Below are positions 1 to 64,000 of a stretch of 64,000 nucleotides of DNA, in pieces. Origin of the DNA: Rhodobacter viridis (GTDB lineage: Bacteria > Pseudomonadota > Alphaproteobacteria > Rhodobacterales > Rhodobacteraceae). A program made the translations under genes and the position numbers. The notes beneath the pieces are model-generated. The model worked only from the letters and a program-made list of their open reading frames with translations. It had not been told where the DNA came from and did not search any database. The stretch spans positions 124,001-188,000 of the forward strand of contig NZ_QJTK01000002.1 in the NCBI RefSeq assembly GCF_003217355.1, written 5' to 3'. How positions within the stretch are numbered: the stretch's first letter is position 1; every line of letters begins with the position of its first letter.

Positions 1-700
1 CGGCCGTCCCGAGAGCTTCCGCTTCCACCACATCTCGACCGACGAGGTCTTCGGATCGCTGCCGCATGACCCCTCCGTGAAATTCACCGAGGATACGCCC
101 TACGATCCGCGCAGCCCCTATTCGGCCTCGAAGGCGGGCTCGGATCATCTGGTCCGCGCCTGGCACGAGACCTATGGCCTGCCGGTCGTGCTGACGAATT
201 GCTCGAACAACTATGGCCCGTTCCATTTCCCGGAAAAGCTCATTCCGGTGATCATCCTGAACGCGCTCGCGGGAAAAACCCTGCCGATCTATGGCGACGG
301 TTCGAACATCCGCGACTGGCTTTATGTCGAAGATCACGCCGATGCGCTTTTGACCGTGGTCGAAAAGGGCCAGGTCGGGCGCAGCTACAACATCGGTGGC
401 GAGAACGAGCGCACGAACCTCGAACTGGTGCGCACGCTCTGCGCCATTCTCGACCGCAAGCAACCGAAAGCCTCGGGCAGCTATGCCGATCAGATCACCT
501 TCGTCACCGACCGGCCCGGCCATGATGCGCGCTATGCGATCGATCCGACGCGGATCCGCGCCGAACTGGGCTGGCGGCCCTCGGTGACGGTCGAAGAGGG
601 GCTTGAGCGCACCGTCGACTGGTATCTGGCGCATGAAAGCTGGTGGCGGCCGCTGCAAGAGCGCGACGGCGTCGGCAAACGGCTGGGGGTCAAGGCGTGA
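1..700 (+). CDS. rfbB: dTDP-glucose 4,6-dehydratase, C-terminal part (cut by window edge)
   Basis: The enzyme converts dTDP-glucose to dTDP-4-keto-6-deoxyglucose, the second step of dTDP-L-rhamnose synthesis, in the cytoplasm. The frame is open from base 2 and encodes [13 protein letters not shown], then the SDR catalytic YSASK (Tyr codon at 119), the RmlB-type [17 protein letters not shown] and [16 protein letters not shown]. The N-terminal Rossmann part lies outside the window, so the gene is partial only because of the window edge. It is followed with a 4-base GTGA overlap by a sulfotransferase and then rfbD and rfbA, which confirms the pathway. The family match is unambiguous. Confidence 0.96.
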
Positions 701-1380
701 CGGAAACGCGCAAGGGCACGCTCTGGCTGCATGTCGGCACCCACAAGACCGGGACGACCTCGATCCAGAGGGCCTTGCAGCTTTCGGCCGACCGGCTGCG
801 ACAGGCGAATGTGGCGACGCATCCCGAAAAGAACGCCTGGGCGCTCGCCAACACCTTCCTGCGCCCCGAAGTGCGCTCGACCCCGCGGCTGAGCGGCGGG
901 CATCCCCTGCCCGATCTCGCACAGCTCGAGGGGGTTCACGCCGAAATCGCGGCCGCCCGCGGCACCGCACCGGACATGGTCATCAGCAGCGAGGAATTCT
1001 GTCTGCTGCGCACGCCGCTTGAAGCATTTGCGCTGAAGACCGCGCTGGGCGCGGGGTTTGACAGGATCGTGCCGTTGATCGCGCTGCGGAAGCTGGAGGA
1101 TTGGCGCGCCTCGCGCGCAAATCAGTTGCGCAAGACCGGCAACTGGGAGGCGCAAAAGGCGCTGCCGGACGAACAAAGCACCGATGGCGCCTGGTATTAT
1201 GACATCGCCGCCCTCCTGAGGTTCTGGCAGGGGATCGGCACGCCGGTGGTGCTCGACTACGACCGGATCTGCGCCGAGGAGGGCGATGTCCTGCCCGCTT
1301 TTGCGCGCATCATCGGCCAGCCCGGTCTGTTCGACGGCCTCGACATCCGTCTCAACACGCGCAAGAGGGATTTGGAATGA
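697..1380 (+). CDS. Sulfotransferase-like protein
   Basis: This 227-residue protein begins at a GTG that overlaps the rfbB stop (GTGA). A longer version starting at 643 would run far into rfbB, so it was not chosen. The motif [13 protein letters not shown] near the N-terminus is the P-loop-like 5'-phosphosulfate-binding loop of sulfotransferases, seen in the form common in Rhodobacteraceae polysaccharide loci. It ends in an ATGA overlap with rfbD, so it is embedded in the rhamnose operon. By inference it transfers sulfate from PAPS to a sugar of the polysaccharide. The acceptor cannot be read from the sequence, and loss of sulfotransferase activity in this divergent family cannot be excluded. 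Confidence 0.75.
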
Positions 1381-2222
1381 GGGTTCTCGTTTTCGGCAAG
1401 ACCGGACAGGTGGCGCAGGAACTGCAGCGCCTGCTGCCCGCGGCGATCTTTCTGGGCCGCGAGGCAGCAGATCTGAGCGACCCGGCCGCCTGCGCGCAGG
1501 CGATCCGCGACAGCGACGCCGAGGTGGTGATCAATGCCGCGGCCTGGACGGCCGTCGACAAGGCCGAGACCGAGGAAGCCGCGGCCACCGTCGTCAATGG
1601 CGAGGCCCCGGCAGCCATGGCCCGGGCCTGTGCGGAAAAGGGCCTCCCCTTCCTGCACATCTCGACCGATTACGTCTTTTCCGGCGAAGGCACGACACCT
1701 TGGGTCGAGACCGATCCGGTGGCGCCGTCGAATGCCTATGGCCGCAGCAAGCTCGCGGGCGAGATCGGCACCCGTGCGGCGGGCGGCAACACCGCGATCC
1801 TGCGTACCAGCTGGGTGTTCTCGGCGCATGGGGCGAATTTCGTGAAGACCATGCTGCGGCTGAGCGAGACCCGCGATGCGCTGAACGTGGTCGAGGATCA
1901 GATCGGCGGTCCGACCCCCGCGGCCGACATCGCGGCGGCATTGGTCGTGATGGCGCAAAAGATGGTCGCCGGGCAGCCGGGCGGCACCTATCACTTCGGC
2001 GGCAGCCCTTCGGTCAGCTGGGCCGATTTCGCCCGCGAGATCTTTGCGCTGTCCGGGCGCAAGGTGGCGGTGACGGGCATTCCGACCGCGGCCTATCCGA
2101 CGCCTGCGGTGCGGCCGCTGAACAGCCGGATGGACTGCGCGGCGCTCGCGCGCGACTTCGGCGTCGCCGCCCCCGACTGGAAGGCCGGTCTGGCCAAAGT
2201 CCTGAAAGATCTGGAGGTTTGA
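1377..2222 (+). CDS. rfbD: dTDP-4-dehydrorhamnose reductase
   Basis: The enzyme reduces dTDP-4-dehydro-L-rhamnose to dTDP-L-rhamnose with NAD(P)H, the last step of the pathway. The 281-residue length is normal for RmlD. Visible are the N-terminal Rossmann motif VFGKTGQVAQ, HISTDYVFSG, and the catalytic Tyr121/Lys125 in YGRSKLAGE. The start overlaps the preceding sulfotransferase gene by four bases, and rfbA begins one base after the stop, which indicates one transcript. rfbC, the 3,5-epimerase, is not in the window and is presumably to the left of rfbB. Confidence 0.97.
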   Translation: MRVLVFGKTGQVAQELQRLLPAAIFLGREAADLSDPAACAQAIRDSDAEVVINAAAWTAVDKAETEEAAATVVNGEAPAAMARACAEKGLPFLHISTDYVFSGEGTTPWVETDPVAPSNAYGRSKLAGEIGTRAAGGNTAILRTSWVFSAHGANFVKTMLRLSETRDALNVVEDQIGGPTPAADIAAALVVMAQKMVAGQPGGTYHFGGSPSVSWADFAREIFALSGRKVAVTGIPTAAYPTPAVRPLNSRMDCAALARDFGVAAPDWKAGLAKVLKDLEV

Positions 2223-2223
2223 A

Positions 2224-3099
2224 ATGACGGCACGCAAGGGCATCATTCTGGCCGGCGGCTCCGGCACGCGGCTTTACCCGATCACCATCGGCGTCTCGAA
2301 GCAGCTTCTGCCGATCTACGACAAGCCGATGGTCTATTATCCGCTCTCGGTGCTGATGCTCGCGGGCATCCGCGAGATCGCGATCATCACCACGCCGATC
2401 GATCAGGAGCAGTTCAAGCGCACCTTGGGCGATGGCTCGCAATGGGGCCTGAGCCTGACCTATATCGCGCAGCCCTCGCCCGATGGTCTGGCGCAGGCCT
2501 ATATCCTGGCCGAGGACTTCCTTGATGGTGCGCCCTCGGCGATGGTGCTGGGCGACAACATCTTCTTTGGCCACGGCCTCTCGGCACTGCTGGCCGAGGC
2601 CGATGCCCAGACCGCGGGTGGCACCGTCTTCGGCTATCGCGTCGCCGATCCGGAACGCTATGGCGTCGTCGATTTCGACGCCGAGGGCAAGGTCCGCGCG
2701 ATCATCGAGAAACCGCCGGTGCCGCCGTCGAATTTCGCCGTGACCGGGCTTTACTTCCTTGACGGTGCCGCGCCCGAACGCGCCCGCAAGGTCACCCCCT
2801 CGGCACGCGGCGAGCTGGAAATCGTCACGCTGCTGGAAATGTATCTGGCCGAGGGCAGCCTGCGCGTCTGTCAGATGGGCCGCGGCTATGCCTGGCTCGA
2901 CACCGGCACACATGGCAGCCTGCTTGACGCCGGGAATTTCGTGCGCACGCTCGAAGAACGCCAAGGGTTGCAGACCGGCAGCCCGGACGAGATCGCCTTT
3001 GAACGCGGCTGGATCGACGCCGATGGCCTGCGCGCCCGGGCGAAGCTCTTCGGCAAGAACGACTACGGCAATTATCTGCTCAAACTGCTCGACGCGTGA
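2224..3099 (+). CDS. rfbA: Glucose-1-phosphate thymidylyltransferase
   Basis: The enzyme makes dTDP-glucose from dTTP and glucose 1-phosphate, the first and feedback-controlled step of dTDP-rhamnose synthesis. It is 291 residues, typical for RmlA. The nucleotide-binding GGSGTRLYP lies at residues 11-19, followed by KQLLPIYDKPMVYYPL and the metal site region LGDNIFFG. The start lies one base after the rfbD stop, and the stop overlaps the GTG start of the next glycosyltransferase by four bases. Confidence 0.97.
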   Translation: MTARKGIILAGGSGTRLYPITIGVSKQLLPIYDKPMVYYPLSVLMLAGIREIAIITTPIDQEQFKRTLGDGSQWGLSLTYIAQPSPDGLAQAYILAEDFLDGAPSAMVLGDNIFFGHGLSALLAEADAQTAGGTVFGYRVADPERYGVVDFDAEGKVRAIIEKPPVPPSNFAVTGLYFLDGAAPERARKVTPSARGELEIVTLLEMYLAEGSLRVCQMGRGYAWLDTGTHGSLLDAGNFVRTLEERQGLQTGSPDEIAFERGWIDADGLRARAKLFGKNDYGNYLLKLLDA

Positions 3100-4028
3100 G
3101 GCGGCCCGTGACCTCGGTCTCGATCCTGATGGCGACGTGGAATGGCGCGGCGCGGCTGGTGCCGCAGCTCGACAGCTTTGCCGCGCAAGACCTGCCGCCG
3201 GCGCAGCTGATCGTCAGTGACGATGGCTCGACCGATGCGACGCGGCAGGTGCTGACCGATTGGGCGGCCCGCCATCCCGCGATTGCGCTGCGGCTGATGG
3301 ACGGGCCGAAGGCGGGGGCGGCGCAGAATTTCCTGTCGCTGCTGCGCCAGCCGGTCGAGACCGATCTTTGGGCGATCTCGGATCAGGATGATGTCTGGCT
3401 GCAGGAAAAGCTGCGCGTCGCGGCCGCGGCGCTGGCGCAGGGGCGGGCGGATCAGCCCGCGCTTTACTGCGGCCGCTCCTTCGAGGTGAACGAGGATCTG
3501 ACCGGGCATCGGCTGTCGCGCGGCGCGCCCTGGCCGGCCTCCTTTGCCCATGCGCTGGTGCAGAACATCGCGGGCGGCAATACGATGGTGCTGAACCGCG
3601 CCGCGGCCGAGGCGATCCGCAAAGCCGCGCTGCGCACGACGGATACGGTGATCCATGACTGGTGGGTCTATCAGGTGATCACCGGCATCGGGGGCCGGGT
3701 GATCTTCGACGATACGCCGCATCTGCTCTACCGCCAGCACGGGGGCAATGTGATCGGCGCGAACCGCGGCGCATTGGCGACACTCATGCGGGCGCACATG
3801 CTGGTGACCGGGCGGTTTTCCGACTGGTGCCGGCGCAATATCGCGGCGCTGCGGGCGATCGAGGACATGCTGACGCCGGAAAACCGCGCCCTGCTGAGTG
3901 CCTTCGAAACCGCCCGCGCCCTGCCGCCGCTGCAAAGCCTCGCGGCGATCCGCAAGGCGGGCTTTTATCGGCAAGGCCTGCGCGGGCAGCTGTCGCTGTA
4001 TGCCGGGGCGCTGCTGAAGCGGCTCTAG
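3096..4028 (+). CDS. Glycosyltransferase family 2, rhamnosyltransferase-like
   Basis: This 310-residue GT-A fold enzyme probably adds a sugar to the polysaccharide, and rhamnose is the natural guess from its position directly after rfbA. SDDGSTD (residues 41-47) and the DQDD around residues 96-99 are the nucleotide- and metal-binding motifs of GT2 enzymes of the rhamnosyltransferase type. The start is a GTG overlapping the rfbA stop; another GTG lies at 3108. The stop codon lies in the tetranucleotide CTAG at 4025-4028, which also contains the stop of the convergent fibre gene. Confidence 0.9.
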   Translation: MRRPVTSVSILMATWNGAARLVPQLDSFAAQDLPPAQLIVSDDGSTDATRQVLTDWAARHPAIALRLMDGPKAGAAQNFLSLLRQPVETDLWAISDQDDVWLQEKLRVAAAALAQGRADQPALYCGRSFEVNEDLTGHRLSRGAPWPASFAHALVQNIAGGNTMVLNRAAAEAIRKAALRTTDTVIHDWWVYQVITGIGGRVIFDDTPHLLYRQHGGNVIGANRGALATLMRAHMLVTGRFSDWCRRNIAALRAIEDMLTPENRALLSAFETARALPPLQSLAAIRKAGFYRQGLRGQLSLYAGALLKRL

Positions 4029-5140
4029 ACCCAGCGGCCGACGGCGATCAGATCGATCTTGAAGACATCGGCATTGGTCGCATTGCCCAGCCGCACGACA
4101 TGGATGCCCGCCGCCGCCGTGGCATCGAGATCGCCGACGCAGGCGGAACAGCTGCGCCGATCCTGCGTCAACCCGGTCGGCGCCACCCCGCGCGCGCTCA
4201 GCACCGGTGCGGCCGAGAAGGCCTTGGGATAGGTCCAGGTAAAATCGGCGGTCTTGTAGGGCGCGGTGAACGACCCCGAGCCGACCGCGATGATCGAACC
4301 AAGCGTGCGCTGCGCGAAACAGATCTGCGTGCCGTCGGCGAAACGGATGTAGTCGCCATTCGTGCCCGTGCCGCGCTCGAGCACCGCCCCCGTCGGCACG
4401 CCCGTGTTTTGCGCCACGGTGCCAAGCAGATTGCCCGGCCCGTAGCCGTAATCCGCCCGCATCAACCGCCCTGCGGTCACATCGGTGCGCGACTGCTGCA
4501 CCGCCGCCCCCGAGGCAATCCCCGTTGCGCCCGCGAAACTCAGCGCCGTGGTCCAGGCCGCGCCATCGGCGCTGACCTTGATCGCAAAACCGTCGCTGCC
4601 GGTCGTGCCCATCTCGGCCCGGCCCGACCACGAGGTCTGAAACAGCAGGCTTGCGGTGTCGCTCGACAGCGCCTTGTTGATCTTCAGCTGATGCCCGGCC
4701 CCCTCGTGGCTGAGCAGCGTCGCCGCCGCATGGACCGAGAGCCGGTTGGTGGCGTCATGCGTGGTGTTGATCCCCACGCCCGGCAGATTGTCGGTCTGGA
4801 CCGGGGCCACCCCCCAGGCGGTTCCGTCGAAGACAAGCACCGCCCCGTCGGACAGATCGCGCGCCACCCAGCCCGGTTGCGGTGTCGCGAAAAGCCAGCC
4901 GCTGCCGGTCCAGAGCGCCACCGCCGCATCCTGCCCGCTCCAGCCTGCCGCACCGCCCGGGGCAACGATGTAGCGATCCCCGGTCTGCGGCGAAGCGGGC
5001 GGCGTGCTCAGCAGTCGGCCGAGGACGGCCAGCTGCACGATCGCATCCAGAAGGCTCAGCGCCTCGTTGTGGGTGACATGCTTTTGCGCTTGCGAGGGCA
5101 GGATGAGGGGCAGCCCCAGAAGCGGGGTTTGATCGGCCAT
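4025..5140 (-). CDS. DUF2793 tail-fibre-like protein (phage/GTA type)
   Basis: The 371-residue protein starts at an ATG with GGAG seven bases upstream; a longer start at 5221 has no such site. The N-terminus (QTPLLGLPLILPSQAQKHV, NEAL, LDAIVQLAVL) and the following GDRYIV, W-G-DAAVALWTGSGW and FDGTAW segments are typical of DUF2793. The C-terminal half contains RFADGTQICFAQ, a phrase recurring in phage tail-fibre tips, and ends in VGRWV. From memory, DUF2793 proteins occur among the dispersed fibre genes of the R. capsulatus gene transfer agent (GTA). No other phage or GTA gene is present here. Its place between capsule synthesis and export genes suggests that it recognises this polysaccharide, but this is inference. 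Confidence 0.8.
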   Translation of the reverse strand: MADQTPLLGLPLILPSQAQKHVTHNEALSLLDAIVQLAVLGRLLSTPPASPQTGDRYIVAPGGAAGWSGQDAAVALWTGSGWLFATPQPGWVARDLSDGAVLVFDGTAWGVAPVQTDNLPGVGINTTHDATNRLSVHAAATLLSHEGAGHQLKINKALSSDTASLLFQTSWSGRAEMGTTGSDGFAIKVSADGAAWTTALSFAGATGIASGAAVQQSRTDVTAGRLMRADYGYGPGNLLGTVAQNTGVPTGAVLERGTGTNGDYIRFADGTQICFAQRTLGSIIAVGSGSFTAPYKTADFTWTYPKAFSAAPVLSARGVAPTGLTQDRRSCSACVGDLDATAAAGIHVVRLGNATNADVFKIDLIAVGRWV

Positions 5141-5239
5141 GGGAAATCTCCGCAAAGGTGGATTTGCGCAAGCTTTCCTGCCGGAAGGTAAATATGCCCG
5201 AAGACCGGCGTGCGCAGACACCGTGTCGCGCGCAACGGC

Positions 5240-5926
5240 TCAGTCGTCCATCAGGTTGACCTTGAGGCCCTTGCGCTGCATCGCCTTCTGGTAATGCTCG
5301 ATCGCATCGCCGACATCGGGGTAGTAAAAAAGCTGCCCGTCTTCGAGATAGGCCCCCGAGGAACACAGCCGCTTCAGCTCTCCGCGCTGGTGCGACACGA
5401 TGATTGCGCCGGATTTCTTCAGCCGCTCACTCATGAAGGACTGGCACTTCGCGCGGAACGAGGCATCGCCGACCGACATCACCTCGTCGATCAGATAGGT
5501 GTCGAACTCGACCGCCATCGAAAGCGCAAAGGCAAGGCGCGAGCGCATCCCCGAGGAATAGGTCCGCGTCGGCAAATGGAAATGCTGCCCGAGATCCGCG
5601 AAGTCGCGGCAAAACCGGATCGCCTCATCGGTATCGACCCCATAGACCCGGGCGACGAAGCGCACATTCTGCGCCCCGCTCAGATCGCCATGGAAGCTGC
5701 CCGCAAAGCCGATCGGCCAGGAGACCGAACCGTCCGAGATCACCGCGCCGCTGTCCGGTTCGACCGTGCCTGCGATCATCTGCAGCATGGTGGATTTTCC
5801 GGCGCCGTTGCCACCGAGCAATGCCGTGGCCTCGCCCGTCTGAAAGACGAAGTTGATGTTGCGGGCCACCGACTTCGACACCCCGCCAAGCCGGAAGGTC
5901 TTGTTCAGGTTCCGCAGCTCGATCAT
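5240..5926 (-). CDS. kpsT: Capsular polysaccharide ABC exporter, ATPase
   Basis: This is the ATP-binding subunit of an ABC-2 exporter that moves lipid-linked capsule or EPS across the inner membrane. The 228-residue length matches KpsT. Walker A GGNGAGKST is at residues 38-46, the signature SSGMR at 124-128 and Walker B YLIDE at 144-148, with the SVGD that follows in KpsT/TagH-type proteins. It lies three bases downstream of the kpsE stop and so is probably co-transcribed with it. Its permease partner is most likely the divergent kpsM at 7241. Confidence 0.93.
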   Translation of the reverse strand: MIELRNLNKTFRLGGVSKSVARNINFVFQTGEATALLGGNGAGKSTMLQMIAGTVEPDSGAVISDGSVSWPIGFAGSFHGDLSGAQNVRFVARVYGVDTDEAIRFCRDFADLGQHFHLPTRTYSSGMRSRLAFALSMAVEFDTYLIDEVMSVGDASFRAKCQSFMSERLKKSGAIIVSHQRGELKRLCSSGAYLEDGQLFYYPDVGDAIEHYQKAMQRKGLKVNLMDD

Positions 5927-5929
5927 CGC

Positions 5930-7183
5930 TTAACGCCTGTCGCGCAGACTGTAGTAGACCAGAACGCAGATCGACCAGATCAGCGTCAGGAATACGCTCA
6001 TCATCAGGGTGATCACGCCCCGCTCGGGATAGGTCGAAGCCTCGGCCAGCGACGGGGTCGTGTAGGTCGCCAGATACCGGCTTTGCCGCTGCGCCTGTGC
6101 ATTGGCCGAGTCAAGCGAGGCCATCGCGGCCACATAGGCCGAGTTCGCATATTCCACATCGACCGAGAGGCGTTCGTATTCGGCCATCAGCGTCGGGTAA
6201 TCTTCGTCCGACTCGACCTCCGGGCTCTCGGCCGTTCCCATGCCGAACTTGCTTTTTTCCTGCTCGATCAGGGTCTGGATCACATCGATGCGGCGGCGCG
6301 ACTGCGAGATCCGCGGGTCATCGCCGGACGAGGTCTCAAGCGTCAGGTTCAGGTCGATATAGGCCTGTGCCAATTGCTGCTCGAGCGAGGTCAGAAGCCC
6401 CATCTGCCCCTGCACATCTGCGGCCGGATCGATGATCCGGGTCTTCGAGCGGAAGCGCGTGCGTTCCTCCCGCGCCTTCTTGAGCCGCTCGATGGCGATG
6501 CCCAGCTCTTCCTTGGCGTAGCGGGTGGCGTCTTCTCGGGCGATTGCCGACATTTCGTTGATCACCGCGGTCGATTCCGCCACGATTTCCTTCGAGATCG
6601 CCAGCGCATCCTCGCGGGTGAAGGCGCGGGTCTCGACCTCGATCAGGCCGCTGTTCGAGGCGTAGGAGACCTTGACCATGCTTTGCCAGTAATCGACCAG
6701 ATCCTCGATCGTGCCATCGGTGTCATAGGAGAAGACCGGGTCGAAAGCGGGCCGCGAGAAGACCTTGGCAAGATCGATCTTGCGGTTGATGCGCTCGACA
6801 AGGGTCCGGCTCTGGACGAAGGCGTAGATGACCTCGGAATCGGACGAACTGGAATGCGTCAGCATCGAGAGGCCACCGAGCAGATCGCCGGCGGACCCCA
6901 TGTCTTCGGAATGGACGGTGAAGCCGACCTTCGAAGCATATTCATCGGCAGCGATCAGGTAGAGATAGAGCACTCCCAGCGAAACCGGAGCCACGACACC
7001 AAGAAGGAAGCTGAGAAGCAGGATCTTGTGCCGAAACCTCGGTCGGGCACCGGCGGGGCTGCCAATCGTTTTCGTGACCTTTTTCACCGCGGCATTGGCC
7101 GCATCCGAGAGCTGCCTGTTAATCGCTCTTACTCCCGCCGCGCTATCGAAGTGCCGCCAGTCATGGTTATTTGTCTCTCGCAT
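5930..7183 (-). CDS. kpsE: Capsule export inner-membrane/periplasmic adaptor (KpsE/Wzc-type, no kinase)
   Basis: KpsE-type polysaccharide co-polymerases link the ABC exporter to the outer-membrane channel. The 417-residue protein has a transmembrane helix at about residues 53-77, a large periplasmic part with long helices rich in Glu, Arg and Ala (about 215-360), and a second helix near the C-terminus (about 393-412), ending in YYSLRDRR. There is no tyrosine-kinase domain. kpsT follows after three bases. The start is separated by only 57 bases from the divergent kpsM, so the two units share a short promoter region. Confidence 0.88.
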   Translation of the reverse strand: MRETNNHDWRHFDSAAGVRAINRQLSDAANAAVKKVTKTIGSPAGARPRFRHKILLLSFLLGVVAPVSLGVLYLYLIAADEYASKVGFTVHSEDMGSAGDLLGGLSMLTHSSSSDSEVIYAFVQSRTLVERINRKIDLAKVFSRPAFDPVFSYDTDGTIEDLVDYWQSMVKVSYASNSGLIEVETRAFTREDALAISKEIVAESTAVINEMSAIAREDATRYAKEELGIAIERLKKAREERTRFRSKTRIIDPAADVQGQMGLLTSLEQQLAQAYIDLNLTLETSSGDDPRISQSRRRIDVIQTLIEQEKSKFGMGTAESPEVESDEDYPTLMAEYERLSVDVEYANSAYVAAMASLDSANAQAQRQSRYLATYTTPSLAEASTYPERGVITLMMSVFLTLIWSICVLVYYSLRDRR

Positions 7184-7240
7184 TGCAAGCTAAAAAGCAC
7201 TAGCAAGCAGGCGGAGAACCCCGTGGGAGGCCCGTTTTAC

Positions 7241-8044
7241 ATGGAAAAAGGCGCAGTTTCCGTCCGCACCAACCGGGGCAGACTGATCGGCGCGCGCGCC
7301 GTCTTCGCGCTCATCCTGCGCGAGATGACGACGACTTACGGGAAGTCGGCAGGGGGCTATTTCTGGGCGATCGCCGAGCCGGTCGGCGCGATCCTTCTGC
7401 TGTCGGTGGTCTTTTCGCTGATCGTGCGCAATCCGCCGCTGGGGCAGAGCTTTCTGCTGTTCTATGCCAGCGGATTTCTGGCCCTGAGTTCCTACAACGC
7501 GATCTCGATCAACGTCGCGATGTCGATTCGCTTCTCCAAGGCGCTGCTGGCCTATCCAAGCGTCACCTATATCGATGCCATCGTCGCGCGGCTTTTGCTG
7601 ACGACGCTCACGCAAATCCAGGTCTTCGCGATCGTCATCATCGGCGCCATCGAGATGCAGAACATGCAGATCAACATCGACTTCATCGCCCTTGCGCGCG
7701 CCTGGGGCATGATGATGGCGCTGGGAACCGCTGTCGGTCTGCTCAACTGCTATCTGATGACCACCTTTCCGGTCTGGCAGTCGATCTGGGCGATCATGAA
7801 CCGGCCACTGTTTCTGGTCGCGGGCGTGCTGCATCTGGTCGACGAGCTGCCCGATACGATCCGGGACATCAGCCTGCTGCTGCCGCCCGCCCATTTCATC
7901 ATGATGATGCGCAAAGGCATCTACGACACCTACGACGCCCCCTATGTTTCCGAGCTCTACGTCTACGGCGTCGCGCTGGTGATCGGGGCGATCGGGATGC
8001 TGTTGCTGCACCGCCACCACCGCGAAATTCTCTCAGAACGCTGA
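7241..8044 (+). CDS. kpsM: Capsular polysaccharide ABC exporter, permease
   Basis: This is the membrane subunit of the capsule exporter. The ATG at 7241 is preceded by GGGAGG, ten bases away. The 267-residue product has the KpsM architecture: a cytoplasmic N-terminus with FALILREMTTTYGKSAGGYFWAI, six hydrophobic helices and a C-terminal LHRHHREILSER. A longer open frame to the left is antisense to kpsE and kpsT and is rejected. The permease is transcribed away from its ATPase, which is unusual because kpsM and kpsT are normally adjacent and co-directional. Confidence 0.92.
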   Translation: MEKGAVSVRTNRGRLIGARAVFALILREMTTTYGKSAGGYFWAIAEPVGAILLLSVVFSLIVRNPPLGQSFLLFYASGFLALSSYNAISINVAMSIRFSKALLAYPSVTYIDAIVARLLLTTLTQIQVFAIVIIGAIEMQNMQINIDFIALARAWGMMMALGTAVGLLNCYLMTTFPVWQSIWAIMNRPLFLVAGVLHLVDELPDTIRDISLLLPPAHFIMMMRKGIYDTYDAPYVSELYVYGVALVIGAIGMLLLHRHHREILSER

Positions 8045-8180
8045 AACTCCCGGCAAAGCCTCGCGCATCTGCAGCGTAGGTCCGCCAACACACTTGACGA
8101 CGCCCCTGCCCTGCTGGCACCGGTGCGGTGGCGACATGAAATGCTGCAAGGCCGAACTCCGTTAACATCAAAGGCAAAGC

Positions 8181-11100
8181 ATGAAGAACATCGGGACAGA
8201 GACCGTCGGAAGCCCCTCGCTGCGTACCAAGGCATCCGCACCTGTCCAGGCGAGTGACGCGCGCCCCGCCCGCAAGCGCAAGCCCGTGACGTCGAAGCCG
8301 CTTTGCCTGCTGATCCTCGGCATGCATCGCTCGGGCACCAGCATGCTGACGCGGCTGCTGAACATCGCGGGCTATGCGCTGCCGGCAGACCTGATCGGCG
8401 CGACGAAAGACAACCCGACCGGGCATTGGGAGCCCACGGTCCTGAACAAGCTCAATCAGGAGTTTCTGGAGCGGATCGGCAGCGACTGGTCAGACTGGTC
8501 GCATTTGGACCTCGAAGCGCTGCCCGGCGATGTTCTGGCCGCCTATCGTTCGGATCTGCGCGCCTGGCTTCGCGCCGAAAAAGGAAATCGCTACAGCCTT
8601 GTGCTGAAGGAGCCCCGCGCCTGTCGTTTGGCGTTTCCGATCCTTGACGCGCTGGCAGACGAGGACTTCGAAACCCGCGTCATTATCCCCTATCGCAACC
8701 CGCTGGACGTGGCGCGATCGCTTGAGGTGCGCGATCAGATCCCGCTGCGCCGGGGCGTGCTGATCTGGATGCGGCATGTGCTTGACGCGGAAGTCTTCAG
8801 CCGTGGCCTCCGGCGCAGCTTCGTCGATTACGCGCAACTGATGCAGGATTGGGCGATCGAGGCGGAGCGGCTCAGCCGGGACCTCGGGCTTGACCGGCTC
8901 GCCCGCATCGACGAGATCGCCGAAGAGGCGGATTCCTTCATTTCCGACGAACATCGGCACCATTCGGGCGATATCGGCACTCTTGAGGTGATCGACTATA
9001 CCGCCGGGATGGCGCTGACGATCTATCGCGCCCTGGCCGATCTCTGCGCCGATCCGAACAACGCCGAGGTGATGGCGACCTTCGACCAGCTGCGTCTGCA
9101 GCTTGACGAGATCGAGCATTTGACGCTGCCCACCCAGCGCGACACCGACCGTCTGCTGATGGAGGTGCAAACTGCCCTGAGGGCGCTCGAGGTCGAACAT
9201 GTCGATCTCAAGTCCCGCTACGACGAGATGAGCCGAAATGTCGGCGGCATTTGGGAACTGCACGACACGATCGCAGACCTCAACAAGAAGAACGAGAGTT
9301 ACATCTCGGACTTGACGGCGCGGCTTGCCGATCGCGAGGAAGCGGTACACCTGCGCAGCGAGGAACTGACGCGGGCGCAGATTGCGCTGAACGAAAAGAT
9401 ACACGAAATCAATGAGCTGAACGCCCGCCTGACAGAGTTGACTCATGCGGGTCAGATGCTGCAGCAGCGGCTCGACGAAACGGCGAAGCGGCTCGACGAA
9501 AGCTATGCGGAACGCGCGCTTTTCGATCAGGCGATGCAGGGCCGCATCACCCAGCTCGACGGACAACTGAGCGAAGCCTGGGAGAGACTGCAGACGAGCA
9601 ACGAGGCGCGCAACCGCGCCGAGGGCGAGCGGCTGCAGCTGGAACAGGACCTGCGGCTGCGGTTGGTCGATCTCGAAACGAAGCTGAACGCGAGCCGCGC
9701 CGAAATCGAGCGGCACCGGGCCGAACACGACGACATGTTTGCACGCCTGAGCGCTGCAGAGATGCAGTTGAGCGAAAGCCGCGCCCAACTCGAGCGGCAG
9801 GCCGCAGAGCTGGCCGAGACCTCCGGGGCATTGGAAGCCGAACGTGATGCACGGCGCGACATCGAGATCCGGCTGACAGAAACCACTGCGCAGCTGGGCG
9901 ACGTCTCGGGTCAGCTGATCGAAAGCCGGCAGGCCCTGACGGACACCACGACGCAGCTGAACGAAAGCCGGCAGGCGTTCACGACTGTGACCAGCCAGCT
10001 TGCCGACCGCAACCTTCGGCTCGATCAGACCGTGGCGGACCGCGCCGAGATCGTGCAGCAGCTTCAGGCCCGGGCGGGAGAGCTGGCGCATGTGCAGGCA
10101 TTGCTGCAGGACCGCGACCGGCAACTGGGCACCGAACGCGATCAGGCGCAGGCGCAGATGCAGGCGTTGCTGCAGGACCACGACCGGCAACTGAGCGCCG
10201 AGCGCGATCAGGCGCAGGCGCAGATGCAGGCGCTTTACCTCCATATCGCGCATCTCGACCGGGTCATCGCCGCGCATGAAACGACGATCTCCGCGCTGCG
10301 CTCGAGCACGTCCTGGCGCATCACCGCGCCGATGCGTGTGGTGATGACCGGGACGCGATGGGTCAAGCGCGGCAGCCGACGCTCGGCCTCGGTGACGGCC
10401 CGGTTCGTCTGGCATCACTTCCCGCTGCCGTGGTCGCGCAAACTGCAGTTCAAGGACAAGGTCCTGAGCAAAATCGGCTTCCTGCTTGGTGGAACGCATT
10501 TCTACCATGCCTGGCAGGAGGCGAAGCGCGACCGCGAAGTGGCCGCAGAACAGCTGCAGGCGATCCAGCGGCAGCAGGCGCAACATCTGCGTCCCGCGCA
10601 ACCGCAGCCGCCCGCCGAAGTCGCCCCGGAGCCCCCGGAAGCCGCGATGGAGCCGGTGGCCGTCGAACAGGTGCTGATCGCCGAGACGAACACCTTCGTC
10701 GCCCGCCGCCCGACTACCGATCTGACCAATCCGAAAGCGCGGCTGATCGCCTTTTATCTGCCGCAGTTCCATCCGATCCCGGAAAATGACGCCTGGTGGG
10801 GCAAGGGCTTCACCGAATGGACGAATGTCGGCCCGGCACAGCCGCAATTCCCCGGTCATTATCAGCCGCACGAGCCGGTGCCCGAGCTGGGTCAGTATGA
10901 CCTGCTCGACACCGATGTGCAGCGCAAGCAGATCGCGCTCGCCAAGCTCTACGGCATCGGCGGCTTCTGCTTCTACTGGTACTGGTTCGGCGGCAAGCGG
11001 CTTTTGGAGAAGCCGGTGCGCAACTGGCTCGACACGCCCGATCTCGATTTCCCCTTCTGCATCTGCTGGGCGAACGAGAACTGGTCGCGGCGCTGGGACG

Positions 11101-13745
11101 GGCTGGATCAGGAGTTGCTGATCTCGCAAAACCACAGCCCCGAGGATGATCTGGCCTTCATCGCCGAGCTGGCGCCCTATCTGCGCGATCCGCGGTACAT
11201 CCGCATCGATGGCAAACCGCTGATCCTGCTTTATCGTCCCAGCCTGATGCCGAATGTCGTCGAAACCTCGGCGCGCTGGCGCGACTGGTGCCGTCAGAAC
11301 GGCATCGGCGAGATCTATCTGGCCTATCCGCAAAGCTTCGAGACGGTCGATCCGGCGCAATACGGGTTCGACGCAGCGGTGGAATTCCCGCCCAACAACT
11401 ATTCGCCCGACAATCTGACCAGCCGCGTTCCGGGTCTTGCCTCCGATTTCGGCGGCATCGTCTATGACTGGCGGTCCTACGTCACGCGTTCGCGCAATTA
11501 TCCGATGCCGGACTACAAGCTTTACCGCTCGGTCTGCCCATCCTGGGACAACACGGCCCGGCGCAAGAACAAGGGCGCGATCTTTGCCAATTCGAACCCG
11601 GCCGACTATCGGGTCTGGCTTGAAAACGCCGTCACCCGGACGCTCGCCGATGCCCGCACTCCGGACGAGCGGGTGATCTTCGTCAATGCCTGGAACGAAT
11701 GGGCCGAGGGCGCGCATCTCGAGCCCGACACGAAATACGGCTATGCCTATCTCGATGCCTCGCGGGCGGCGCTGAACCCGGCCGAAGTGCCGCGCACGGT
11801 GACGCTGGTCGGCCATGACGCGCATCCGCACGGGGCGCAGATCCTGCTTCTGAACCTGGCGCGCAGCTATGCGCAGAACGGGCTGAAGGTGCAGATCGTG
11901 CTGTTGCAAGGCGGGCAGCTGGTCACCGAATATGCCCGTCATGCGCAGGTGATCATGCTTGATGATCCGGCCTTCGCGGGCGAGAACACCACCCCGCTGT
12001 TGCGCAGCCTGCGGGCCGAGGATGGGCAGGTGGCGATCGTCAATACCACGGTCAGCGCCGATATCCTGCCGATGCTGCGCGACGCCGGCTATCGCACCAT
12101 CTCGCTGATCCACGAGATGAAATCGGTCTACGACCAGATGAACCTGCGGCGACAGATGACCCTGGTCGCCGATCACGCCGATCGCATCGTCTTCCCGGCG
12201 CCGCTGGTACAGACACAGTTCGAGACCTATCTGGGCCGCGAACTGCCTCAGGCCATGGTGCGCCCGCAGGGGCTTTACCTGCACGAGCTTGCCTCTTCGG
12301 CCGAGCTGGCCGCCGAACGCGCCCGGCTGCGCGCCGAACTGGGCATCGACGCGGAGACCACCGTGCTTCTCGGGGTCGGCTATGTCGATCACCGCAAGGG
12401 GGGCGATCTGTTCGTGCGCACGCTGGCAGCGCTGCGCGGCGTCGGGCGCAAGGTGCAGGGCATCTGGATCGGCCATGGCGACATCCACTTCCAACCGCAG
12501 GTCGAGGCTCTTGCCCGCGAGTTGGGCGTAGCCGAGCACATGCGTTTCCTTGGTCGGCAACAGAACCCGATCCCGTTCTATGCCGCCTCGGACGTGTTCC
12601 TGCTGTCCTCGCGCGAGGATCCCTTCCCCTCGGTCGTGCTCGAGGCGATGGCGGCGGGCCTGCCCTGCGTGATGTTCGGCGGCACCACCGGCTGCGAGCT
12701 GCTGGCCCAGCGCGGTCTGGCGATTGCCGTGACGGGCACGGACCCGGTCGGAATGGCCCACGCGGTGGAAAGCCTGATCGACCACCCCGAGCGGCGCGGT
12801 CAGATGGTGGCGGCGGCGCGCGACTACATCGAGGCCGAGGCCGATTTCACCAAATACACGCTGGATCTGCTGGGGCTCTCGGGGCGGCATGTGCCGCGGG
12901 TGTCGGTGATCGTGCCGAACTACAATTACGGCCGTTACATCGAGGACCGCCTGAACACGGTTCTGGCGCAGGATTTCCCGATCTACGAAATCATCGTGCT
13001 GGATGACCGCTCGAGTGACGACAGCCTTGATCGCATCCGCGCCTTTGCCGCGCGCTGCGACCGGCCGATCCGCATTGTCCCGAACGAGACCAATTCGGGC
13101 AATGTGTTCCGGCAATGGATCAAGGGGCTCGAGCTCGCGCATGGCGATTACATCTGGATCGCCGAGGCCGACGATCTGGCCCTGCCCGATTTCCTGACCA
13201 CGGCGATGCGCGGCTTCGAAAAACCGGGCACGGTGCTGTCCTATACGGATTCGGCGCAGATCGACGAGAATGGCACGCCGCTGGCGCCGAACTATCGCTA
13301 TTACACCGACAAGATCAGCCCGACGCATTGGGCGCAGAACTACTGCCGCGACGGCGCCGAGGAGATTTCCGAGGTGCTGTATCTGAAGAACACGATTCCG
13401 AATGTCTCGGGCGTGGTGATGGCGGCAAAGGCGCTGCAAGCGGTTCTGGCCGAGCATCGGAGCGAGCTTGAATCTGTGCGCTTCGTCGGCGACTGGCTGG
13501 TTTATCTGTGGCTTCTCGAGCATGGCGGCATCGCCTTCAACACCGCCTCGAAGAACATCCACCGGCGCCATCAGAACAGCGTCACCATTTCGAACTTCGA
13601 CGCCAAGCAGCTGGCCGAGATCGAAGCCGTTCAGCGCGACGTGCTGGCGCGCCACGGGCTGGGCAGCGCGCAAAAACAAAGAGCCGAGGACTATGTCACG
13701 GAGCTTGCCGTGCAATTCGGCCTGAAAGGAAAGACGAAAGCATGA
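8181..13745 (+). CDS. Giant modular sulfotransferase / coiled-coil / WbsX-like / GT4 / GT2 protein
   Basis: This 1854-residue cytoplasmic protein has five parts. Residues 40-285 are a sulfotransferase with ILGMHRSGTSMLTRLL as the PAPS loop. Residues 300-705 are a nearly unbroken coiled coil rich in Q, L, E and R, with a perfect-register 22-residue tandem repeat at 641-684. A proline-rich linker (800-830) follows. Residues 852-1200 are a WbsX/GH99-like domain (LIAFYLPQFHPIPEND, WWGKGFTEWTNV, NAWNEWAEGAHLEP). Residues 1205-1565 are a GT4 glycosyltransferase (GVGYVDHRKGGDLF, SSREDPFPSVVLEAMAAGLP). Residues 1573-1790 are a GT2 (VSVIVPNYNYGRYIED, DDRSSDDS, EADD). The gene follows kpsM after 136 bases, and its stop overlaps the next sulfotransferase (ATGA). 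It probably assembles and sulfates a repeat or terminal structure of the exported glycan. The exact linkages are unknown. Confidence 0.92.
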   Translation: MKNIGTETVGSPSLRTKASAPVQASDARPARKRKPVTSKPLCLLILGMHRSGTSMLTRLLNIAGYALPADLIGATKDNPTGHWEPTVLNKLNQEFLERIGSDWSDWSHLDLEALPGDVLAAYRSDLRAWLRAEKGNRYSLVLKEPRACRLAFPILDALADEDFETRVIIPYRNPLDVARSLEVRDQIPLRRGVLIWMRHVLDAEVFSRGLRRSFVDYAQLMQDWAIEAERLSRDLGLDRLARIDEIAEEADSFISDEHRHHSGDIGTLEVIDYTAGMALTIYRALADLCADPNNAEVMATFDQLRLQLDEIEHLTLPTQRDTDRLLMEVQTALRALEVEHVDLKSRYDEMSRNVGGIWELHDTIADLNKKNESYISDLTARLADREEAVHLRSEELTRAQIALNEKIHEINELNARLTELTHAGQMLQQRLDETAKRLDESYAERALFDQAMQGRITQLDGQLSEAWERLQTSNEARNRAEGERLQLEQDLRLRLVDLETKLNASRAEIERHRAEHDDMFARLSAAEMQLSESRAQLERQAAELAETSGALEAERDARRDIEIRLTETTAQLGDVSGQLIESRQALTDTTTQLNESRQAFTTVTSQLADRNLRLDQTVADRAEIVQQLQARAGELAHVQALLQDRDRQLGTERDQAQAQMQALLQDHDRQLSAERDQAQAQMQALYLHIAHLDRVIAAHETTISALRSSTSWRITAPMRVVMTGTRWVKRGSRRSASVTARFVWHHFPLPWSRKLQFKDKVLSKIGFLLGGTHFYHAWQEAKRDREVAAEQLQAIQRQQAQHLRPAQPQPPAEVAPEPPEAAMEPVAVEQVLIAETNTFVARRPTTDLTNPKARLIAFYLPQFHPIPENDAWWGKGFTEWTNVGPAQPQFPGHYQPHEPVPELGQYDLLDTDVQRKQIALAKLYGIGGFCFYWYWFGGKRLLEKPVRNWLDTPDLDFPFCICWANENWSRRWDGLDQELLISQNHSPEDDLAFIAELAPYLRDPRYIRIDGKPLILLYRPSLMPNVVETSARWRDWCRQNGIGEIYLAYPQSFETVDPAQYGFDAAVEFPPNNYSPDNLTSRVPGLASDFGGIVYDWRSYVTRSRNYPMPDYKLYRSVCPSWDNTARRKNKGAIFANSNPADYRVWLENAVTRTLADARTPDERVIFVNAWNEWAEGAHLEPDTKYGYAYLDASRAALNPAEVPRTVTLVGHDAHPHGAQILLLNLARSYAQNGLKVQIVLLQGGQLVTEYARHAQVIMLDDPAFAGENTTPLLRSLRAEDGQVAIVNTTVSADILPMLRDAGYRTISLIHEMKSVYDQMNLRRQMTLVADHADRIVFPAPLVQTQFETYLGRELPQAMVRPQGLYLHELASSAELAAERARLRAELGIDAETTVLLGVGYVDHRKGGDLFVRTLAALRGVGRKVQGIWIGHGDIHFQPQVEALARELGVAEHMRFLGRQQNPIPFYAASDVFLLSSREDPFPSVVLEAMAAGLPCVMFGGTTGCELLAQRGLAIAVTGTDPVGMAHAVESLIDHPERRGQMVAAARDYIEAEADFTKYTLDLLGLSGRHVPRVSVIVPNYNYGRYIEDRLNTVLAQDFPIYEIIVLDDRSSDDSLDRIRAFAARCDRPIRIVPNETNSGNVFRQWIKGLELAHGDYIWIAEADDLALPDFLTTAMRGFEKPGTVLSYTDSAQIDENGTPLAPNYRYYTDKISPTHWAQNYCRDGAEEISEVLYLKNTIPNVSGVVMAAKALQAVLAEHRSELESVRFVGDWLVYLWLLEHGGIAFNTASKNIHRRHQNSVTISNFDAKQLAEIEAVQRDVLARHGLGSAQKQRAEDYVTELAVQFGLKGKTKA
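10101..10232 (+). repeat. Two tandem 66-bp units in the coiled-coil coding region
   Basis: Two adjacent 66-base units (10101-10166 and 10167-10232) encode 22-residue copies that begin LLQDRDRQLGTERDQ and LLQDHDRQLSAERDQ. They differ at only a few bases, so the duplication looks recent. The unit length is a multiple of three and adds helical turns to the coiled coil without breaking the frame. A less exact repetition (QLIESRQALTDTT / QLNESRQAFTTVT) lies just upstream, around residues 578-604 of the same protein. Confidence 0.9.
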
Positions 13746-14410
13746 ATTTCGACCACGCCTTCATCATCACCTATGGTCGCTCGGGCTCGACCCTGCTGCA
13801 GGGCCTCCTGAACACCATTCCCGGCGCCGAGATCCGCGGCGAGAACGCCAACCTGCTGTTCTTCATCTACAAGATCTCCGAAGGCCTGCAGATCTGCAAA
13901 CGCCAGAAGGCGGCGGCGACGGATTCCACCCATCCGTGGTTCGGCGCCGATCGCATTCCGTTCGACACCTACCACCGCGACACGCTCGATCTGTTCAAGC
14001 GCGACGTGCTGGCCCCGCGCGAGGGGCGCAGCCTGATCGGCTTCAAGGAAATCCGCTTTCAGATCCCCTATCCGCAGCTGGCGGGATACATTGATTACCT
14101 GCGCGCGAATTTCTCGCGCACGGCGATCATCTTCAACACCCGCGCGCTGGATGCGGTGATCGAGAGCAACCGCAAGGCCAAGCATTTCGTCGTCGAAGAC
14201 AAGGTCCGCGAAGCCGATGCGAACTTCCGCCGTCTGGCCGAAGAGCGTCCGGATCATTGCTACCGGGTGCATTACGACGATTACACCGCCGATCCCGAAG
14301 CGCTGCGCGGCCTGTTCGACTTCCTTGGCGCCCCCTTCGATATGGAGCGGATCCAGGAAACGATGGCGCAAACGCATTCGGTGCGCACCAGCACCGTGTC
14401 AACGAACTGA
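13742..14410 (+). CDS. Sulfotransferase (222 residues)
   Basis: The ATG at 13742 overlaps the TGA of the giant gene (ATGA). FIITYGRSGSTLLQGLLN is a standard 5'-phosphosulfate-binding loop, and IIFNTRALDAVIESNRKAK around residues 130-148 sits where the 3'-phosphate-binding site is expected. The C-terminal YDDYTADPEALRGLFDFLG is typical of PAPS sulfotransferases, where it closes the fold. It is the first of three consecutive single-domain sulfotransferase genes. The substrate is unknown and is probably a sugar of the exported polysaccharide. Confidence 0.88.
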   Translation: MNFDHAFIITYGRSGSTLLQGLLNTIPGAEIRGENANLLFFIYKISEGLQICKRQKAAATDSTHPWFGADRIPFDTYHRDTLDLFKRDVLAPREGRSLIGFKEIRFQIPYPQLAGYIDYLRANFSRTAIIFNTRALDAVIESNRKAKHFVVEDKVREADANFRRLAEERPDHCYRVHYDDYTADPEALRGLFDFLGAPFDMERIQETMAQTHSVRTSTVSTN

Positions 14411-14421
14411 ACGGGCCGATC

Positions 14422-15192
14422 ATGAACCAGACCGTCAACCGGCCCGACATTTTCATCATCGGCACGATGAAGGGCGGCACCACCGCAGCCCATCGCATCC
14501 TGACCGCGCATCCGGACGTCCATTCCGGCACGCAAAAGGAAATCCACTACTTCTCGCTGCATTACGCGCAGGGCGAGGACTGGTATCACCGCCATTTCGA
14601 GGGTCTGCCGGCAGGGCAGCACTATGTCGACGCCAGCCCGACCTATTTCGACACGGCGAATACGCTGCTGATCCCGCGGCTGATCGATCACTATGCACCG
14701 CAAGGCAAACTGATCCTGATCACCCGCAACCCGATCGAACGGGCGATTTCGCACTTCCATCACCTGCGCAAGGTCAACAAGGTTGCGCCCCTGCTCGAGA
14801 TGGATGCGGATGCGTTCCTGTCCCGCGATCTCGGTCGGATGCTCGCGGGGACTGGCGTGATCCCGATGCACTTCATGAACGTGATCAATTTCAGCCTCTA
14901 TCAGGCCAAGGCCGAACGCTTCCGCCGGACCTTCGGAGATCGGCTTCTGGTGCTCGACAACAGCCAGCTGCGCAACGATCCGCAAGGCACGGTGCGACGG
15001 ATGTTCGAACATGTGGGTGTCGATCCGATCTGGGAGGACGGCTTCGTCGAGATCAAGCACAGCCACCAGACCGAGCTGGCCGACATCTCGCGCAAGACCT
15101 TCGACCGGCTCAGCCACATCCTGCGCCCCGATTACGAAGCATTCTGCCAGAAATACGATATCCACTTCAGTTGGCCAACGCCCGACGAATGA
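14422..15192 (+). CDS. Sulfotransferase (heparan/NodH-like, 256 residues)
   Basis: The protein starts at MNQTVNRPDIFIIGTMKGGTT. GTMKGGTTAAHRIL is the 5'-PSB loop, and ITRNPIERAISHFHH (from about residue 100) is a textbook 3'-phosphate-binding motif of the heparan N-deacetylase/sulfotransferase superfamily. The segment with VDASPTYF lies between them, as in that family. It is the most canonical sulfotransferase in the locus. It begins 11 bases after the previous gene and is probably co-transcribed with it. By inference it sulfates a hydroxyl or amino group of the capsule. Confidence 0.93.
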   Translation: MNQTVNRPDIFIIGTMKGGTTAAHRILTAHPDVHSGTQKEIHYFSLHYAQGEDWYHRHFEGLPAGQHYVDASPTYFDTANTLLIPRLIDHYAPQGKLILITRNPIERAISHFHHLRKVNKVAPLLEMDADAFLSRDLGRMLAGTGVIPMHFMNVINFSLYQAKAERFRRTFGDRLLVLDNSQLRNDPQGTVRRMFEHVGVDPIWEDGFVEIKHSHQTELADISRKTFDRLSHILRPDYEAFCQKYDIHFSWPTPDE

Positions 15193-15229
15193 CGAGGCAC
15201 CGAACCGCTAGAAAGGACAGGAATTTGCA

Positions 15230-15844
15230 ATGATCATCGGACCGGACTTTATCTGGCTGCATGTGCCCAAGTGCGGCGGGACTTCGATTGAACGGACGCT
15301 GCGGCAGGCCTTCGCCCATCGCAAGGATATCCATTTCGACGTCAAGGATATCAAGAACACCGACGCGAACGGACGGGTGCTTTGGCACCACACGATCCCG
15401 ATGCGGCAGGAACATGACAGCACCTTCGACCCCGCGGGCAAGAAGGTGGTGGCGGCGATCCGTCGTCTGCCTGCCTGGCTGCTGAGCCGCGTGCACTATG
15501 AGGTCAACCGCACCAAAGGCGCGGTCTGTCCGAAGCGCGAACAGCTTCTGCGCGGTGAATTTCTTGAACGGAACGGCGCGTTGAATTCGGTCGAAAACGT
15601 CATGCGCCGTTTCAACCGTCCGACTGTGGACGAGTGGGTCCGCGTCGAGAACATGGAAGAAGATCTCAAGCGGATCTTTGCCCTGCCGGACCTGAAGCTG
15701 ATCCATGCCAACGAGGGCAAGATCGAATACGTCCGCAACCTGTCGTTCTGGTTCACGCCCGAAGAACTGCGGGAGCTTTACGCCGCAAACCCGACCTGGG
15801 CGAGCATCGAGCGCCGCGTTTACGGCAAGCTTTTGGGCGAGTGA
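15230..15844 (+). CDS. Sulfotransferase-family protein (204 residues)
   Basis: The start is preceded by the ribosome site AAAGGACAGG. The N-terminal FIWLHVPKCGGTSIERTL is the P-loop of the Sulfotransfer_2 (carbohydrate sulfotransferase) group, in which HxPKxGGTS is diagnostic. The rest is short: a clear 3'-PB motif is not obvious, although VRVENMEEDLKRIFALP is a typical C-terminal feature. It is the last gene of the plus-strand capsule unit, and a hairpin follows directly. An activity different from sulfation cannot be ruled out. Confidence 0.82.
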   Translation: MIIGPDFIWLHVPKCGGTSIERTLRQAFAHRKDIHFDVKDIKNTDANGRVLWHHTIPMRQEHDSTFDPAGKKVVAAIRRLPAWLLSRVHYEVNRTKGAVCPKREQLLRGEFLERNGALNSVENVMRRFNRPTVDEWVRVENMEEDLKRIFALPDLKLIHANEGKIEYVRNLSFWFTPEELRELYAANPTWASIERRVYGKLLGE

Positions 15845-15845
15845 C

Positions 15846-15867
15846 AAGGGGGCAGGATTGCCCCCTT
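15846..15867. terminator. Hairpin between convergent genes, probable bidirectional terminator
   Basis: A nine-base stem AAGGGGGCA / TGCCCCCTT with a four-base loop lies directly between the stop of the last plus-strand sulfotransferase (15844) and the stop of the convergent SGNH gene (15870). The flanks have only short T runs, so this is a weak intrinsic terminator by sequence. Its position argues for the role. Confidence 0.5.
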
Positions 15868-15869
15868 CC

Positions 15870-16853
15870 TCATGCCGGATCGACCGTAAAATCGTCGGTG
15901 GGCAGCCGGTTGACGAAACGCTCGGCGATTTCGGTGATCACGATATCGGGGTTCAACGCCTCGATGAACCCCCAGTCAAGGCTGGTCGACCAGACGAAAT
16001 GAACGTCGCGGAACGTCTCTGACAGCATCGCTGTCAGCAGATGTCCGCGGAATTCGCAAAAGGAATCGCCAAAGACCACGACCCGTTTCTGGATCGCCTG
16101 CGGCTGGGCATTATGGTTGTGCACCATGCAGCCGACAAAGGCCGGCGCCCCCTTGGCGAGGCCCTCGCGTTCATTGTAGCGGACCATCTCGTTTTCGCGT
16201 TGCCGCTTCGACTGGCGCAGCACCCGACCGAAACGGGCATGTTCGAGCACCGGCGGAGACAGCTTCCCGCCAAGATCGAGCGTCATCTCGCGTCCGGCGC
16301 CGGGGCGGGCCTTGCTCAAATCGCAGGGCGTCACGCCAAGGCTTTCGCACAGCCGAAGATAGCCGACCTGACAGCCTTCGAACGTCCAGTGGCTGTCCGT
16401 CTTGAAGAAGAACACATCCGATCCCACCGCCTCGCCACCGCCGCGTTCGACGCGCTCGGCCCAGTTGCCACGTTCCCCGCGCAAATCCGGCAGGATGTCG
16501 ACATAGGCCGCGTCGCCCGAAAGCGCGCGGGAAAATTGTGCCGTCGGATGGCCGCCATAATGCGGCAGGGTGACAGGCAGATATTGCGGATAGACGGAGA
16601 TCTTGTCGGGCACGACGAGGTGACGATACTCGGCCCCCATCCGGGCGCACCGCTCCGACCGGCCCTTCAGCAGCGCGGCCCAGCCTGCGACTTGTGGCGC
16701 CGCAAAGAACTCGGGCTCGGTATAATAGCGATGCACTTCGTTCGAGCCATCCCAAAGGAAAAGCCAGCCATCCCGCCCCTTGAGAATGCCATTTGTCACC
16801 GGAAGATCCGCGTGATCCGTTGCACCGGAAAGAGGGGGGGCAAAATCGCTCAT
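15870..16853 (-). CDS. AlgX/AlgJ-like SGNH protein, probable polysaccharide O-acetylation
   Basis: The 327-residue protein shows the AlgX/AlgJ SGNH signature in order: GRDGWLFL (residues 26-33), KTDSHWT (151-157, carrying the Asp-x-His pair), and the nucleophile block VVFGDSF (259-265). These proteins move acetyl groups onto exopolysaccharides, or deacetylate them, usually in the periplasm. No signal peptide or membrane helix is visible at the N-terminus (MSDFAPPLSGATDH). It may therefore be cytoplasmic, as some capsule-linked relatives appear to be, or its start may be mis-set. No MBOAT partner (AlgI-like) is in the window. Confidence 0.8.
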   Translation of the reverse strand: MSDFAPPLSGATDHADLPVTNGILKGRDGWLFLWDGSNEVHRYYTEPEFFAAPQVAGWAALLKGRSERCARMGAEYRHLVVPDKISVYPQYLPVTLPHYGGHPTAQFSRALSGDAAYVDILPDLRGERGNWAERVERGGGEAVGSDVFFFKTDSHWTFEGCQVGYLRLCESLGVTPCDLSKARPGAGREMTLDLGGKLSPPVLEHARFGRVLRQSKRQRENEMVRYNEREGLAKGAPAFVGCMVHNHNAQPQAIQKRVVVFGDSFCEFRGHLLTAMLSETFRDVHFVWSTSLDWGFIEALNPDIVITEIAERFVNRLPTDDFTVDPA

Positions 16854-17042
16854 CTGTCAGCTTTCCTTATGGTCCTGGTCCAGGCAGCCTTGAAAATCAG
16901 GACAAATGCGACCCGAAAGGTCTCGTTCCTACAGAATGCCCGGAACGTGATCTTCCGTACCGAACATTCCCAGCAGACTGCGCGGCCCATCTTCGGGGGC
17001 ACAATGACATCTCGGCCGAGCCGAGACAAGGCGAAGGAGAAA

Positions 17043-17067
17043 CGGCAGGCGGTTCTCCCGCCTGCCG
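17043..17067 (-). terminator. Intrinsic terminator of the RTX protease gene
   Basis: Read on the minus strand, a ten-base-pair stem CGGCAGGCGG / CCGCCTGCCG with a five-base loop is followed by TTTCTCCTT. It lies about 35 bases after the protease stop. Stem strength, the T-rich tail and the position all fit a Rho-independent terminator. The rest of 16854-17102 shows no gene. Confidence 0.75.
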
Positions 17068-17102
17068 CGCATCGTCTCGTCTTGCAACCTGCGCGCGCCG
17101 CC

Positions 17103-18962
17103 TCAGGCGATCACCAGGAAGTCCGCGTTCGTCATGGCCAGATGGTCGTCGAGCGTCGCGACAAGGACGCGCGTGGCGCCCCCCTGGCCATCCACATCAT
17201 ACCAGACCTTGCCGGTGTCGGTTTCGTAGATGATCCGGTCCGACGCATCGGCAGCAAGCCCCGTGGTGTTCGAGGTGAAGGCACTCGCCGCCAGCGTTCC
17301 CGTGCTCGCAATGCCGGTGAAGAACGAGCGGTCAAGGCGGATCGTGTCATCGACCACGACGAAATCGGTGATGACATCGGCATTGCCCGCCGTCGCCGCC
17401 GCGTTGAACAGGAATGCGTCCTGGCCAGCGCCACCGACCAGCCTGTCCACACCGATCCCGCCAATCAGGAGGTCATTGCCATTGCCACCGATGAGGCTGT
17501 CGGCCCCGGCATCTCCCCGCAGCGAGTCGGCACCGGCGCCACCATCCAGCGTGTCATTGCCCGCCGCGCCCTGAAGCGTGTCGTTGCCCGCGCCGGATTG
17601 CAAATTGTTGGCTACAGCGTTGCCGACGATCTTGTCTTTGCCGCCGCCGGTGATGCCGTTCTCGATCACGGCGCCGATGGCGATGGCAAGGTTGCCCACC
17701 AGGCCGAGCATGTCGGAGAAGGTGCCGGCAACGAGGCTGAGCGACTGAGCGACGTTGGAGAAGCTGTAATCGATGGTATCGCGCCCGCCCGAATCCCAGA
17801 TCGTGATCGCGACCGCCGACCCGGTGTAGGTCGACGAGCTGCCTGCGACCATACTGTCAAACAGGGTTTCCAGATACCCGCCCGCGTTGGAATTCTTGCC
17901 GTAGATCGTGTTCCCCGAAGAGCGGGTCGAGGCCCCGTACATCGACTGGATCGCGACGATATCGACCATCATCGCCGTCATGTCATGGGCGAAGGAAGCG
18001 CCGGTGGTCCAGTTTTGCTCCTGGTCGAAATAGGACATGATCGACAGCTGCCAGCTGTCATTTCCCCAATCGGCATCGGTCGGGAAGTCTGCGGTCCCAT
18101 TGTAATAGCTTTGATGGCCCAGACCCAGCGCATGGCCGATCTCGTGGATGTAGGTCTGGAAGCTGTAGCTGTCCATCGACTTGCCGTAATCGCTCAGCCA
18201 ATCCGTGCCGACGTTGACCGACGAACTGTTGATGGTGGTGCCCGTCGTGTCGGAACTTGTATAGGCACTGCCAGTCGCGTCGGGAAGGTCATCGAATTCG
18301 ATATCGGCCGCGCCCGTCGTTTCCTGGAAGGTCACATTGGCGACGGCCGACCAGGCCTGCAACGCCCAGCGCGCCAGCGTTTGCCCGGCGGTCGTGAGGT
18401 TGTGCAGATCGACGGTGATGACATTGCTGACCGAGGTGTCGAAACTGCGCGCCTGCTCGCCCCCCGCTTCCCAATAGCCGTTCACCAGATAATCGACCAG
18501 TTGGTTGATCGTGCCATCGGCCGGAACCGATGGCGTCGCAACCTCGATCGCGGTCATCTGATAGGAGCCGGTAAGCGAGTCACTGGCTTCGCTGGCCTCG
18601 ATATAGTAATAGCCCGAAGTCGAGACGGTATAGGTGATCTGGGAATCGAGCCAATTGTAATCGTCGTTCGTCGCCACGATCGTGCCGGACGGGTTGAAGA
18701 CCTGCAGCCAGGAATCCCCCAGCGTTATGCCGTTCACGTTGAACTGATAGCTGTGGCCCGCGGTCAGATAGATCCGCACGGCGTCGTAGTCGCCCGCATA
18801 GCCGATGACGCCGCTGAACGTGTCACCCACCGACATCGTATAGGTGCTCGAGGTGCCATGTCCTGCATCTGTTGTTTCGGTGATCACCTGATAAACAGGG
18901 GCATTCACCGCGTCCCTTGCAGGCTCGCTGATACGTGACGTCATCAGTTCATTCCTTTCCAT
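17103..18962 (-). CDS. Serralysin-like M10 zinc metalloprotease with RTX repeats
   Basis: This secreted 619-residue protease has an N-terminal pre-peptidase-like beta domain (about 35-141: DYDAVRIYLTAGHSYQF, LQVFNPSG, GYYYIEA), a metzincin catalytic domain with zinc motif HEIGHALGLGH (273-283) and Met-turn SIMSYF (307-312). RTX nonapeptides follow (about 439-515: SGAGNDTLQ, GGNGNDLLI), then a C-terminal region like type I secretion targeting sequences. No classical signal peptide is present, as expected for type I export. A second ATG at 18944 has its own GGAAAGGA and may be the true start. The small exported protein gene 17 bases upstream is probably co-transcribed. No type I exporter genes are nearby. 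Confidence 0.93.
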   Translation of the reverse strand: MERNELMTSRISEPARDAVNAPVYQVITETTDAGHGTSSTYTMSVGDTFSGVIGYAGDYDAVRIYLTAGHSYQFNVNGITLGDSWLQVFNPSGTIVATNDDYNWLDSQITYTVSTSGYYYIEASEASDSLTGSYQMTAIEVATPSVPADGTINQLVDYLVNGYWEAGGEQARSFDTSVSNVITVDLHNLTTAGQTLARWALQAWSAVANVTFQETTGAADIEFDDLPDATGSAYTSSDTTGTTINSSSVNVGTDWLSDYGKSMDSYSFQTYIHEIGHALGLGHQSYYNGTADFPTDADWGNDSWQLSIMSYFDQEQNWTTGASFAHDMTAMMVDIVAIQSMYGASTRSSGNTIYGKNSNAGGYLETLFDSMVAGSSSTYTGSAVAITIWDSGGRDTIDYSFSNVAQSLSLVAGTFSDMLGLVGNLAIAIGAVIENGITGGGKDKIVGNAVANNLQSGAGNDTLQGAAGNDTLDGGAGADSLRGDAGADSLIGGNGNDLLIGGIGVDRLVGGAGQDAFLFNAAATAGNADVITDFVVVDDTIRLDRSFFTGIASTGTLAASAFTSNTTGLAADASDRIIYETDTGKVWYDVDGQGGATRVLVATLDDHLAMTNADFLVIA

Positions 18963-18979
18963 AATTCTTCCGCCGCGCC

Positions 18980-19393
18980 TTATCTGGCGCCGGGGCTTTC
19001 GGCCCAGAGGGTTTCAAAAAACCAGGTAATCATCCGCTCATTCAAGTCGCGATCCATGACAGTCAAGACCCTGGTCTCGCCTCGTTGCCAGTCCTGGGCC
19101 GGCTGCCGCCACTCCAGATGGACGGCAAGCGCGTCCTTTTTGATCTCCTCGACGTTCAGCCGAACGGCGATCATCGTTTCGGGATGCATTTCCGCATCGA
19201 CCATCTGAACCGCATGATCGGGCCGTCCCGCCGCGATCACGTCCCGCATCAGCGCACAGACTTTCGCCACCTCTGCGGTTTGCGGCAGGCAGCTCAGGGT
19301 GAGACCAGGGTCATCACTGCCCTGGACGGGGGCAAGGCCTGCACCCATCATCACAAGAACCCTCCCGAATGCGATCAGAGGCATCACCACCAT
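18980..19393 (-). CDS. Small exported protein upstream of the protease, function unknown
   Basis: The 137-residue product begins MVVMPLIAFGRVLVMMGAGLAPVQG, a plausible signal peptide with cleavage near residue 25. The mature part is about 110 residues with two cysteines (SCLPQTAEVAKVC) that could form a disulfide. I do not recognise the family. It precedes the RTX protease by only 17 bases, where serralysin loci often carry an Inh/AprI inhibitor, but the sequence lacks the usual Inh features that I know. It may be a structurally different inhibitor or be unrelated. Confidence 0.6.
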   Translation of the reverse strand: MVVMPLIAFGRVLVMMGAGLAPVQGSDDPGLTLSCLPQTAEVAKVCALMRDVIAAGRPDHAVQMVDAEMHPETMIAVRLNVEEIKKDALAVHLEWRQPAQDWQRGETRVLTVMDRDLNERMITWFFETLWAESPGAR

Positions 19394-19437
19394 GTCCCCA
19401 GACTACCGCCGGGACCACCGGCTGTCCATCAGGTTGC

Positions 19438-19474
19438 CCGAAGGCGCTTCTGCGCGCGGCAAACGCGCCTTCGG
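19438..19474. repeat. Inverted repeat just downstream of mtgA
   Basis: CCGAAGGCGC (19438-19447) and GCGCCTTCGG (19465-19474) form a perfect ten-base-pair hairpin three bases after the mtgA stop, at the end of the gltD-gltB-mtgA run. There is no T tract on the minus strand after it. It could act as an mRNA 3'-end stabiliser or a Rho-assisted terminator. Confidence 0.45.
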
Positions 19475-19476
19475 CC

Positions 19477-20241
19477 TCAGCGCGAGAAACAATCGGCGCG
19501 GCCGTCGACCTTTATCGTCTCGGCACCATCCGCGATCTGATTGGCTCGGCGTGACACATAGCGCGAGGGCCGGGCGGCATTGCGGTCCTTGGGATCGGGC
19601 AGCACCGCGGCCAGAAGCGCCGCCTGCCGCGGCGAGAGTTTCGCCGGGGTGGTGCGGAAATAATGGAAGGCTGCCGCATTGACGCCAAAGACGCCCTCGC
19701 CGAATTCCGCGACGTTGAGATAGACCTCAAGGATGCGCCGCTTCGTCCAGACCGCCTCGACCGCCGGGGTCAGAAGCGCCTCGAGCGCCTTGCGCACCCA
19801 GCTGCGGCCCTGCCACAGGAAGACGTTCTTCGTCACCTGCTGCGACAGCGTCGAGGCCCCGCGATTGGCGCCCTTGTCGATCGCCTGCCGGATCGCCCCC
19901 ATGTCGAAGCCCCAATGGGTGCAGAAATTCGCATCCTCGGCCGCGACGACAGACCGGGCCATCACCGGCGCGATATCCTCGAAATCGGTCCATTCCTGAT
20001 CGAGCTTGCCCAGCCGCTGCTTCTCGCTCCACATCGTCAGGGTCGTCGGCGGATCGACGACATCATAAAGCACGATCAGCGCCAGATAGGCCGCCAGAAT
20101 CCCCAGCCCGATCCGCGCCGCCCAGGCCCCGGCAAGGCGCAGCGGCGCGCGCACAACGCTCCCGAGCGAGGCGGCCCGCCCCGGGGGAATCGTCGCTTTG
20201 ATCGGGGTTTTCTTGCGCGGCGCCATTGCGCCATCTGTCAT
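19477..20241 (-). CDS. mtgA: Monofunctional biosynthetic peptidoglycan transglycosylase
   Basis: MtgA polymerises lipid II into glycan strands at the inner membrane. The family GT51 motifs are clear: catalytic Glu in VVAAEDANFCTHWGFD, GASTLSQQVTKN, and KRRILEVYLNVAEFG. One membrane helix lies near the N-terminus (AARIGLGILAAYLALIVLYDVV) and there is no transpeptidase domain. The frame is open to 20328, overlapping the gltB stop, but the ATG at 20241 (MTDGAMAPRKK) gives the usual length of about 254 residues. Another ATG is at 20226. No strong ribosome site was seen for either. Confidence 0.93.
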   Translation of the reverse strand: MTDGAMAPRKKTPIKATIPPGRAASLGSVVRAPLRLAGAWAARIGLGILAAYLALIVLYDVVDPPTTLTMWSEKQRLGKLDQEWTDFEDIAPVMARSVVAAEDANFCTHWGFDMGAIRQAIDKGANRGASTLSQQVTKNVFLWQGRSWVRKALEALLTPAVEAVWTKRRILEVYLNVAEFGEGVFGVNAAAFHYFRTTPAKLSPRQAALLAAVLPDPKDRNAARPSRYVSRRANQIADGAETIKVDGRADCFSR

Positions 20242-20324
20242 GCCGGGGGCAGCCCGGTCAAGCCGCGGCGGAACGCGAAGGGGCGGGGTCACCCGACCCC
20301 GCCCCCCGTTGATCTCGCGCCCGA

Positions 20325-24859
<4,535 letters not shown>

Positions 24860-24863
<4 letters not shown>

Positions 24864-25597
24864 CTCAAGGCCTCCTTCGAGGGATGGTCAAGCGACAGAT
24901 CGGTCATCATCATGTCGCAGTCATATTGCGGCTTGGCGGCGGCGAAATCGTCGTCACCGGGAAAGGCGAAGGTCACCGGCGCTTCGAAGCTTGTGGCCTT
25001 GTCGCCGTAGGAATTCTCGTAGCTTTCGGTATCGGCAAAGAAGACGCGCATCTGGCGGCTGATGAACTGCTGCCCCTTGCGGGTGGCAACCGTGTTGCCC
25101 GCCTCGTCCTCGATCGTCATTTCGAAGCTGCAGCGTTCGAGCGGAACCCCGTCGATCACCGTGCCTTCGCCGCCAAGCTGGTCATAGCCCTTGAAGCGCT
25201 GCACGATGCCCGAGCTGCTGCGGGTGACGAAGTCGTAATCGTCCCGGCCCTGAGCCAGAAGCGTGCTGAACGAGGCATTGTCCTTCGACCCGGCCACATC
25301 CAGCTTTTCGACCTCGCCGTCCTTCAGGCTGACCGATTCCACCCAGCGGGTTTCGGCATCGGTATGGCTGACGAAGAACTCGCCCTCGCCATCGGCGAAG
25401 GACACCCATTGATCACCCGGAGCATCCCCCGCGCAGGTGTAGTAATTGGCCACCTGACAGGAATGCAGCTGCACCGTGGTGTTCAGCGTGCAGCCGGGCG
25501 GCGGGGTGAATTTGGGCTCCGCAGCCGCGGGAAGGGCGGTGAAAAGCCCCCCGATCGCGGCCAGAATGCCCCCAAGACCTGCCCAATGCCGAAGCAT
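24860..25597 (-). CDS. Secreted protein between gltD and gltB, function unknown
   Basis: The 245-residue product has a clear signal peptide (LGGILAAIGGLFTALPAAAEP) with cleavage near residue 26. The mature part is rich in aspartate and aromatic residues and has five cysteines (C36, C47, C55, C156, C227), suggesting disulfides in the periplasm. The start follows AAAGGG by nine bases, and the longer frame to 26104 is antisense-type noise over gltD. It shares an ATGA junction with gltB and lies 26 bases after gltD, so it is co-transcribed with glutamate synthase. I cannot name a family or a reason for this link. Confidence 0.82.
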
Positions 25598-25623
25598 GGC
25601 TCTGCCCTTTCGCGGATTGCGGA

Positions 25624-27057
25624 TCACTCGGCGGCGACGCGACCGGCGCCGTCGAGGTATTTCACGATCTCGGCCCCGGCCTCGCGGCCATCGCGGATCG
25701 CCCAGACGACGAGCGAGGCCCCACGCACGATGTCGCCCACGGCATAGACGCCGGGAAGGCTGGTGACATGGGTGCCGAAGCTGGCCTTGACGGTGCCCCA
25801 GCGCGTGGTTTCCAGCGCCGAGACATTCCACATCGCGGGCAGGTCTTCGGGCTCGAAGCCAAGCGCGGTGATCACCAGATCGGCCGGTTCCTCGTAGATG
25901 CCGCCCTCGATCGGCTCGGGGCTTTGACGGCCCGAGGCATCCGGGGCGCCCAGACGCATGCGCTGCACGGTGACGCTGTCGACCGGATTGCCCGAGAACG
26001 CCTTCGGCGCCGAAAGCCAGACGAATTCCGCGCCTTCTTCCTCGGCGTTGGTCACTTCGCGCTGGCTGCCCGGCATGTTGGCCCGGTCGCGGCGATAGAG
26101 GCATTTGACCGAGGTCGCGCCCTGCCGAATGGCCGTGCGGACGCAGTCCATCGCGGTGTCGCCGCCGCCGATCACCAGCACGCGCTTGCCCGTGGCGTTC
26201 AGCGTGCCATCGTCAAATTCGGCCACGTCATCGCCGAAGCTCTTCTTGTTCGAGGCGGTCAGATAGTCGATCGCGCGGACGATGCCCTTGGCGTCGGCGC
26301 CCGGATCGGTCAGGGCGCGGGTCTTGTAGACGCCGGTCGCGATCAGCACCGCATCATGCTTGCCGCGGATCGCGTCAAAGGAAATGTCGGTACCGACATT
26401 GCAGTTCAGCACGAAATCGACGCCGCCCTGTTCCAGCTGTTGCACGCGGCTCATCACCACCTCCTTTTCCAGCTTGAAGCCGGGGATGCCATAGGTCAGC
26501 AGCCCGCCCGCGCGGTCGTTGCGATCATAGACGGTGACCTGCACCCCCGCCCGGCGCAGCACGTCGGCCGCGGCAAGGCCTCCCGGACCGGCGCCGATGA
26601 TGCCGACCGATTCCGGCCGCTCGATGGCCGGGGCAATCGCCTTGACCCAGCCGCGTTCCCAAGCGGTGTCGGTGATGTATTTCTCGATCGCGCCGATGGT
26701 GACGGTGCCGTGGCCCGAGTTCTCGATGACGCAGTTGCCTTCGCACAGGCGGTCCTGCGGGCAGATACGGCCGCAGATTTCCGGGAAGGAGTTCGTCGAC
26801 TGGCTGACCTGATAGGCCTCTTCCAGACGGCCCTCGGCGGTCAGCCGCAGCCAATCGGGGATGTTGTTGTTCAGCGGGCAATGGCTGTGGCAGTAGGGCA
26901 CGCCGCATTGGCTGCACCGGCTGGCCTGCTCGGCCGCTTTCGCATCGGCGAATTCGGCGTAGATCTCGTCGAAGTCATGGGTGCGCGCGGTGGCATCGCG
27001 TTTTTCCGGCGTCTCTTTCGCCGTCGTGACGAATTTGAGCATGCGTTGCTGAGCCAT
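25624..27057 (-). CDS. gltD: Glutamate synthase (NADPH), small subunit
   Basis: GltD takes electrons from NADPH via FAD and passes them through two 4Fe-4S clusters to GltB. The 477-residue protein has cluster cysteines 48, 51, 56 and 60 in CSQCGVPYCHSHCPLNNN, the FAD motif GAGPGG (155-160), and an NADPH motif VIGGGDTAMDC. The ATG at 27057 has GGGAGG seven bases upstream and gives the usual N-terminus MAQQRMLKFV. A longer frame to 27129 lacks a site. The AT-rich stretch 27058-27180 upstream probably holds the operon promoter. Confidence 0.97.
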   Translation of the reverse strand: MAQQRMLKFVTTAKETPEKRDATARTHDFDEIYAEFADAKAAEQASRCSQCGVPYCHSHCPLNNNIPDWLRLTAEGRLEEAYQVSQSTNSFPEICGRICPQDRLCEGNCVIENSGHGTVTIGAIEKYITDTAWERGWVKAIAPAIERPESVGIIGAGPGGLAAADVLRRAGVQVTVYDRNDRAGGLLTYGIPGFKLEKEVVMSRVQQLEQGGVDFVLNCNVGTDISFDAIRGKHDAVLIATGVYKTRALTDPGADAKGIVRAIDYLTASNKKSFGDDVAEFDDGTLNATGKRVLVIGGGDTAMDCVRTAIRQGATSVKCLYRRDRANMPGSQREVTNAEEEGAEFVWLSAPKAFSGNPVDSVTVQRMRLGAPDASGRQSPEPIEGGIYEEPADLVITALGFEPEDLPAMWNVSALETTRWGTVKASFGTHVTSLPGVYAVGDIVRGASLVVWAIRDGREAGAEIVKYLDGAGRVAAE

Positions 27058-27274
27058 GGCTGCGCCTCCCACTGGGGTCAATTCGGGAGGTCTTGTTACA
27101 CCCGGTCCAATCAAAATAAAAGTCAGCAATTATGACCTTAAATGGGGATTTATCGTCGCAATGCCCCACAGGGAGAGGTTTGGGGTGAAATAATAGGGCA
27201 GCTCAACTTACCTATCGTGAAAAACCGATAACGATCTTGTGCGGAAAGGGGGTGATTCGGTTCTTTTGGAATGC

Positions 27275-28069
27275 TCAGACCAGAGCGCCCGCGGCGCCCA
27301 GCGCCAGCAGCACCCCGCCAAAGATGATGCGGTAGATCGCGAAGTAGGTGAAGCGATGCGACTGGATATAGGTCAGCAGCCATTTCACCGCGACAAAGGC
27401 GGTCACGGTCGAAACAGCAAAGCCGATACCCAGCGCCGTCCAGTCCTCGGCCGGGGCACCCCCCTTGAGCTGCTTGAGCAACTCGTAGCCGGTGGCGGCA
27501 TACATCGTCGGAATGCCGACGAGAAAGGCGAATTCGGTGGCGGCGGCGCGGTTCGTCGCGCCCATCAGCATGGCGACAAAGATCGTCGCGCCCGAGCGCG
27601 AGGTGCCCGGAAACACCCCGGCGATGATCTGCGCGAGGCCGACCGCAATCGCCACGCGCAGGGTGATGAAGTCATTGTCCGGTTTCTTGCCCGCCAGCCA
27701 CTCGGCCGCGATCATCCAGAAACCGCCCAGCACCAGCGCCCAGGCGATCGGCATCACGGTTTCGGGCAACTCGACGCCAAGCTTCTTCACCACCAGCCCC
27801 AGAACGGCGGTGATGACGAAGGCCAGCATCAGCTTGATCAGGTAATCGCGGTTTTCCGCCTCACCAAGGCCAAGAAAGATCCCGGTGACGCGGCGCCAGT
27901 AGATCAGCGTCACGGCCAGGATCGCTCCGGCCTGAATCGCGATGTTGTAAGTCTCCGACCTTGCGCCCAGCCATTGCTCGGCCAGCAGCAGATGCCCGGT
28001 GGAGGAGATCGGCAGGAACTCCGTGATCCCTTCGATCACCCCCAGAACGACATCGGCCAGATAGGACAA
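27275..28069 (-). CDS. uppP: Undecaprenyl-diphosphatase
   Basis: This integral membrane phosphatase (BacA) recycles undecaprenyl pyrophosphate, the lipid carrier used for peptidoglycan and many polysaccharides. It has 264 residues with several helices. Both family motifs are present: VIEGITEFLPISSTGHLLLA (residues 11-30) and FPGTSRSGATI around residue 175. It begins two bases after the stop of the NDUFA9-like gene, so they form one unit. Resistance to bacitracin is a known side effect of the family. Confidence 0.97.
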   Translation of the reverse strand: MSYLADVVLGVIEGITEFLPISSTGHLLLAEQWLGARSETYNIAIQAGAILAVTLIYWRRVTGIFLGLGEAENRDYLIKLMLAFVITAVLGLVVKKLGVELPETVMPIAWALVLGGFWMIAAEWLAGKKPDNDFITLRVAIAVGLAQIIAGVFPGTSRSGATIFVAMLMGATNRAAATEFAFLVGIPTMYAATGYELLKQLKGGAPAEDWTALGIGFAVSTVTAFVAVKWLLTYIQSHRFTYFAIYRIIFGGVLLALGAAGALV

Positions 28070-28071
28070 GA

Positions 28072-29055
28072 TTACACCTTCCTGAGGTTCTTCGCAGACG
28101 CCTGAATCGCCTCATACTGCCCATGCGGGCGGAAGCGCCAGAGGTAATCGGGCAGAACCGCCGCCATCGGCGTCGGCGTGATGCCAAGATCGGCGAAAGT
28201 CTTAGCCGTCTTGCCCACCACATTGTGACGGCCAAGGTTCTTCAGCTGATCGGTGGTCAGGATGCGGTTGGTCAGCAGACCGCCGGTCAGCCATTGCACG
28301 GTGTCCCCGATCGCCGCGGTGGTGCGGGCTACGACCTGCGGCAGGCCGACGACGAAATTCTTCCGGCCGATCACCTTCAGCATCAGCTTCATGATGTCTT
28401 CGAAGGTTTCGACATCGGGGCCGCCCAGTTCATAGACGCCCTCGGCCTCGCCGAGGATCCCGTGCACCGCGGCGGCGGCAACGTCATCGACATAGACCGG
28501 CTGGAATTTCGTCAGCGGCGCGGTGATCGGCAAGAGCGGACCGAACTTCGCCATCGCGGCGAAGCGGTTGAAGAAGCCGTCCTCGGGCCCGAAGATCACC
28601 GAAGGACGCAGGATCACCGCCTTCGGGAAGGCTTTCAGCACCGCCAGCTCGCCCCAGCCCTTGGTGCGGGAATAGGCGCTGTCCGATTCGTTGTCGGCGC
28701 CGATCGCCGAGATATGCACGAGACGCTTGACCCCTTGTTCGGCCGCGATGCGGGCGATGCGCCCGGCGCCATCGGCCTGCACGTCCATGAAAGTGTTGCG
28801 GCCTTCGTTCACCAGAATGCCGACGCAGTTCACCACCGCATCCGCGCCCTGCATCGCCGCGCGCACCGAGGCATCGTCGCGGATGTTGCAGAAGAAGGGT
28901 TCGACCTGCCCCACGGCACCGTAGGGTTTGACGAAAAGCGCCTCGTTCGGGCGGCGCACGGCGACGCGGACGCGCCAGCCTTCTTTCGCCATGCGTCGGG
29001 CAATGTAACGCCCGACGAATCCCGAACCGCCATAGATGGTGACAAGCTTCGACAT
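28072..29055 (-). CDS. NAD(P)-binding protein of the NDUFA9 / complex I-associated family
   Basis: The 327-residue atypical short-chain dehydrogenase begins [22 protein letters not shown] with the Rossmann motif [18 protein letters not shown] carries a Tyr-x3-Lys pair. In alphaproteobacteria and mitochondria, close relatives are accessory subunits of respiratory complex I and bind NADPH without clear catalysis. The ATG at 29055 is preceded by AGGACGGAAG; the alternative 29070 has no such site. It pairs with uppP, two bases downstream. A free epimerase or dehydratase role is the alternative. Confidence 0.85.
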
Positions 29056-29180
29056 CGCTTCCGTCCTCATTGCATACCGTTGTGCACTGATTTAGCCGCA
29101 AGGCCCCGGTCAAACAAGCCCCGCGTGGCAGGAGGGTAGAGCATCTGACATGTCGGTCAAATTTTTCTTGCGACGCCCTG

Positions 29181-29209
29181 TTGACACTCCCGAACTGCCC
29201 GGCTAAACC
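29181..29209 (+). promoter_or_regulatory. Sigma-70 promoter of tRNA-Leu
   Basis: TTGACA at 29181-29186 and TAAACC at 29204-29209 are separated by 17 bases, and the mature tRNA begins 16 bases after the -10. The -35 is a perfect consensus. This is the most convincing promoter in the window. Confidence 0.8.
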
Positions 29210-29224
29210 CCGCCTCACGACATC

Positions 29225-29309
29225 GCCCAGATGGCGGAATTGGTAGACGCGCTGGTTTCAGGTACCAGTGCCGCAAGGCGTGGAGGTTCGAGTCCTCTTC
29301 TGGGCACCA
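29225..29309 (+). tRNA. tRNA-Leu (anticodon CAG)
   Basis: The acceptor stem GCCCAGA pairs with TCTGGGC, followed by A and an encoded CCA. The anticodon loop TTCAGGT is closed by CTGGT/ACCAG. A long variable arm (TGCCGCAAGGCGT) marks it as a class II tRNA, and TTCGAGT gives the T loop. The promoter and terminator flank it closely, so it is a single-gene transcript. Confidence 0.97.
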
Positions 29310-29315
29310 ATACTC

Positions 29316-29351
29316 AAAAGGCCCCGCGGTCATCAGACTGCGGGGCCTTTT
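29316..29351 (+). terminator. Intrinsic terminator after tRNA-Leu
   Basis: AAAAGGCCCCGC (29316-29327) pairs perfectly with GCGGGGCCTTTT (29340-29351) around a 12-base loop, followed by GGTTTT. It lies six bases after the CCA end. A twelve-base-pair stem with the A/T run built into its arms is also a good terminator in the reverse direction. Confidence 0.93.
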
Positions 29352-29472
29352 GGTTTTCGCACCCGGGACGAAAAACGCGGCTGGCACTGCCGCGCCAAGA
29401 TGTTAGCTTGCCCGCGGTCGCCCAAGGGTGGCGCACGACTGGCGAAGCAGCCCCGAGGAGGAAAAGCCAAGC

Positions 29473-30711
29473 ATGCATCCGGCGTCGATGGAAAATATGA
29501 AGCGCTGCGTCGACTGGTATCTGCCCGAGGGCGATCTGCATGTGATCGATCTGGGCGCCTCCGACGTGAACGGCTCCTATCGGCAGCTGATGCCCGCGCG
29601 CGTCCGTTACACCGGGTTCGATCTTGCCCCCGGACCGGGTGTCGATGTCGTGCTGGATGACCCCTATAGCCTGCCGCTGCCCGATGCCTCGGTCGATCTG
29701 GTGCTGTCGGGCCAGATGATCGAGCATTGCGCGCATTTCTGGCGCGTCTTCACCGCGATCAGCCGGGTGCTGAAACCGGGTGGGCTGGCCTTCATCAATG
29801 CGCCTTCGGCCGGGCCGATCCATCGCTATCCGGTTGATTGCTATCGCTTCTACCCGGACGCCTATCAGGCGCTGGCCGATTGGGCGGGGCTGCGGCTGGT
29901 GCATTGCTGGCGCGACGAGCGCGGCCCCTGGTGCGATCTGCTCGGCGTGTTCCAGAAGGGCGGCGATCTGCAGCCGCTGACCGCGCCGCCGAAGCTTGCC
30001 GCCTCGATCCTGCGCGAAGTGGTCCATCCCGAACCGGCCGCCGAAATCACGAAGGGCGCCCGCCCCTATCTCGAGGTCCTGGCCGACCTGCATGAGCTGG
30101 TCAAACCCGGGCTTTACGCCGAGATCGGCGTGCGGCGCGGCAACAGCCTCCGGCTGGCCCGCTGCGAGGCGGTGGCCGTCGACCCCGAGCCGGCGCTGAG
30201 CGAAGCGCTGCCCGACCGGGTGACGTTGCATGACTGCGCCAGCGACGATTTCTTCTTCTTCCACGGCGCCGAAGCCTATCCGCGGCCGCCCGATCTGGCC
30301 TTCATCGATGGCATGCACCTGCTGGAATTCGCGCTGCGCGATTTCATGAACGTGGAACGGCTGATGCGGCGCAAGGGCGTGATCGTGATCGACGACGTGC
30401 TGCCCAACCATCCGGTGCAGGCCGAGCGCGATCGGCAATCCCGGGTCTGGTGCGGTGATGTCTGGCGGATCGTTCCGCTGCTGCGCAAGCATCGCCCCGA
30501 TCTGAAGCTGACACTCTTCGACACCGCGCCGACCGGGCTTCTGGTGATCACCCGGCTTGCGCCCGCCAACAAGGTGCTCTGGAACGGCTACAACCGGATC
30601 TTGCGCGATCTCGCTGCGGAGGATGCGACGCTGCCACCCGAGGTGCTTGACCGCTCCGAAGCGCTGGAACCGACGCGCGCGGCGCTGGCTGCCGCGATTT
30701 CGCAGGAGTGA
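29473..30711 (+). CDS. Two-domain class I methyltransferase-like protein
   Basis: The 412-residue protein joins two Rossmann methyltransferase folds. The first (residues 1-170) has VIDLGASDVNGSY as SAM motif I, LPLPDASVDLVLSGQMIEH and the LKPGG of Methyltransf_11. The second (about 200-390) has LYAEIGVRRGNSL, DLAFIDGMH and VIVIDDVLP, typical of Methyltransf_24. The ATG at 29473 follows GAGGAGGAAA; the frame extends to 29428 without a site. The next gene starts seven bases downstream and also ends in a domain of this broad fold. By inference the two modify a glycan. Confidence 0.85.
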   Translation: MHPASMENMKRCVDWYLPEGDLHVIDLGASDVNGSYRQLMPARVRYTGFDLAPGPGVDVVLDDPYSLPLPDASVDLVLSGQMIEHCAHFWRVFTAISRVLKPGGLAFINAPSAGPIHRYPVDCYRFYPDAYQALADWAGLRLVHCWRDERGPWCDLLGVFQKGGDLQPLTAPPKLAASILREVVHPEPAAEITKGARPYLEVLADLHELVKPGLYAEIGVRRGNSLRLARCEAVAVDPEPALSEALPDRVTLHDCASDDFFFFHGAEAYPRPPDLAFIDGMHLLEFALRDFMNVERLMRRKGVIVIDDVLPNHPVQAERDRQSRVWCGDVWRIVPLLRKHRPDLKLTLFDTAPTGLLVITRLAPANKVLWNGYNRILRDLAAEDATLPPEVLDRSEALEPTRAALAAAISQE

Positions 30712-30718
30712 GGCCGCG

Positions 30719-32263
30719 ATGGATCTGAGCCTTGTCGTCTGCGCCTATGACATGGCGCGGGAACTGCCGCGAACGATCGAGACGCTGAGCCCGCAGTATC
30801 AGCGTGATCTGGGTGCTCTGCGCTACGAGATCGTCGTGCTCGACAACGGTTCGCCACACCCCGTCGATGCGGCGGCCCTGCAGGCCATCGCCCCCAACCT
30901 GCGGGTGCTGCGGATCGAGAGCGCCGCGCCCTCGCCAGCGGCGGCACTGAATGCGGCGGTGGCGCAAACCACGGGGCGGGTTGTCGGGCTGTTCATCGAT
31001 GGCGCCCGCATGGCCTCACCCGGGCTTCTGGCGATGGCGATGCAGGCGCATCGGGCCGATCCGATGCGGGTGATCGGCTCGCTCGGCTTTCATCTTGGGC
31101 CGGATCTGCAGAAACGCGCGATGCTGAACGGTTACAACCAGAGCGTCGAGGATGCGCTGCTGGCCGAGATCCCCTGGCGACAGGATGGCTACAGCCTGTT
31201 CACGCGGTCGGTTCTGGCCGGATCGTCGCGCGGTGGCTGGTTCGGAGCCATCGGCGAGTCGAACGGGCTGTTTCTGGATCGGACGCTGTGGCAGCAGTTG
31301 GGCGGGCTTGACGAACGGTTCCTCAGCCCGGGCGGCGGGCTGGTCAATCTCGAATTCTGGCGCCGCGCCATTGCCGCGTCGGACGGGCAGCCCTGGATCA
31401 TTCTGGGCGAAGGGACCTTCCATCAGATCCACGGCGGCGCCGCCACGAACGGGACCGAAGACGACCGCCAGGCGATGGCCGCCGAATATCAGCAGATCTT
31501 CGGCGCCCCGATCGCACCTGCCGCCTATACGCCGCGGTTCATCGGCACGCTGTCGCCGGATCTGGCCGAGCGCTTTGCCCCCGAGCCGGCGGGACCACCG
31601 CGGCAGGCTCAAGCGGTCTTCGGACGTCCGTTCAAGGTCGCGCTGCCGACTGCGGCGATGAGCGCAATCCAGAAAGGCACGCTGCGCACGCGCTATCGCG
31701 ACCGGCGCCTGGCGAAGAACCCGTTCGATCTGGTGCTGTACCTGCAGGTGCTGGAGCGGCTGCGGCCGCGCACGATCCTCGAGATCGGCACTTCGGAAGG
31801 TGGCAGCGCGGTCTGGCTGCGCGATCAATGCCGGACGCTCGGGATCGACTGCCGCATTCTGACGATGGACATCACCCCGCCCGAAGAGCCGATCGACGGG
31901 GTCGAGATCTTCCGCGTCGACGCCTCCGATCCGGCCGGGACCTTTCCGCATGCAGCGATCGCCGACGCGCCGCATCCGTGGCTGGTGATCGAGGACAGCG
32001 CCCATACCTTCGAGGCGACGGCGGCGGTGCTGGCCTACTTCGCTCCGCTTCTGGCGCCGGGGGACCATCTGGTCGTCGAAGATGGCGTCGTTGCCGATCT
32101 GCCGGAGCCCCCCTATCGCAAATACGAGGATGGACCGAACCGGGCGGTGCGGAATTTCCTGCTGGAGCGACAGGCAGACTACCGAATCGCGCGGAATCTG
32201 TGCGATTTCTTCGGCCATAACGTGACCTGGTGTCCGAACGGCTGGCTGGTGCGCAAGGGCTGA
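30719..32263 (+). CDS. GT2 glycosyltransferase fused to CmcI-type methyltransferase domain
   Basis: The 514-residue protein starts with a GT2-like domain (residues 1-240: LSLVVCAYDMARELPRTI, EIVVLDNGS, GLFIDGARMASPG). It ends with a CmcI/rhamnosyl O-methyltransferase-type domain (about 315-514). Motifs there are ILEIGTSEGGSAVW (353-366), ILTMDITP and VIEDSAHTFEATAAVLAYF, the last including the metal-binding Asp typical of the family. It sits seven bases after the two-domain methyltransferase. The pair probably adds a sugar and O-methylates it. CmcI relatives are named for cephalosporin biosynthesis but most act on sugars. Confidence 0.87.
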   Translation: MDLSLVVCAYDMARELPRTIETLSPQYQRDLGALRYEIVVLDNGSPHPVDAAALQAIAPNLRVLRIESAAPSPAAALNAAVAQTTGRVVGLFIDGARMASPGLLAMAMQAHRADPMRVIGSLGFHLGPDLQKRAMLNGYNQSVEDALLAEIPWRQDGYSLFTRSVLAGSSRGGWFGAIGESNGLFLDRTLWQQLGGLDERFLSPGGGLVNLEFWRRAIAASDGQPWIILGEGTFHQIHGGAATNGTEDDRQAMAAEYQQIFGAPIAPAAYTPRFIGTLSPDLAERFAPEPAGPPRQAQAVFGRPFKVALPTAAMSAIQKGTLRTRYRDRRLAKNPFDLVLYLQVLERLRPRTILEIGTSEGGSAVWLRDQCRTLGIDCRILTMDITPPEEPIDGVEIFRVDASDPAGTFPHAAIADAPHPWLVIEDSAHTFEATAAVLAYFAPLLAPGDHLVVEDGVVADLPEPPYRKYEDGPNRAVRNFLLERQADYRIARNLCDFFGHNVTWCPNGWLVRKG

Positions 32264-32375
32264 CGGCCCCGCGCCTGCGGTTTTCGGCTGTGTCACCGGG
32301 GCGTGACCCGTTGGGCCGTGGCAAAGCGCGGCCAAAGCCATTATACCTGCGCCAAACGTCGCGAAAGGACCGTCC

Positions 32376-32990
32376 GTGACCATTCACCTGCACAAGAACG
32401 ATCTGCCCGAGGGGCTGGATCTTGGCCCCGTCGTCGCCATCGATACCGAAACCATGGGGCTTGATCCGCGCCGCGATCGGCTGTGTCTGGTGCAGATGTC
32501 CTCGGGCGATGGCCATGCGCATCTGGTGCAGATCAGCCGCGGTCAGACCGAAGCGCCGCGGCTTTGCGCGATGCTGGCCGATCCGAAGGTGGAAAAGCTG
32601 TTTCACTTTGCCCGTTTCGACATTGCCGCGCTTTACAATGCCTTCGGCGTCGTGACGGCGCCGGTCTTCTGCACGAAGATCGCCTCGAAGATGGTGCGCA
32701 CCTTCACCGACCGGCACGGGCTGAAATACCTTCTTCAGGATCTGGTGGGCGTCGATGTGTCGAAGCAGCAGCAGACCTCGGACTGGGGCGCGGCCGAGCT
32801 GACGGCGGCGCAGCTCGATTATGCCGCCTCGGACGTGCTCTACCTGCACCAGCTGAAAGCGGCGCTGGTCGAGCGGCTGGCCCGCGAAGGTCGGACCGAG
32901 CTGGCACAGGCCTGTTTCGACTTCCTGCCCGCCCGGGCGCGCCTGGATCTGATGGGCTGGGAGGAACCGAATGACATCTTCCACCACTGA
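32376..32990 (+). CDS. nrnC: Nano-RNase / RNase D-like 3'-5' exonuclease
   Basis: The 204-residue DEDDy exonuclease matches NrnC, which degrades dinucleotides and short oligoribonucleotides in alphaproteobacteria that lack Orn. It has a single exonuclease domain and no HRDC domains, unlike full RNase D. Catalytic residues are visible in AIDTETMGL (D23, E25), FHFARFDIAAL, and AQLDYAASDVLYL, the Tyr-x3-Asp of exo III. The start is a GTG preceded by AAAGGA. The end overlaps kdsD by 20 bases. The upstream gap 32264-32375 shows no gene. Confidence 0.92.
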   Translation: MTIHLHKNDLPEGLDLGPVVAIDTETMGLDPRRDRLCLVQMSSGDGHAHLVQISRGQTEAPRLCAMLADPKVEKLFHFARFDIAALYNAFGVVTAPVFCTKIASKMVRTFTDRHGLKYLLQDLVGVDVSKQQQTSDWGAAELTAAQLDYAASDVLYLHQLKAALVERLAREGRTELAQACFDFLPARARLDLMGWEEPNDIFHH

Positions 32991-33927
32991 TTTCGCCAAT
33001 ACCGCGCGGCGCGTCATCGAGATCGAGATCGCGGGGCTGCAGGCGCTGGCCGAAAGCCTCGATGGTGCCTTTGGCGCGGCGGTGCAGATGATCCTGTCCG
33101 CGCGCGGGCGGGTGATCGTTTCGGGCATGGGCAAGTCGGGCCATATCGCCCGCAAGATCGCGGCGACCTTGGCCTCGACCGGCACGCCCGCGCAATTCGT
33201 GCATCCGGCCGAGGCGAGCCACGGCGATCTGGGCATGGTCACCCGCGAGGATGTGGCGCTGGTGCTGTCAAATTCGGGCGAGACCCCGGAACTGGCCGAC
33301 CTGATCGCCCATACGCGGCGGTTTTCGATCCCGCTGATCGGCGTCGCCGCGCGGCCCGACTCGACGCTTCTGCGGCAGGCCGATGTGGCGCTGGTGCTGC
33401 CGCAGGCCACCGAAGCTTGCGGCACCGGCGTCGTGCCCACCACCTCGACGACGATGACGCTCGCGCTCGGCGATGCTTTGGCCGTCGCGTTGATGGAGCA
33501 TCGCGCCTTCACGCCCGAGCATTTCCGCACCTTCCATCCGGGCGGCAAGCTTGGGGCGAAGCTGTCGAAGGTCGCGGATCTGATGCATACCGACATGCCG
33601 ATCGTCCCTGCGACGACGGCCATGCCCGAGGCGCTCTTGATCATCAGTCAGAAGGGCTTTGGTGTCGTCGGCGTCACTGATGCCGAGGGGCGGCTGATCG
33701 GCATCGTCACCGATGGCGATTTGCGCCGTCATATGGACGGGCTGCTGTCGCGCTCGGTCGCCGAGGTGATGACCCGCACGCCGCGTACCATCGCCCCGAC
33801 GGCGCTGGCCGAGGCGGCGGTCGCGGTGATGAACGAGTGCAAGATCACCTGCCTTTTCGCCGTCGACGAGGGCGTTCCGGTCGGCATCCTGCACATCCAC
33901 GACTGCCTGCGCGCCGGGGTGGTGTGA
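32971..33927 (+). CDS. kdsD: D-arabinose-5-phosphate isomerase
   Basis: KdsD/KpsF makes arabinose 5-phosphate from ribulose 5-phosphate, the first step to Kdo for lipopolysaccharide and Kdo-linked capsules. The 318-residue enzyme has an N-terminal SIS domain (about 35-175: VIVSGMGKSGHIARKIAATLASTG, SNSGETPEL) and two CBS domains (about 205-318). It stands between nrnC and lptC with overlaps on both sides. Another Kdo gene, kdsB, is at 44427. Confidence 0.96.
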   Translation: MTSSTTDFANTARRVIEIEIAGLQALAESLDGAFGAAVQMILSARGRVIVSGMGKSGHIARKIAATLASTGTPAQFVHPAEASHGDLGMVTREDVALVLSNSGETPELADLIAHTRRFSIPLIGVAARPDSTLLRQADVALVLPQATEACGTGVVPTTSTTMTLALGDALAVALMEHRAFTPEHFRTFHPGGKLGAKLSKVADLMHTDMPIVPATTAMPEALLIISQKGFGVVGVTDAEGRLIGIVTDGDLRRHMDGLLSRSVAEVMTRTPRTIAPTALAEAAVAVMNECKITCLFAVDEGVPVGILHIHDCLRAGVV

Positions 33928-34526
33928 TGACCTCTGAGAGCCGCCATACCGCGCTCGTGCATTGGGCGAAAATCGCCCTGCCGCTCAGCGCGCTGGTGCT
34001 GCTTTCGACGCTATTCCTGTTTTCGGGCAAGGTCGATCCGACGACGGCGGCGATCTATTCCAAGGTCGATGTCACGACCCTTGCCCGCGAACAGCGCCTG
34101 ACCGCGCCCGAATTTTCGGGCGTCACCGAAGACGGCGCGGCCTTGACCGTGCAAGCCGCGACCGCCGCCCCCGATCCGTCGGGCAATGGCGCTTCGGCCA
34201 GCAAGATCATCGCCAAGCTTGAAGAAGGCACCGGCGTCGTCACCGACATGCGCGCGAAGACCGGCCGGATCGATCCCGCCTCCGGGCAGATCAGCCTCTC
34301 GGACGGGGTGGCGGTTCAGACCTCCTCGGGCTACCGGATCTCGACCGAGCGGGTGGACATGGCCACCGACCGCACCTCGCTCAGCGCCCCGGGCACGGTC
34401 GAGGCCAAGGCCCCCTTCGGCACGCTGCACGCGGGGCAAATGCAGATTGATGCCACCGACCCGAAGACCGGCTCCGATCTGGTTTTCAAAGGCGGCGTGA
34501 AGCTGATATATCAGCCGCAGAAATGA
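33927..34526 (+). CDS. lptC: LPS export periplasmic bridge protein LptC
   Basis: LptC is a bitopic inner-membrane protein that passes LPS from LptBFG to LptA. The ATG at 33927 shares one base with the kdsD stop (TGATG). The 199-residue product has one helix at about residues 15-33 and then a beta-rich periplasmic domain, with TAPEFSGVTEDG and SGVVTDMRAKTG-like strands as in alphaproteobacterial LptC. Sequence conservation in this family is low, so synteny with kdsD, lptA and lptB carries much of the call. Confidence 0.9.
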   Translation: MTSESRHTALVHWAKIALPLSALVLLSTLFLFSGKVDPTTAAIYSKVDVTTLAREQRLTAPEFSGVTEDGAALTVQAATAAPDPSGNGASASKIIAKLEEGTGVVTDMRAKTGRIDPASGQISLSDGVAVQTSSGYRISTERVDMATDRTSLSAPGTVEAKAPFGTLHAGQMQIDATDPKTGSDLVFKGGVKLIYQPQK

Positions 34527-34533
34527 GGTTTCG

Positions 34534-35019
34534 ATGCGTTCCCTTCCTGCTCTTGCCGTTTTGATCCTTGCCCTCGGCCTTGCGACGGCATCGGCACAGG
34601 AGGTCGCCTTTCCCGGCCTGCGCACCGATACCGAGGCCCAGGTCGAGGTGACCGCCGACAGCCTCTCGGTCAATCAGGCCAAGGGCACCGCGGTCTTCAC
34701 CGGCAATGTGCTGATCGTGCAGGGGCCGATGCGGCTGAAGGCCGAAAAGGTCGAGGTCGAATATGGCGCCGACCGCAGCAAAATCGCCAAGTTGCATGCC
34801 TCGGGCGGGGTCACGCTCGCCTCGAAGACCGATGCCGCCGAAGCCAGGGAAGCCGTTTATGCCGTCGCGACGGGCGCCGTCGAAATGACCGGCGACGTGC
34901 TGCTGACGCAGGGCGAAAACGTGCTCTCGGGGCAGCACATGACCATCGATCTGAAGACCGGCACCGGCCGGATGGACGGGCGCGTGCGCTCTGTCCTGCA
35001 GCCGGGGGGAACACCATGA
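34534..35019 (+). CDS. lptA: LPS export periplasmic protein LptA
   Basis: LptA forms the periplasmic bridge of the Lpt machine. The 161-residue product has a signal peptide ending ATASAQEV and the OstA/LptA beta-jellyroll pattern (VEVTADSLSVNQAKGTAVF, GNVLIVQGPMRLKAEKVEV). It lies seven bases after lptC and overlaps lptB by four bases. Confidence 0.95.
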   Translation: MRSLPALAVLILALGLATASAQEVAFPGLRTDTEAQVEVTADSLSVNQAKGTAVFTGNVLIVQGPMRLKAEKVEVEYGADRSKIAKLHASGGVTLASKTDAAEAREAVYAVATGAVEMTGDVLLTQGENVLSGQHMTIDLKTGTGRMDGRVRSVLQPGGTP

Positions 35020-35774
35020 CCGAAGCGAAGCCGATCGTGACCGAGAGCCTGACCGGACTGGATGTCACCAGCCTGCGCAAGAGCTATCGCAAGCGTCTGG
35101 TGCTGCGCGATGTCTCGCTGCGGCTGGAACGTGGCGAGGTGGTGGCGCTTCTCGGTCCGAATGGCTCGGGCAAGACGACCTGCTTTTACACCATCGCCGG
35201 GCTGGTGGCGCCCGATGCCGGGCGGGTCAGCATCGACGGGATCGATGCCACGGGCATGCCGATGTATCGCCGCGCGCGGCTGGGCATCGGCTATCTGCCG
35301 CAGGAGGCCTCGATCTTTCGTGGCCTGACGGTCGAGCAGAACATCATGGCGGTGCTGGAAATCGCCGTCGCGGATCCGCATCACCGCCGCGAGCGGCTGG
35401 AAGAACTGCTCGGCGATTTTGCCATCACCCATCTGCGGCAGGCGCCGGCGCTGGCGCTGTCGGGCGGCGAGCGGCGGCGCGTCGAGATCGCCCGCTGTCT
35501 GGCGGCTGACCCAAAATATCTTCTTCTGGATGAACCCTTTGCAGGGGTCGACCCGATCGCCGTGGCCGAAATCCGCGCTCTGGTGTCACATCTGAAGGAA
35601 CGCGGTATCGGCGTTCTGATCACCGATCACAACGTCCGGGAAACGCTGGAAATCGTTGATCGGGCTTATATCCTTCACGATGGACGGGTGCTGATGTCGG
35701 GCCGCACCGACGAGGTGGTGCAGGACGAAAACGTGCGCCGCGTCTATCTGGGCGAGAATTTCCGCATTCAGTAA
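35016..35774 (+). CDS. lptB: LPS export ABC transporter ATPase LptB
   Basis: LptB powers LPS extraction by LptFG. The 252-residue ATPase shows Walker A GPNGSGKTT, the Q-loop region YLPQEASIFRGLT that is typical of LptB, the signature LSGGERRRVE, and Walker B LLLDEPFAGVDP. It follows lptA with a four-base overlap. In most proteobacteria rpoN comes next, but here a 226-base gap leads directly to hpf. Confidence 0.97.
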   Translation: MTEAKPIVTESLTGLDVTSLRKSYRKRLVLRDVSLRLERGEVVALLGPNGSGKTTCFYTIAGLVAPDAGRVSIDGIDATGMPMYRRARLGIGYLPQEASIFRGLTVEQNIMAVLEIAVADPHHRRERLEELLGDFAITHLRQAPALALSGGERRRVEIARCLAADPKYLLLDEPFAGVDPIAVAEIRALVSHLKERGIGVLITDHNVRETLEIVDRAYILHDGRVLMSGRTDEVVQDENVRRVYLGENFRIQ

Positions 35775-36000
35775 GAAACGTTTCACAAAGGATGCGTTCG
35801 GGCAGTTGACAGCCCCCCGGTTCCGTTCCCAAATACAGGGTATGTGCACCAACGCACCCTCGCCCCGTTTCCCGTTCGGTCCGATTCCCGGCCCCAATCG
35901 GGTTTGGGGCTCGACCTCCCCGGTTTCAAAGAAGAGTTCAACCACCTCGCACCCCGGACAGAGCATTCCGGTTGCGGGACAATGACGTGAAGGAGAAGCC
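35775..36000 (+). promoter_or_regulatory. lptB-hpf intergenic leader with -35-like box and hairpin
   Basis: The gap contains TTGACA at 35806-35811 with a poor -10 around 35830. A GCCCCAA/TTGGGGC hairpin lies at 35891-35910, and GGAG is seven bases before the hpf ATG. It probably drives hpf-ptsN independently of the lpt genes. I see no coding sequence in it, and in particular no rpoN remnant. Confidence 0.4.
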
Positions 36001-36573
36001 ATGCGTTACCAGATCAGCGGAAAACAGCTCGACGTTGGCGAAGCCCTGCAAACCCATGTGAAGACCGAATTGGGGGAAACGGTCGACAAATACATGCAAC
36101 GACCCACCGATGCGACCGTCGTTTTTTCGCGGACCTCGCATGAGTATGTCTGCGAAATCACCGTGCACCTCTCCACCGGTCTGACCGCCTCGGCCGCGGG
36201 CCGGGCTGGCGAAGTCTATGCCGCGTTCGAAGCTTGCCGCGAAAAGATGGACAAGCAGCTGCGCCGTCACAAGCGCCGCCTGAAAGACCATCACCGCGAA
36301 CGCGTGACGCCGGTTGAATTCGATGCCGCGGGCCTGTATGTGCTCGCCGCGGAAGAAGAAGAGCAGGCCGAGGGCGACAGCCTTGCGCCCGTGATCGTCG
36401 CCGAGATGGAGACCAAGGTCCCCACGATTTCGGTCGGCGAAGCGGTGATGCAGATGGAACTGTCGACGAAGCCGCTTCTGGTGTTCCGCAACGAGAAACA
36501 TGGCGGGGTCAACGTGGTCTACCGGCGGGACGATGGCAACGTCGGCTGGATCGATCCTCGCAATATCAAGTGA
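36001..36573 (+). CDS. hpf: Ribosome hibernation-promoting factor, long form
   Basis: Long HPF binds 30S subunits and dimerises ribosomes into inactive 100S particles in stationary phase. The 190-residue protein has the N-terminal S30AE domain (MRYQISGKQLDVGEALQTHV, KMDKQLRRHKRRLKDH). A linker leads to the C-terminal dimerisation domain (about 130-190: VGEAVMQMELSTKPLLVFRN, NVVYRRDDGNVGWIDP). A GGAG site precedes the ATG. ptsN follows closely. Confidence 0.96.
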   Translation: MRYQISGKQLDVGEALQTHVKTELGETVDKYMQRPTDATVVFSRTSHEYVCEITVHLSTGLTASAAGRAGEVYAAFEACREKMDKQLRRHKRRLKDHHRERVTPVEFDAAGLYVLAAEEEEQAEGDSLAPVIVAEMETKVPTISVGEAVMQMELSTKPLLVFRNEKHGGVNVVYRRDDGNVGWIDPRNIK

Positions 36574-36604
36574 GCGTTCGACGATGGGCGCGGAAAAAGG
36601 ACAG

Positions 36605-37072
36605 ATGGATCTTTCCACCCTGCTCAAACCGGCAGCGGTCAAGGTGTTGACCAACGTCACGAGCAAGAAGCGCCTGTTTCAGGACCTTTCCGAAATCGCG
36701 CATTCAGCCTACGGGCTGGATGCGATCCAGACCGTGGACGCGCTGCAGGAACGCGAGATGCTGGGGCCGACCGGGGTCGGTCACGGGGTTGCGCTGCCCC
36801 ATGCGCGTCTGCACGGGCTGAAGTCGGTGGTGGGCGTGTTCCTGCGCCTTGAAAGGCCGCTCGATTTCGACGCGGTGGACCGGCTTCCGGTCGATCTGAT
36901 CTTCGCGCTGTTTGCGCCGAAGGACTCGGGCGTCGAGCATCTGAAGGCCTTGGCGCTGGTGTCGCGGACGCTGCGCAATGCCGAGACCTGCGCGAAGCTG
37001 CGCGCCAATTCCGATCCGGCGGCGCTGCATGCGGTGCTGACGGCCGCGAATGGCGGCGTTCAGGCGGCCTGA
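36605..37072 (+). CDS. ptsN: Nitrogen-related phosphotransferase EIIA
   Basis: EIIA-Ntr is the terminal phosphoacceptor of the PTS-Ntr system and a regulator of potassium, nitrogen and envelope functions. The 155-residue protein starts MDLSTLLKPAAV, preceded by AAAGGACAG. An upstream in-frame ATG at 36584 has a worse site. The phosphorylated histidine is H66 in GVALPHARL. Position after hpf is conserved in proteobacteria. Confidence 0.95.
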   Translation: MDLSTLLKPAAVKVLTNVTSKKRLFQDLSEIAHSAYGLDAIQTVDALQEREMLGPTGVGHGVALPHARLHGLKSVVGVFLRLERPLDFDAVDRLPVDLIFALFAPKDSGVEHLKALALVSRTLRNAETCAKLRANSDPAALHAVLTAANGGVQAA

Positions 37073-38476
37073 TCAGCCTTTCTTCCGTTTCCACGGACCA
37101 AAGCCGAACTGCATGTAGTCGCGGGAATAGGTGTCCGCGGCGGCCTGTTCCAAGTCCGGCATCCAGACCTCGGCCAGCTTGACCGGCGCGGTATCGCCCT
37201 GCGGTGCCGTGAAGACCGGAGCCTCGATCCCGACAGCTTGCGCGAGCGCGGCCAAGTCGTCGGGCAGGCGATCTTCGCGCGCGATCAGATCGGGCAGCGC
37301 GAATTGCGCGATGCCCTGCAGGCTCGCCGATTGGCTGGCCCAGAGCGGATGCACGGCAAGGCTCGTCTGCGCGTTCAGGTTCGCTTTCAGCCAGCCGAGG
37401 AAGGCCAGCAATCCCGCCGCCCAGTCCTGCACCGCCATCGGCTTGCCCTCGGGCGGCAGCGGCAGCTTGTAGGTGCGACGCAGCACCTCGCGTATCTCAA
37501 GCATCCCGTCCTGCGACAGGAGCGCGGCAAAGACCAGATGCGCGCGCAACAGCGGATGGCGGACGACGGCGAAACTGCGGTGACCGACATGCTTGCGCTT
37601 CCACTGCCGCAGCGTCTTTTGCGAGAAATCTCCTTCGAGCGGCCCAAGCTTCGCCAGCCAGTCGCGGATCGGCGCATCCAGCCCCGGCCGGATCGGCAGA
37701 TACAAAAGCCCCGCCCCGCAGCCGACGAAAGCGGGCACGCCCGGGCCCCGGCGCGGCTCGAAATTCGGCGTGCGGGACAGGTTGAAGCGGTCGATCTTCG
37801 CCAGCGACGCCTCCATCGCCGGGAAATCCGCGACCTTTTCCGCAAGCGCCTCGGGGTTCTGCACCACAAGGCTCGAGGGAAGCGCACTCAACCGCCCCTC
37901 GATCCCGAGCCAGACGGCGAGACCATTCAGCACCTCGAGATCCTGCGCGTCTTCGTAATCGATGTAGAAGGCCGTCTGCCCCGTGACCTGCAAGGCCCGC
38001 ATCAGACCGATCTGAAAGCCCTGCAACCCCTCCAGATGCGCCTCGAATTCGGCGGCGTCGAACGCGGCCTGCGGCGTGTCCTTGCGGTGCTTGGCATCGC
38101 CGAGCTTCCACTGCCCGGTCGCCCGCGCCAACTTCAGGCTGACATAGCTTTCGACCGGATTGCGGGTCAGCACGATCTTGGCGCAGCGCCTGTCTTCGAG
38201 CATCGCGGACAGCACGCGCGGATCATGGTCATGAAAGAAGCGACAGCCGTTCAGCCCCTCGGCCGTCTTGATCCGGGTCCAGAGCACGCTCGGATCGGCA
38301 TCGCGGGCCTCGCGGGTGATGCCCAGAATCTCGGTCCGTTTCGGATAGCCGATCAGCGCGGGGTTGAAGGCCTCGCCGTGGCAGGTGACGCCGGGCAGGT
38401 CGTTCAGCGCGGCTTCGAGCAGGTTCGATCCCGTGCGCATTTCCGCAAAGACGACAAAGCAATCAAACTGGCTCAT
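37073..38476 (-). CDS. NodH-type sulfotransferase with extended C-terminal half
   Basis: The 467-residue protein begins with a NodH/Stf0-like domain: VFAEMRTGSNLLEAALND as PAPS loop and KIVLTRNPVESYVSLKLARATGQWK as 3'-PB motif, about residues 1-225. The second half (about 240-440) contains FVGCGAGLLYLPI and HRSFAVVRHPLLRAHLVFAAL, similar to Sulfotransfer_2 proteins but without a complete P-loop, so it may be a degenerate second sulfotransferase. It is the last gene of the galU-galE glycan operon and ends next to ptsN. The acceptor is unknown. Confidence 0.85.
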   Translation of the reverse strand: MSQFDCFVVFAEMRTGSNLLEAALNDLPGVTCHGEAFNPALIGYPKRTEILGITREARDADPSVLWTRIKTAEGLNGCRFFHDHDPRVLSAMLEDRRCAKIVLTRNPVESYVSLKLARATGQWKLGDAKHRKDTPQAAFDAAEFEAHLEGLQGFQIGLMRALQVTGQTAFYIDYEDAQDLEVLNGLAVWLGIEGRLSALPSSLVVQNPEALAEKVADFPAMEASLAKIDRFNLSRTPNFEPRRGPGVPAFVGCGAGLLYLPIRPGLDAPIRDWLAKLGPLEGDFSQKTLRQWKRKHVGHRSFAVVRHPLLRAHLVFAALLSQDGMLEIREVLRRTYKLPLPPEGKPMAVQDWAAGLLAFLGWLKANLNAQTSLAVHPLWASQSASLQGIAQFALPDLIAREDRLPDDLAALAQAVGIEAPVFTAPQGDTAPVKLAEVWMPDLEQAAADTYSRDYMQFGFGPWKRKKG

Positions 38477-38477
38477 C

Positions 38478-40166
38478 TCATTTCACCAGATAGGGGCGGC
38501 GACGCGGCTGCGAGACGGCTTCGCCCGCCACCGGAAAATCGCCCATCAACCGCGGCTGCATGCCCTGATTCTTCAGATTCTGCAGGAATTGACCAAAGCC
38601 CGTCAGCTCGATCATCTGCGGGGCTTCGGTCAGCCGCCGCGTCGCCCGCGGGCTGATTTCGTCGATGATCGTCTGCAACGGCTCCATCGGGTTTTCGATG
38701 AATTCCGCCATCGTCCAGATCCGCACCCGCGCCTTCACATACATCGAGCGCAGGATGTTCAACTGTTCGATCTCGATCTGCTGCAGCCGCGCCGCCTCGC
38801 GCCGGATCTCGGCGAAATCCATCTGCGCATGAAAGAGCGGCACCGCCCAGGCGCCCGAGATGATCGAGATCTGCGCATTCGGATCGGTGGCGGTGAACCA
38901 GTTGATGTCTTGCGTGTCACGCGGGCTGAACATGAAACACTGCCGCTCGCCGCGGCCGTTCCAGATCAGGTTGGTCAGGAACCCGCGCGGATTGTAGTCG
39001 CGCAGCAGGGCCGAGTCGGTCAGACAGCCGTTGAACATCCGCTCGCCGCCAGCAAAGGCGGCCCGTTCGGGCCCGAACAGATGGCCATGCACCCGGGCGC
39101 CGACATACTTTGCGAGCCAACCTTCGAAATTTTCGAAAAGATCGGAAAATCCCTGAAAGATCGAATATTGCGCCGAGGTCTTGCCGTTCTCGTGGTCCTG
39201 CCGCGGGAAGCGGCTTTGCATGTAAAGCCCGGGCCGCCCGCGGGTGCGCCGCTCGACCGCCTTGGAAAACAGCCGATCGATCTTCGAGGGGTTCGGCTCG
39301 GCCAGACTTTCCGAGGGCCGGTCCGACAGGAAGGTGGCGTAAAGCTTTTCCGCCTTCGGCCAGATCTTGCGCGCCACGAAGCAATCCGAGCGGCGCAGAA
39401 GCTGCAGGTGATCGTCGTAGAAGATATGCGGCTTGCCCTGATAGTCGAACTTCGACAGCGTCAGCGAGCGGCTTTCGATATTGGTCGAATAAAGCCGCGA
39501 CAGCGACTGGAAGTAGCTTTCATCGGGGATCCAGACGCGCTTGAAATAGCGGTCATGCTGCGGCCGGTCCGGGTCCTGCAGGATCGCCGCCAGGGTCGAG
39601 CGCGACAGGCACCACCATTGGCTGCCCAGATGCGGGACGATGCCGCCCGGGATCTTGCGCTTGAAGCCGATGCGGCGCTGGAAATCGACATAGGAATCGA
39701 ACAGGCGGCGCTGCTTCTTCCAGGAAAACGGGAAGCGCAGGGTGAAGCGTTCCATGTCGATGCCGCCCACCGTCCAGCCCACCTCGGCGGTGGTGACGCT
39801 TTCGATGAAATCGGTCGTCGGACGAGCGGCGAGGTAATCGCTCAGCTCTTGCAGCGGCCGCAGCGGCAGGCACGAGCCGGAGGCCAGAAACACATGGCCG
39901 ACCTCGGGGTGGCGGGCGAGCATCTGCTCCGCCCCGGTCTGCGCCGCCTGCACCAGCGACCAGGTACCCCAGTCGCATTTGAAGCGCTTGCAGAACGAGA
40001 CAGTGTCCAGATCGGCCAGCGATTGGCCCAGATGGCCGAAATCCTCGGCCGAGACGCGGGCATCGACATGGATGACCACCGGGGCCCCATGCGTTGCCCA
40101 ATAGCGCGCAACCTGCGCCGCCCGGTCCAGCGCCGTGTGACACATCATGATGAAGCCGACCGTCAC
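38478..40166 (-). CDS. Core-2/I-branching (GT14) glycosyltransferase with DUF5928-like C-terminus
   Basis: The 562-residue protein has an N-terminal GT14 domain (about 1-265): GFIMMCHTALDRAAQVARYW, VIHVDARVS, FLASGSCLPLRPL, and WIPDESYFQSL, the acidic pair typical of core-2 branching enzymes. The C-terminal 290 residues are a separate domain often found fused to it in Rhodobacteraceae (recalled as DUF5928). The stop of this gene and the start of the sulfotransferase are one base apart, and the two probably act on the same glycan. Confidence 0.85.
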   Translation of the reverse strand: MTVGFIMMCHTALDRAAQVARYWATHGAPVVIHVDARVSAEDFGHLGQSLADLDTVSFCKRFKCDWGTWSLVQAAQTGAEQMLARHPEVGHVFLASGSCLPLRPLQELSDYLAARPTTDFIESVTTAEVGWTVGGIDMERFTLRFPFSWKKQRRLFDSYVDFQRRIGFKRKIPGGIVPHLGSQWWCLSRSTLAAILQDPDRPQHDRYFKRVWIPDESYFQSLSRLYSTNIESRSLTLSKFDYQGKPHIFYDDHLQLLRRSDCFVARKIWPKAEKLYATFLSDRPSESLAEPNPSKIDRLFSKAVERRTRGRPGLYMQSRFPRQDHENGKTSAQYSIFQGFSDLFENFEGWLAKYVGARVHGHLFGPERAAFAGGERMFNGCLTDSALLRDYNPRGFLTNLIWNGRGERQCFMFSPRDTQDINWFTATDPNAQISIISGAWAVPLFHAQMDFAEIRREAARLQQIEIEQLNILRSMYVKARVRIWTMAEFIENPMEPLQTIIDEISPRATRRLTEAPQMIELTGFGQFLQNLKNQGMQPRLMGDFPVAGEAVSQPRRRPYLVK

Positions 40167-40176
40167 CGCCGCGCCC

Positions 40177-41268
40177 TCATGCCCAGTTGCCCTTCGACAT
40201 CAGCCCCAGAATTTCCAGCTGGCGCCAGTTGATATACTTTTCCGACCACTTGGTCCACAGATCGGGCTCGGAGCTGAGCCGGTCCCTGTAAGCCTCGTAT
40301 TCGCGCGAGCCTGCGTAATGCTCGCGCCGCACCATTTCCTCGGCCACCTTGGCGGTGATCGGTGACAGGAATTTGGCGTGCAGAAGGCACCCCGAGGCCT
40401 TTTCACCCCCCCATTCGTCATAGACCATGTTGAGCCCGCGCGGCAGGATCATGTGGGTCGACGAGGCGAAGACATAGCCCCGCTGCCATTTCACCAGCGG
40501 CGTCTTGTTCAGCGACGGGGCCGAGAGCGGATCATCGGCAAAGAACACCCGCGCCCGGGGGCCGCCCTGAATCCACAGGTTCTGCAGCTTGCGATTGCGC
40601 GAGATCATGTAATTGCCAGCATCGAACCAGCTGGCGATCTCGAACGGGTTCTGCCCCTCGCGGTAGGGAACGGCATCGATCGGCCCCTTGGGATACATGT
40701 CGAGCAGCATCGCCGGGAAAGAACGCAGATGATAGGTATCGAGCCAATCAGTCAGCGCATCGATCGGGCGGGTATCGCAGAACGGATAGACGAAGAATTC
40801 GTCCGGATCGACGGTCAGCGTCCAATGCCCGGTACCGTATTTGCGCAGCAGGTGATTGAGCCAATCGATGCCGAAAGCGGCGGCCTTGTACGACGCCTTC
40901 GTCGTCCAGACCGAGCAATCGGGCTGCGCCATCAGATATTCGCGCGAGCCATCGTCGCTGTCGTTGTCGACGAAGATGAAATGACCCACCCGCATGTCGC
41001 GGTAGTAGCGCAGGAAATAGGGCAGACGAATGCGTTCGTTGCGCAGGGTGCAAAAGACGATGACATCGCGGGCGCCGATCTTCGCGGTGCGGTCCGCCAC
41101 GGGCTTCAGCTGACGCCGCTTGCGGAACGCGCGCCACTGGCGCTGACGCCGCTCCCGCCGAAGCTTGATCGCCTGTCTCAGTCCCAAACCGCCCTCGTCC
41201 CCTGTGGTGCCCTGCGGCCCCTTCTTATCGCATTCCGCTTGCGACAGGGTTAAGCCCATCCCGGCCAC
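40177..41268 (-). CDS. Glycosyltransferase family 2/92-like protein A
   Basis: The 363-residue enzyme belongs to the Glyco_tranf_2_4 group: VIVFCTLRNERIRLPYFLRYY, FIFVDNDSDDGS and LTVDPDEFFVYP (the DxD motif) are diagnostic. The N-terminal 60 residues are very basic. The annotated start is GTG; an ATG nine bases in (41259) is equally possible. It is a paralog of the next upstream gene at 41338, with the same order of motifs and a shared C-terminus LGLMSKGNW / LGLMSRGGW. Confidence 0.88.
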   Translation of the reverse strand: MAGMGLTLSQAECDKKGPQGTTGDEGGLGLRQAIKLRRERRQRQWRAFRKRRQLKPVADRTAKIGARDVIVFCTLRNERIRLPYFLRYYRDMRVGHFIFVDNDSDDGSREYLMAQPDCSVWTTKASYKAAAFGIDWLNHLLRKYGTGHWTLTVDPDEFFVYPFCDTRPIDALTDWLDTYHLRSFPAMLLDMYPKGPIDAVPYREGQNPFEIASWFDAGNYMISRNRKLQNLWIQGGPRARVFFADDPLSAPSLNKTPLVKWQRGYVFASSTHMILPRGLNMVYDEWGGEKASGCLLHAKFLSPITAKVAEEMVRREHYAGSREYEAYRDRLSSEPDLWTKWSEKYINWRQLEILGLMSKGNWA

Positions 41269-41337
41269 GCGGAGAACAGCATAGGCGGAACCGTGCAGCA
41301 GGTAAACCTTTGGTTCTTCTGCAGATACGGTCCGCGA

Positions 41338-42360
41338 TCAGAGCCAGCCGCCGCGCGACATCAGGCCCAGCGCCTCGAGATGTCGCCAGCCGCCAAGCGG
41401 CGTCGACTGTGGCGTCCAGAAATCGGGCGAACCCATCAGGCTGTCGTAATAGGCATCGAACACCTCGGGACGGCCGAAATGTTCGCGCCGGTCCTTTTCC
41501 TCGGCGGCCTTGCGCACCACTTCGGGCAGGAATTTCGTGTGCAGAAGCACCCCCGAAATCGCCTCGCCCCCGGCGCGGTCATAGACCTCGTTCAGCCGCG
41601 AAGGCAGGATCGCATGGGTGGAATTGAGGTAAACCCAACGCCGATTCCAGCGCACGAGCGGAATTTTCGACAGCGTCGGCGCAAGGCGAGGGCGGTCGGC
41701 AAAGAACATCCGCGCCCGCGGACCGCCTTGAATCCAAAGCGCTTTCGTCTTTTCCTGCCGGGTGATCGTGTAATTGCCCCGATCGAACCAGCGCAACAGC
41801 CGCAAGGGATCGCTGCCCGGCGTGAAGTCTTGCGCCTGCACCGGACCCTTCGGGTAAAGTTCCAGCATCATCGCCGGAAAGACGCGCTGCCCGCTCTCGT
41901 CCAGCCAGCCGGTCAGCGCCGACAGCGGGCGGGTGTCGTGATGCGGATAGATCAGCAACTCGTCGGCATCGACGGTCAGGCACCAATGGTCATGGCCGTG
42001 GCGGATCATCAGCCAGGTCAGCCAATCCAGCCCGAAGCGGTGCAGCCGATAGCTGGACCCGGTCTGCCACAGCGACACATCAGGCTGCACCGCCAGCAGA
42101 TCGGCACTGCCATCGTCGCTCATATTGTCCACGATCAGGAAATGATCGACGCCCAGACGCCGGTAGTGATCGAGGAAATGCGGCAGCCGCTGTGCTTCGT
42201 TCCGGACCGAGGCAAAGAGCAGGATATCGCCCTTGCGGATCGCCCGGGTCCGGTCCTGCACCGCGGTCAGACGGCGGCGACGGCGCAGCGCACGCAGCAG
42301 CAGATAGCGGCGTCTCAGCCGCCACCGATAGGCCTGCCACAGCTTCGACCAAAGCGCCAT
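41338..42360 (-). CDS. Glycosyltransferase family 2/92-like protein B
   Basis: The 340-residue paralog of the preceding entry has ILLFASVRNEAQRLPHFLDHY, FLIVDNMSDDGSADLL and LTVDADELLIYP (DxD), then IQGGPRARMFFADRP shared almost word for word with it. It lies 17 bases after galE. A small hairpin there covers the galE stop and the ribosome site of this gene. It presumably adds a sugar provided by the galU-galE pathway. Confidence 0.88.
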   Translation of the reverse strand: MALWSKLWQAYRWRLRRRYLLLRALRRRRRLTAVQDRTRAIRKGDILLFASVRNEAQRLPHFLDHYRRLGVDHFLIVDNMSDDGSADLLAVQPDVSLWQTGSSYRLHRFGLDWLTWLMIRHGHDHWCLTVDADELLIYPHHDTRPLSALTGWLDESGQRVFPAMMLELYPKGPVQAQDFTPGSDPLRLLRWFDRGNYTITRQEKTKALWIQGGPRARMFFADRPRLAPTLSKIPLVRWNRRWVYLNSTHAILPSRLNEVYDRAGGEAISGVLLHTKFLPEVVRKAAEEKDRREHFGRPEVFDAYYDSLMGSPDFWTPQSTPLGGWRHLEALGLMSRGGWL

Positions 42361-42363
42361 CTT

Positions 42364-42378
42364 ACCCCCGTTGGGGGT
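42364..42378 (-). promoter_or_regulatory. Hairpin over the ribosome site of the GT2 gene after galE
   Basis: ACCCCC/GGGGGT with a three-base loop lies between the galE stop and the next ATG at 42360. On the minus strand the second arm is GGGGGT, which also contains the only Shine-Dalgarno-like bases, and the galE stop codon touches the first arm. Ribosomes ending galE could open it. Confidence 0.5.
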
Positions 42379-43364
42379 TATCTTTCATAATGTCCGCTTT
42401 GATGCCAGCGCCATGCGTCGGCGATCATCGTCGCGAGATCGCTGCGTTTGGGCGCCCAGCCCAGATCGCGGATCGCCTTGGTCGAGCCCGAGACCAGCAC
42501 GGCGGCATCGCCCGGGCGGCGGCTGCCCTCCACGATCGGCACCTCGCGGTTCGTCACCGCCCGCGATTGCGCGATCACTTCGCGCACCGAAAAGCCGGTG
42601 CCCGAGCCGAGGCAGAACACGTCGGACCCCTTGCCCGCTTCGAGCCACTGCAGCCCCAGAACATGGGCATCGACCAGATCGGAGACATGGACGTAGTCGC
42701 GGATGCAGGTGCCGTCCTTGGTCGGGTAATCCGAGCCGAAGACCGTCAGCGCCGGGCGCTTGCCGTCGATCGCGTCAAGCATCAGCGGCACCAGATGGGT
42801 TTCGGGGCGGTGGAACTCGCCCACTTCGCCGTCCGGATCGGCGCCCGCGACGTTGAAATAGCGGAAGATCACCGAGCGCAGGCCGTGCGACGCCTCGAAA
42901 TCGCGCAGGATCATCTCGATCGCCTGCTTCGACCCCCCGTAGGCGTTGATCGGCGCCTGCGTCGTGGCTTCGTTCAGGATCACCCCGTCCTGATCGCCAT
43001 AAGTGGCGCAGGTGGAGGAGAAGACGAAATCGAGGCAGCCCGCGGCGCAGGCGGCCTCGATCAGGGTCAGGGAGGACAGGACGTTGTGGCGCCAGTACAG
43101 CCCCGGGTTCTTCATCGACTCGCCGACAAGGCTGAGGGCGGCGAAATGCATCACCGCCACCGGCTGCCAGCGCGCGAAGACTTCGTCGAGCCGCGCGCGG
43201 TCGGAGAGATCGCCCTCTTCGAGCGGGCCGAATTTCACCGCATCGCGCCAGCCGGTGACGAGGCTGTCATAGGTGACGGGCACGTAGCCGGCCTTGGCCA
43301 GCGCCTTGCAGGCGTGGGAGCCGATGTAACCGGCCCCCCCGGTGACCAGAACGTGCCGCGCCAT
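42378..43364 (-). CDS. galE: UDP-glucose 4-epimerase
   Basis: GalE interconverts UDP-glucose and UDP-galactose. The 328-residue enzyme has the NAD motif VTGGAGYIGSH at residues 7-17, HFAALSLVGES, the catalytic Tyr142-x3-Lys146 in AYGGSK, and RYFNVAGADPDG. The ATG at 43364 is one base after the galU stop, so translation is probably coupled. An extension to 43553 would lie inside galU and is rejected. Confidence 0.97.
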   Translation of the reverse strand: MARHVLVTGGAGYIGSHACKALAKAGYVPVTYDSLVTGWRDAVKFGPLEEGDLSDRARLDEVFARWQPVAVMHFAALSLVGESMKNPGLYWRHNVLSSLTLIEAACAAGCLDFVFSSTCATYGDQDGVILNEATTQAPINAYGGSKQAIEMILRDFEASHGLRSVIFRYFNVAGADPDGEVGEFHRPETHLVPLMLDAIDGKRPALTVFGSDYPTKDGTCIRDYVHVSDLVDAHVLGLQWLEAGKGSDVFCLGSGTGFSVREVIAQSRAVTNREVPIVEGSRRPGDAAVLVSGSTKAIRDLGWAPKRSDLATMIADAWRWHQSGHYER

Positions 43365-43365
43365 C

Positions 43366-44259
43366 TTATTGCGCGGCCGTGCGCATCGCCATGACGTCGC
43401 CGAGGAAATCGCCGAACTCGTCACGCAGATCTTCGCGGGCCAGACCGAAGGCCACCGTCGCCTGCAGGAACCCGGCTTTCGAGCCGCAGTCATAGCGCTG
43501 GCCGCGGAAGCGGAAGCCGTAGACCGGTTGCCCGGCTTCGATCTCTTCGGCAATGGCGTCGGTCAGCTGGATTTCGCCCCCCGCGCCCTCTTTCTTCTTG
43601 TTCAGGTTCTGCATCACCCGCGGCGTCAGGATGTACCGGCCGATCACGGCGAGGTTCGAGGGCGCGACATCGGGCGCAGGCTTCTCGATCATGCCCTTGA
43701 CCTTTACAAGCGAGCCCATGTCCTCGGCGATGTCGAGCACGCCATAGGACGAGGTTTTCTCATGCGGCACTTCCATCGCCGCAACGACGTTGCCGCCGGT
43801 CTCGTTATAGGCTTCCATCATCTGCTGCAGACAGGGCTTTTCGGCCGCGATCACGTCGTCGGTCAGGATGACGGCAAAGGGCTCGTTACCGACCAGACGG
43901 CGGGCGCACCAGACGGCGTGACCCAGCCCCATCGGGCGGTTCTGCCGGACATAGGCGATGGCGCCCGAATCCATGTTCGTGGCCTTCAGCGCCTCGAGCA
44001 GATCTGTCTTGCCCTTCTTGCGCAGCGAGGTTTCCAGCTCGGGCGCATCGTCGAAATAGTCTTCCAGCGCCGACTTGCCGCGCGAGGTGACGAAGATGAA
44101 TTCCTTGATGCCCGCCGCACGGGCCTCATCGATCGCATATTGAATGAGGGGGCGGTCAACCAGCGTCAGGATCTCTTTCGGGATCGACTTGGTGGCCGGA
44201 AGAAAGCGTGTGCCGAGGCCAGCGACGGGGAAAATCGCCTTGGTGACCTTGCGTTTCAT
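43366..44259 (-). CDS. galU: UTP-glucose-1-phosphate uridylyltransferase
   Basis: GalU makes UDP-glucose for capsule, LPS and glycolipids. The 297-residue enzyme shows AIFPVAGLGTRFLPATKSIPKE, the nucleotide-binding N-terminus of prokaryotic UGPases, LTDDVI and YDCGSKAGFLQA near the end. With galE it provides UDP-glucose and UDP-galactose to the glycosyltransferases downstream. A candidate promoter lies 46-74 bases upstream. Confidence 0.97.
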   Translation of the reverse strand: MKRKVTKAIFPVAGLGTRFLPATKSIPKEILTLVDRPLIQYAIDEARAAGIKEFIFVTSRGKSALEDYFDDAPELETSLRKKGKTDLLEALKATNMDSGAIAYVRQNRPMGLGHAVWCARRLVGNEPFAVILTDDVIAAEKPCLQQMMEAYNETGGNVVAAMEVPHEKTSSYGVLDIAEDMGSLVKVKGMIEKPAPDVAPSNLAVIGRYILTPRVMQNLNKKKEGAGGEIQLTDAIAEEIEAGQPVYGFRFRGQRYDCGSKAGFLQATVAFGLAREDLRDEFGDFLGDVMAMRTAAQ

Positions 44260-44304
44260 ATAGCACCTTTGTGTGTGTGGGCTGCTCGTGTTCTAGTTGG
44301 GAGC

Positions 44305-44333
44305 ATAATCCACCGTTTTGAAGACCTGCTCAA
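44305..44333 (-). promoter_or_regulatory. Candidate promoter of galU operon
   Basis: On the minus strand TTGAGC (44333-44328) and GATTAT (44310-44305) are spaced by 17 bases in an AT-richer gap between kdsB and galU. The match is partial. The 167-base gap has no gene of its own. Confidence 0.4.
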
Positions 44334-44426
44334 GCTTCGCCTGTGCAGAAGTTAACCCCGTGCCGAGAAAAGCAGGCGGTTTTTTGCCGCTGCAGAAACA
44401 ACTCTCACTTTGACGCGATGAATGTG

Positions 44427-45230
44427 TCAGTCGAGTCCCATCGCGGCCATCATCGACTCGATTTTCGGCACGTCCGCGGGGTTGTTCAGCTCCCAGAACT
44501 GCCGTCCGCGCGATTCGACCTCGACGCACAGCACAGACCGGCCATTTTCCAGAAACCGCAGCTGTTCAAGCCCTTCGAGCGTTTCGAGCGGCCCTACCGG
44601 CCAGCCGGGATAGGCCATGAGTGTCTCGGGCCGGTAGGCATAGACGCCGACGTGATGGAAAACCGGGGTCGGCTCCTCGGCACCATAGATCTTGCCGGTG
44701 TAGGGGATCACTTCCTTGGAGAAGTAAATCCCGCGATGGCCCGCGCCAAAAACGGCGGTGGTGCCACCGACGCGGTCGTTGCGGCGGTCCTCGATCAGGC
44801 TCGCCAGCATCGCGCCCTCGCAGCGCAGAACCGGCGTCGCCAGTTCCGCCGCGGGGTTGGCAATCAGGCCCGCGACCAGATCCTCGACGAACCAGGCCGG
44901 GGTCAGCGGCGCATCGCCCTGCAGGTTCACCACGATATCATAGCCACCGCCAAGGTTTGCGTAAGCCTCGGCGCAGCGTTCGGTGCCATTGGCGCAGGCC
45001 GAGGAGGTCATCACCACCTCGGCGCCGAAGCCCTCGGCCTCGGCGCGGATGCGATCATCGTCGGTCGCCACCACCACCCGGGCCACGCCCTGCACCGCCA
45101 TCGCGGCTTCCCAGCTTCGCCGGATCAGCGTCTTTGCGGTGCCACTGGCGCCTTTCAGCGCGACGAGCGGTTTGCCCGGATAGCGGGTCGAGGCGTAGCG
45201 GGCGGGGATGACGACCAGAACCGACATCAT
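44427..45230 (-). CDS. kdsB: 3-deoxy-manno-octulosonate cytidylyltransferase
   Basis: KdsB activates Kdo as CMP-Kdo for lipid A core and for Kdo-linked capsules. The 267-residue enzyme begins MMSVLVVIPARYASTRYPGKPL, the family's CTP-binding motif, and contains VVATDDDRI and NLQGDAPL. Two adjacent ATGs (45230 and 45227) overlap the cysQ stop (ATGATG). One deviation is QGDAPL where many enzymes have QGDEP, so a variant sugar substrate is possible. Confidence 0.93.
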   Translation of the reverse strand: MMSVLVVIPARYASTRYPGKPLVALKGASGTAKTLIRRSWEAAMAVQGVARVVVATDDDRIRAEAEGFGAEVVMTSSACANGTERCAEAYANLGGGYDIVVNLQGDAPLTPAWFVEDLVAGLIANPAAELATPVLRCEGAMLASLIEDRRNDRVGGTTAVFGAGHRGIYFSKEVIPYTGKIYGAEEPTPVFHHVGVYAYRPETLMAYPGWPVGPLETLEGLEQLRFLENGRSVLCVEVESRGRQFWELNNPADVPKIESMMAAMGLD

Positions 45231-46021
45231 TTCACCAGCATCACGCCGGGGGCGTAGGCGATGAAGAACGGGTTGGCGAAACCGTCCTTGCCGTAGGTGA
45301 AGGGGCTGTGATCCTCGAACCGCACCATCTCGCCCCCCGCGCCGCGCAGCACGGCATCGCCGGCCGCGGTATCCCATTCCATCGTGCGGCCCAGACGCGG
45401 GTAAAGATCGGCCTCGCCCGTCGCCACCAGACAGAATTTCAGCGACGAGCCCGCCGAGGTCATGTCTGCCACCGCATAACGGGCGATGTAATCATCGGTC
45501 GCCTGATCGCGGTGCGATTTCGACGCCACCACCATCAGCGCGCGGTTGTCCGGCACGGAAACCGTGATCGGCTTCTGCTCGCCCGGATGTTCCTTGTCGA
45601 AAGCGCCCAGCTCCTCGACCGAGCGGCCATCGGCGAGGGTGTAGAACAGCCGCCCCTTGGCGGGCGCATAGACGACGCCACGCAGCGGCACGCCGTTTTC
45701 GACATAGGCGATGTTCACGGTGAAATCGCCGCGGCGCTGCACGAATTCCTTGGTGCCGTCGAGCGGATCGACGATCAGGAAGGTCTTCACGCTTTGGCCG
45801 TGGCTGGCCGATTGTTCCTCGGTCACGAGGGCGAGCTGCGGAAAGGCCTCGGCCAGCCCTTCGGAGATCAGCGCATCGGCGGCTTCGTCGGCCTCGGTCA
45901 CCGGCGAGGAATCGGATTTGGTCTTCACGTCGAAATCGGGAGATTCGTAGATCTGCATGATCCGATCGCCCGCCTCCAGCGCCAGTCGGCGCATCACGCT
46001 CACAAGACGGTCAAAGTCCAT
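45227..46021 (-). CDS. cysQ: 3'(2'),5'-bisphosphate nucleotidase
   Basis: CysQ hydrolyses PAP, the inhibitory by-product of PAPS-using sulfotransferases and PAPS reductase. The 264-residue enzyme starts MDFDRLVSVMRRLAL with AGGGAG in front. It shows the inositol-monophosphatase-superfamily metal motifs SPVTEADEAAD, EEQ, DPLDGTKEF (85-93) and EWDTAAGDAVL. It is translationally linked to kdsB. In this genome region, with six or more sulfotransferase domains, a PAP-removing role in polysaccharide sulfation is a natural inference. Confidence 0.95.
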   Translation of the reverse strand: MDFDRLVSVMRRLALEAGDRIMQIYESPDFDVKTKSDSSPVTEADEAADALISEGLAEAFPQLALVTEEQSASHGQSVKTFLIVDPLDGTKEFVQRRGDFTVNIAYVENGVPLRGVVYAPAKGRLFYTLADGRSVEELGAFDKEHPGEQKPITVSVPDNRALMVVASKSHRDQATDDYIARYAVADMTSAGSSLKFCLVATGEADLYPRLGRTMEWDTAAGDAVLRGAGGEMVRFEDHSPFTYGKDGFANPFFIAYAPGVMLVK

Positions 46022-46147
46022 CGTTCTCTCCCTGTCGGCCCCAATTCGGCCAGATTGCCATGTGATTTCCGCATCTTTATGATGCGATGGCAAGGGAACG
46101 GCAAGTTTTCCAGCCTATAAACCAACATCAGGCAGCCCGGCGGACCC

Positions 46148-46969
46148 ATGTTCAGAAGCGAACGCAACACCAGTGCCCTTGCATCGACCTTCAGCCTGCT
46201 GGAGCTGATCTACCACGCCACCGTGCGATCGATCCGCAAGTCGCAAGGCAATGCCGTGCTTGGCCTGCTGCAAAACATGTTCCAGACGATCATGCTCGTG
46301 GCGACCTTTTACCTGATGTATTCCATCCTCGGCATGCGCGGCAGCGCGGTGCGCGGGGATTTCATGCTTTACATCATGTCGGGGATCTTCCTCTACATGA
46401 CCTATACCAAGGCGATGTCGGCCGTGTTCGCCTCCGAAGGGTCATCTTCGGCGATGATGAAACACGGGCCGATGACCACCGCGATCTCGATCTCGGCGGC
46501 GGCGCTGGGCGCGCTTTACACGCAGATGCTGTCGATGCTCGTCGTGCTTTACCTTTATCACGCCGCAATCAAGCCGATCGAAATCTACGACTGGTCCGGC
46601 GCGATGGGCATGGTGATGCTGGGCTGGTTTTCCGGCGTTTCGCTCGGCATGGTGTTTCTGGCGATCAAACCTTGGAACCCCTCGCTGGTGAACATGATCC
46701 AGCAGATCTACGGACGGGTGAACATGATCGCCTCGGGGAAGATGTTTCTTGCCAACACGCTGCCGCACAAGATGCTGGTGATGTTCAGCTGGAACCCGCT
46801 GTTTCACATCATCGATCAGGCGCGCGGCTACACCTTCATCAATTACAACCCGCATTTCTCGAACTGGGAATATGCGCTCAACATCGCGCTGGCGCTGCTC
46901 GCGATCGGGATGATGGGCGAGTTCTACACCCGCCAATATGCTTCGGCGAGCTGGTCCGCGAAGCACTGA
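46148..46969 (+). CDS. ABC-2 type polysaccharide exporter permease without adjacent ATPase
   Basis: The 273-residue protein has the KpsM/Wzm-like fold: a cytoplasmic N-terminus, six predicted helices (for example MFQTIMLVATFYLMYSILG, FMLYIMSGIFLYMTY, ALNIALALLAIGMMGEFY) and SWNPLFHIIDQARGYTF late in the protein. It differs clearly from kpsM at 7241. It is divergent from cysQ-kdsB and has no ATPase or periplasmic partner next to it. It may use the KpsT at 5240 or a distant ATPase. Confidence 0.85.
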   Translation: MFRSERNTSALASTFSLLELIYHATVRSIRKSQGNAVLGLLQNMFQTIMLVATFYLMYSILGMRGSAVRGDFMLYIMSGIFLYMTYTKAMSAVFASEGSSSAMMKHGPMTTAISISAAALGALYTQMLSMLVVLYLYHAAIKPIEIYDWSGAMGMVMLGWFSGVSLGMVFLAIKPWNPSLVNMIQQIYGRVNMIASGKMFLANTLPHKMLVMFSWNPLFHIIDQARGYTFINYNPHFSNWEYALNIALALLAIGMMGEFYTRQYASASWSAKH

Positions 46970-46982
46970 GATCCGCTCGCCC

Positions 46983-48014
46983 TTACGGCTTGCGGATCGT
47001 GTCGCCGAACTGGATCACCGGTTGCAGTTCGACCACCTCGCCCGCGGCCGAGGTCTTGCCCGATTGCGCCGCGACGATTTCGGCCGCCTTGCGCCCGATC
47101 TCGCGCCGACAGGCATCCATCGTCGCCAGCCGCCGCGGCAGACCGTCGAGCAGCTCGACGCCGTTGAACCCGGCCAGACCCAGCTGACCCGGCACGTCGA
47201 GACCCTTTTCAAGGCAGTAGAGCAGACCACCCGCGCCGATCATGTCGTTCGAGTAATACAGGAAATCGATGTCCGGGCTGCGCGCCAGCATCGCCTCGGT
47301 CATTTCGCGCCCCTTCAGAAGCGCCGAGCCGCCGGAGTAGAATTCGGTATCGCGCAGCGCGATGCCGGCCTGCGACAGACCTTCCGAAAACCCTTCGAGC
47401 CGTTTGCGGGCACGATGATCCTCGGGCATCTTCGTGCCGAGGAAGCCGATCTTGCGATAGCCCGCAGCCACGATCGCCTGCGCCATCTGCAGCCCGGCGC
47501 GGCGGTGCGAGATGCCCACGACCGAATCGACCCCCTCGCCATCGACATCCATGATCTCGACCACCGGCACGCCGGCATTGTCGAGCATCGCCCGCGCCGT
47601 CGCCGTATGTTCCAGCCCCGCGATGATTACCCCCGACGGCCGCCACGAGAGCATCTCGTAAAGGACGGTCTCTTCCTTCTCGGGCGAGTAGTCGGTGACC
47701 CCCACGACAGGCTGCAGCCCGGTATCCTCGAGCTCGGTCGAAATCCCGGACAGAACCTCCGGGAAAACGAGGTTCGAGAGCGACGGGATGATCACCCCCA
47801 CCAGGTTGACCCGCTGCGAGGCCAGCGCGCCCGCGATCTTGTTGGGCACATAGCCGAGCGTCCGCGCCGCCTCGAGCACCTTTTCGCGTGTCGCTTCCGA
47901 CACATCGCCCCGGTTGCGCAGCACGCGGCTGACCGTCATTTCAGAGACCCCCGATGCCTCGGAGACGTCGCGCAGGGTCAGGGGACGGCGGGTGTCATTG
48001 GGCGAACGGGCCAA
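46983..48014 (-). CDS. LacI/GntR-type transcriptional regulator
   Basis: The 343-residue repressor has a helix-turn-helix (LTLRDVSEASGVSEMTVSRVLR) and hinge (YVPNKIAGALASQRVNLVGV), then a periplasmic-binding-like sensor domain. The sequence is closest to gluconate repressors (GntR of the LacI family) as far as I recognise. The start codon is TTG with AAAGGA seven bases upstream; no ATG fits. No sugar-catabolism gene adjoins it. Two palindromes upstream (48035 and 48090) are candidate operators, so it is probably autoregulated. Confidence 0.88.
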   Translation of the reverse strand: MARSPNDTRRPLTLRDVSEASGVSEMTVSRVLRNRGDVSEATREKVLEAARTLGYVPNKIAGALASQRVNLVGVIIPSLSNLVFPEVLSGISTELEDTGLQPVVGVTDYSPEKEETVLYEMLSWRPSGVIIAGLEHTATARAMLDNAGVPVVEIMDVDGEGVDSVVGISHRRAGLQMAQAIVAAGYRKIGFLGTKMPEDHRARKRLEGFSEGLSQAGIALRDTEFYSGGSALLKGREMTEAMLARSPDIDFLYYSNDMIGAGGLLYCLEKGLDVPGQLGLAGFNGVELLDGLPRRLATMDACRREIGRKAAEIVAAQSGKTSAAGEVVELQPVIQFGDTIRKP

Positions 48015-48034
48015 GGCGGGTCCTTTCCATGGGA

Positions 48035-48051
48035 ACGCTATCAGATAGCGT
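48035..48051. promoter_or_regulatory. Palindromic candidate operator 1 of the LacI-type regulator
   Basis: ACGCTATC A GATAGCGT is a perfect 17-base palindrome 21 bases upstream of the TTG start. Its position in the 5' untranslated region suits autorepression. Confidence 0.55.
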
Positions 48052-48089
48052 CAAACATTTCGCTTGTGCAAGTCGAAGCGCATCCGTAT

Positions 48090-48101
48090 GTTATCGCTAA
48101 C
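48090..48101. promoter_or_regulatory. LacI-family-like operator 2
   Basis: GTTATCGCTAAC is palindromic except at one pair, with the central CG that is typical of LacI-family operators (TTAnCGnTAA). It lies about 76 bases upstream of the regulator start, where a promoter would be. Confidence 0.5.
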
Positions 48102-48182
48102 GGTGCAATCGGCTGCAAATCCGGGCGCATTCGTTCAAACCTCGGCAGCGGCGATCCTTCCTCAGCCGCCGGGGAAGTGAAG

Positions 48183-48211
48183 GGGGGAGCGGTGGGCCAA
48201 TACGCTCCCCC
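48183..48211. repeat. Strong hairpin upstream of tRNA-Arg
   Basis: GGGGGAGCG and CGCTCCCCC form a nine-base-pair stem with an 11-base loop, followed by TTT on the plus strand. No plus-strand gene ends here, so its role as a terminator is unclear. It separates the LacI-type regulator's upstream region from tRNA-Arg. Confidence 0.5.
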
Positions 48212-48268
48212 TTTCCCATTGCGCAAGGTGGCTTGCGTTTTCGCGCCGATGCCCGCAAAAAGCCGGTA

Positions 48269-48346
48269 CGACCCCGTGGCTCAACTGGATAGAGCAGCCC
48301 CCTCCTAAGGGGCAGGTTGGTGGTTCGAATCCACTCGGGGTCGCCA
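48269..48346 (+). tRNA. tRNA-Arg (anticodon CCT)
   Basis: The acceptor stem GACCCCG pairs with CGGGGTC, followed by G and CCA. The anticodon stem GCCCC/GGGGC encloses CTCCTAA, giving anticodon CCT. The D loop (AACTGGATAGAGC) and T loop (TTCGAAT) are standard. The region downstream is AT-rich with a small orphan ORF, a common situation at tRNA integration targets. Confidence 0.96.
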
Positions 48347-48493
48347 ATTTTCCGATTTTGTCAGTCCCACCATGTCTTTTCCGGAAGTCACAGCATCCGC
48401 TTTCCTGCGACGGCGACAACTCCTCTCAGGGCTGGCCAATGCTCTGTTATATATAATAAATATCAGGCCAATCCGGCAGGGCTTTCCCGCTTC

Positions 48494-48802
48494 TCAGGTT
48501 TTGCGCCGAAACACCCTTTCCGCCTCTTCGCGCAGATAGATCGGGCCAAAAGTCTGACCGAACGGAGCAAAGGGGCGCACGGCTGCCTTGTCGAGAGGTG
48601 CGAGAACCGTGTTGCGATGCAGCTCCAGATTTTCGGAAAGCGTCGACAGAGTCGCGAAGCGTTGATGGAACGCCTCTCGATCCGCCTCGTCCATGTAGAG
48701 GCGCGTCGCGCCGTTCTTCGAATGCCGCATCGTCTTTGACGGAGAATGACCGGCGGCCAAGAACGCCAGAAACCCGATCCACCAGATGCCGGGACTGAAC
48801 AC
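48494..48802 (-). CDS. Short orphan ORF next to tRNA-Arg, possibly a gene remnant
   Basis: The 102-residue frame has a hydrophobic start (MFSPGIWWIGFLAFLAAG) and a soluble rest ending FAPFGQTFGPIYLREEAERVF. The part from MRHSKNGATRLYMDEADREAF onward looks like the C-terminal end of a larger DNA-binding or recombinase-associated protein, but I cannot name the family. No good ribosome site was seen. It lies between tRNA-Arg and tonB in a 490-base stretch with an AT-rich tract (around 48451-48470), so it may be a fragment left by an integrated element. Confidence 0.35.
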   Translation of the reverse strand: MFSPGIWWIGFLAFLAAGHSPSKTMRHSKNGATRLYMDEADREAFHQRFATLSTLSENLELHRNTVLAPLDKAAVRPFAPFGQTFGPIYLREEAERVFRRKT

Positions 48803-48838
48803 CTAAGAACAGATTTACTTGCCCGGGCCGAGGCCGGA

Positions 48839-49642
48839 TCAGCGGCTGAACTTGACGGCGACGGAAAAGGCGTAGCTCGGTTTCGTCAATTCGGTGGGCG
48901 CGGCGGGGAATTTCCCCGCTTTTTGCACTGCTGCCAAGGCCGCCGCATCCAGCGCCGCATTGCCCGAGGAGCGGTTGACCGAGGCCGATTGCAGCGTGCC
49001 ATCCCGCGCGATGCTGAGCGCCAGCCCGACCCCCCCCGACGCCCGACCCGCCGCGGACGGATAGCTTTTGCGCCGCTCGATCCGGGTGCGGATCGTCGCC
49101 CCCCATTTCAAAAGCTGGCTTTTCACCGCGCCCGCCGAGACCGTCGCTTGGGCATCCTGCCCGCCGGTGCCCGCCTGCACGGCGCCACCCGATCCCGCCG
49201 CACGCGAAGCCGCCCGGCTGTCGCTTTGATGCCTGGCGGGCTTCGCCTGTTTCGGCTTTTCTGCCTTTTCGCGCGGCACAGGCTTTGGTTTCGGCGGCGC
49301 GGGTTTCGGCTTTTCGAGTGTCACCTTCGGCGGCGCGGGCGGCAAAAGCACCGGATCGGGCAACTTCACCTGCGGCACCTCGATCAGCGGGGCGGTCAGC
49401 GGCAAAGCCATCTCGGGCGCAGGCAGCCGGATCGCGGGGGCGAGATCGAAAAAGGCCGCGGCGATCGCCTCGATGCTGTCGAGGTCTTCTCCGCCCGCGC
49501 CTGCGGCGACAAGGGCCGAGGGCGCCGCCTCGGTCTGCGAGAGCACCGTGACCGCGACCGCATGCACGGCGACCGAGACGGCAAGCCCCAGCAACAATGC
49601 CCGGCCGGGGCCTTCGGGGCGCTCGGACAGGGCAAGGCTCAC
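48839..49642 (-). CDS. tonB: TonB energy transducer
   Basis: TonB transmits proton-motive force to outer-membrane receptors for iron, cobalamin and glycans. The 267-residue protein has an N-terminal anchor (ALLLGLAVSVAVHAVAVTVL), a Pro/Lys-rich periplasmic spacer (residues about 95-140) and the C-terminal domain with YPSAAGRASGGVGLALSIARDG, in which the YP motif contacts the receptor's TonB box. It starts with GTG overlapping the exbD stop (GTGA). Confidence 0.95.
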   Translation of the reverse strand: MSLALSERPEGPGRALLLGLAVSVAVHAVAVTVLSQTEAAPSALVAAGAGGEDLDSIEAIAAAFFDLAPAIRLPAPEMALPLTAPLIEVPQVKLPDPVLLPPAPPKVTLEKPKPAPPKPKPVPREKAEKPKQAKPARHQSDSRAASRAAGSGGAVQAGTGGQDAQATVSAGAVKSQLLKWGATIRTRIERRKSYPSAAGRASGGVGLALSIARDGTLQSASVNRSSGNAALDAAALAAVQKAGKFPAAPTELTKPSYAFSVAVKFSR

Positions 49643-50058
49643 GGCTTTTCCTCCTCCAGACCGACAAGGCCGATCTTCAGATATCCGCCCGCGCGGAGCT
49701 GATTGAGCAGAGCCATCATCTCGCCATAGGGCACGGATTTGTCAGCCGAGACAAAGATCCGCGTGTCGAGTTTGCCGCCCGTGACCGAAGCCAGCCGCGC
49801 GGGCAGATCGGTTTGCGTGACCGGTTCGCGGCCCAAAATCAGGCCCTTGTCCGGGGTCAGGCTCAGCACCACTGGCTCGGCCGGGCGCGGCTGCGACGTG
49901 CCGCTGGCGACCGGCAGATCAAGCGGCACGTCGACGGTCGAAAGCGGCGCCGCCACCATGAAGATGATCAGCAGCACCAGCATCACGTCGATGAAGGGGG
50001 TGATGTTGATCGCCGCGTCGGGCGCGAGGTCGTCGCTGTCGGACAGCCGGACCGCCAT
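49639..50058 (-). CDS. exbD: Biopolymer transport protein ExbD
   Basis: ExbD is the proton-channel subunit that works with ExbB and TonB. The 139-residue protein has the usual layout: short cytoplasmic N-terminus, one helix carrying the essential Asp (ITPFIDVMLVLLIIFMV), and a periplasmic domain (LDTRIFVSADKSVPYGEMM). Its start overlaps the exbB stop by one base. Confidence 0.96.
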   Translation of the reverse strand: MAVRLSDSDDLAPDAAINITPFIDVMLVLLIIFMVAAPLSTVDVPLDLPVASGTSQPRPAEPVVLSLTPDKGLILGREPVTQTDLPARLASVTGGKLDTRIFVSADKSVPYGEMMALLNQLRAGGYLKIGLVGLEEEKP

Positions 50059-50843
50059 TATTCCGCCACCAGATGCAGGGCCGTGACGGTGGGCGCAAGC
50101 CGCGCCCGGTCAAGGTCGCGCGACAGCGTGCGCTCGACCAATGCCGCCGCATCGGCAAGGCAGGCGCGATAGCCGCCGACGGCCCGGGTCAGGTGATTGT
50201 AAAGCAGCACCGCGGGAATGGCGGCGACAAGGCCAAGCGCGGTGGCCATCAGCGCCTCGGCGATGCCGGGGGCGACAACGGCAAGGCTGGAAGACCCGCT
50301 TTCGGCGATGCCGACAAAGGCGTTCATGATCCCCCAGACGGTGCCGAAGAGGCCCACGAAAGGCGCGGTCGAGCCGATCGAACCGACGGCCGTCACCCCC
50401 GATTGCAGCGCCCGGGCCGCCCCGGCCTCGATCCGGGAAAGCTCGTTCGCCACGCGTTCCTTGACGCCTGCCGCGGGCAGCCCCTCCGAGGCGCGGATCT
50501 CGGCCAGGGCCGCCGCCTGCATCCGGGCCAGCATTCCCTTGGACAGGGCGGCGCCCAGACTGCCGCGCGCGGCCAGCGCTCGGTAGTCGCGACCAAGGCG
50601 GCGCTGCGCCAGCGTCAGTTGCACCAGCTTGCTCCCCCAGATCGCCCAAGCCAGCACCGAGGCCGCAAGCAGCCCCAGCATCACCGCCTGCACCAGCCCA
50701 TCGGCATGGGCGAACATGGCAAGCGGGGTCAGCGCCTCGGAACTGGCCGCCGCGCGCAGGGGCTCGGCCAAGCCGGACAGGCCGAGATGGTCGAGCAGCA
50801 AGATCAGCGCGTCATCGGCGGGCACGGGGGTGACGGGGGGCAT
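50058..50843 (-). CDS. exbB: Biopolymer transport protein ExbB
   Basis: ExbB is the pentameric membrane scaffold of the Ton motor. The 261-residue protein has three helices: one near residues 45-70, and the pair containing GSIGSTAPFVGLFGTVWGIMNAF and IAEALMATALGLVAAIPAVLLYN, which are the family signatures. exbB-exbD-tonB form one minus-strand operon. Confidence 0.96.
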   Translation of the reverse strand: MPPVTPVPADDALILLLDHLGLSGLAEPLRAAASSEALTPLAMFAHADGLVQAVMLGLLAASVLAWAIWGSKLVQLTLAQRRLGRDYRALAARGSLGAALSKGMLARMQAAALAEIRASEGLPAAGVKERVANELSRIEAGAARALQSGVTAVGSIGSTAPFVGLFGTVWGIMNAFVGIAESGSSSLAVVAPGIAEALMATALGLVAAIPAVLLYNHLTRAVGGYRACLADAAALVERTLSRDLDRARLAPTVTALHLVAE

Positions 50844-50906
50844 GGCGGACCTCGATCGCGGAAGGGGAAGGCGGGCCTCAACCCCGAGTGTTTATGTCGG
50901 ATATCC

Positions 50907-50916
50907 CTACATGTAG
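50907..50916. promoter_or_regulatory. Palindrome upstream of exbB
   Basis: CTACATGTAG is a perfect ten-base palindrome in an AT-rich 110-base gap upstream of exbB, next to TTTATGTCGGATATCC. Ton systems are usually iron-regulated, so this is a candidate site for an iron regulator or promoter element. No known consensus was matched with confidence. Confidence 0.3.
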
Positions 50917-50953
50917 CTTAGTGTTTTTGTCAATTTAATCTCGCGACGAAAGA

Positions 50954-53158
50954 TCACCTCTCGGTCAGCGGATCGAAGCGCAGAAGCCTCAGCGCATTGG
51001 CGGTGACGAGGACGGTGGCGCCGGTGTCGGCGAGGACCGCGAGCCAGAGCCCGGTCAGCCCGAGAACCGAGGTGACAAGGAAGACCCCCTTCAGCCCGAG
51101 TGCGATCGCCACATTCTGCCGGATGTTGCGCATCGTCTGCCGCGAGAGCCGGATCAGCGCGGGCACATCGGTCAGACGATCGTGCAGCAGAACTGCATCG
51201 GCGGTTTCGATCGCCACATCGGTTCCCGCGCCGATGGCGACGCCGACATCCGCCGCCCCCAGCGCAGGCGCATCGTTGATGCCGTCGCCCACCATCATCA
51301 CCCCGCCCTTGGCGCCAAGATTGCGGATGCGGGCCAGCTTGTCCTCGGGCAGCAGCCCGGCCTCCACCGCAAGGCCCAGCGGCCCGGCCACCGCCTGCGC
51401 CGGAGCCAGCGCGTCACCCGTCAGCATCAGGTTGCCAAGACCAAGCCGGTCAAGCTCTGCCAGCGCCGTTTTCGCCTCCGGGCGCGGCGTGTCAGAGAGC
51501 GCGATGAGGCCCAGCGGCTGACCATCACGGGTCAGTTCGACCACCGTCTTGCCCGTCGCCTGCAAGGCGGCCACGGTGGCGCTTGCGCCTGTCGGTGCCG
51601 CGAGGCGTAGCACGGCCCCGTCCTGCATCGCCTCGGCGCCGATCCCGGGAATGACGCGGGCCGCGGTGACGGCGGCGGGGGCAATCCCCCTGCCCTTCGC
51701 CTCGCTCAGAATGGCGCGGGCGAGCGGGTGCGAGGATCCCGCCTCGACCCCGGCGGCAAGCTGCAGAAGAACGGTCGCCTCGATGCCCTCGGCGGGCAGC
51801 AGGTCGGTCACGGCGGGACGGCCCAGCGTGACAGTGCCGGTCTTGTCGAAAGCGATCATGCGCAGCCCTGCCATCGCCTCGATCACCGCGCCGCCCTTGA
51901 TCAGAAGGCCGCGCCGCGCCCCCGAGGACAGCGAAGCCGCCATCGCCGCGGGCACGGAAATCACCAGCGCGCAGGGGCAGCCGATCAGCAGCAGCGCAAG
52001 CGCGCGATAGGTCCAGTCGGCCCAGGACCCGCCCGAAAGCAGCGGCGGCAGCACCGCGACCAGCGCCGCAAGGCCGACGATCAGCGGCATATACCAGCGG
52101 CTGAAACGCTCGATGAAGCGCTCGACCGGGGCGCGGGCGGCTTCGGCCTCGGCCACCATCCGGGCGATCCGGGCCAGCGTGCTGTCGGCGGCGGAATGGG
52201 TCACGCGCAGGGTGAGCAGCGCCTCGGCATTGATCGCCCCGGCGGGCACCTTCGCCCCCGGCCCGCGCGTCACCGGCAGGCTTTCCCCGGTCACCGCGCT
52301 TTCATCAAGGCGCGATACCCCATCGACGATCTCGGCATCGACAGCCAGCCGGTCGCCCGGCCGCAGCCGGATGATCTGCCCCGGCCGCAGGCTGGAGGCC
52401 GCGACCTCATGCGTATGGCCGCCATGATCCAGCAGGGCCGTCGCGGGCATCTGCCGGGTCAGGGCGCGGATGCCGTCGCGGGCGCGGTTGGCGGCGACGC
52501 CTTCCAGCACCTCGCCGACGGCAAACAGAAAGACCACCATCGCCGCTTCGGCCGCGGCGCCGATCACCAGCGCCCCGACGGCCGCGACGGTCATCAGCAT
52601 CTCGATGGTGAAGGGCTGACCACTGCGCAACAGCGCACAGGCCTTGCGGGCGATCGGGATCAGCCCGACCAGACAGGCCAGCGAAAAGGCCGGACGTTCA
52701 AGACCCGGCAGCAGGGTCGACACGGCCCAGCCGAGCGCAAGCGCCGCGCCGGAGGCGAGCACCAGTCGCCCCTTCGGCAGCTGATACCAGCGCGGCGTTG
52801 CGGTCGGTTCGACGGCGGTTTCCTGCAGTTCAGCTTCGGGCTCCGAGGTCGCGGCCCCACCGCAGCCGCAACTGCCGCAACCACAGCTCGACTCGCCCGG
52901 CATCACGAAACGCGGCGGCGCCTTTTTCGCCGTGCGACTGATGGTGAAGCCAAGGCGCCTGACCGCCTGCTCGATGTCCGCGGCACCGGCGCCCTCGGGG
53001 CTGAGCCGCGCCGTGAGCCGTTCCGAGATCAGCGCGATCTCCACCGCCTCGACGCCCGGCAGGCGTTCCACCGCCGTGCGGACCTTGCCCGCGCAGGCGG
53101 CACAATCCATGCCGCCGACCTGCCACTCGACCGATTCGCTCCGGGAATGCGCTGTCAT
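50954..53158 (-). CDS. zntA: P1B-type Zn/Cd/Pb-exporting ATPase
   Basis: The 734-residue pump exports divalent soft metals. It has an N-terminal HMA domain with GMDCAAC (16-22), a cysteine-rich link CGCGSCGCGG (92-101), the E1-E2 domain, the CPC motif in GCPCALVIS, the phosphorylation site DKTGTVT, HP in SSHPLARA, and GDGINDAPALG. It ends with the Asp-containing LADTGATVLVTANALRLLRF, as in ZntA. The ATG at 53158 has GAGGGTGAG directly upstream, and 53179 is less likely. A MerR regulator is divergent. Confidence 0.94.
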   Translation of the reverse strand: MTAHSRSESVEWQVGGMDCAACAGKVRTAVERLPGVEAVEIALISERLTARLSPEGAGAADIEQAVRRLGFTISRTAKKAPPRFVMPGESSCGCGSCGCGGAATSEPEAELQETAVEPTATPRWYQLPKGRLVLASGAALALGWAVSTLLPGLERPAFSLACLVGLIPIARKACALLRSGQPFTIEMLMTVAAVGALVIGAAAEAAMVVFLFAVGEVLEGVAANRARDGIRALTRQMPATALLDHGGHTHEVAASSLRPGQIIRLRPGDRLAVDAEIVDGVSRLDESAVTGESLPVTRGPGAKVPAGAINAEALLTLRVTHSAADSTLARIARMVAEAEAARAPVERFIERFSRWYMPLIVGLAALVAVLPPLLSGGSWADWTYRALALLLIGCPCALVISVPAAMAASLSSGARRGLLIKGGAVIEAMAGLRMIAFDKTGTVTLGRPAVTDLLPAEGIEATVLLQLAAGVEAGSSHPLARAILSEAKGRGIAPAAVTAARVIPGIGAEAMQDGAVLRLAAPTGASATVAALQATGKTVVELTRDGQPLGLIALSDTPRPEAKTALAELDRLGLGNLMLTGDALAPAQAVAGPLGLAVEAGLLPEDKLARIRNLGAKGGVMMVGDGINDAPALGAADVGVAIGAGTDVAIETADAVLLHDRLTDVPALIRLSRQTMRNIRQNVAIALGLKGVFLVTSVLGLTGLWLAVLADTGATVLVTANALRLLRFDPLTER

Positions 53159-53209
53159 CTCACCCTCTTGCCGCTTCATCGCCCGGTCACTTGCCGGGGC
53201 CCAGCTTCC

Positions 53210-53240
53210 TGCCTAATCTCTCCAGTCACTAGAGGGGCAA
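53210..53240 (-). promoter_or_regulatory. MerR-type promoter of the metal ATPase with 19-base spacer
   Basis: On the minus strand TTGCCC (53240-53235) and TAGGCA (53215-53210) are 19 bases apart, longer than normal. The spacer carries the near-palindrome CCTCTAGTGACTGGAGAG. This is the hallmark of MerR-family metal-responsive promoters of the ZntR/CadR/PbrR type. It lies between the pump and the regulator gene. Confidence 0.8.
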
Positions 53241-53250
53241 GGGGGTTTTC

Positions 53251-53691
53251 ATGCTGACGATCGGAAAGCTGTCCGAGGCGACCGGGGTCAAGGTGCCAAC
53301 GATCCGGTATTACGAAGAGATCGGCCTGATGCCCGAGCCTGAGCGCAGCGCCGCCAATCAACGGCTTTACGGCGCGGCGGCCAAGCGGCGGCTGGCCTTC
53401 ATCCGCCATGCCCGCGACCTTGGCTTTCCGCTTGAGGCGATCCGCGATCTGCTGTCGCTGTCGGATCATCCCGAGCAGTCCTGCGCCGGGGTGGATGCGC
53501 TGGCGCGGGCGCAGCTGACCGCCGTGCAGTCGCGAATCGCGCGGCTGCGGGCGCTCGAGGACGAGTTGACGCGGATGATCGGCGCCTGCGCGCAGGGTAC
53601 GGTCTCCACCTGTCGGGTGATCGAGGTGCTGGGCGATCACGGTCTATGCGCGCATGATCATCACGGCGGTTCGCTGACCGAAGCCGGGTGA
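53251..53691 (+). CDS. MerR-family Cd/Pb/Zn-responsive regulator
   Basis: The 146-residue activator has the winged helix (MLTIGKLSEATGVKVPTIRYYEEIGL), a dimerisation helix and metal-site cysteines C78 (EQSCAG), C113 (GACAQG) and C121 (STCRV). This spacing is close to the Cys77/112/119 of CadR and PbrR as I recall them. The tail CAHDHHGG adds a His-rich metal site like that of some CadR proteins. It is divergent from the pump across the 19-base-spacer promoter and probably controls it. Cadmium or lead is more likely than zinc. Confidence 0.93.
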   Translation: MLTIGKLSEATGVKVPTIRYYEEIGLMPEPERSAANQRLYGAAAKRRLAFIRHARDLGFPLEAIRDLLSLSDHPEQSCAGVDALARAQLTAVQSRIARLRALEDELTRMIGACAQGTVSTCRVIEVLGDHGLCAHDHHGGSLTEAG

Positions 53692-53699
53692 CCCCGGCC

Positions 53700-54047
53700 T
53701 CACTGCACCACCACCGCGCCGGTCATGATCTCGGCCGCGGCGATGACGCAATCGCCTTCGCCCGTGTCCAGCAACGCGGCGATCGGTACATCGGGGGCGA
53801 CATCGCCCCAAAGCCATGTCGCATCGGCGGTGGCCCGCCAGACCGCCGGGCAGACCTGCCCGTTGCAGATCAGGCTGGCCGAGCCGACGAGTTCGAACTC
53901 TGCGCCGACCGGCGCAAGCGCGATGGCGGCGCCGAGACGGGCAAGGAAATCGATGCCGGGGGAGCAGGCCGCGCTGCCATGGTGGCAGGCGGTGCAGCGC
54001 AGGATTCGCTGCGGGCGCATTCGGGACGGAGAGCCGCCGTCAGCCAT
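53700..54047 (-). CDS. DUF1636 predicted metal-binding protein
   Basis: The 115-residue protein has RCTACHHGSAAC near residue 18, then FELVGSASLICNGQVCPAVW and WLWGDVAPDV, the layout of DUF1636. That family is small, thioredoxin-like-ferredoxin-related, and often found by cobalamin genes. The start overlaps the upstream cysteine-rich gene by eight bases. It belongs to the transcript led by the cobalamin riboswitch at 54490. Its biochemical role is not established. Confidence 0.8.
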   Translation of the reverse strand: MADGGSPSRMRPQRILRCTACHHGSAACSPGIDFLARLGAAIALAPVGAEFELVGSASLICNGQVCPAVWRATADATWLWGDVAPDVPIAALLDTGEGDCVIAAAEIMTGAVVVQ

Positions 54048-54393
54048 GATGACCCTGCCCCTCTGCCTGACCGGGTTTCGGGCGCGGTGTTGGTGGGTCG
54101 GTCTGCGGCTTGCCCGACCAGGGCTGCGGATATTCGAGCCATTTCTGGATGAAGTTCCACGACGGCTCGTAGCCGTCATGCGGCAGGGTGCAGGCGGAAC
54201 AATCCTTGCGCGTCAGCCCGTTGCGGTCGGTGTAGGTCTGATAGGGACCGGGACATTCGTAGCCGATCAGCGGGCAATAGCAAAACAGGCAGTTGAAGGC
54301 CCGCTTCACCCCCGGATGGCAGGGCAGAAACGGGCAATTCGCATTGGTGAAACCCTTGAAGGCCTCGTTGGTGGTCGTGTCTTTCGGCTCCAT
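54040..54393 (-). CDS. Small cysteine-rich metal-binding protein (cobalamin-associated)
   Basis: The 117-residue protein starts MEPKDTTTNEAFKGF after AAGGACAGGG. Eight cysteines are in order: NANCPFLPCHPG, NCLFCYCPL, YECPGP and CSACTLPHDGYEPS. This is the cysteine-rich small domain (recalled as Pfam zf-like PF04071) seen near cobalamin genes, and it probably binds Zn or Fe-S. The tail is Pro/Gln-rich. It is the first gene after the cobalamin riboswitch. Confidence 0.8.
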   Translation of the reverse strand: MEPKDTTTNEAFKGFTNANCPFLPCHPGVKRAFNCLFCYCPLIGYECPGPYQTYTDRNGLTRKDCSACTLPHDGYEPSWNFIQKWLEYPQPWSGKPQTDPPTPRPKPGQAEGQGHHG

Positions 54394-54489
54394 ACCCTGT
54401 CCTTGGCAGTGGGCCGGAAAGCGGTAAGGGGACAGGCCCCGGACAAGCCGAAGCACCCTGCCTCCGGGCCCGCCGCCCGGGATGGTCGA

Positions 54490-54668
54490 TGGCCTGGCAG
54501 GTCTCCTGGCTTGCGGCTCGAACGCCCGCAGCGCCTTCCCGATGCCCGGATCACCGGGCCGTCAGTGGCAGTGCTTTGGGCTCGCCGCTTACAGTTGCGG
54601 GGGCAGCGCCGGACTTGCACCGGCTTCCCTCTTCGTCCGCGGGATCAGCCGCGGAACCAAGGCAGCGC
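54490..54668 (-). promoter_or_regulatory. Cobalamin (B12) riboswitch
   Basis: Read on the minus strand the conserved blocks come in the correct order. First is AGGGAAGCCGGTGCAAGTCC with GCGCTGCCCCCGCAACTGT and TAAGCGG, then GCCACTG (54569-54563), GGGAAGG (54540-54534) and GCCAGGAGACCTGCC (54510-54496). These are the adenosylcobalamin-box elements. A strong GC hairpin (about 54464-54481) lies between it and the ATG at 54393 and could be the expression platform. Cobalamin should repress the two cysteine-rich genes downstream. Confidence 0.95.
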
Positions 54669-54763
54669 GAAGATGCGCGCTTGGCCGGCGGGTGTCAATT
54701 CCCAACGAATGCCGCAAAGGCGCCCCGAGGGGCAATTCATTTTGATTTTCAGGGGGTTCTACA

Positions 54764-54840
54764 TGGTCGGAGCGAGAGGATTCGAACCTCCGACCCCCTG
54801 CTCCCGAAGCAGGTGCGCTACCAGGCTGCGCTACGCTCCG
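54764..54840 (-). tRNA. tRNA-Pro (anticodon CGG)
   Basis: On the minus strand the acceptor stem CGGAGCG pairs with CGCTCCG, followed by A and CCA. The anticodon stem CCTGC/GCAGG encloses TTCGGGA, giving CGG. The T loop is TTCGAAT. Length is 77 bases with encoded CCA. Confidence 0.97.
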
Positions 54841-54854
54841 ACCGTGTGGGGCGG

Positions 54855-54883
54855 GAGTTACCGAACCCCGAAGGTATTTGCAA
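54855..54883 (-). promoter_or_regulatory. Sigma-70 promoter of tRNA-Pro
   Basis: On the minus strand TTGCAA (54883-54878) and TAACTC (54860-54855) are separated by 17 bases, and the tRNA begins 15 bases downstream. The arrangement mirrors that of tRNA-Leu at 29181. Confidence 0.65.
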
Positions 54884-54898
54884 GGGGGATTCGTGCGG

Positions 54899-55867
54899 CT
54901 ATCTGCGCGTTCCCAAATTCAATGCGCGCTGCAGGATCGAAGCGCGGGGGGTGGTGACGGTTTCTGTGCGGCCGCGGGTCTGCAGAACCGGGGTGTTTTG
55001 CGACACATCCGCGGTGCTTTCGCGCCAGACGATGTAAAGCCCCGAGGCGATCACCACCCCCGCGCCCACCAGCGTCTGGGTGTCGACCTTTTCGTGAAAC
55101 AGCACCCAGCCGAAGAAGACCGCCCAGAGAATCTGCGAATATTGCATGGGGGCAACGATCACCGCCTCGCCGATGCGATAGGCAAGGATGCTGAGGAAGG
55201 CCGCCACCAGCCCGAACAGTGCCACCACCGACATCAGGCCGAGATCATGCAGTTGCAGCGGCACCCAGACGAAGGGCAGCGCCGCCCCCATGGCGATGAA
55301 GTTGCCCAGAAGCGGCGACAGCAGCAGCACGACCGAGCGCTCCTCGTTGCCGATCTTGCGCACGATCACCGAAGCGAGCGCGCCGCAGAAGGCCGCGAAG
55401 GCTGCGGCCAAATGCCCGAGGCCAAGATCCGCCTGCCCCGGCCGCACGACGATGATGACGCCGATCAGCCCGACGATGACGGCGGCCCAGCGGTGCCAGC
55501 CGACGCGCTCGCCCAGGATCGGAATCGCCATGATCGTCAGCAGCAGCGGCATCGCGAAAAGCAACGGATAGACCTGCGCCAGCGGCAGATGCGCGAAGGC
55601 GTAAAAGGCGCTGACCGAGGTGGCGACGGTGGCCACCGCCCGCAGGATCACCCAGAACGGCCGCACCGGGCGCAGACTGCCCGCGCGCGGATCGCGCAGC
55701 AGGATCACCGTGAGCAAGGGAAAGCTGAGCAGCGCGGCAAAGAAGATGATCTGCACCGCGGAATAGGTGTAGCCGAGCTGCTTCACCACCGCGTCATGCG
55801 TCGCATAGATCGCCATCGACAGAAGCCCCAGACCGGCCCCTTTCGCGTTCTGCTTTCCCAAATGCAT
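54899..55867 (-). CDS. DMT-superfamily (EamA) transporter
   Basis: The 322-residue protein has ten predicted helices in two EamA repeats (AGLGLLSMAIYATHDAVVKQ; HLAAAFAAFCGALASVIVRK), typical of drug/metabolite transporters. GERVGWHRWAAVIVGLIGVI closes the first repeat, and FHEKVDTQTLVGAGVVIASGLYIV the second. A Thr-rich cytoplasmic tail follows. The substrate is unknown. It has no obvious operon partner. Confidence 0.9.
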   Translation of the reverse strand: MHLGKQNAKGAGLGLLSMAIYATHDAVVKQLGYTYSAVQIIFFAALLSFPLLTVILLRDPRAGSLRPVRPFWVILRAVATVATSVSAFYAFAHLPLAQVYPLLFAMPLLLTIMAIPILGERVGWHRWAAVIVGLIGVIIVVRPGQADLGLGHLAAAFAAFCGALASVIVRKIGNEERSVVLLLSPLLGNFIAMGAALPFVWVPLQLHDLGLMSVVALFGLVAAFLSILAYRIGEAVIVAPMQYSQILWAVFFGWVLFHEKVDTQTLVGAGVVIASGLYIVWRESTADVSQNTPVLQTRGRTETVTTPRASILQRALNLGTRR

Positions 55868-55926
55868 GATTGCCCTCCGTTACCGCTGACAATCGCGCCG
55901 ATATGTCGCGGATGCAAGCGGCGCCA

Positions 55927-55960
55927 ATAAAAACGGCGCGAGGTGGTTACCCCGCGCCGT
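55927..55960 (-). terminator. Intrinsic terminator of leuB
   Basis: On the minus strand ACGGCGCGGGG pairs with CCTCGCGCCGT (one mismatch), followed by TTTTTATT. It lies about 20 bases after the leuB stop. Confidence 0.88.
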
Positions 55961-55980
55961 CTTGTCATCAGCGCAAGCGA

Positions 55981-57090
55981 TCAGAGGCTGGCGTTCAGCG
56001 CGTCGATGATCTTGTCGCCCATCTCGGTGGTCGAGACCGGCTTGCCGCCTTCGGGGCCCATCAGATCGGCGGTGCGGACGCCATCGGCCAGCACTTTCTC
56101 GATCGCCTTTTCCAGACGGCTCGCCTCGGCGCCCTGATCGAAGCTGTAGCGCAGCGCCATCGCAAACGAGAGGATGCAGGCGATCGGGTTCGCCTTGCCC
56201 TGCCCCGCGATATCGGGCGCCGAGCCGTGCACGGGCTCGTACATCGCCTTCGGACGGCCATTCGCCATCGGCGCGCCAAGGCTGGCCGAGGGCAGCATGC
56301 CGAGCGAGCCGGTCAGCATCGCGGCGCAGTCCGAGAGCACGTCGCCAAACAGGTTGTCGGTCACGATCACGTCGAACTGCTTCGGCCGGCGCACCAGCTG
56401 CATGGCGCCGTTGTCGGCATACATGTGGCTCAGTTCGACATCCGGGTATTCGTTGTCATGCACCCATTGCACTTCTTCGCGCCACAGGATGCCCGATTCC
56501 ATCACGTTGGCCTTCTCCATCGAGCAGACCTTGTTGTTGCGACGGCGGGCCAGCTCGAAGGCCGAGCGCGCGACGCGGCGGATTTCCTCGGTCGTGTAGA
56601 CTTGGGTGTTGATGCCGACGCGCGAGCCATCGGGCTGCGTGGTGATGCCGCGCGGCGTGCCGAAATAGACGCCCGAGGTCAGCTCGCGCACGATCATGAT
56701 ATCCAGACCGGCGACGACATCCTTTTTCAGCGAGGAGAAATCGGCCAGCGCGTCGAAGCACTGGGCGGGGCGCAGGTTGGCGTAAAGGTCCATTTCCTTG
56801 CGCAGACGCAAGAGGCCACGCTCCGGCTTCACCGAGAAGTCGAGCACGTCGTATTTCGGCCCGCCGACGGCGCCCAGAAGCACGGCATCGACTTCCTGCG
56901 CCTTCGCCATCGTCGCATCGGCCAGCGGCACGCCATGGACGTCATAGGCGGCGCCACCGACCAGATCTTCGCTGACGTCGAAGCTCAGCCCGCGCTTGTC
57001 GCCATACCACGAAATGATCTTCTTCACTTCGGCCATGACTTCGGGGCCGATGCCGTCACCGGCAAGGATGAGAATGGAAGGGTTGGCCAT
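55981..57090 (-). CDS. leuB: 3-isopropylmalate dehydrogenase
   Basis: LeuB oxidises and decarboxylates 3-isopropylmalate in leucine synthesis. The 369-residue enzyme starts [22 protein letters not shown] with GGAGAAAACG upstream. [10 protein letters not shown] and [21 protein letters not shown] carry the substrate and metal residues, and [17 protein letters not shown] binds NAD. An in-frame extension to 57150 has no ribosome site. The pathway partners leuC and leuD are 2-4 kb upstream on the same strand. Confidence 0.97.
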
Positions 57091-57159
57091 CGTTTTCTCC
57101 AACGGAACAAGGGTTGCAAGCGGCCTAGCCGAGGGCCGGGGCGGGGTCAAGCGCGGCTC

Positions 57160-58263
57160 TCAGGGCAGCGCCAGATCGACCCACACAAGACGGTGTTTGC
57201 TCGCCTGCGGATTGCCCGCCGTACCCGCGCCCAGAACCCTCAGCCCGGCGGCGGGCAGGATGTAATCAAGCCGCAGCGGGCCGATGGCGCCACCGAAATC
57301 GGCGGTCGCAAGCGGGTGGCTTGAGGGCGCATCCGGGGCGGTCGGTTTCGGGTCCTGCAGCCGCGGATCGTCAAGAAGCTTTCGCATCGCCTCACGCCGC
57401 CCCTCGCCGCGGTCTGGGTCAAGATTGGCAAGGCCAAGGATCGCGAAAGGCGCAGTCGGCTGTTGCGGCAGATCGCCGTTCAGGTAGCGCAACCAGAAGC
57501 CGGTCTCGTCCGCATTGCGGCGGCCGTTGCGATCTTCCGGCCCGTCGAAAACCGGGGTCGTCGCCGCATAGGCCCACAGATGCAGCCCCCCTGCCCCGGC
57601 TTGCACCGGCACGTCCCAGACCGCCGTCGTGGCAAGACGCTGCACCTGCGCTGCGCCCTCGGGCAGCTGCGCCTGCGGCAGTTGCGATCCGGGCAGATCG
57701 CGCCAGAGAAAGGTGGAGAAATCCCGCGCCTGATCGGCGCGCATCGGCCGTTTCGAGAGCAAGGCCATGCCATGCTGGCCGGTGAATTGCCCATAGCCCT
57801 GCGCATCGCGGGGTTCGGCCAGTCGTCCGTTGCCATCGATGTCGAAGCCGGTCTCGACCCCGGTATTCGGCTGCGGCGCGAAGGCGAAGGGGTAATCACA
57901 CCCCTGCCCTGCCAGTTGCGCCTGCAGCGCGCCCAGCGCCTCGGCCCGGTAATCCCAGTCGAAATCGGTCAGAAGCAGAACATCGGGCTTCGTTGCAACG
58001 ATCAGATCGACGACGGCGCTGATCTGCGGATCATCGCCCTTTTGCAGCGCGGCCAGAAGCAGACCGGGACCGGGGCGGGAGAGCGCGGGGGAAAATGTCG
58101 CCAGCCGCAGCGTGTCGGCTGCGGCCGGAGCGCCAAGGAAAAGCGCGATCAGACCAGCTGAAACTCTGCCAGCCCCGAAGCGCGGCGTTTTTCCTCGATC
58201 ATGTTCGCCACCCGGCCCATCGCGATGCCGCGCATGAACAGGCTGGCCGGAAGAAAGGCCCAT
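57160..58263 (-). CDS. Endonuclease/exonuclease/phosphatase-family exported protein
   Basis: The 367-residue frame has an EEP domain: LRLATFSPAL, DVLLLTDFDWDY, GQHGMALLSKRPM, AILGLANLDPDRGEG and RLDYILPAAGLRVLG, ending HRLVWVDLALP. The Asn/Asp/His metal residues of this nuclease/phosphatase fold are partly conserved. A signal-peptide-like stretch (SAGLIALFLGAPAAADTL) begins 35 residues in, which implies that the true start lies near 58150-58170, but no ATG, GTG or TTG occurs there. The annotated ATG overlaps the upstream gene by 115 bases. The substrate is unknown. Confidence 0.75.
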   Translation of the reverse strand: MGLSSGQPVHARHRDGPGGEHDRGKTPRFGAGRVSAGLIALFLGAPAAADTLRLATFSPALSRPGPGLLLAALQKGDDPQISAVVDLIVATKPDVLLLTDFDWDYRAEALGALQAQLAGQGCDYPFAFAPQPNTGVETGFDIDGNGRLAEPRDAQGYGQFTGQHGMALLSKRPMRADQARDFSTFLWRDLPGSQLPQAQLPEGAAQVQRLATTAVWDVPVQAGAGGLHLWAYAATTPVFDGPEDRNGRRNADETGFWLRYLNGDLPQQPTAPFAILGLANLDPDRGEGRREAMRKLLDDPRLQDPKPTAPDAPSSHPLATADFGGAIGPLRLDYILPAAGLRVLGAGTAGNPQASKHRLVWVDLALP

Positions 58264-58976
58264 GCTGTCACCGTCCAGATCATCGTATGCGGCGATTCGA
58301 GCGAGACCGGCGAGAAGCCCGAGGAAATCGCCTTGATCACCGCCGGAATAAGGAAGGGCAAAAGGAAGCCCAGCGCAATATTGAACCAGGCGTCGCGGCG
58401 CAGACGCTCGACCACATCGCCGCCCGCGGTCGGGTCAAAGGTCGGCAGGTTGACCCAGACGTTGAAGCTTTGCCCCGAGGTCGGCCAGCCAAGCGCACGG
58501 ATCACCACGACGAAATACCCAAGCGTGATCAGCGAGGTCATGTAGGCGATGCCGCCCGCGGTGCGGACGATCTCGACCTGCTCGCTCGAGGCGTTCGCGG
58601 GCAGCATCAGAACCAGAAGCCGCACCGGCGAATAGGGCAGATCGATCGAGCGCGCCATGGCCGAGCCGAGCACATCGACGAAGAGTGTCAGCGTCGAAGG
58701 GTTCGTCCGCGCCAGAACCACCATCGACAGCATCCCCACCGTCGCCACAAGCGAGGCGTAGCGGATGCGGTTGAAGGGCGGCGCATCGCGAAACTCGATC
58801 AGGCCCGGATACACCGAGGCATATTCGAAAAACGTCAGCGCTGCCGCGAAGATGCCCACCAGCGCCACGATCTGGCCGGTGTCATCGCTGAAGGAAGGAA
58901 GGATGAGCGACGGCATGGCGATGGCCGCAATGACCAAAATCGCCCGCACCAAAGCGCCCAGATAACGTGCCACCAC
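58149..58976 (-). CDS. Polytopic membrane protein of unknown function
   Basis: This frame encodes about 275 residues with six or seven hydrophobic helices (LGALVRAILVIAAIAMPSLIL, IVALVGIFAAALTFFEYASVY, YASLVATVGMLSMVVLA, IAYMTSLITLGYFVVVIRAL, WFNIALGFLLPFLIPAVI, MIWTVTAWAFLPASLFM). I do not recognise a family; it looks like a lineage-specific protein. The GTG at 58976 is preceded by AAAGGG and starts the first helix at once; the frame is open to 59099 with ATG at 59069 as alternative. The EEP gene overlaps its 3' end. Confidence 0.75.
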   Translation of the reverse strand: MVARYLGALVRAILVIAAIAMPSLILPSFSDDTGQIVALVGIFAAALTFFEYASVYPGLIEFRDAPPFNRIRYASLVATVGMLSMVVLARTNPSTLTLFVDVLGSAMARSIDLPYSPVRLLVLMLPANASSEQVEIVRTAGGIAYMTSLITLGYFVVVIRALGWPTSGQSFNVWVNLPTFDPTAGGDVVERLRRDAWFNIALGFLLPFLIPAVIKAISSGFSPVSLESPHTMIWTVTAWAFLPASLFMRGIAMGRVANMIEEKRRASGLAEFQLV

Positions 58977-59174
58977 GGTACTGCCCTTTACCTTTGCCGA
59001 TCCCGATACTCTGCCGGGTTCGTGCCAGTCGTTTCCGCCAATTGTGGCGAACTGCCTCATTCTTGCCATGAAATTGCCCTGTTTCACCGTGGGTGGCAAC
59101 GGATGCTTAACGTCTCGATCAGTAATCAGCCGTTTTGTGGGAAAAACTGGTGCGCGATTGCATCAATTTCGGCG

Positions 59175-59202
59175 CAAAAATAAGGCCGCCCAGCGGGCGG
59201 CC
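59175..59202 (-). terminator. Intrinsic terminator of leuCD
   Basis: On the minus strand GGCCGCCC pairs with GGGCGGCC (three-base loop) and is followed by TTATTTTTG. It lies about 40 bases after the leuD stop. Confidence 0.9.
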
Positions 59203-59242
59203 CTTCATCTTGTGCGTCAATGGGTTGGACCCACAAAAGGCC

Positions 59243-59848
59243 TCAGACCCAGGGACGCGCCTGCGCCGATTGCGACTCGAAGCTGTCGATCGCGGAGGCC
59301 TTTTCCAGCGTCAGCCCGATATCGTCGAGACCGTTGAGAAGGCAGTGCTTCTTGAAGGCGTCCACTTCGAACGTGATCACCTGACCATCCGAGGTGGTGA
59401 TCTCCTGCGCTTCGAGATCCACCGTCATCCGGGCATTCTCGCCGCGCTCGGCGTCCTTCATCAGCAGCTCGACCTGTTCGGCGGGCAGCACGATCGGCAG
59501 CATCCCGTTCTTGAACGAGTTGTTGAAGAAGATATCCGCGAACGAGGTCGAGACGATCACCTTGATGCCGAAATCCGCGAGCGCCCAGGGGGCATGCTCG
59601 CGCGACGAGCCGCAGCCGAAGTTGTCGCCCGCGATCAGGATCTCGGTCTTTCGGTATTGCGGCTTGTTCAGCACGAAATCGGGGATCTCGTTGCCCTGAC
59701 GGTCATAGCGCATCTCGTCGAAGGCATGCACGCCCAGACCGGTGCGCTTGATCGTCTTCAGGAACCCTTTCGGGATGATCATGTCCGTGTCGATGTTGAC
59801 GAGCGGCATGGGGGCGGCGATGCCGGTGAATTTTTCGAACTTTTTCAT
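59243..59848 (-). CDS. leuD: 3-isopropylmalate dehydratase, small subunit
   Basis: LeuD with LeuC isomerises 2- to 3-isopropylmalate. The 201-residue length is typical. Visible are [30 protein letters not shown] at the N-terminus, shortened in many texts, and [16 protein letters not shown], the conserved swivelling-domain loop. It begins 12 bases after leuC and ends ahead of a strong terminator. Confidence 0.97.
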
Positions 59849-59860
59849 CGCTTTGCCCTC

Positions 59861-61267
59861 TCAGATCATTTCACGCACATCGGTCAGGTGACCGGTGAGC
59901 GCCGCAGCGGCGGCCATTTCCGGGCTGACGAGGTGGGTCCGGCCCTTGTAGCCCTGACGGCCCTCGAAGTTGCGGTTCGAGGTCGAGGCGCAGCGCTCGT
60001 ATTCGCCGAGTTGGTCGGGGTTCATCGCCAGACACATCGAGCAGCCGGCCAGACGCCACTCAAACCCGGCGTCGATGAAGATCTGCGCGATGCCCTCTTC
60101 TTCCGCCTGATGCCGCACGAGGCCCGAACCCGGAACCACCATCGCCCGCATCCCCGGCTTGATCTTCTTGCCTTCGACGATCTTCGCCGCGGCGCGCAGG
60201 TCTTCGATACGGCCGTTGGTGCAGGAGCCGATGAACACCGTGTCGATGGCGATGTCGGTCAGTTTCTGACCCGGGGTCAGACCCATGTAGTCGAGCGAAC
60301 GACGCACGGCTTCGACTTTGCCGCCGGTGAAATCTTCCGGCGCGGGAACCACGGCCGAGATCGGCAGCACGTCCTCGGGCGAGGTGCCCCAGGTGACGAC
60401 CGGCTCGATATCTTCGCCACGAATGGTCACGACCTTGTCGAAGACGGCGCCTTCGTCGGTGAAGAGGGTCTTCCACCAGCTCAGCGCGGCTTCGAACTGC
60501 GCGCCTTTCGGCGCATGGGCACGACCGCGCACATAGTTGAAGGTGGTTTCATCCGGCGCGATGAGGCCCGCACGGGCGCCGCCCTCGATCGCCATGTTGC
60601 AGACGGTCATGCGGCCTTCCATCGACAGCGAGCGGATCGCTTCGCCGCAATATTCGATCACATGGCCGGTGCCGCCCGCAGTGCCGGTGAGGCCGATCAC
60701 GGCGAGGGTGATGTCCTTGGCGGTCACACCCGGCTTCAGCTTGCCGGTGATTTCCACCTTCATGTTCTTCGATTTCTTCTGGATCAGCGTCTGCGTCGCC
60801 AGAACATGTTCCACCTCGGAGGTGCCGATGCCATGCGCCAGTGCGCCAAAGGCGCCATGCGTCGCGGTGTGGCTGTCGCCGCAGACGACGGTCATGCCCG
60901 GCAGCGTCCAACCCTGTTCCGGGCCGACGATATGCACGATGCCCTGACGGATGTCCGTCACCGGATAGTAATGGATGCCGAAATCGCGGGCGTTTTTATC
61001 CAGCGCCTCGACCTGAATCCGGCTTTCCTCGTTTTCGATGTGCTTGTCACGGCCCTCGGTGGTGGGGACGTTGTGATCCGGCACAGCGATGGTCTTTTCC
61101 GGGCAACGGACCTTGCGACCCGTCATGCGCAGGCCTTCGAAGGCCTGAGGGCTGGTCACTTCATGGACCAGATGGCGGTCGATGTAGAGCAGGCAGGTGC
61201 CATCGGCGTCTTCACTGACGACATGGGCATCCCAGATCTTGTCATAAAGGGTCTTCGGAGCGGACAT
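59861..61267 (-). CDS. leuC: 3-isopropylmalate dehydratase, large subunit
   Basis: LeuC carries the 4Fe-4S cluster of isopropylmalate isomerase. The 468-residue protein starts [17 protein letters not shown] with AAAGAGAGAG upstream. [27 protein letters not shown] and [12 protein letters not shown] contain the cluster cysteines. A frame extending to 61348 lacks a site and is rejected. Confidence 0.97.
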
Positions 61268-61344
61268 GGCTCTCTCTTTGGATAGCTGAGGAAGATCTTG
61301 GCCGAAACGGCCGGACAGACAGGGGCGAGGCCCCCGCGCCAACG

Positions 61345-61431
61345 TCAAAGTCGGGCGAGGATGGAACGGCTTTCGCCGTAGAAGCGTTCCCGAAGCCGGG
61401 CACGATCGTCCATGTCGAAGATGCGGATCAT
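61345..61431 (-). CDS. Possible 28-residue small protein upstream of leuC
   Basis: A short frame upstream of leuC and on the same strand encodes [20 protein letters not shown] and a few more residues, ending ILARL. Codon choice (ATC, CGC, TTC, GAC, CGG) resembles the neighbours, and an in-frame GTG at 61455 could extend it to 36 residues. It overlaps no other gene. No convincing ribosome site was seen. The rest of 61268-61580 contains no other evident feature; it should hold the leuC and rsfS promoters. Confidence 0.3.
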
Positions 61432-61606
61432 GGGCCGGATATAGGCCAAGGGCACCCTTGACGCAAGGAATTTGGCCACCCTCCGCCGCCCTTTGCCACG
61501 GCTACACCAATTCTGTCGCCCATCGGTTGAGATTTCGCGCCCGCAATGTTAGTTTGGGCTTCGACCTGGCGCCCGGGGTTAGTGGCGTGTGGAGTTTCGG
61601 AGGACA

Positions 61607-61666
61607 ATGTCCTGTCTCATCTCAATGCCGCGCCCGTCGCTTCGGGTGCACCGGTGGCAGCCATGA
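61607..61666 (+). CDS. Possible 19-residue leader ORF coupled to rsfS
   Basis: An ATG preceded by CGGAGGACA, the best ribosome site in this gap, opens a 19-codon frame (MSCLISMPRPSLRVHRWQP). Its TGA overlaps the ATG of rsfS at 61663 (ATGA). The rsfS ATG has no good site of its own, so ribosomes may enter through the leader. Confidence 0.45.
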   Translation: MSCLISMPRPSLRVHRWQP

Positions 61667-62022
61667 CCATGAACGTCACGGATGCCGAAACGAGCGATCA
61701 GGTGCTGGCGCTCGTGCTTTCTTCCCTTGACGACGACAAGGCCGAGGACATCGTTTCGATCGACCTGCGGGGTCGGTCCTCGATTGCCGATCACATGGTG
61801 ATCTGCTCGGGCCGGTCGTCGCGTCAGGTCGGCGCCATCGCCGAAAAGCTGACCGAGCGTCTGAAGGAAGCCTTCGGCCGCACCTGCAAGATCGAGGGCA
61901 AGGATCAGGGCGACTGGGTTCTGATCGACGCCACCGATGTGATCGTGCATGTCTTCCGCCCGGAAGTGCGCGAGTTCTATCAGCTCGAAAAGATGTGGAT
62001 GCCGACCGGCGCCAAGGTCTGA
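61663..62022 (+). CDS. rsfS: Ribosomal silencing factor RsfS
   Basis: RsfS binds uL14 and blocks subunit joining when nutrients are short. The chosen start MTMNVTDAETSDQVL gives 119 residues, near the usual length. DDDKAEDIVSIDLRGRSSIADHMVICSGRSSRQV and WVLIDATDVIVHVFRPEVREFYQLEKMW are the family hallmarks (long motifs; only cores quoted: DLRGRSSIADHMV, HVFRPEVREFY). The frame is open upstream to 61546, but no site supports that start. nadD, a frequent neighbour, is absent here; rlmH follows after 23 bases. Confidence 0.93.
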   Translation: MTMNVTDAETSDQVLALVLSSLDDDKAEDIVSIDLRGRSSIADHMVICSGRSSRQVGAIAEKLTERLKEAFGRTCKIEGKDQGDWVLIDATDVIVHVFRPEVREFYQLEKMWMPTGAKV

Positions 62023-62045
62023 TCGGCAGCTGAAAGGGGCGGCGC

Positions 62046-62513
62046 ATGAAGGTGACCATCTGCGCGGTGGGCAAGCTGCGCAAGGGCCCCGAGCTGGATC
62101 TGATCAATGATTATCTGGACCGCTTCGGCAAGGCCGGGCGGTCTTTCGGTCTTGGTCCGGCGACACTTCTTGAGGTCGAGGACAAGCGCAATCTGGGCAT
62201 GGAGGCCGAGGCGGCGCTTCTGGAGCGCGCGGTTCCTGCCGGATCGGTGCTGATCACGATGGACGAGCGGGGGGATGTGGTCTCCTCGCCCGATTTTGCT
62301 GCGCGGTTGGGCGGCTGGCGGGATGCCTCGCACGATGTGACCTTTGTCATCGGCGGGGCGGATGGCATCGCCCCGGCGCTGCGCGCCAAGGCCGACTGGT
62401 CGCTCAGTTTCGGCAAGATGGTCTGGCCGCATATGCTGGTGCGGGTGATGCTGGCCGAACAGCTCTACCGCGCCGGGCAGATTCTGGCGGGCACGCCCTA
62501 TCACCGCCTCTGA
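62046..62513 (+). CDS. rlmH: 23S rRNA pseudouridine-1915 N3-methyltransferase
   Basis: RlmH methylates Psi1915 in helix 69 of 23S rRNA. The 155-residue SPOUT enzyme has the knot motif TFVIGGADGIAP and the C-terminal MLAEQLYRAGQILAGTPYHR. It follows rsfS as in most bacteria. AAAGGGGCGGCGC lies in front of the ATG. Confidence 0.97.
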   Translation: MKVTICAVGKLRKGPELDLINDYLDRFGKAGRSFGLGPATLLEVEDKRNLGMEAEAALLERAVPAGSVLITMDERGDVVSSPDFAARLGGWRDASHDVTFVIGGADGIAPALRAKADWSLSFGKMVWPHMLVRVMLAEQLYRAGQILAGTPYHRL

Positions 62514-62578
62514 GCCCGCCGAACTTGCCGTTTCAGCACGGGCAGCGTAGGAAGGGGCAAATTCGTCAGGAGGCGCTC

Positions 62579-64000
62579 ATGACCCGTCCGAAACCCGTTG
62601 TTCTGTGCATTCTCGATGGCTGGGGCGAGCGCGCCGAAACCGAGGGCAACGCGCCGAAACTGGCCCATACGCCGAACCTCGACCGGGTCTTTGCGACCTG
62701 TCCGAAAGCGACGCTGATCACCCATGGCAATGATGTCGGGCTGCCGACCGGGCAGATGGGCAATTCGGAGGTCGGGCACACCAACATCGGCGCCGGGCGC
62801 GTCGTGGCGATGGATCTGGGGCAGATCGATCTGGCGATCGAGGATGGCAGCTTCTTCCAGAACGCGCCGATCCTTGAATTCATTGAAAAAGTGAAGACCG
62901 CGGGGGGCCGCGCGCATCTGATGGGCGTGGTGTCCGATGGCGGCGTGCATGGCCACATCGAACACGTTCTGGCGGCCTGCAAGATGATTGCCGGGGCAGG
63001 GGTTCCGGTGGTGCTGCATGCGATCACCGATGGGCGCGACGTGGCCCCGGATTCCTCGGCCCGGTTCGTTGACGATCTGTGCAAACGCCTGCCCGCGGGT
63101 TGCACCGTTGCCACGGTGATCGGTCGTTACTGGGCGATGGACCGCGACAACCGCTGGGAACGCGTCGGCACCGCCTTTGATGCGATCGTGAAAGGGCAGG
63201 GGTTCAGCGCGGCCACTCCGGCCGAAGCCGTGGCGCAGAGCTATGCCAAGGGCGAGATGGACGAGTTCATCAAGCCGACCGTGATCGCAGGCTATGCGGG
63301 CACGGCAGATCACGACGGCTTCTTCTGCCTGAACTTCCGGGCCGACCGGGCGCGGGAAATCCTGCGCACGCTCGGCGAGCCGGGCTTTGCGGAATTCGAC
63401 GTCTCGGCGCGGCCGACCTGGTCGGCGATGCTCGGCATGGTCGAATATTCCGTCACGCATAACGCTTACATGACGGCGGCCTATCCCAAACGCGATATCG
63501 TCAATACTTTGGGCGAATGGGTTTCGAAACAAGGTCTTACACAGTTCCATCTGGCGGAAACCGAGAAATACCCGCATGTGACCTTCTTCCTGAACGGCGG
63601 CAAGGAAGCGCCCTGGGCGGGCGAAGATCGCTACATGCCGAAATCGCCGAAAGTGGCGACCTATGATCTGCAACCCGAAATGTCGGCCCCCGAGGTCACC
63701 GACAAATTCGTCGAGGCGATCGAAAAGGGCTATGATCTGATCATCGTCAACTATGCCAACCCGGACATGGTCGGCCATACCGGCAGCCTTCCGGCGGCGA
63801 TTGCCGCCTGCGAGGAGATCGACCGCGATCTGGGCCGGGTTCTGGCCGCGCTCGAAAAGGCCGGGGGGGCGATGATCATCACCGCCGATCACGGCAACTG
63901 CGAAACGATGATCGACCCGGTGACGGGCGGGCCGCACACGGCGCATACGACGAACCTCGTGCCGGTGGCGCTGGTCGGCGGCCCCGCGGGCGCGCGGTTG
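62579..64000 (+). CDS. gpmI: 2,3-bisphosphoglycerate-independent phosphoglycerate mutase (cut by window edge)
   Basis: GpmI interconverts 3- and 2-phosphoglycerate in glycolysis. The ATG at 62579 follows AGGAGG, and the frame is open to the window end (474 codons of about 505). CILDGWGER carries the first metal Asp, QMGNSEVGHTNIGAGR the phosphorylated Ser, and DGRDVAP, GRYWAMDRDNRW, NFRADRAREI and ITADHGNCE follow in order. It is co-directional with rsfS-rlmH. Confidence 0.97.
   Translation, partial: MTRPKPVVLCILDGWGERAETEGNAPKLAHTPNLDRVFATCPKATLITHGNDVGLPTGQMGNSEVGHTNIGAGRVVAMDLGQIDLAIEDGSFFQNAPILEFIEKVKTAGGRAHLMGVVSDGGVHGHIEHVLAACKMIAGAGVPVVLHAITDGRDVAPDSSARFVDDLCKRLPAGCTVATVIGRYWAMDRDNRWERVGTAFDAIVKGQGFSAATPAEAVAQSYAKGEMDEFIKPTVIAGYAGTADHDGFFCLNFRADRAREILRTLGEPGFAEFDVSARPTWSAMLGMVEYSVTHNAYMTAAYPKRDIVNTLGEWVSKQGLTQFHLAETEKYPHVTFFLNGGKEAPWAGEDRYMPKSPKVATYDLQPEMSAPEVTDKFVEAIEKGYDLIIVNYANPDMVGHTGSLPAAIAACEEIDRDLGRVLAALEKAGGAMIITADHGNCETMIDPVTGGPHTAHTTNLVPVALVGGPAGARL

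Follow-up and report, generated by a model that had tools for sequence, protein, structure and literature searches.

A sulfotransferase-headed coiled-coil fusion beside capsule-type exporter genes in Rhodobacter viridis, and its possible role as a sugar-chain ruler

A single gene of Rhodobacter viridis encodes, in one frame of 1854 residues, an N-terminal sulfotransferase of the PAPS type (ST), a coiled coil of about 410 residues, an SWRxTAPxR segment, a WbsX domain, and GT4 and GT2 units, in that order. The frame is genuine. The gene stands in a conserved exporter locus, and its parts recur both fused and split in other genomes. Between close relatives the arm changes in length, in the coil and a linker only, while the enzymes keep theirs, which suggests a tunable ruler for sugar-chain length.

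The fusion gene and its locus

The window analysed is a stretch of 64,000 nucleotides (contig NZ_QJTK01000002.1, positions 124,001 to 188,000), in whose own numbering all coordinates are given. Its relevant features are as follows.

1377-2222, forward strand: rmlD
2224-3099, forward strand: rmlA-like gene
3096-4028, forward strand: GT2 gene
4025-5221, reverse strand: DUF2793 protein gene, found beside exporter genes in four congeners too
5240-5926, reverse strand: kpsT-like ABC ATPase gene, 228 residues (Pfam ABC_tran, residues 22-149)
5930-7183, reverse strand: kpsE-like gene, without a Pfam match, named from where it lies, its size and the conservation of its neighbourhood
7241-8044, forward strand: kpsM-like ABC-2 permease gene, stop at 8044
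8181-13745, forward strand: whole fusion gene, 1854 residues, ATG start, uninterrupted frame, with orthologs elsewhere
8295-9050, forward strand: sulfotransferase head, residues 39-290, with GMHRSGTS (47-54), K143, P145, R146, R172 and S180
9063-10301, forward strand: coiled coil, residues 295-707, from periodicity, heptad score and model
9531-10301, forward strand: part of the coil that varies in length (its middle and end, residues 451-707), from the ortholog alignment, with 21-bp arrays in the three congener orthologs
10085-10232, forward strand: tandem repeat of 66 bp in 2.2 copies, each unit coding for 22 residues
10302-10580, forward strand: SWRITAPMR motif (711-719) with the segment after it, residues 708-800, aligned without gaps across four orthologs
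10581-10730, forward strand: Pro/Ala-rich linker, residues 801-850, also variable in length
10743-11759, forward strand: WbsX domain (GH99-like), residues 855-1193, from Pfam, with NEWAEG (E1173, E1176)
11796-12866, forward strand: GT4 unit, residues 1206-1562 (Pfam Glycos_transf_1, 1380-1547, E 1.5e-20)
12891-13742, forward strand: GT2 unit, residues 1571-1854 (Pfam Glycos_transf_2, 1575-1707, E 5.3e-23)
13742-14410, forward strand: stand-alone sulfotransferase 1, 222 residues, Pfam-supported
14422-15192, forward strand: stand-alone sulfotransferase 2 (ST2), Pfam-supported
15230-15844, forward strand: sulfotransferase-like protein 3, with a PKCGGTS motif seen by eye and no Pfam match

An earlier sequence-only reading had described five units in one frame, an adjacent ABC exporter and an overlap into further sulfotransferases. 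On architecture and neighbourhood it holds: the five units lie in one uninterrupted ORF, kpsM ends 136 bp before the fusion ATG, and an ATGA overlap (13742-13745) joins the fusion to the 222-residue sulfotransferase gene. That reading knew of no such arrangement; a unique architecture is rejected, as the five-unit fusion is present in 4 of 18 genomes of the genus and in 2 of 80 named ST loci, and similar head-coil-glycosyltransferase proteins have been described (PMC11231755, partial text).

The same reading had allowed for a frameshift or assembly error. The parts do exist as separate genes elsewhere, which would suit an artefact joining them; however, the same locus contains an ortholog in each of three congeners, and two distant genomes, those of Mangrovicella endophytica and Rhabdochromatium marinum, carry the five units in the same order and in one frame. 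Because the same fusion stands in other genomes, such an error is ruled out, and its probability is next to nil. GC3 is also uniform, at 0.79-0.85 per unit of the gene and 0.83-0.86 in four neighbouring genes. At E <= 0.001 a search of the own genome gives a single match to the fusion protein. An antisense ORF of 1741 residues (8490-13715) is read as a high-GC shadow. A promoter scan returned 0 sites, and terminator-like sites numbered 6, against 7.0 in shuffles.

Pfam found no carbohydrate-binding module (CBM) in the 228-residue KpsT; therefore, cap-dependent export of the O9a type is not indicated. Of the parts expected in a group 2-type ABC capsule system, KpsM and KpsT are in the locus, a KpsE-like protein is assigned by position, and Capsule_synth (KpsC/KpsS family) frames, candidate partners, lie on contigs C14 and C15. 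Among the 80 ST loci, many of them short, 26 have a KpsM-like gene, as do 20 of the 44 loci of 18 kb or more. No KpsM-, KpsT- or KpsE-like gene was found around L046 (20.8 kb), L078 (14.6 kb) or L090 (20.6 kb).

Fusion is one of several formats. The ST-coil unit also stands alone, in a gene next to GT4-GT2 or WbsX genes, and on three plasmids, of Phaeobacter, Ruegeria and Paracoccus, it is followed by GT4-GT2. ST and WbsX are fused in 6 of 80 loci, and in 5 of 80 the locus encodes them in different frames; profiles detect a WbsX or glycosyltransferase match in only 16 of 74 complete ST frames. These split forms with the same partners are compatible with sulfation coupled to assembly. The ST tree joins P0001 to the stand-alone L043 (support 1.0), places L046 in the same 16-member clade as P0001 (0.913) but outside its 8-member clade (0.947), and puts L078 nearest L066. 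A single origin of the fusion is not supported by this tree; one old fusion with later splits might still underlie the distribution. Broader draws returned the full fusion from the own genome only, as 1 of 149 in the draw from the order (among the matches listed, with at most three candidates per genome) and 1 of 289 in the draw from the class at E <= 1e-60; neither draw displayed the congeners found by the genus search. Among 72,556 plasmid records there were 0 at 80% cover.

The sulfotransferase head and the WbsX domain

The ST unit scores below the Pfam cut-off (Sulfotransfer_3, E 2.4e-4, 21.9 of 27 bits), as do L046 (25.7 bits) and L078 (26.3 bits), and the relative L109 clears Sulfotransfer_1 with 40 bits at a cut-off of 22. 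Sulfotransfer_3 matches all ten rows of an ST alignment comprising the own sequence and nine relatives at E up to 1, the best at 1.9e-7. R172 and S180 occur in 81 of 81 ST rows and K143 in 80 of 81; these columns lie outside the scan patterns, although the rows were ranked by overall similarity. We take GMHRSGTS to be the 5'-phosphosulfate loop, and R172...S180 the 3'-phosphate site, of a PAPS-dependent sulfotransferase. The first match of the modelled fold is the sulfotransferase 4gox, and TPST chains are listed, with PFKFB kinases scoring alike. An APS kinase is present in the own genome and, as a raw count, in 5 of 80 ST loci (L046, L072, L103, L104 and L113); in L046, cysD-, cysNC- and cysQ-like genes lie directly upstream of the five-unit gene. 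The kinases among the top fold matches and the own sequence's low Pfam score could point to a non-sulfating P-loop domain, kinase-like or inactive, but the conserved R172 and S180, the APS kinase neighbours and the matches in all ten alignment rows make this very improbable. All Sulfotransfer_3 matches that the genome yields at E <= 0.001 fall in this locus. In 72 of the 74 complete ST frames, ST starts no later than residue 150.

The WbsX domain matches nearly the whole of its Pfam profile (PF14307, Glyco_tran_WbsX, residues 855-1193, E 8.4e-135, profile positions 1-349 of 350). That it is a glycosyltransferase is not accepted as proven, the sole evidence being the family name. By sequence it looks GH99-like, with a distant relationship to the GH99 endo-alpha-mannosidases. 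Its profile matches OpGH99A (5ngw, E 5.3e-6) and a BxGH99-type chain (4ad1, E 2.7e-4). The glutamates of NEWxEG line up with 333 and 336 in 4ad1, in a stretch that is not significant by itself, and OpGH99A, the best match, has N and I in place of the two glutamates. E1173 and E1176 are present in 20 of 20 WbsX rows and may correspond to the catalytic glutamate pair of GH99. Because the Foldseek top 50 for a WbsX-GT4-GT2 model contained GT-type enzymes and no GH99, the kinship rests on sequence. Proteins of Azospirillum, Bradyrhizobium and Aminobacter, annotated as glycoside hydrolase family 99-like, have the same WbsX-GT4-GT2 C-terminal core in the same order, but differ in their N-terminal part, which by eye consists of a methyltransferase and YYLxxNPDV-type repeats (Aminobacter) or of repeats alone.

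Length variation in the coil and linker

The claim that ST and the glycosyltransferases lie at opposite ends of a coil of some 410 residues is borne out. A 3.5-residue period is strong at about 300-650, with 3.6 stronger at 601-750; the heptad score has a z of 3.9 against shuffles, compared with -0.6 to 0.5 for ST, WbsX and GT4; and the structure prediction that the earlier reading had proposed places helices between 295 and 707 (295-459, 485-571, 575-589 and 618-707). At least 80 coil-like residues follow ST in 55 of 74 complete ST frames, and the SWR motif is matched in 30 of 81 ST rows.

In the four orthologs the catalytic units align without gaps, at identities of 73-88% (ST), 93-98% (WbsX), 83-97% (GT4) and 89-97% (GT2), the ST head being unusually divergent in one ortholog, and WbsX-to-end is 996 residues in each. 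The HRSGTS-to-SWR distance, in contrast, is 662, 682, 818 or 822 residues. Only the linker and a single section within the coil change; the 160 coil residues before the variable section and the 93 residues from the SWR motif are gap-free. Congeners G024 and G115 have ST heads 82% identical in frames of 705 and 1015 residues, with 84-bp units in 1.9 and 3.5 copies. Three congener orthologs have degenerate 21-bp arrays in the coil (17.5, 26.7 and 31.0 copies, 65-69% matches), a 21-bp unit being one heptad. Behind ST there are 20 arrays whose period is divisible by 3 and no shorter than 12 bp, and in 15 of them the period is a multiple of 21 (binomial 1.6e-9); any coiled coil is expected to show repeats of heptad size. 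The own coil has no 21-bp array at score 30, and the four orthologs do not differ in length by multiples of 7 residues. A coil that varies in length between orthologs otherwise free of gaps is compatible with a ruler or an adjustable spacer.

Ruler, decorator or stalk

Known proteins unite a chain-modifying head, a coil and glycosyltransferase modules. In Klebsiella pneumoniae, O7 ORF6 is a methyltransferase-kinase followed by a coil and two GT2 modules, and O12 WbbB has a Kdo-transferase head and two C-terminal glycosyltransferases (PMC11231755, partial text). The fusion shares with them a single polypeptide in which an extended coil separates a chain-modifying head from C-terminal glycosyltransferase modules (here with a presumed polymerising role), and a locus with an ABC exporter; it differs in its sulfotransferase head, its WbsX-GT4-GT2 core and a KpsMTE-like exporter without a detected CBM. 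WbdD, which with WbdA serves E. coli O9a and K. pneumoniae O3, shares an N-terminal catalytic head, a coil and a C-terminal membrane or recruitment segment, and the stand-alone ST-coil-SWRxTAPxR gene beside a GT4-GT2 gene resembles the split WbdD/WbdA format. The WbdD system, however, uses methyl-phosphate rather than sulfate, and its Wzt CBM reads the cap, where none was found here (PMC3482155, partial text). Many E. coli group 3 capsule clusters contain putative methyltransferase genes with coils of variable length; these resemble the present case in a coil-bearing modifying enzyme at a KpsMT-type locus, with a methyltransferase in place of the sulfotransferase (PMC13171606, partial text). 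Thus, coil proteins do accompany capsule-type exporters and, since this case is already in print, coil-length variation is itself not new. A literature search that left most subscription papers outside its coverage found no paper on a coil-bound sulfotransferase terminator.

By analogy with WbdD, WbbB and O7 ORF6, the fusion is possibly, at somewhat under even chances, a sulfotransferase-headed variant of the polymerase-terminator ruler, for which we infer enzyme activities, a polymerase role, capping and ruler action. It would be an enzyme of a KpsMTE-type export locus that assembles polysaccharide in association with the membrane. The GT2 and GT4 units (with WbsX) would lengthen the chain near the membrane end, where the SWRxTAPxR segment may bind the membrane, and the coil would keep the PAPS-dependent sulfotransferase tens of nanometres off, such that only chains reaching it are sulfated, and so capped or marked. 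Slippage or duplication in the heptad-coding repeat could shift coil length with little harm to the heptad register, through which evolution could retune chain length. The distal head, C-terminal glycosyltransferase modules and adjacent ABC exporter, being the O7/O12 layout, speak for this reading. The fuller version, in which sulfate terminates an ABC-exported capsule and a heptad-array coil meters the chain, retuned by copy number and head exchange, is rather doubtful.

Equally likely is a tethered sulfotransferase that decorates internal residues of the growing chain, its coil a scaffold uniting sulfation, polymerisation and export, loosely constrained in length and metering nothing. Since further sulfotransferases stand in the locus (two Pfam-supported and one ST-like gene, with all of the genome's Sulfotransfer_3 matches), plain decoration is plausible, and a Vibrio capsule locus with an ABC exporter and rml, PAPS and sulfotransferase genes provides a precedent, sulfated rhamnose being proposed inside its repeat (PMC11641403, partial text). 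The KpsT without a detected CBM favours decoration and counts against a ruler. Two published cases also count against a ruler. The ABC-exported H. influenzae b capsule is described as lacking a terminating residue (PMC11231755, partial text), and in Aeromonas salmonicida the sulfotransferase-domain gene ORF19 lies beside wbbB in the cluster of an ABC-exported O antigen in which no sulfate was seen, although ORF19, unlike the fusion, is a separate 216-residue protein (PMC4483657, partial text). The ruler is further weakened by the KpsM-like gene in only 26 of 80 loci, the coil in 55 of 74 frames and SWR in 30 of 81 rows, and by length differences off the heptad, a varying linker and an own coil without a 21-bp array. 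Against decoration, however, stands the persistence of the coil-bound ST: because only an ST2 homolog was found in the stretch examined of G443 and G442, the auxiliary sulfotransferases vary while the coil-bound one is kept. Nor would decoration lead one to expect length change limited to one coil section and the linker between gap-free flanks. A coil acting only as an oligomerisation stalk, clustering glycosyltransferases at the exporter as a dimer or trimer with ST independent of it, is unlikely. WbdD depends on its coil to form trimers, and the coil also matters for activity (PMC3482155, partial text); here the coil is more widespread in ST frames than the WbsX or glycosyltransferase match; yet oligomerisation alone leaves a coil of more than 400 residues with ST at its far end unexplained.

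According to a 2025 review, chain length in ABC-exported capsules is either unregulated or set by a yet-to-be identified factor (PMC12220298, partial text). The fusion, encoded next to an exporter of this class, is a single protein with a long coil between its chain-modifying head and its glycosyltransferases, and the four natural orthologs, with gap-free catalytic units and differing coils, make the ruler idea testable in existing strains. If that idea is true, changes in repeat copy number would retune chain length nearly in register, swapping the sulfotransferase head would alter what is capped, and proteins of this kind would be a factor controlling chain length in at least some KpsMT-type capsules.

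The fusion gene and its locus

P0001, the fusion protein, is encoded by one intact frame that runs from a sulfotransferase-like head (ST) through a coiled coil to WbsX, GT4 and GT2 units, as the sequence-only reading had proposed. The gene has a single match within its own genome (3.87 Mb, 55 contigs). Pfam finds the three C-terminal units, and the ST head scores under its cut-off.

Features of the fusion gene and its surroundings
77-700, + strand: rmlB-like dehydratase gene, upstream of the fusion
8181-13745, + strand: fusion gene, uninterrupted frame of 1854 residues
residues 855-1193: WbsX (Pfam)
residues 1380-1547: Glycos_transf_1 (Pfam)
residues 1575-1707: Glycos_transf_2 (Pfam)

The coil shows a 3.5-residue period across residues about 300-650, and its heptad score stands above shuffles (z 3.9), which is not the case for ST, WbsX or GT4. 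Its helices are predicted at residues 295-459, 485-571, 575-589 and 618-707, with pLDDT by block of about 50-83 for most of the coil and 79-97 across the head. A motif of the SxSWRxTxPxR type with a basic tail is found at the coil end (window 10311-10337), as it is in 30 of 81 ST frames, lying either at the protein C-terminus or ahead of GT units. In P0001 this segment has no Pfam match; it is possibly a membrane- or partner-binding segment. Two very long frames, one opposite the fusion gene (8490-13715, -) and the other (20364-25010, +) opposite the glutamate synthase gene (20325-24863, -), are read as high-GC shadows.

Upstream, the rmlB-like gene is accompanied by rmlD, rmlA and a GT2 gene (+), then DUF2793, kpsT and kpsE-like genes (-) and kpsM (+), whose stop at 8044 is 136 bp from the fusion ATG. 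The fusion gene enters a 222-aa sulfotransferase gene through an ATGA overlap, and further downstream are a second Pfam-supported sulfotransferase, a third ST-like protein and an AlgX-like gene; both the position directly after kpsM and the overlap had been recognized earlier. Beyond the AlgX-like gene are M10 peptidase (17103-18962, -; serralysin-like, with calcium-binding repeats), transglycosylase and glutamate synthase genes. Frames of the Capsule_synth (KpsC/KpsS) family lie elsewhere in the genome, on contigs C14 and C15. The DUF2793 protein (4025-5221, -) is recurrent in polysaccharide loci (L037 37620-38804, L090 1248-2684, L135-L138). The 20 kb preceding the window contain, among other genes, a type I secretion cluster (L031 5099-13097) with a large, 1069-aa Ig-domain protein that is probably an adhesin.

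Distribution of the architecture

Pattern-based scanning of the genome collection, using an ST alignment, confirmed at least 568 relatives, the best 80 loci being retained. The arrangement, unfamiliar to the sequence-only reading, is not unique: all five units occur in the same order in a single frame in two of these best 80 loci (of at least 568), and the fusion is present in 4 of 18 genomes of the genus.

Five-unit frames among the best 80 loci
L046, Mangrovicella endophytica: 1765 aa
L078, Rhabdochromatium marinum: 2604 aa; numerous repeats of the YYLxxNPDV type lie behind the coil (by eye)

Within the best 80 of at least 568, ST and WbsX are fused in one frame in six loci, and five more have a separate WbsX frame in the same locus. 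On three plasmids (Phaeobacter, Paracoccus yeei, Ruegeria) an ST-coil gene precedes a GT4-GT2 gene; the Paracoccus yeei plasmid record lists no exporter gene. The N-terminal part of the WbsX-GT4-GT2 core differs elsewhere: Aminobacter has a methyltransferase there, L041, L042 and L002 show repeats (by eye), and L130, where the sequence match covered the WbsX-GT4 part, has a GT2-like N-terminal part (by eye). A repeat of the FDxxWYLxxNPDVxxxGxxPxxHYxxxGxxEGRxP type is seen in L078, L041 (9239-9970, a segment with no Pfam match), L042, L002 and the C-termini of ST-coil frames (e.g. L047, L054, L067). It lies behind coils and ahead of WbsX or GT4 units, and is possibly a docking or glycan-binding module.

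Variation of the coil and the head

The orthologs in congeners G443 and G442 occupy the same locus as that of the window (kpsM 79%, kpsE 84%, kpsT 87%), and the stretch of a third, G445, agrees with theirs at about 93% across most of 16 kb. No gap interrupts any of the six pairwise ortholog alignments in ST, WbsX, GT4 or GT2, nor in the opening 160 residues of the coil or the 93-residue stretch running on from the SWR motif at the coil end, and WbsX-to-end is 996 residues in every one of the four. The remaining coil varies, such that the HRSGTS loop of the head and the SWR motif are 662, 682, 818 or 822 residues apart; the Pro-rich linker also differs in length.

The coil DNA of the three congeners contains a 21-bp array (17.5, 26.7 and 31.0 copies, 65-69% matches). 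That of the window has no 21-bp array at score 30 and carries a 66-bp repeat in 2.2 copies. G024 and G115 have a separate ST-coil protein near a related exporter; between them kpsE is 92%, kpsT 94.5% and ST 82% identical, the frames measure 705 and 1015 aa, and 84-bp units are present in 1.9 and 3.5 copies, respectively. Among 78 segments behind ST (up to 800 codons, partly past the coil) there are 22 arrays; 20 have a period of at least 12 bp that is a multiple of 3, and in 15 of these it is a multiple of 21. This excess is expected for any coil needing to hold register. The arrays indicate how coil length can change and say nothing on whether length matters.

G443 and G442 are 96-97% identical in the coil start, WbsX, GT4 and GT2, but just 76% in ST, where divergence extends over residues about 81-280 (60-65% identity at 81-160) and the G442 head is closer to that of the window (81%) than to that of G443. 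Because ST is discordant with the remainder, these identities suggest head exchange, or fast or diversifying change of the head.

Putative sulfation and the possible role of the coil-bound head

All ten rows of the ST alignment have a Sulfotransfer_3 match with E no higher than 1, the strongest being 1.9e-7. The HRSGTS loop is near-invariant across 81 ST rows, which were partly retrieved by that loop; R172 and S180 (81/81) and K143 (80/81) are absent from the scan patterns. The R172/S180 spacing agrees with that of the sulfotransferase 3'-phosphate site. The R. viridis genome contains APS kinase, and its Sulfotransfer_3 matches at E <= 0.001 all fall within this locus, the P0001 head not among them. 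APS kinase genes are found in 5 of the best 80 ST loci (of at least 568). Directly upstream of the Mangrovicella five-unit gene are cysD-, cysNC- and inositol-phosphatase-family (cysQ-like) genes (L046 6158-9794), whose products would synthesise PAPS and, provided the last is CysQ, remove PAP.

A profile built from 20 WbsX domains retrieves GH99 chains from the PDB (top OpGH99A, 5.3e-6), and WbsX is therefore, at the level of sequence, a GH99-like domain for which transferase, transglycosidase and hydrolase are all candidate activities. In a weaker alignment to 4ad1 (E 2.7e-4), NEWxEG is aligned to chain positions 333 and 336; OpGH99A, the closest solved GH99 relative, has N and I where that alignment has the glutamate pair. 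As the domain is GH99-like and its two glutamates, E1173/E1176 (window 11697-11708), are kept in 20/20 WbsX rows, its naming as a glycosyltransferase is doubtful.

That the head caps the glycan with sulfate while the coil acts as a ruler, its length setting chain length, is possible, though somewhat short of probable. In its favour, E. coli group 3 capsule clusters contain putative methyltransferases that bear coils of variable length, although the authors do not expect that variation to be critical (PMC13171606). Against capping count the absence of a detected CBM from KpsT, the capsule-type exporter and a cluster in which a sulfotransferase gene adjoins wbbB yet no sulfate was seen in the O antigen (PMC4483657). 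The alternative, tethered decoration, in which ST sulfates internal residues, is judged equally likely; it has a precedent, which also counts against capping, in a 2024 paper that takes the joint presence of PAPS and sulfotransferase genes in a polysaccharide cluster as a telltale of sulfated polysaccharide production (PMC11641403).

Terminators linked to a coil are already known and are described as widespread (PMC11231755); a capsule gene family whose coils vary in length is also in print (PMC13171606). Among the open-access papers listed, none showed a sulfotransferase head borne on a coil, the joining of such a head to WbsX-GT4-GT2, or heptad-unit arrays. The fusion may resemble the known terminators in how it works, as a putative member; it differs from them in that the coil-bound head is a sulfotransferase, fused to WbsX-GT4-GT2. 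If one sugar spans about 0.5 nm, then under capping with ruler action a coil about 415 residues long (about 62 nm when straight) would measure out roughly 120 sugars, and the longest coil about one third more.
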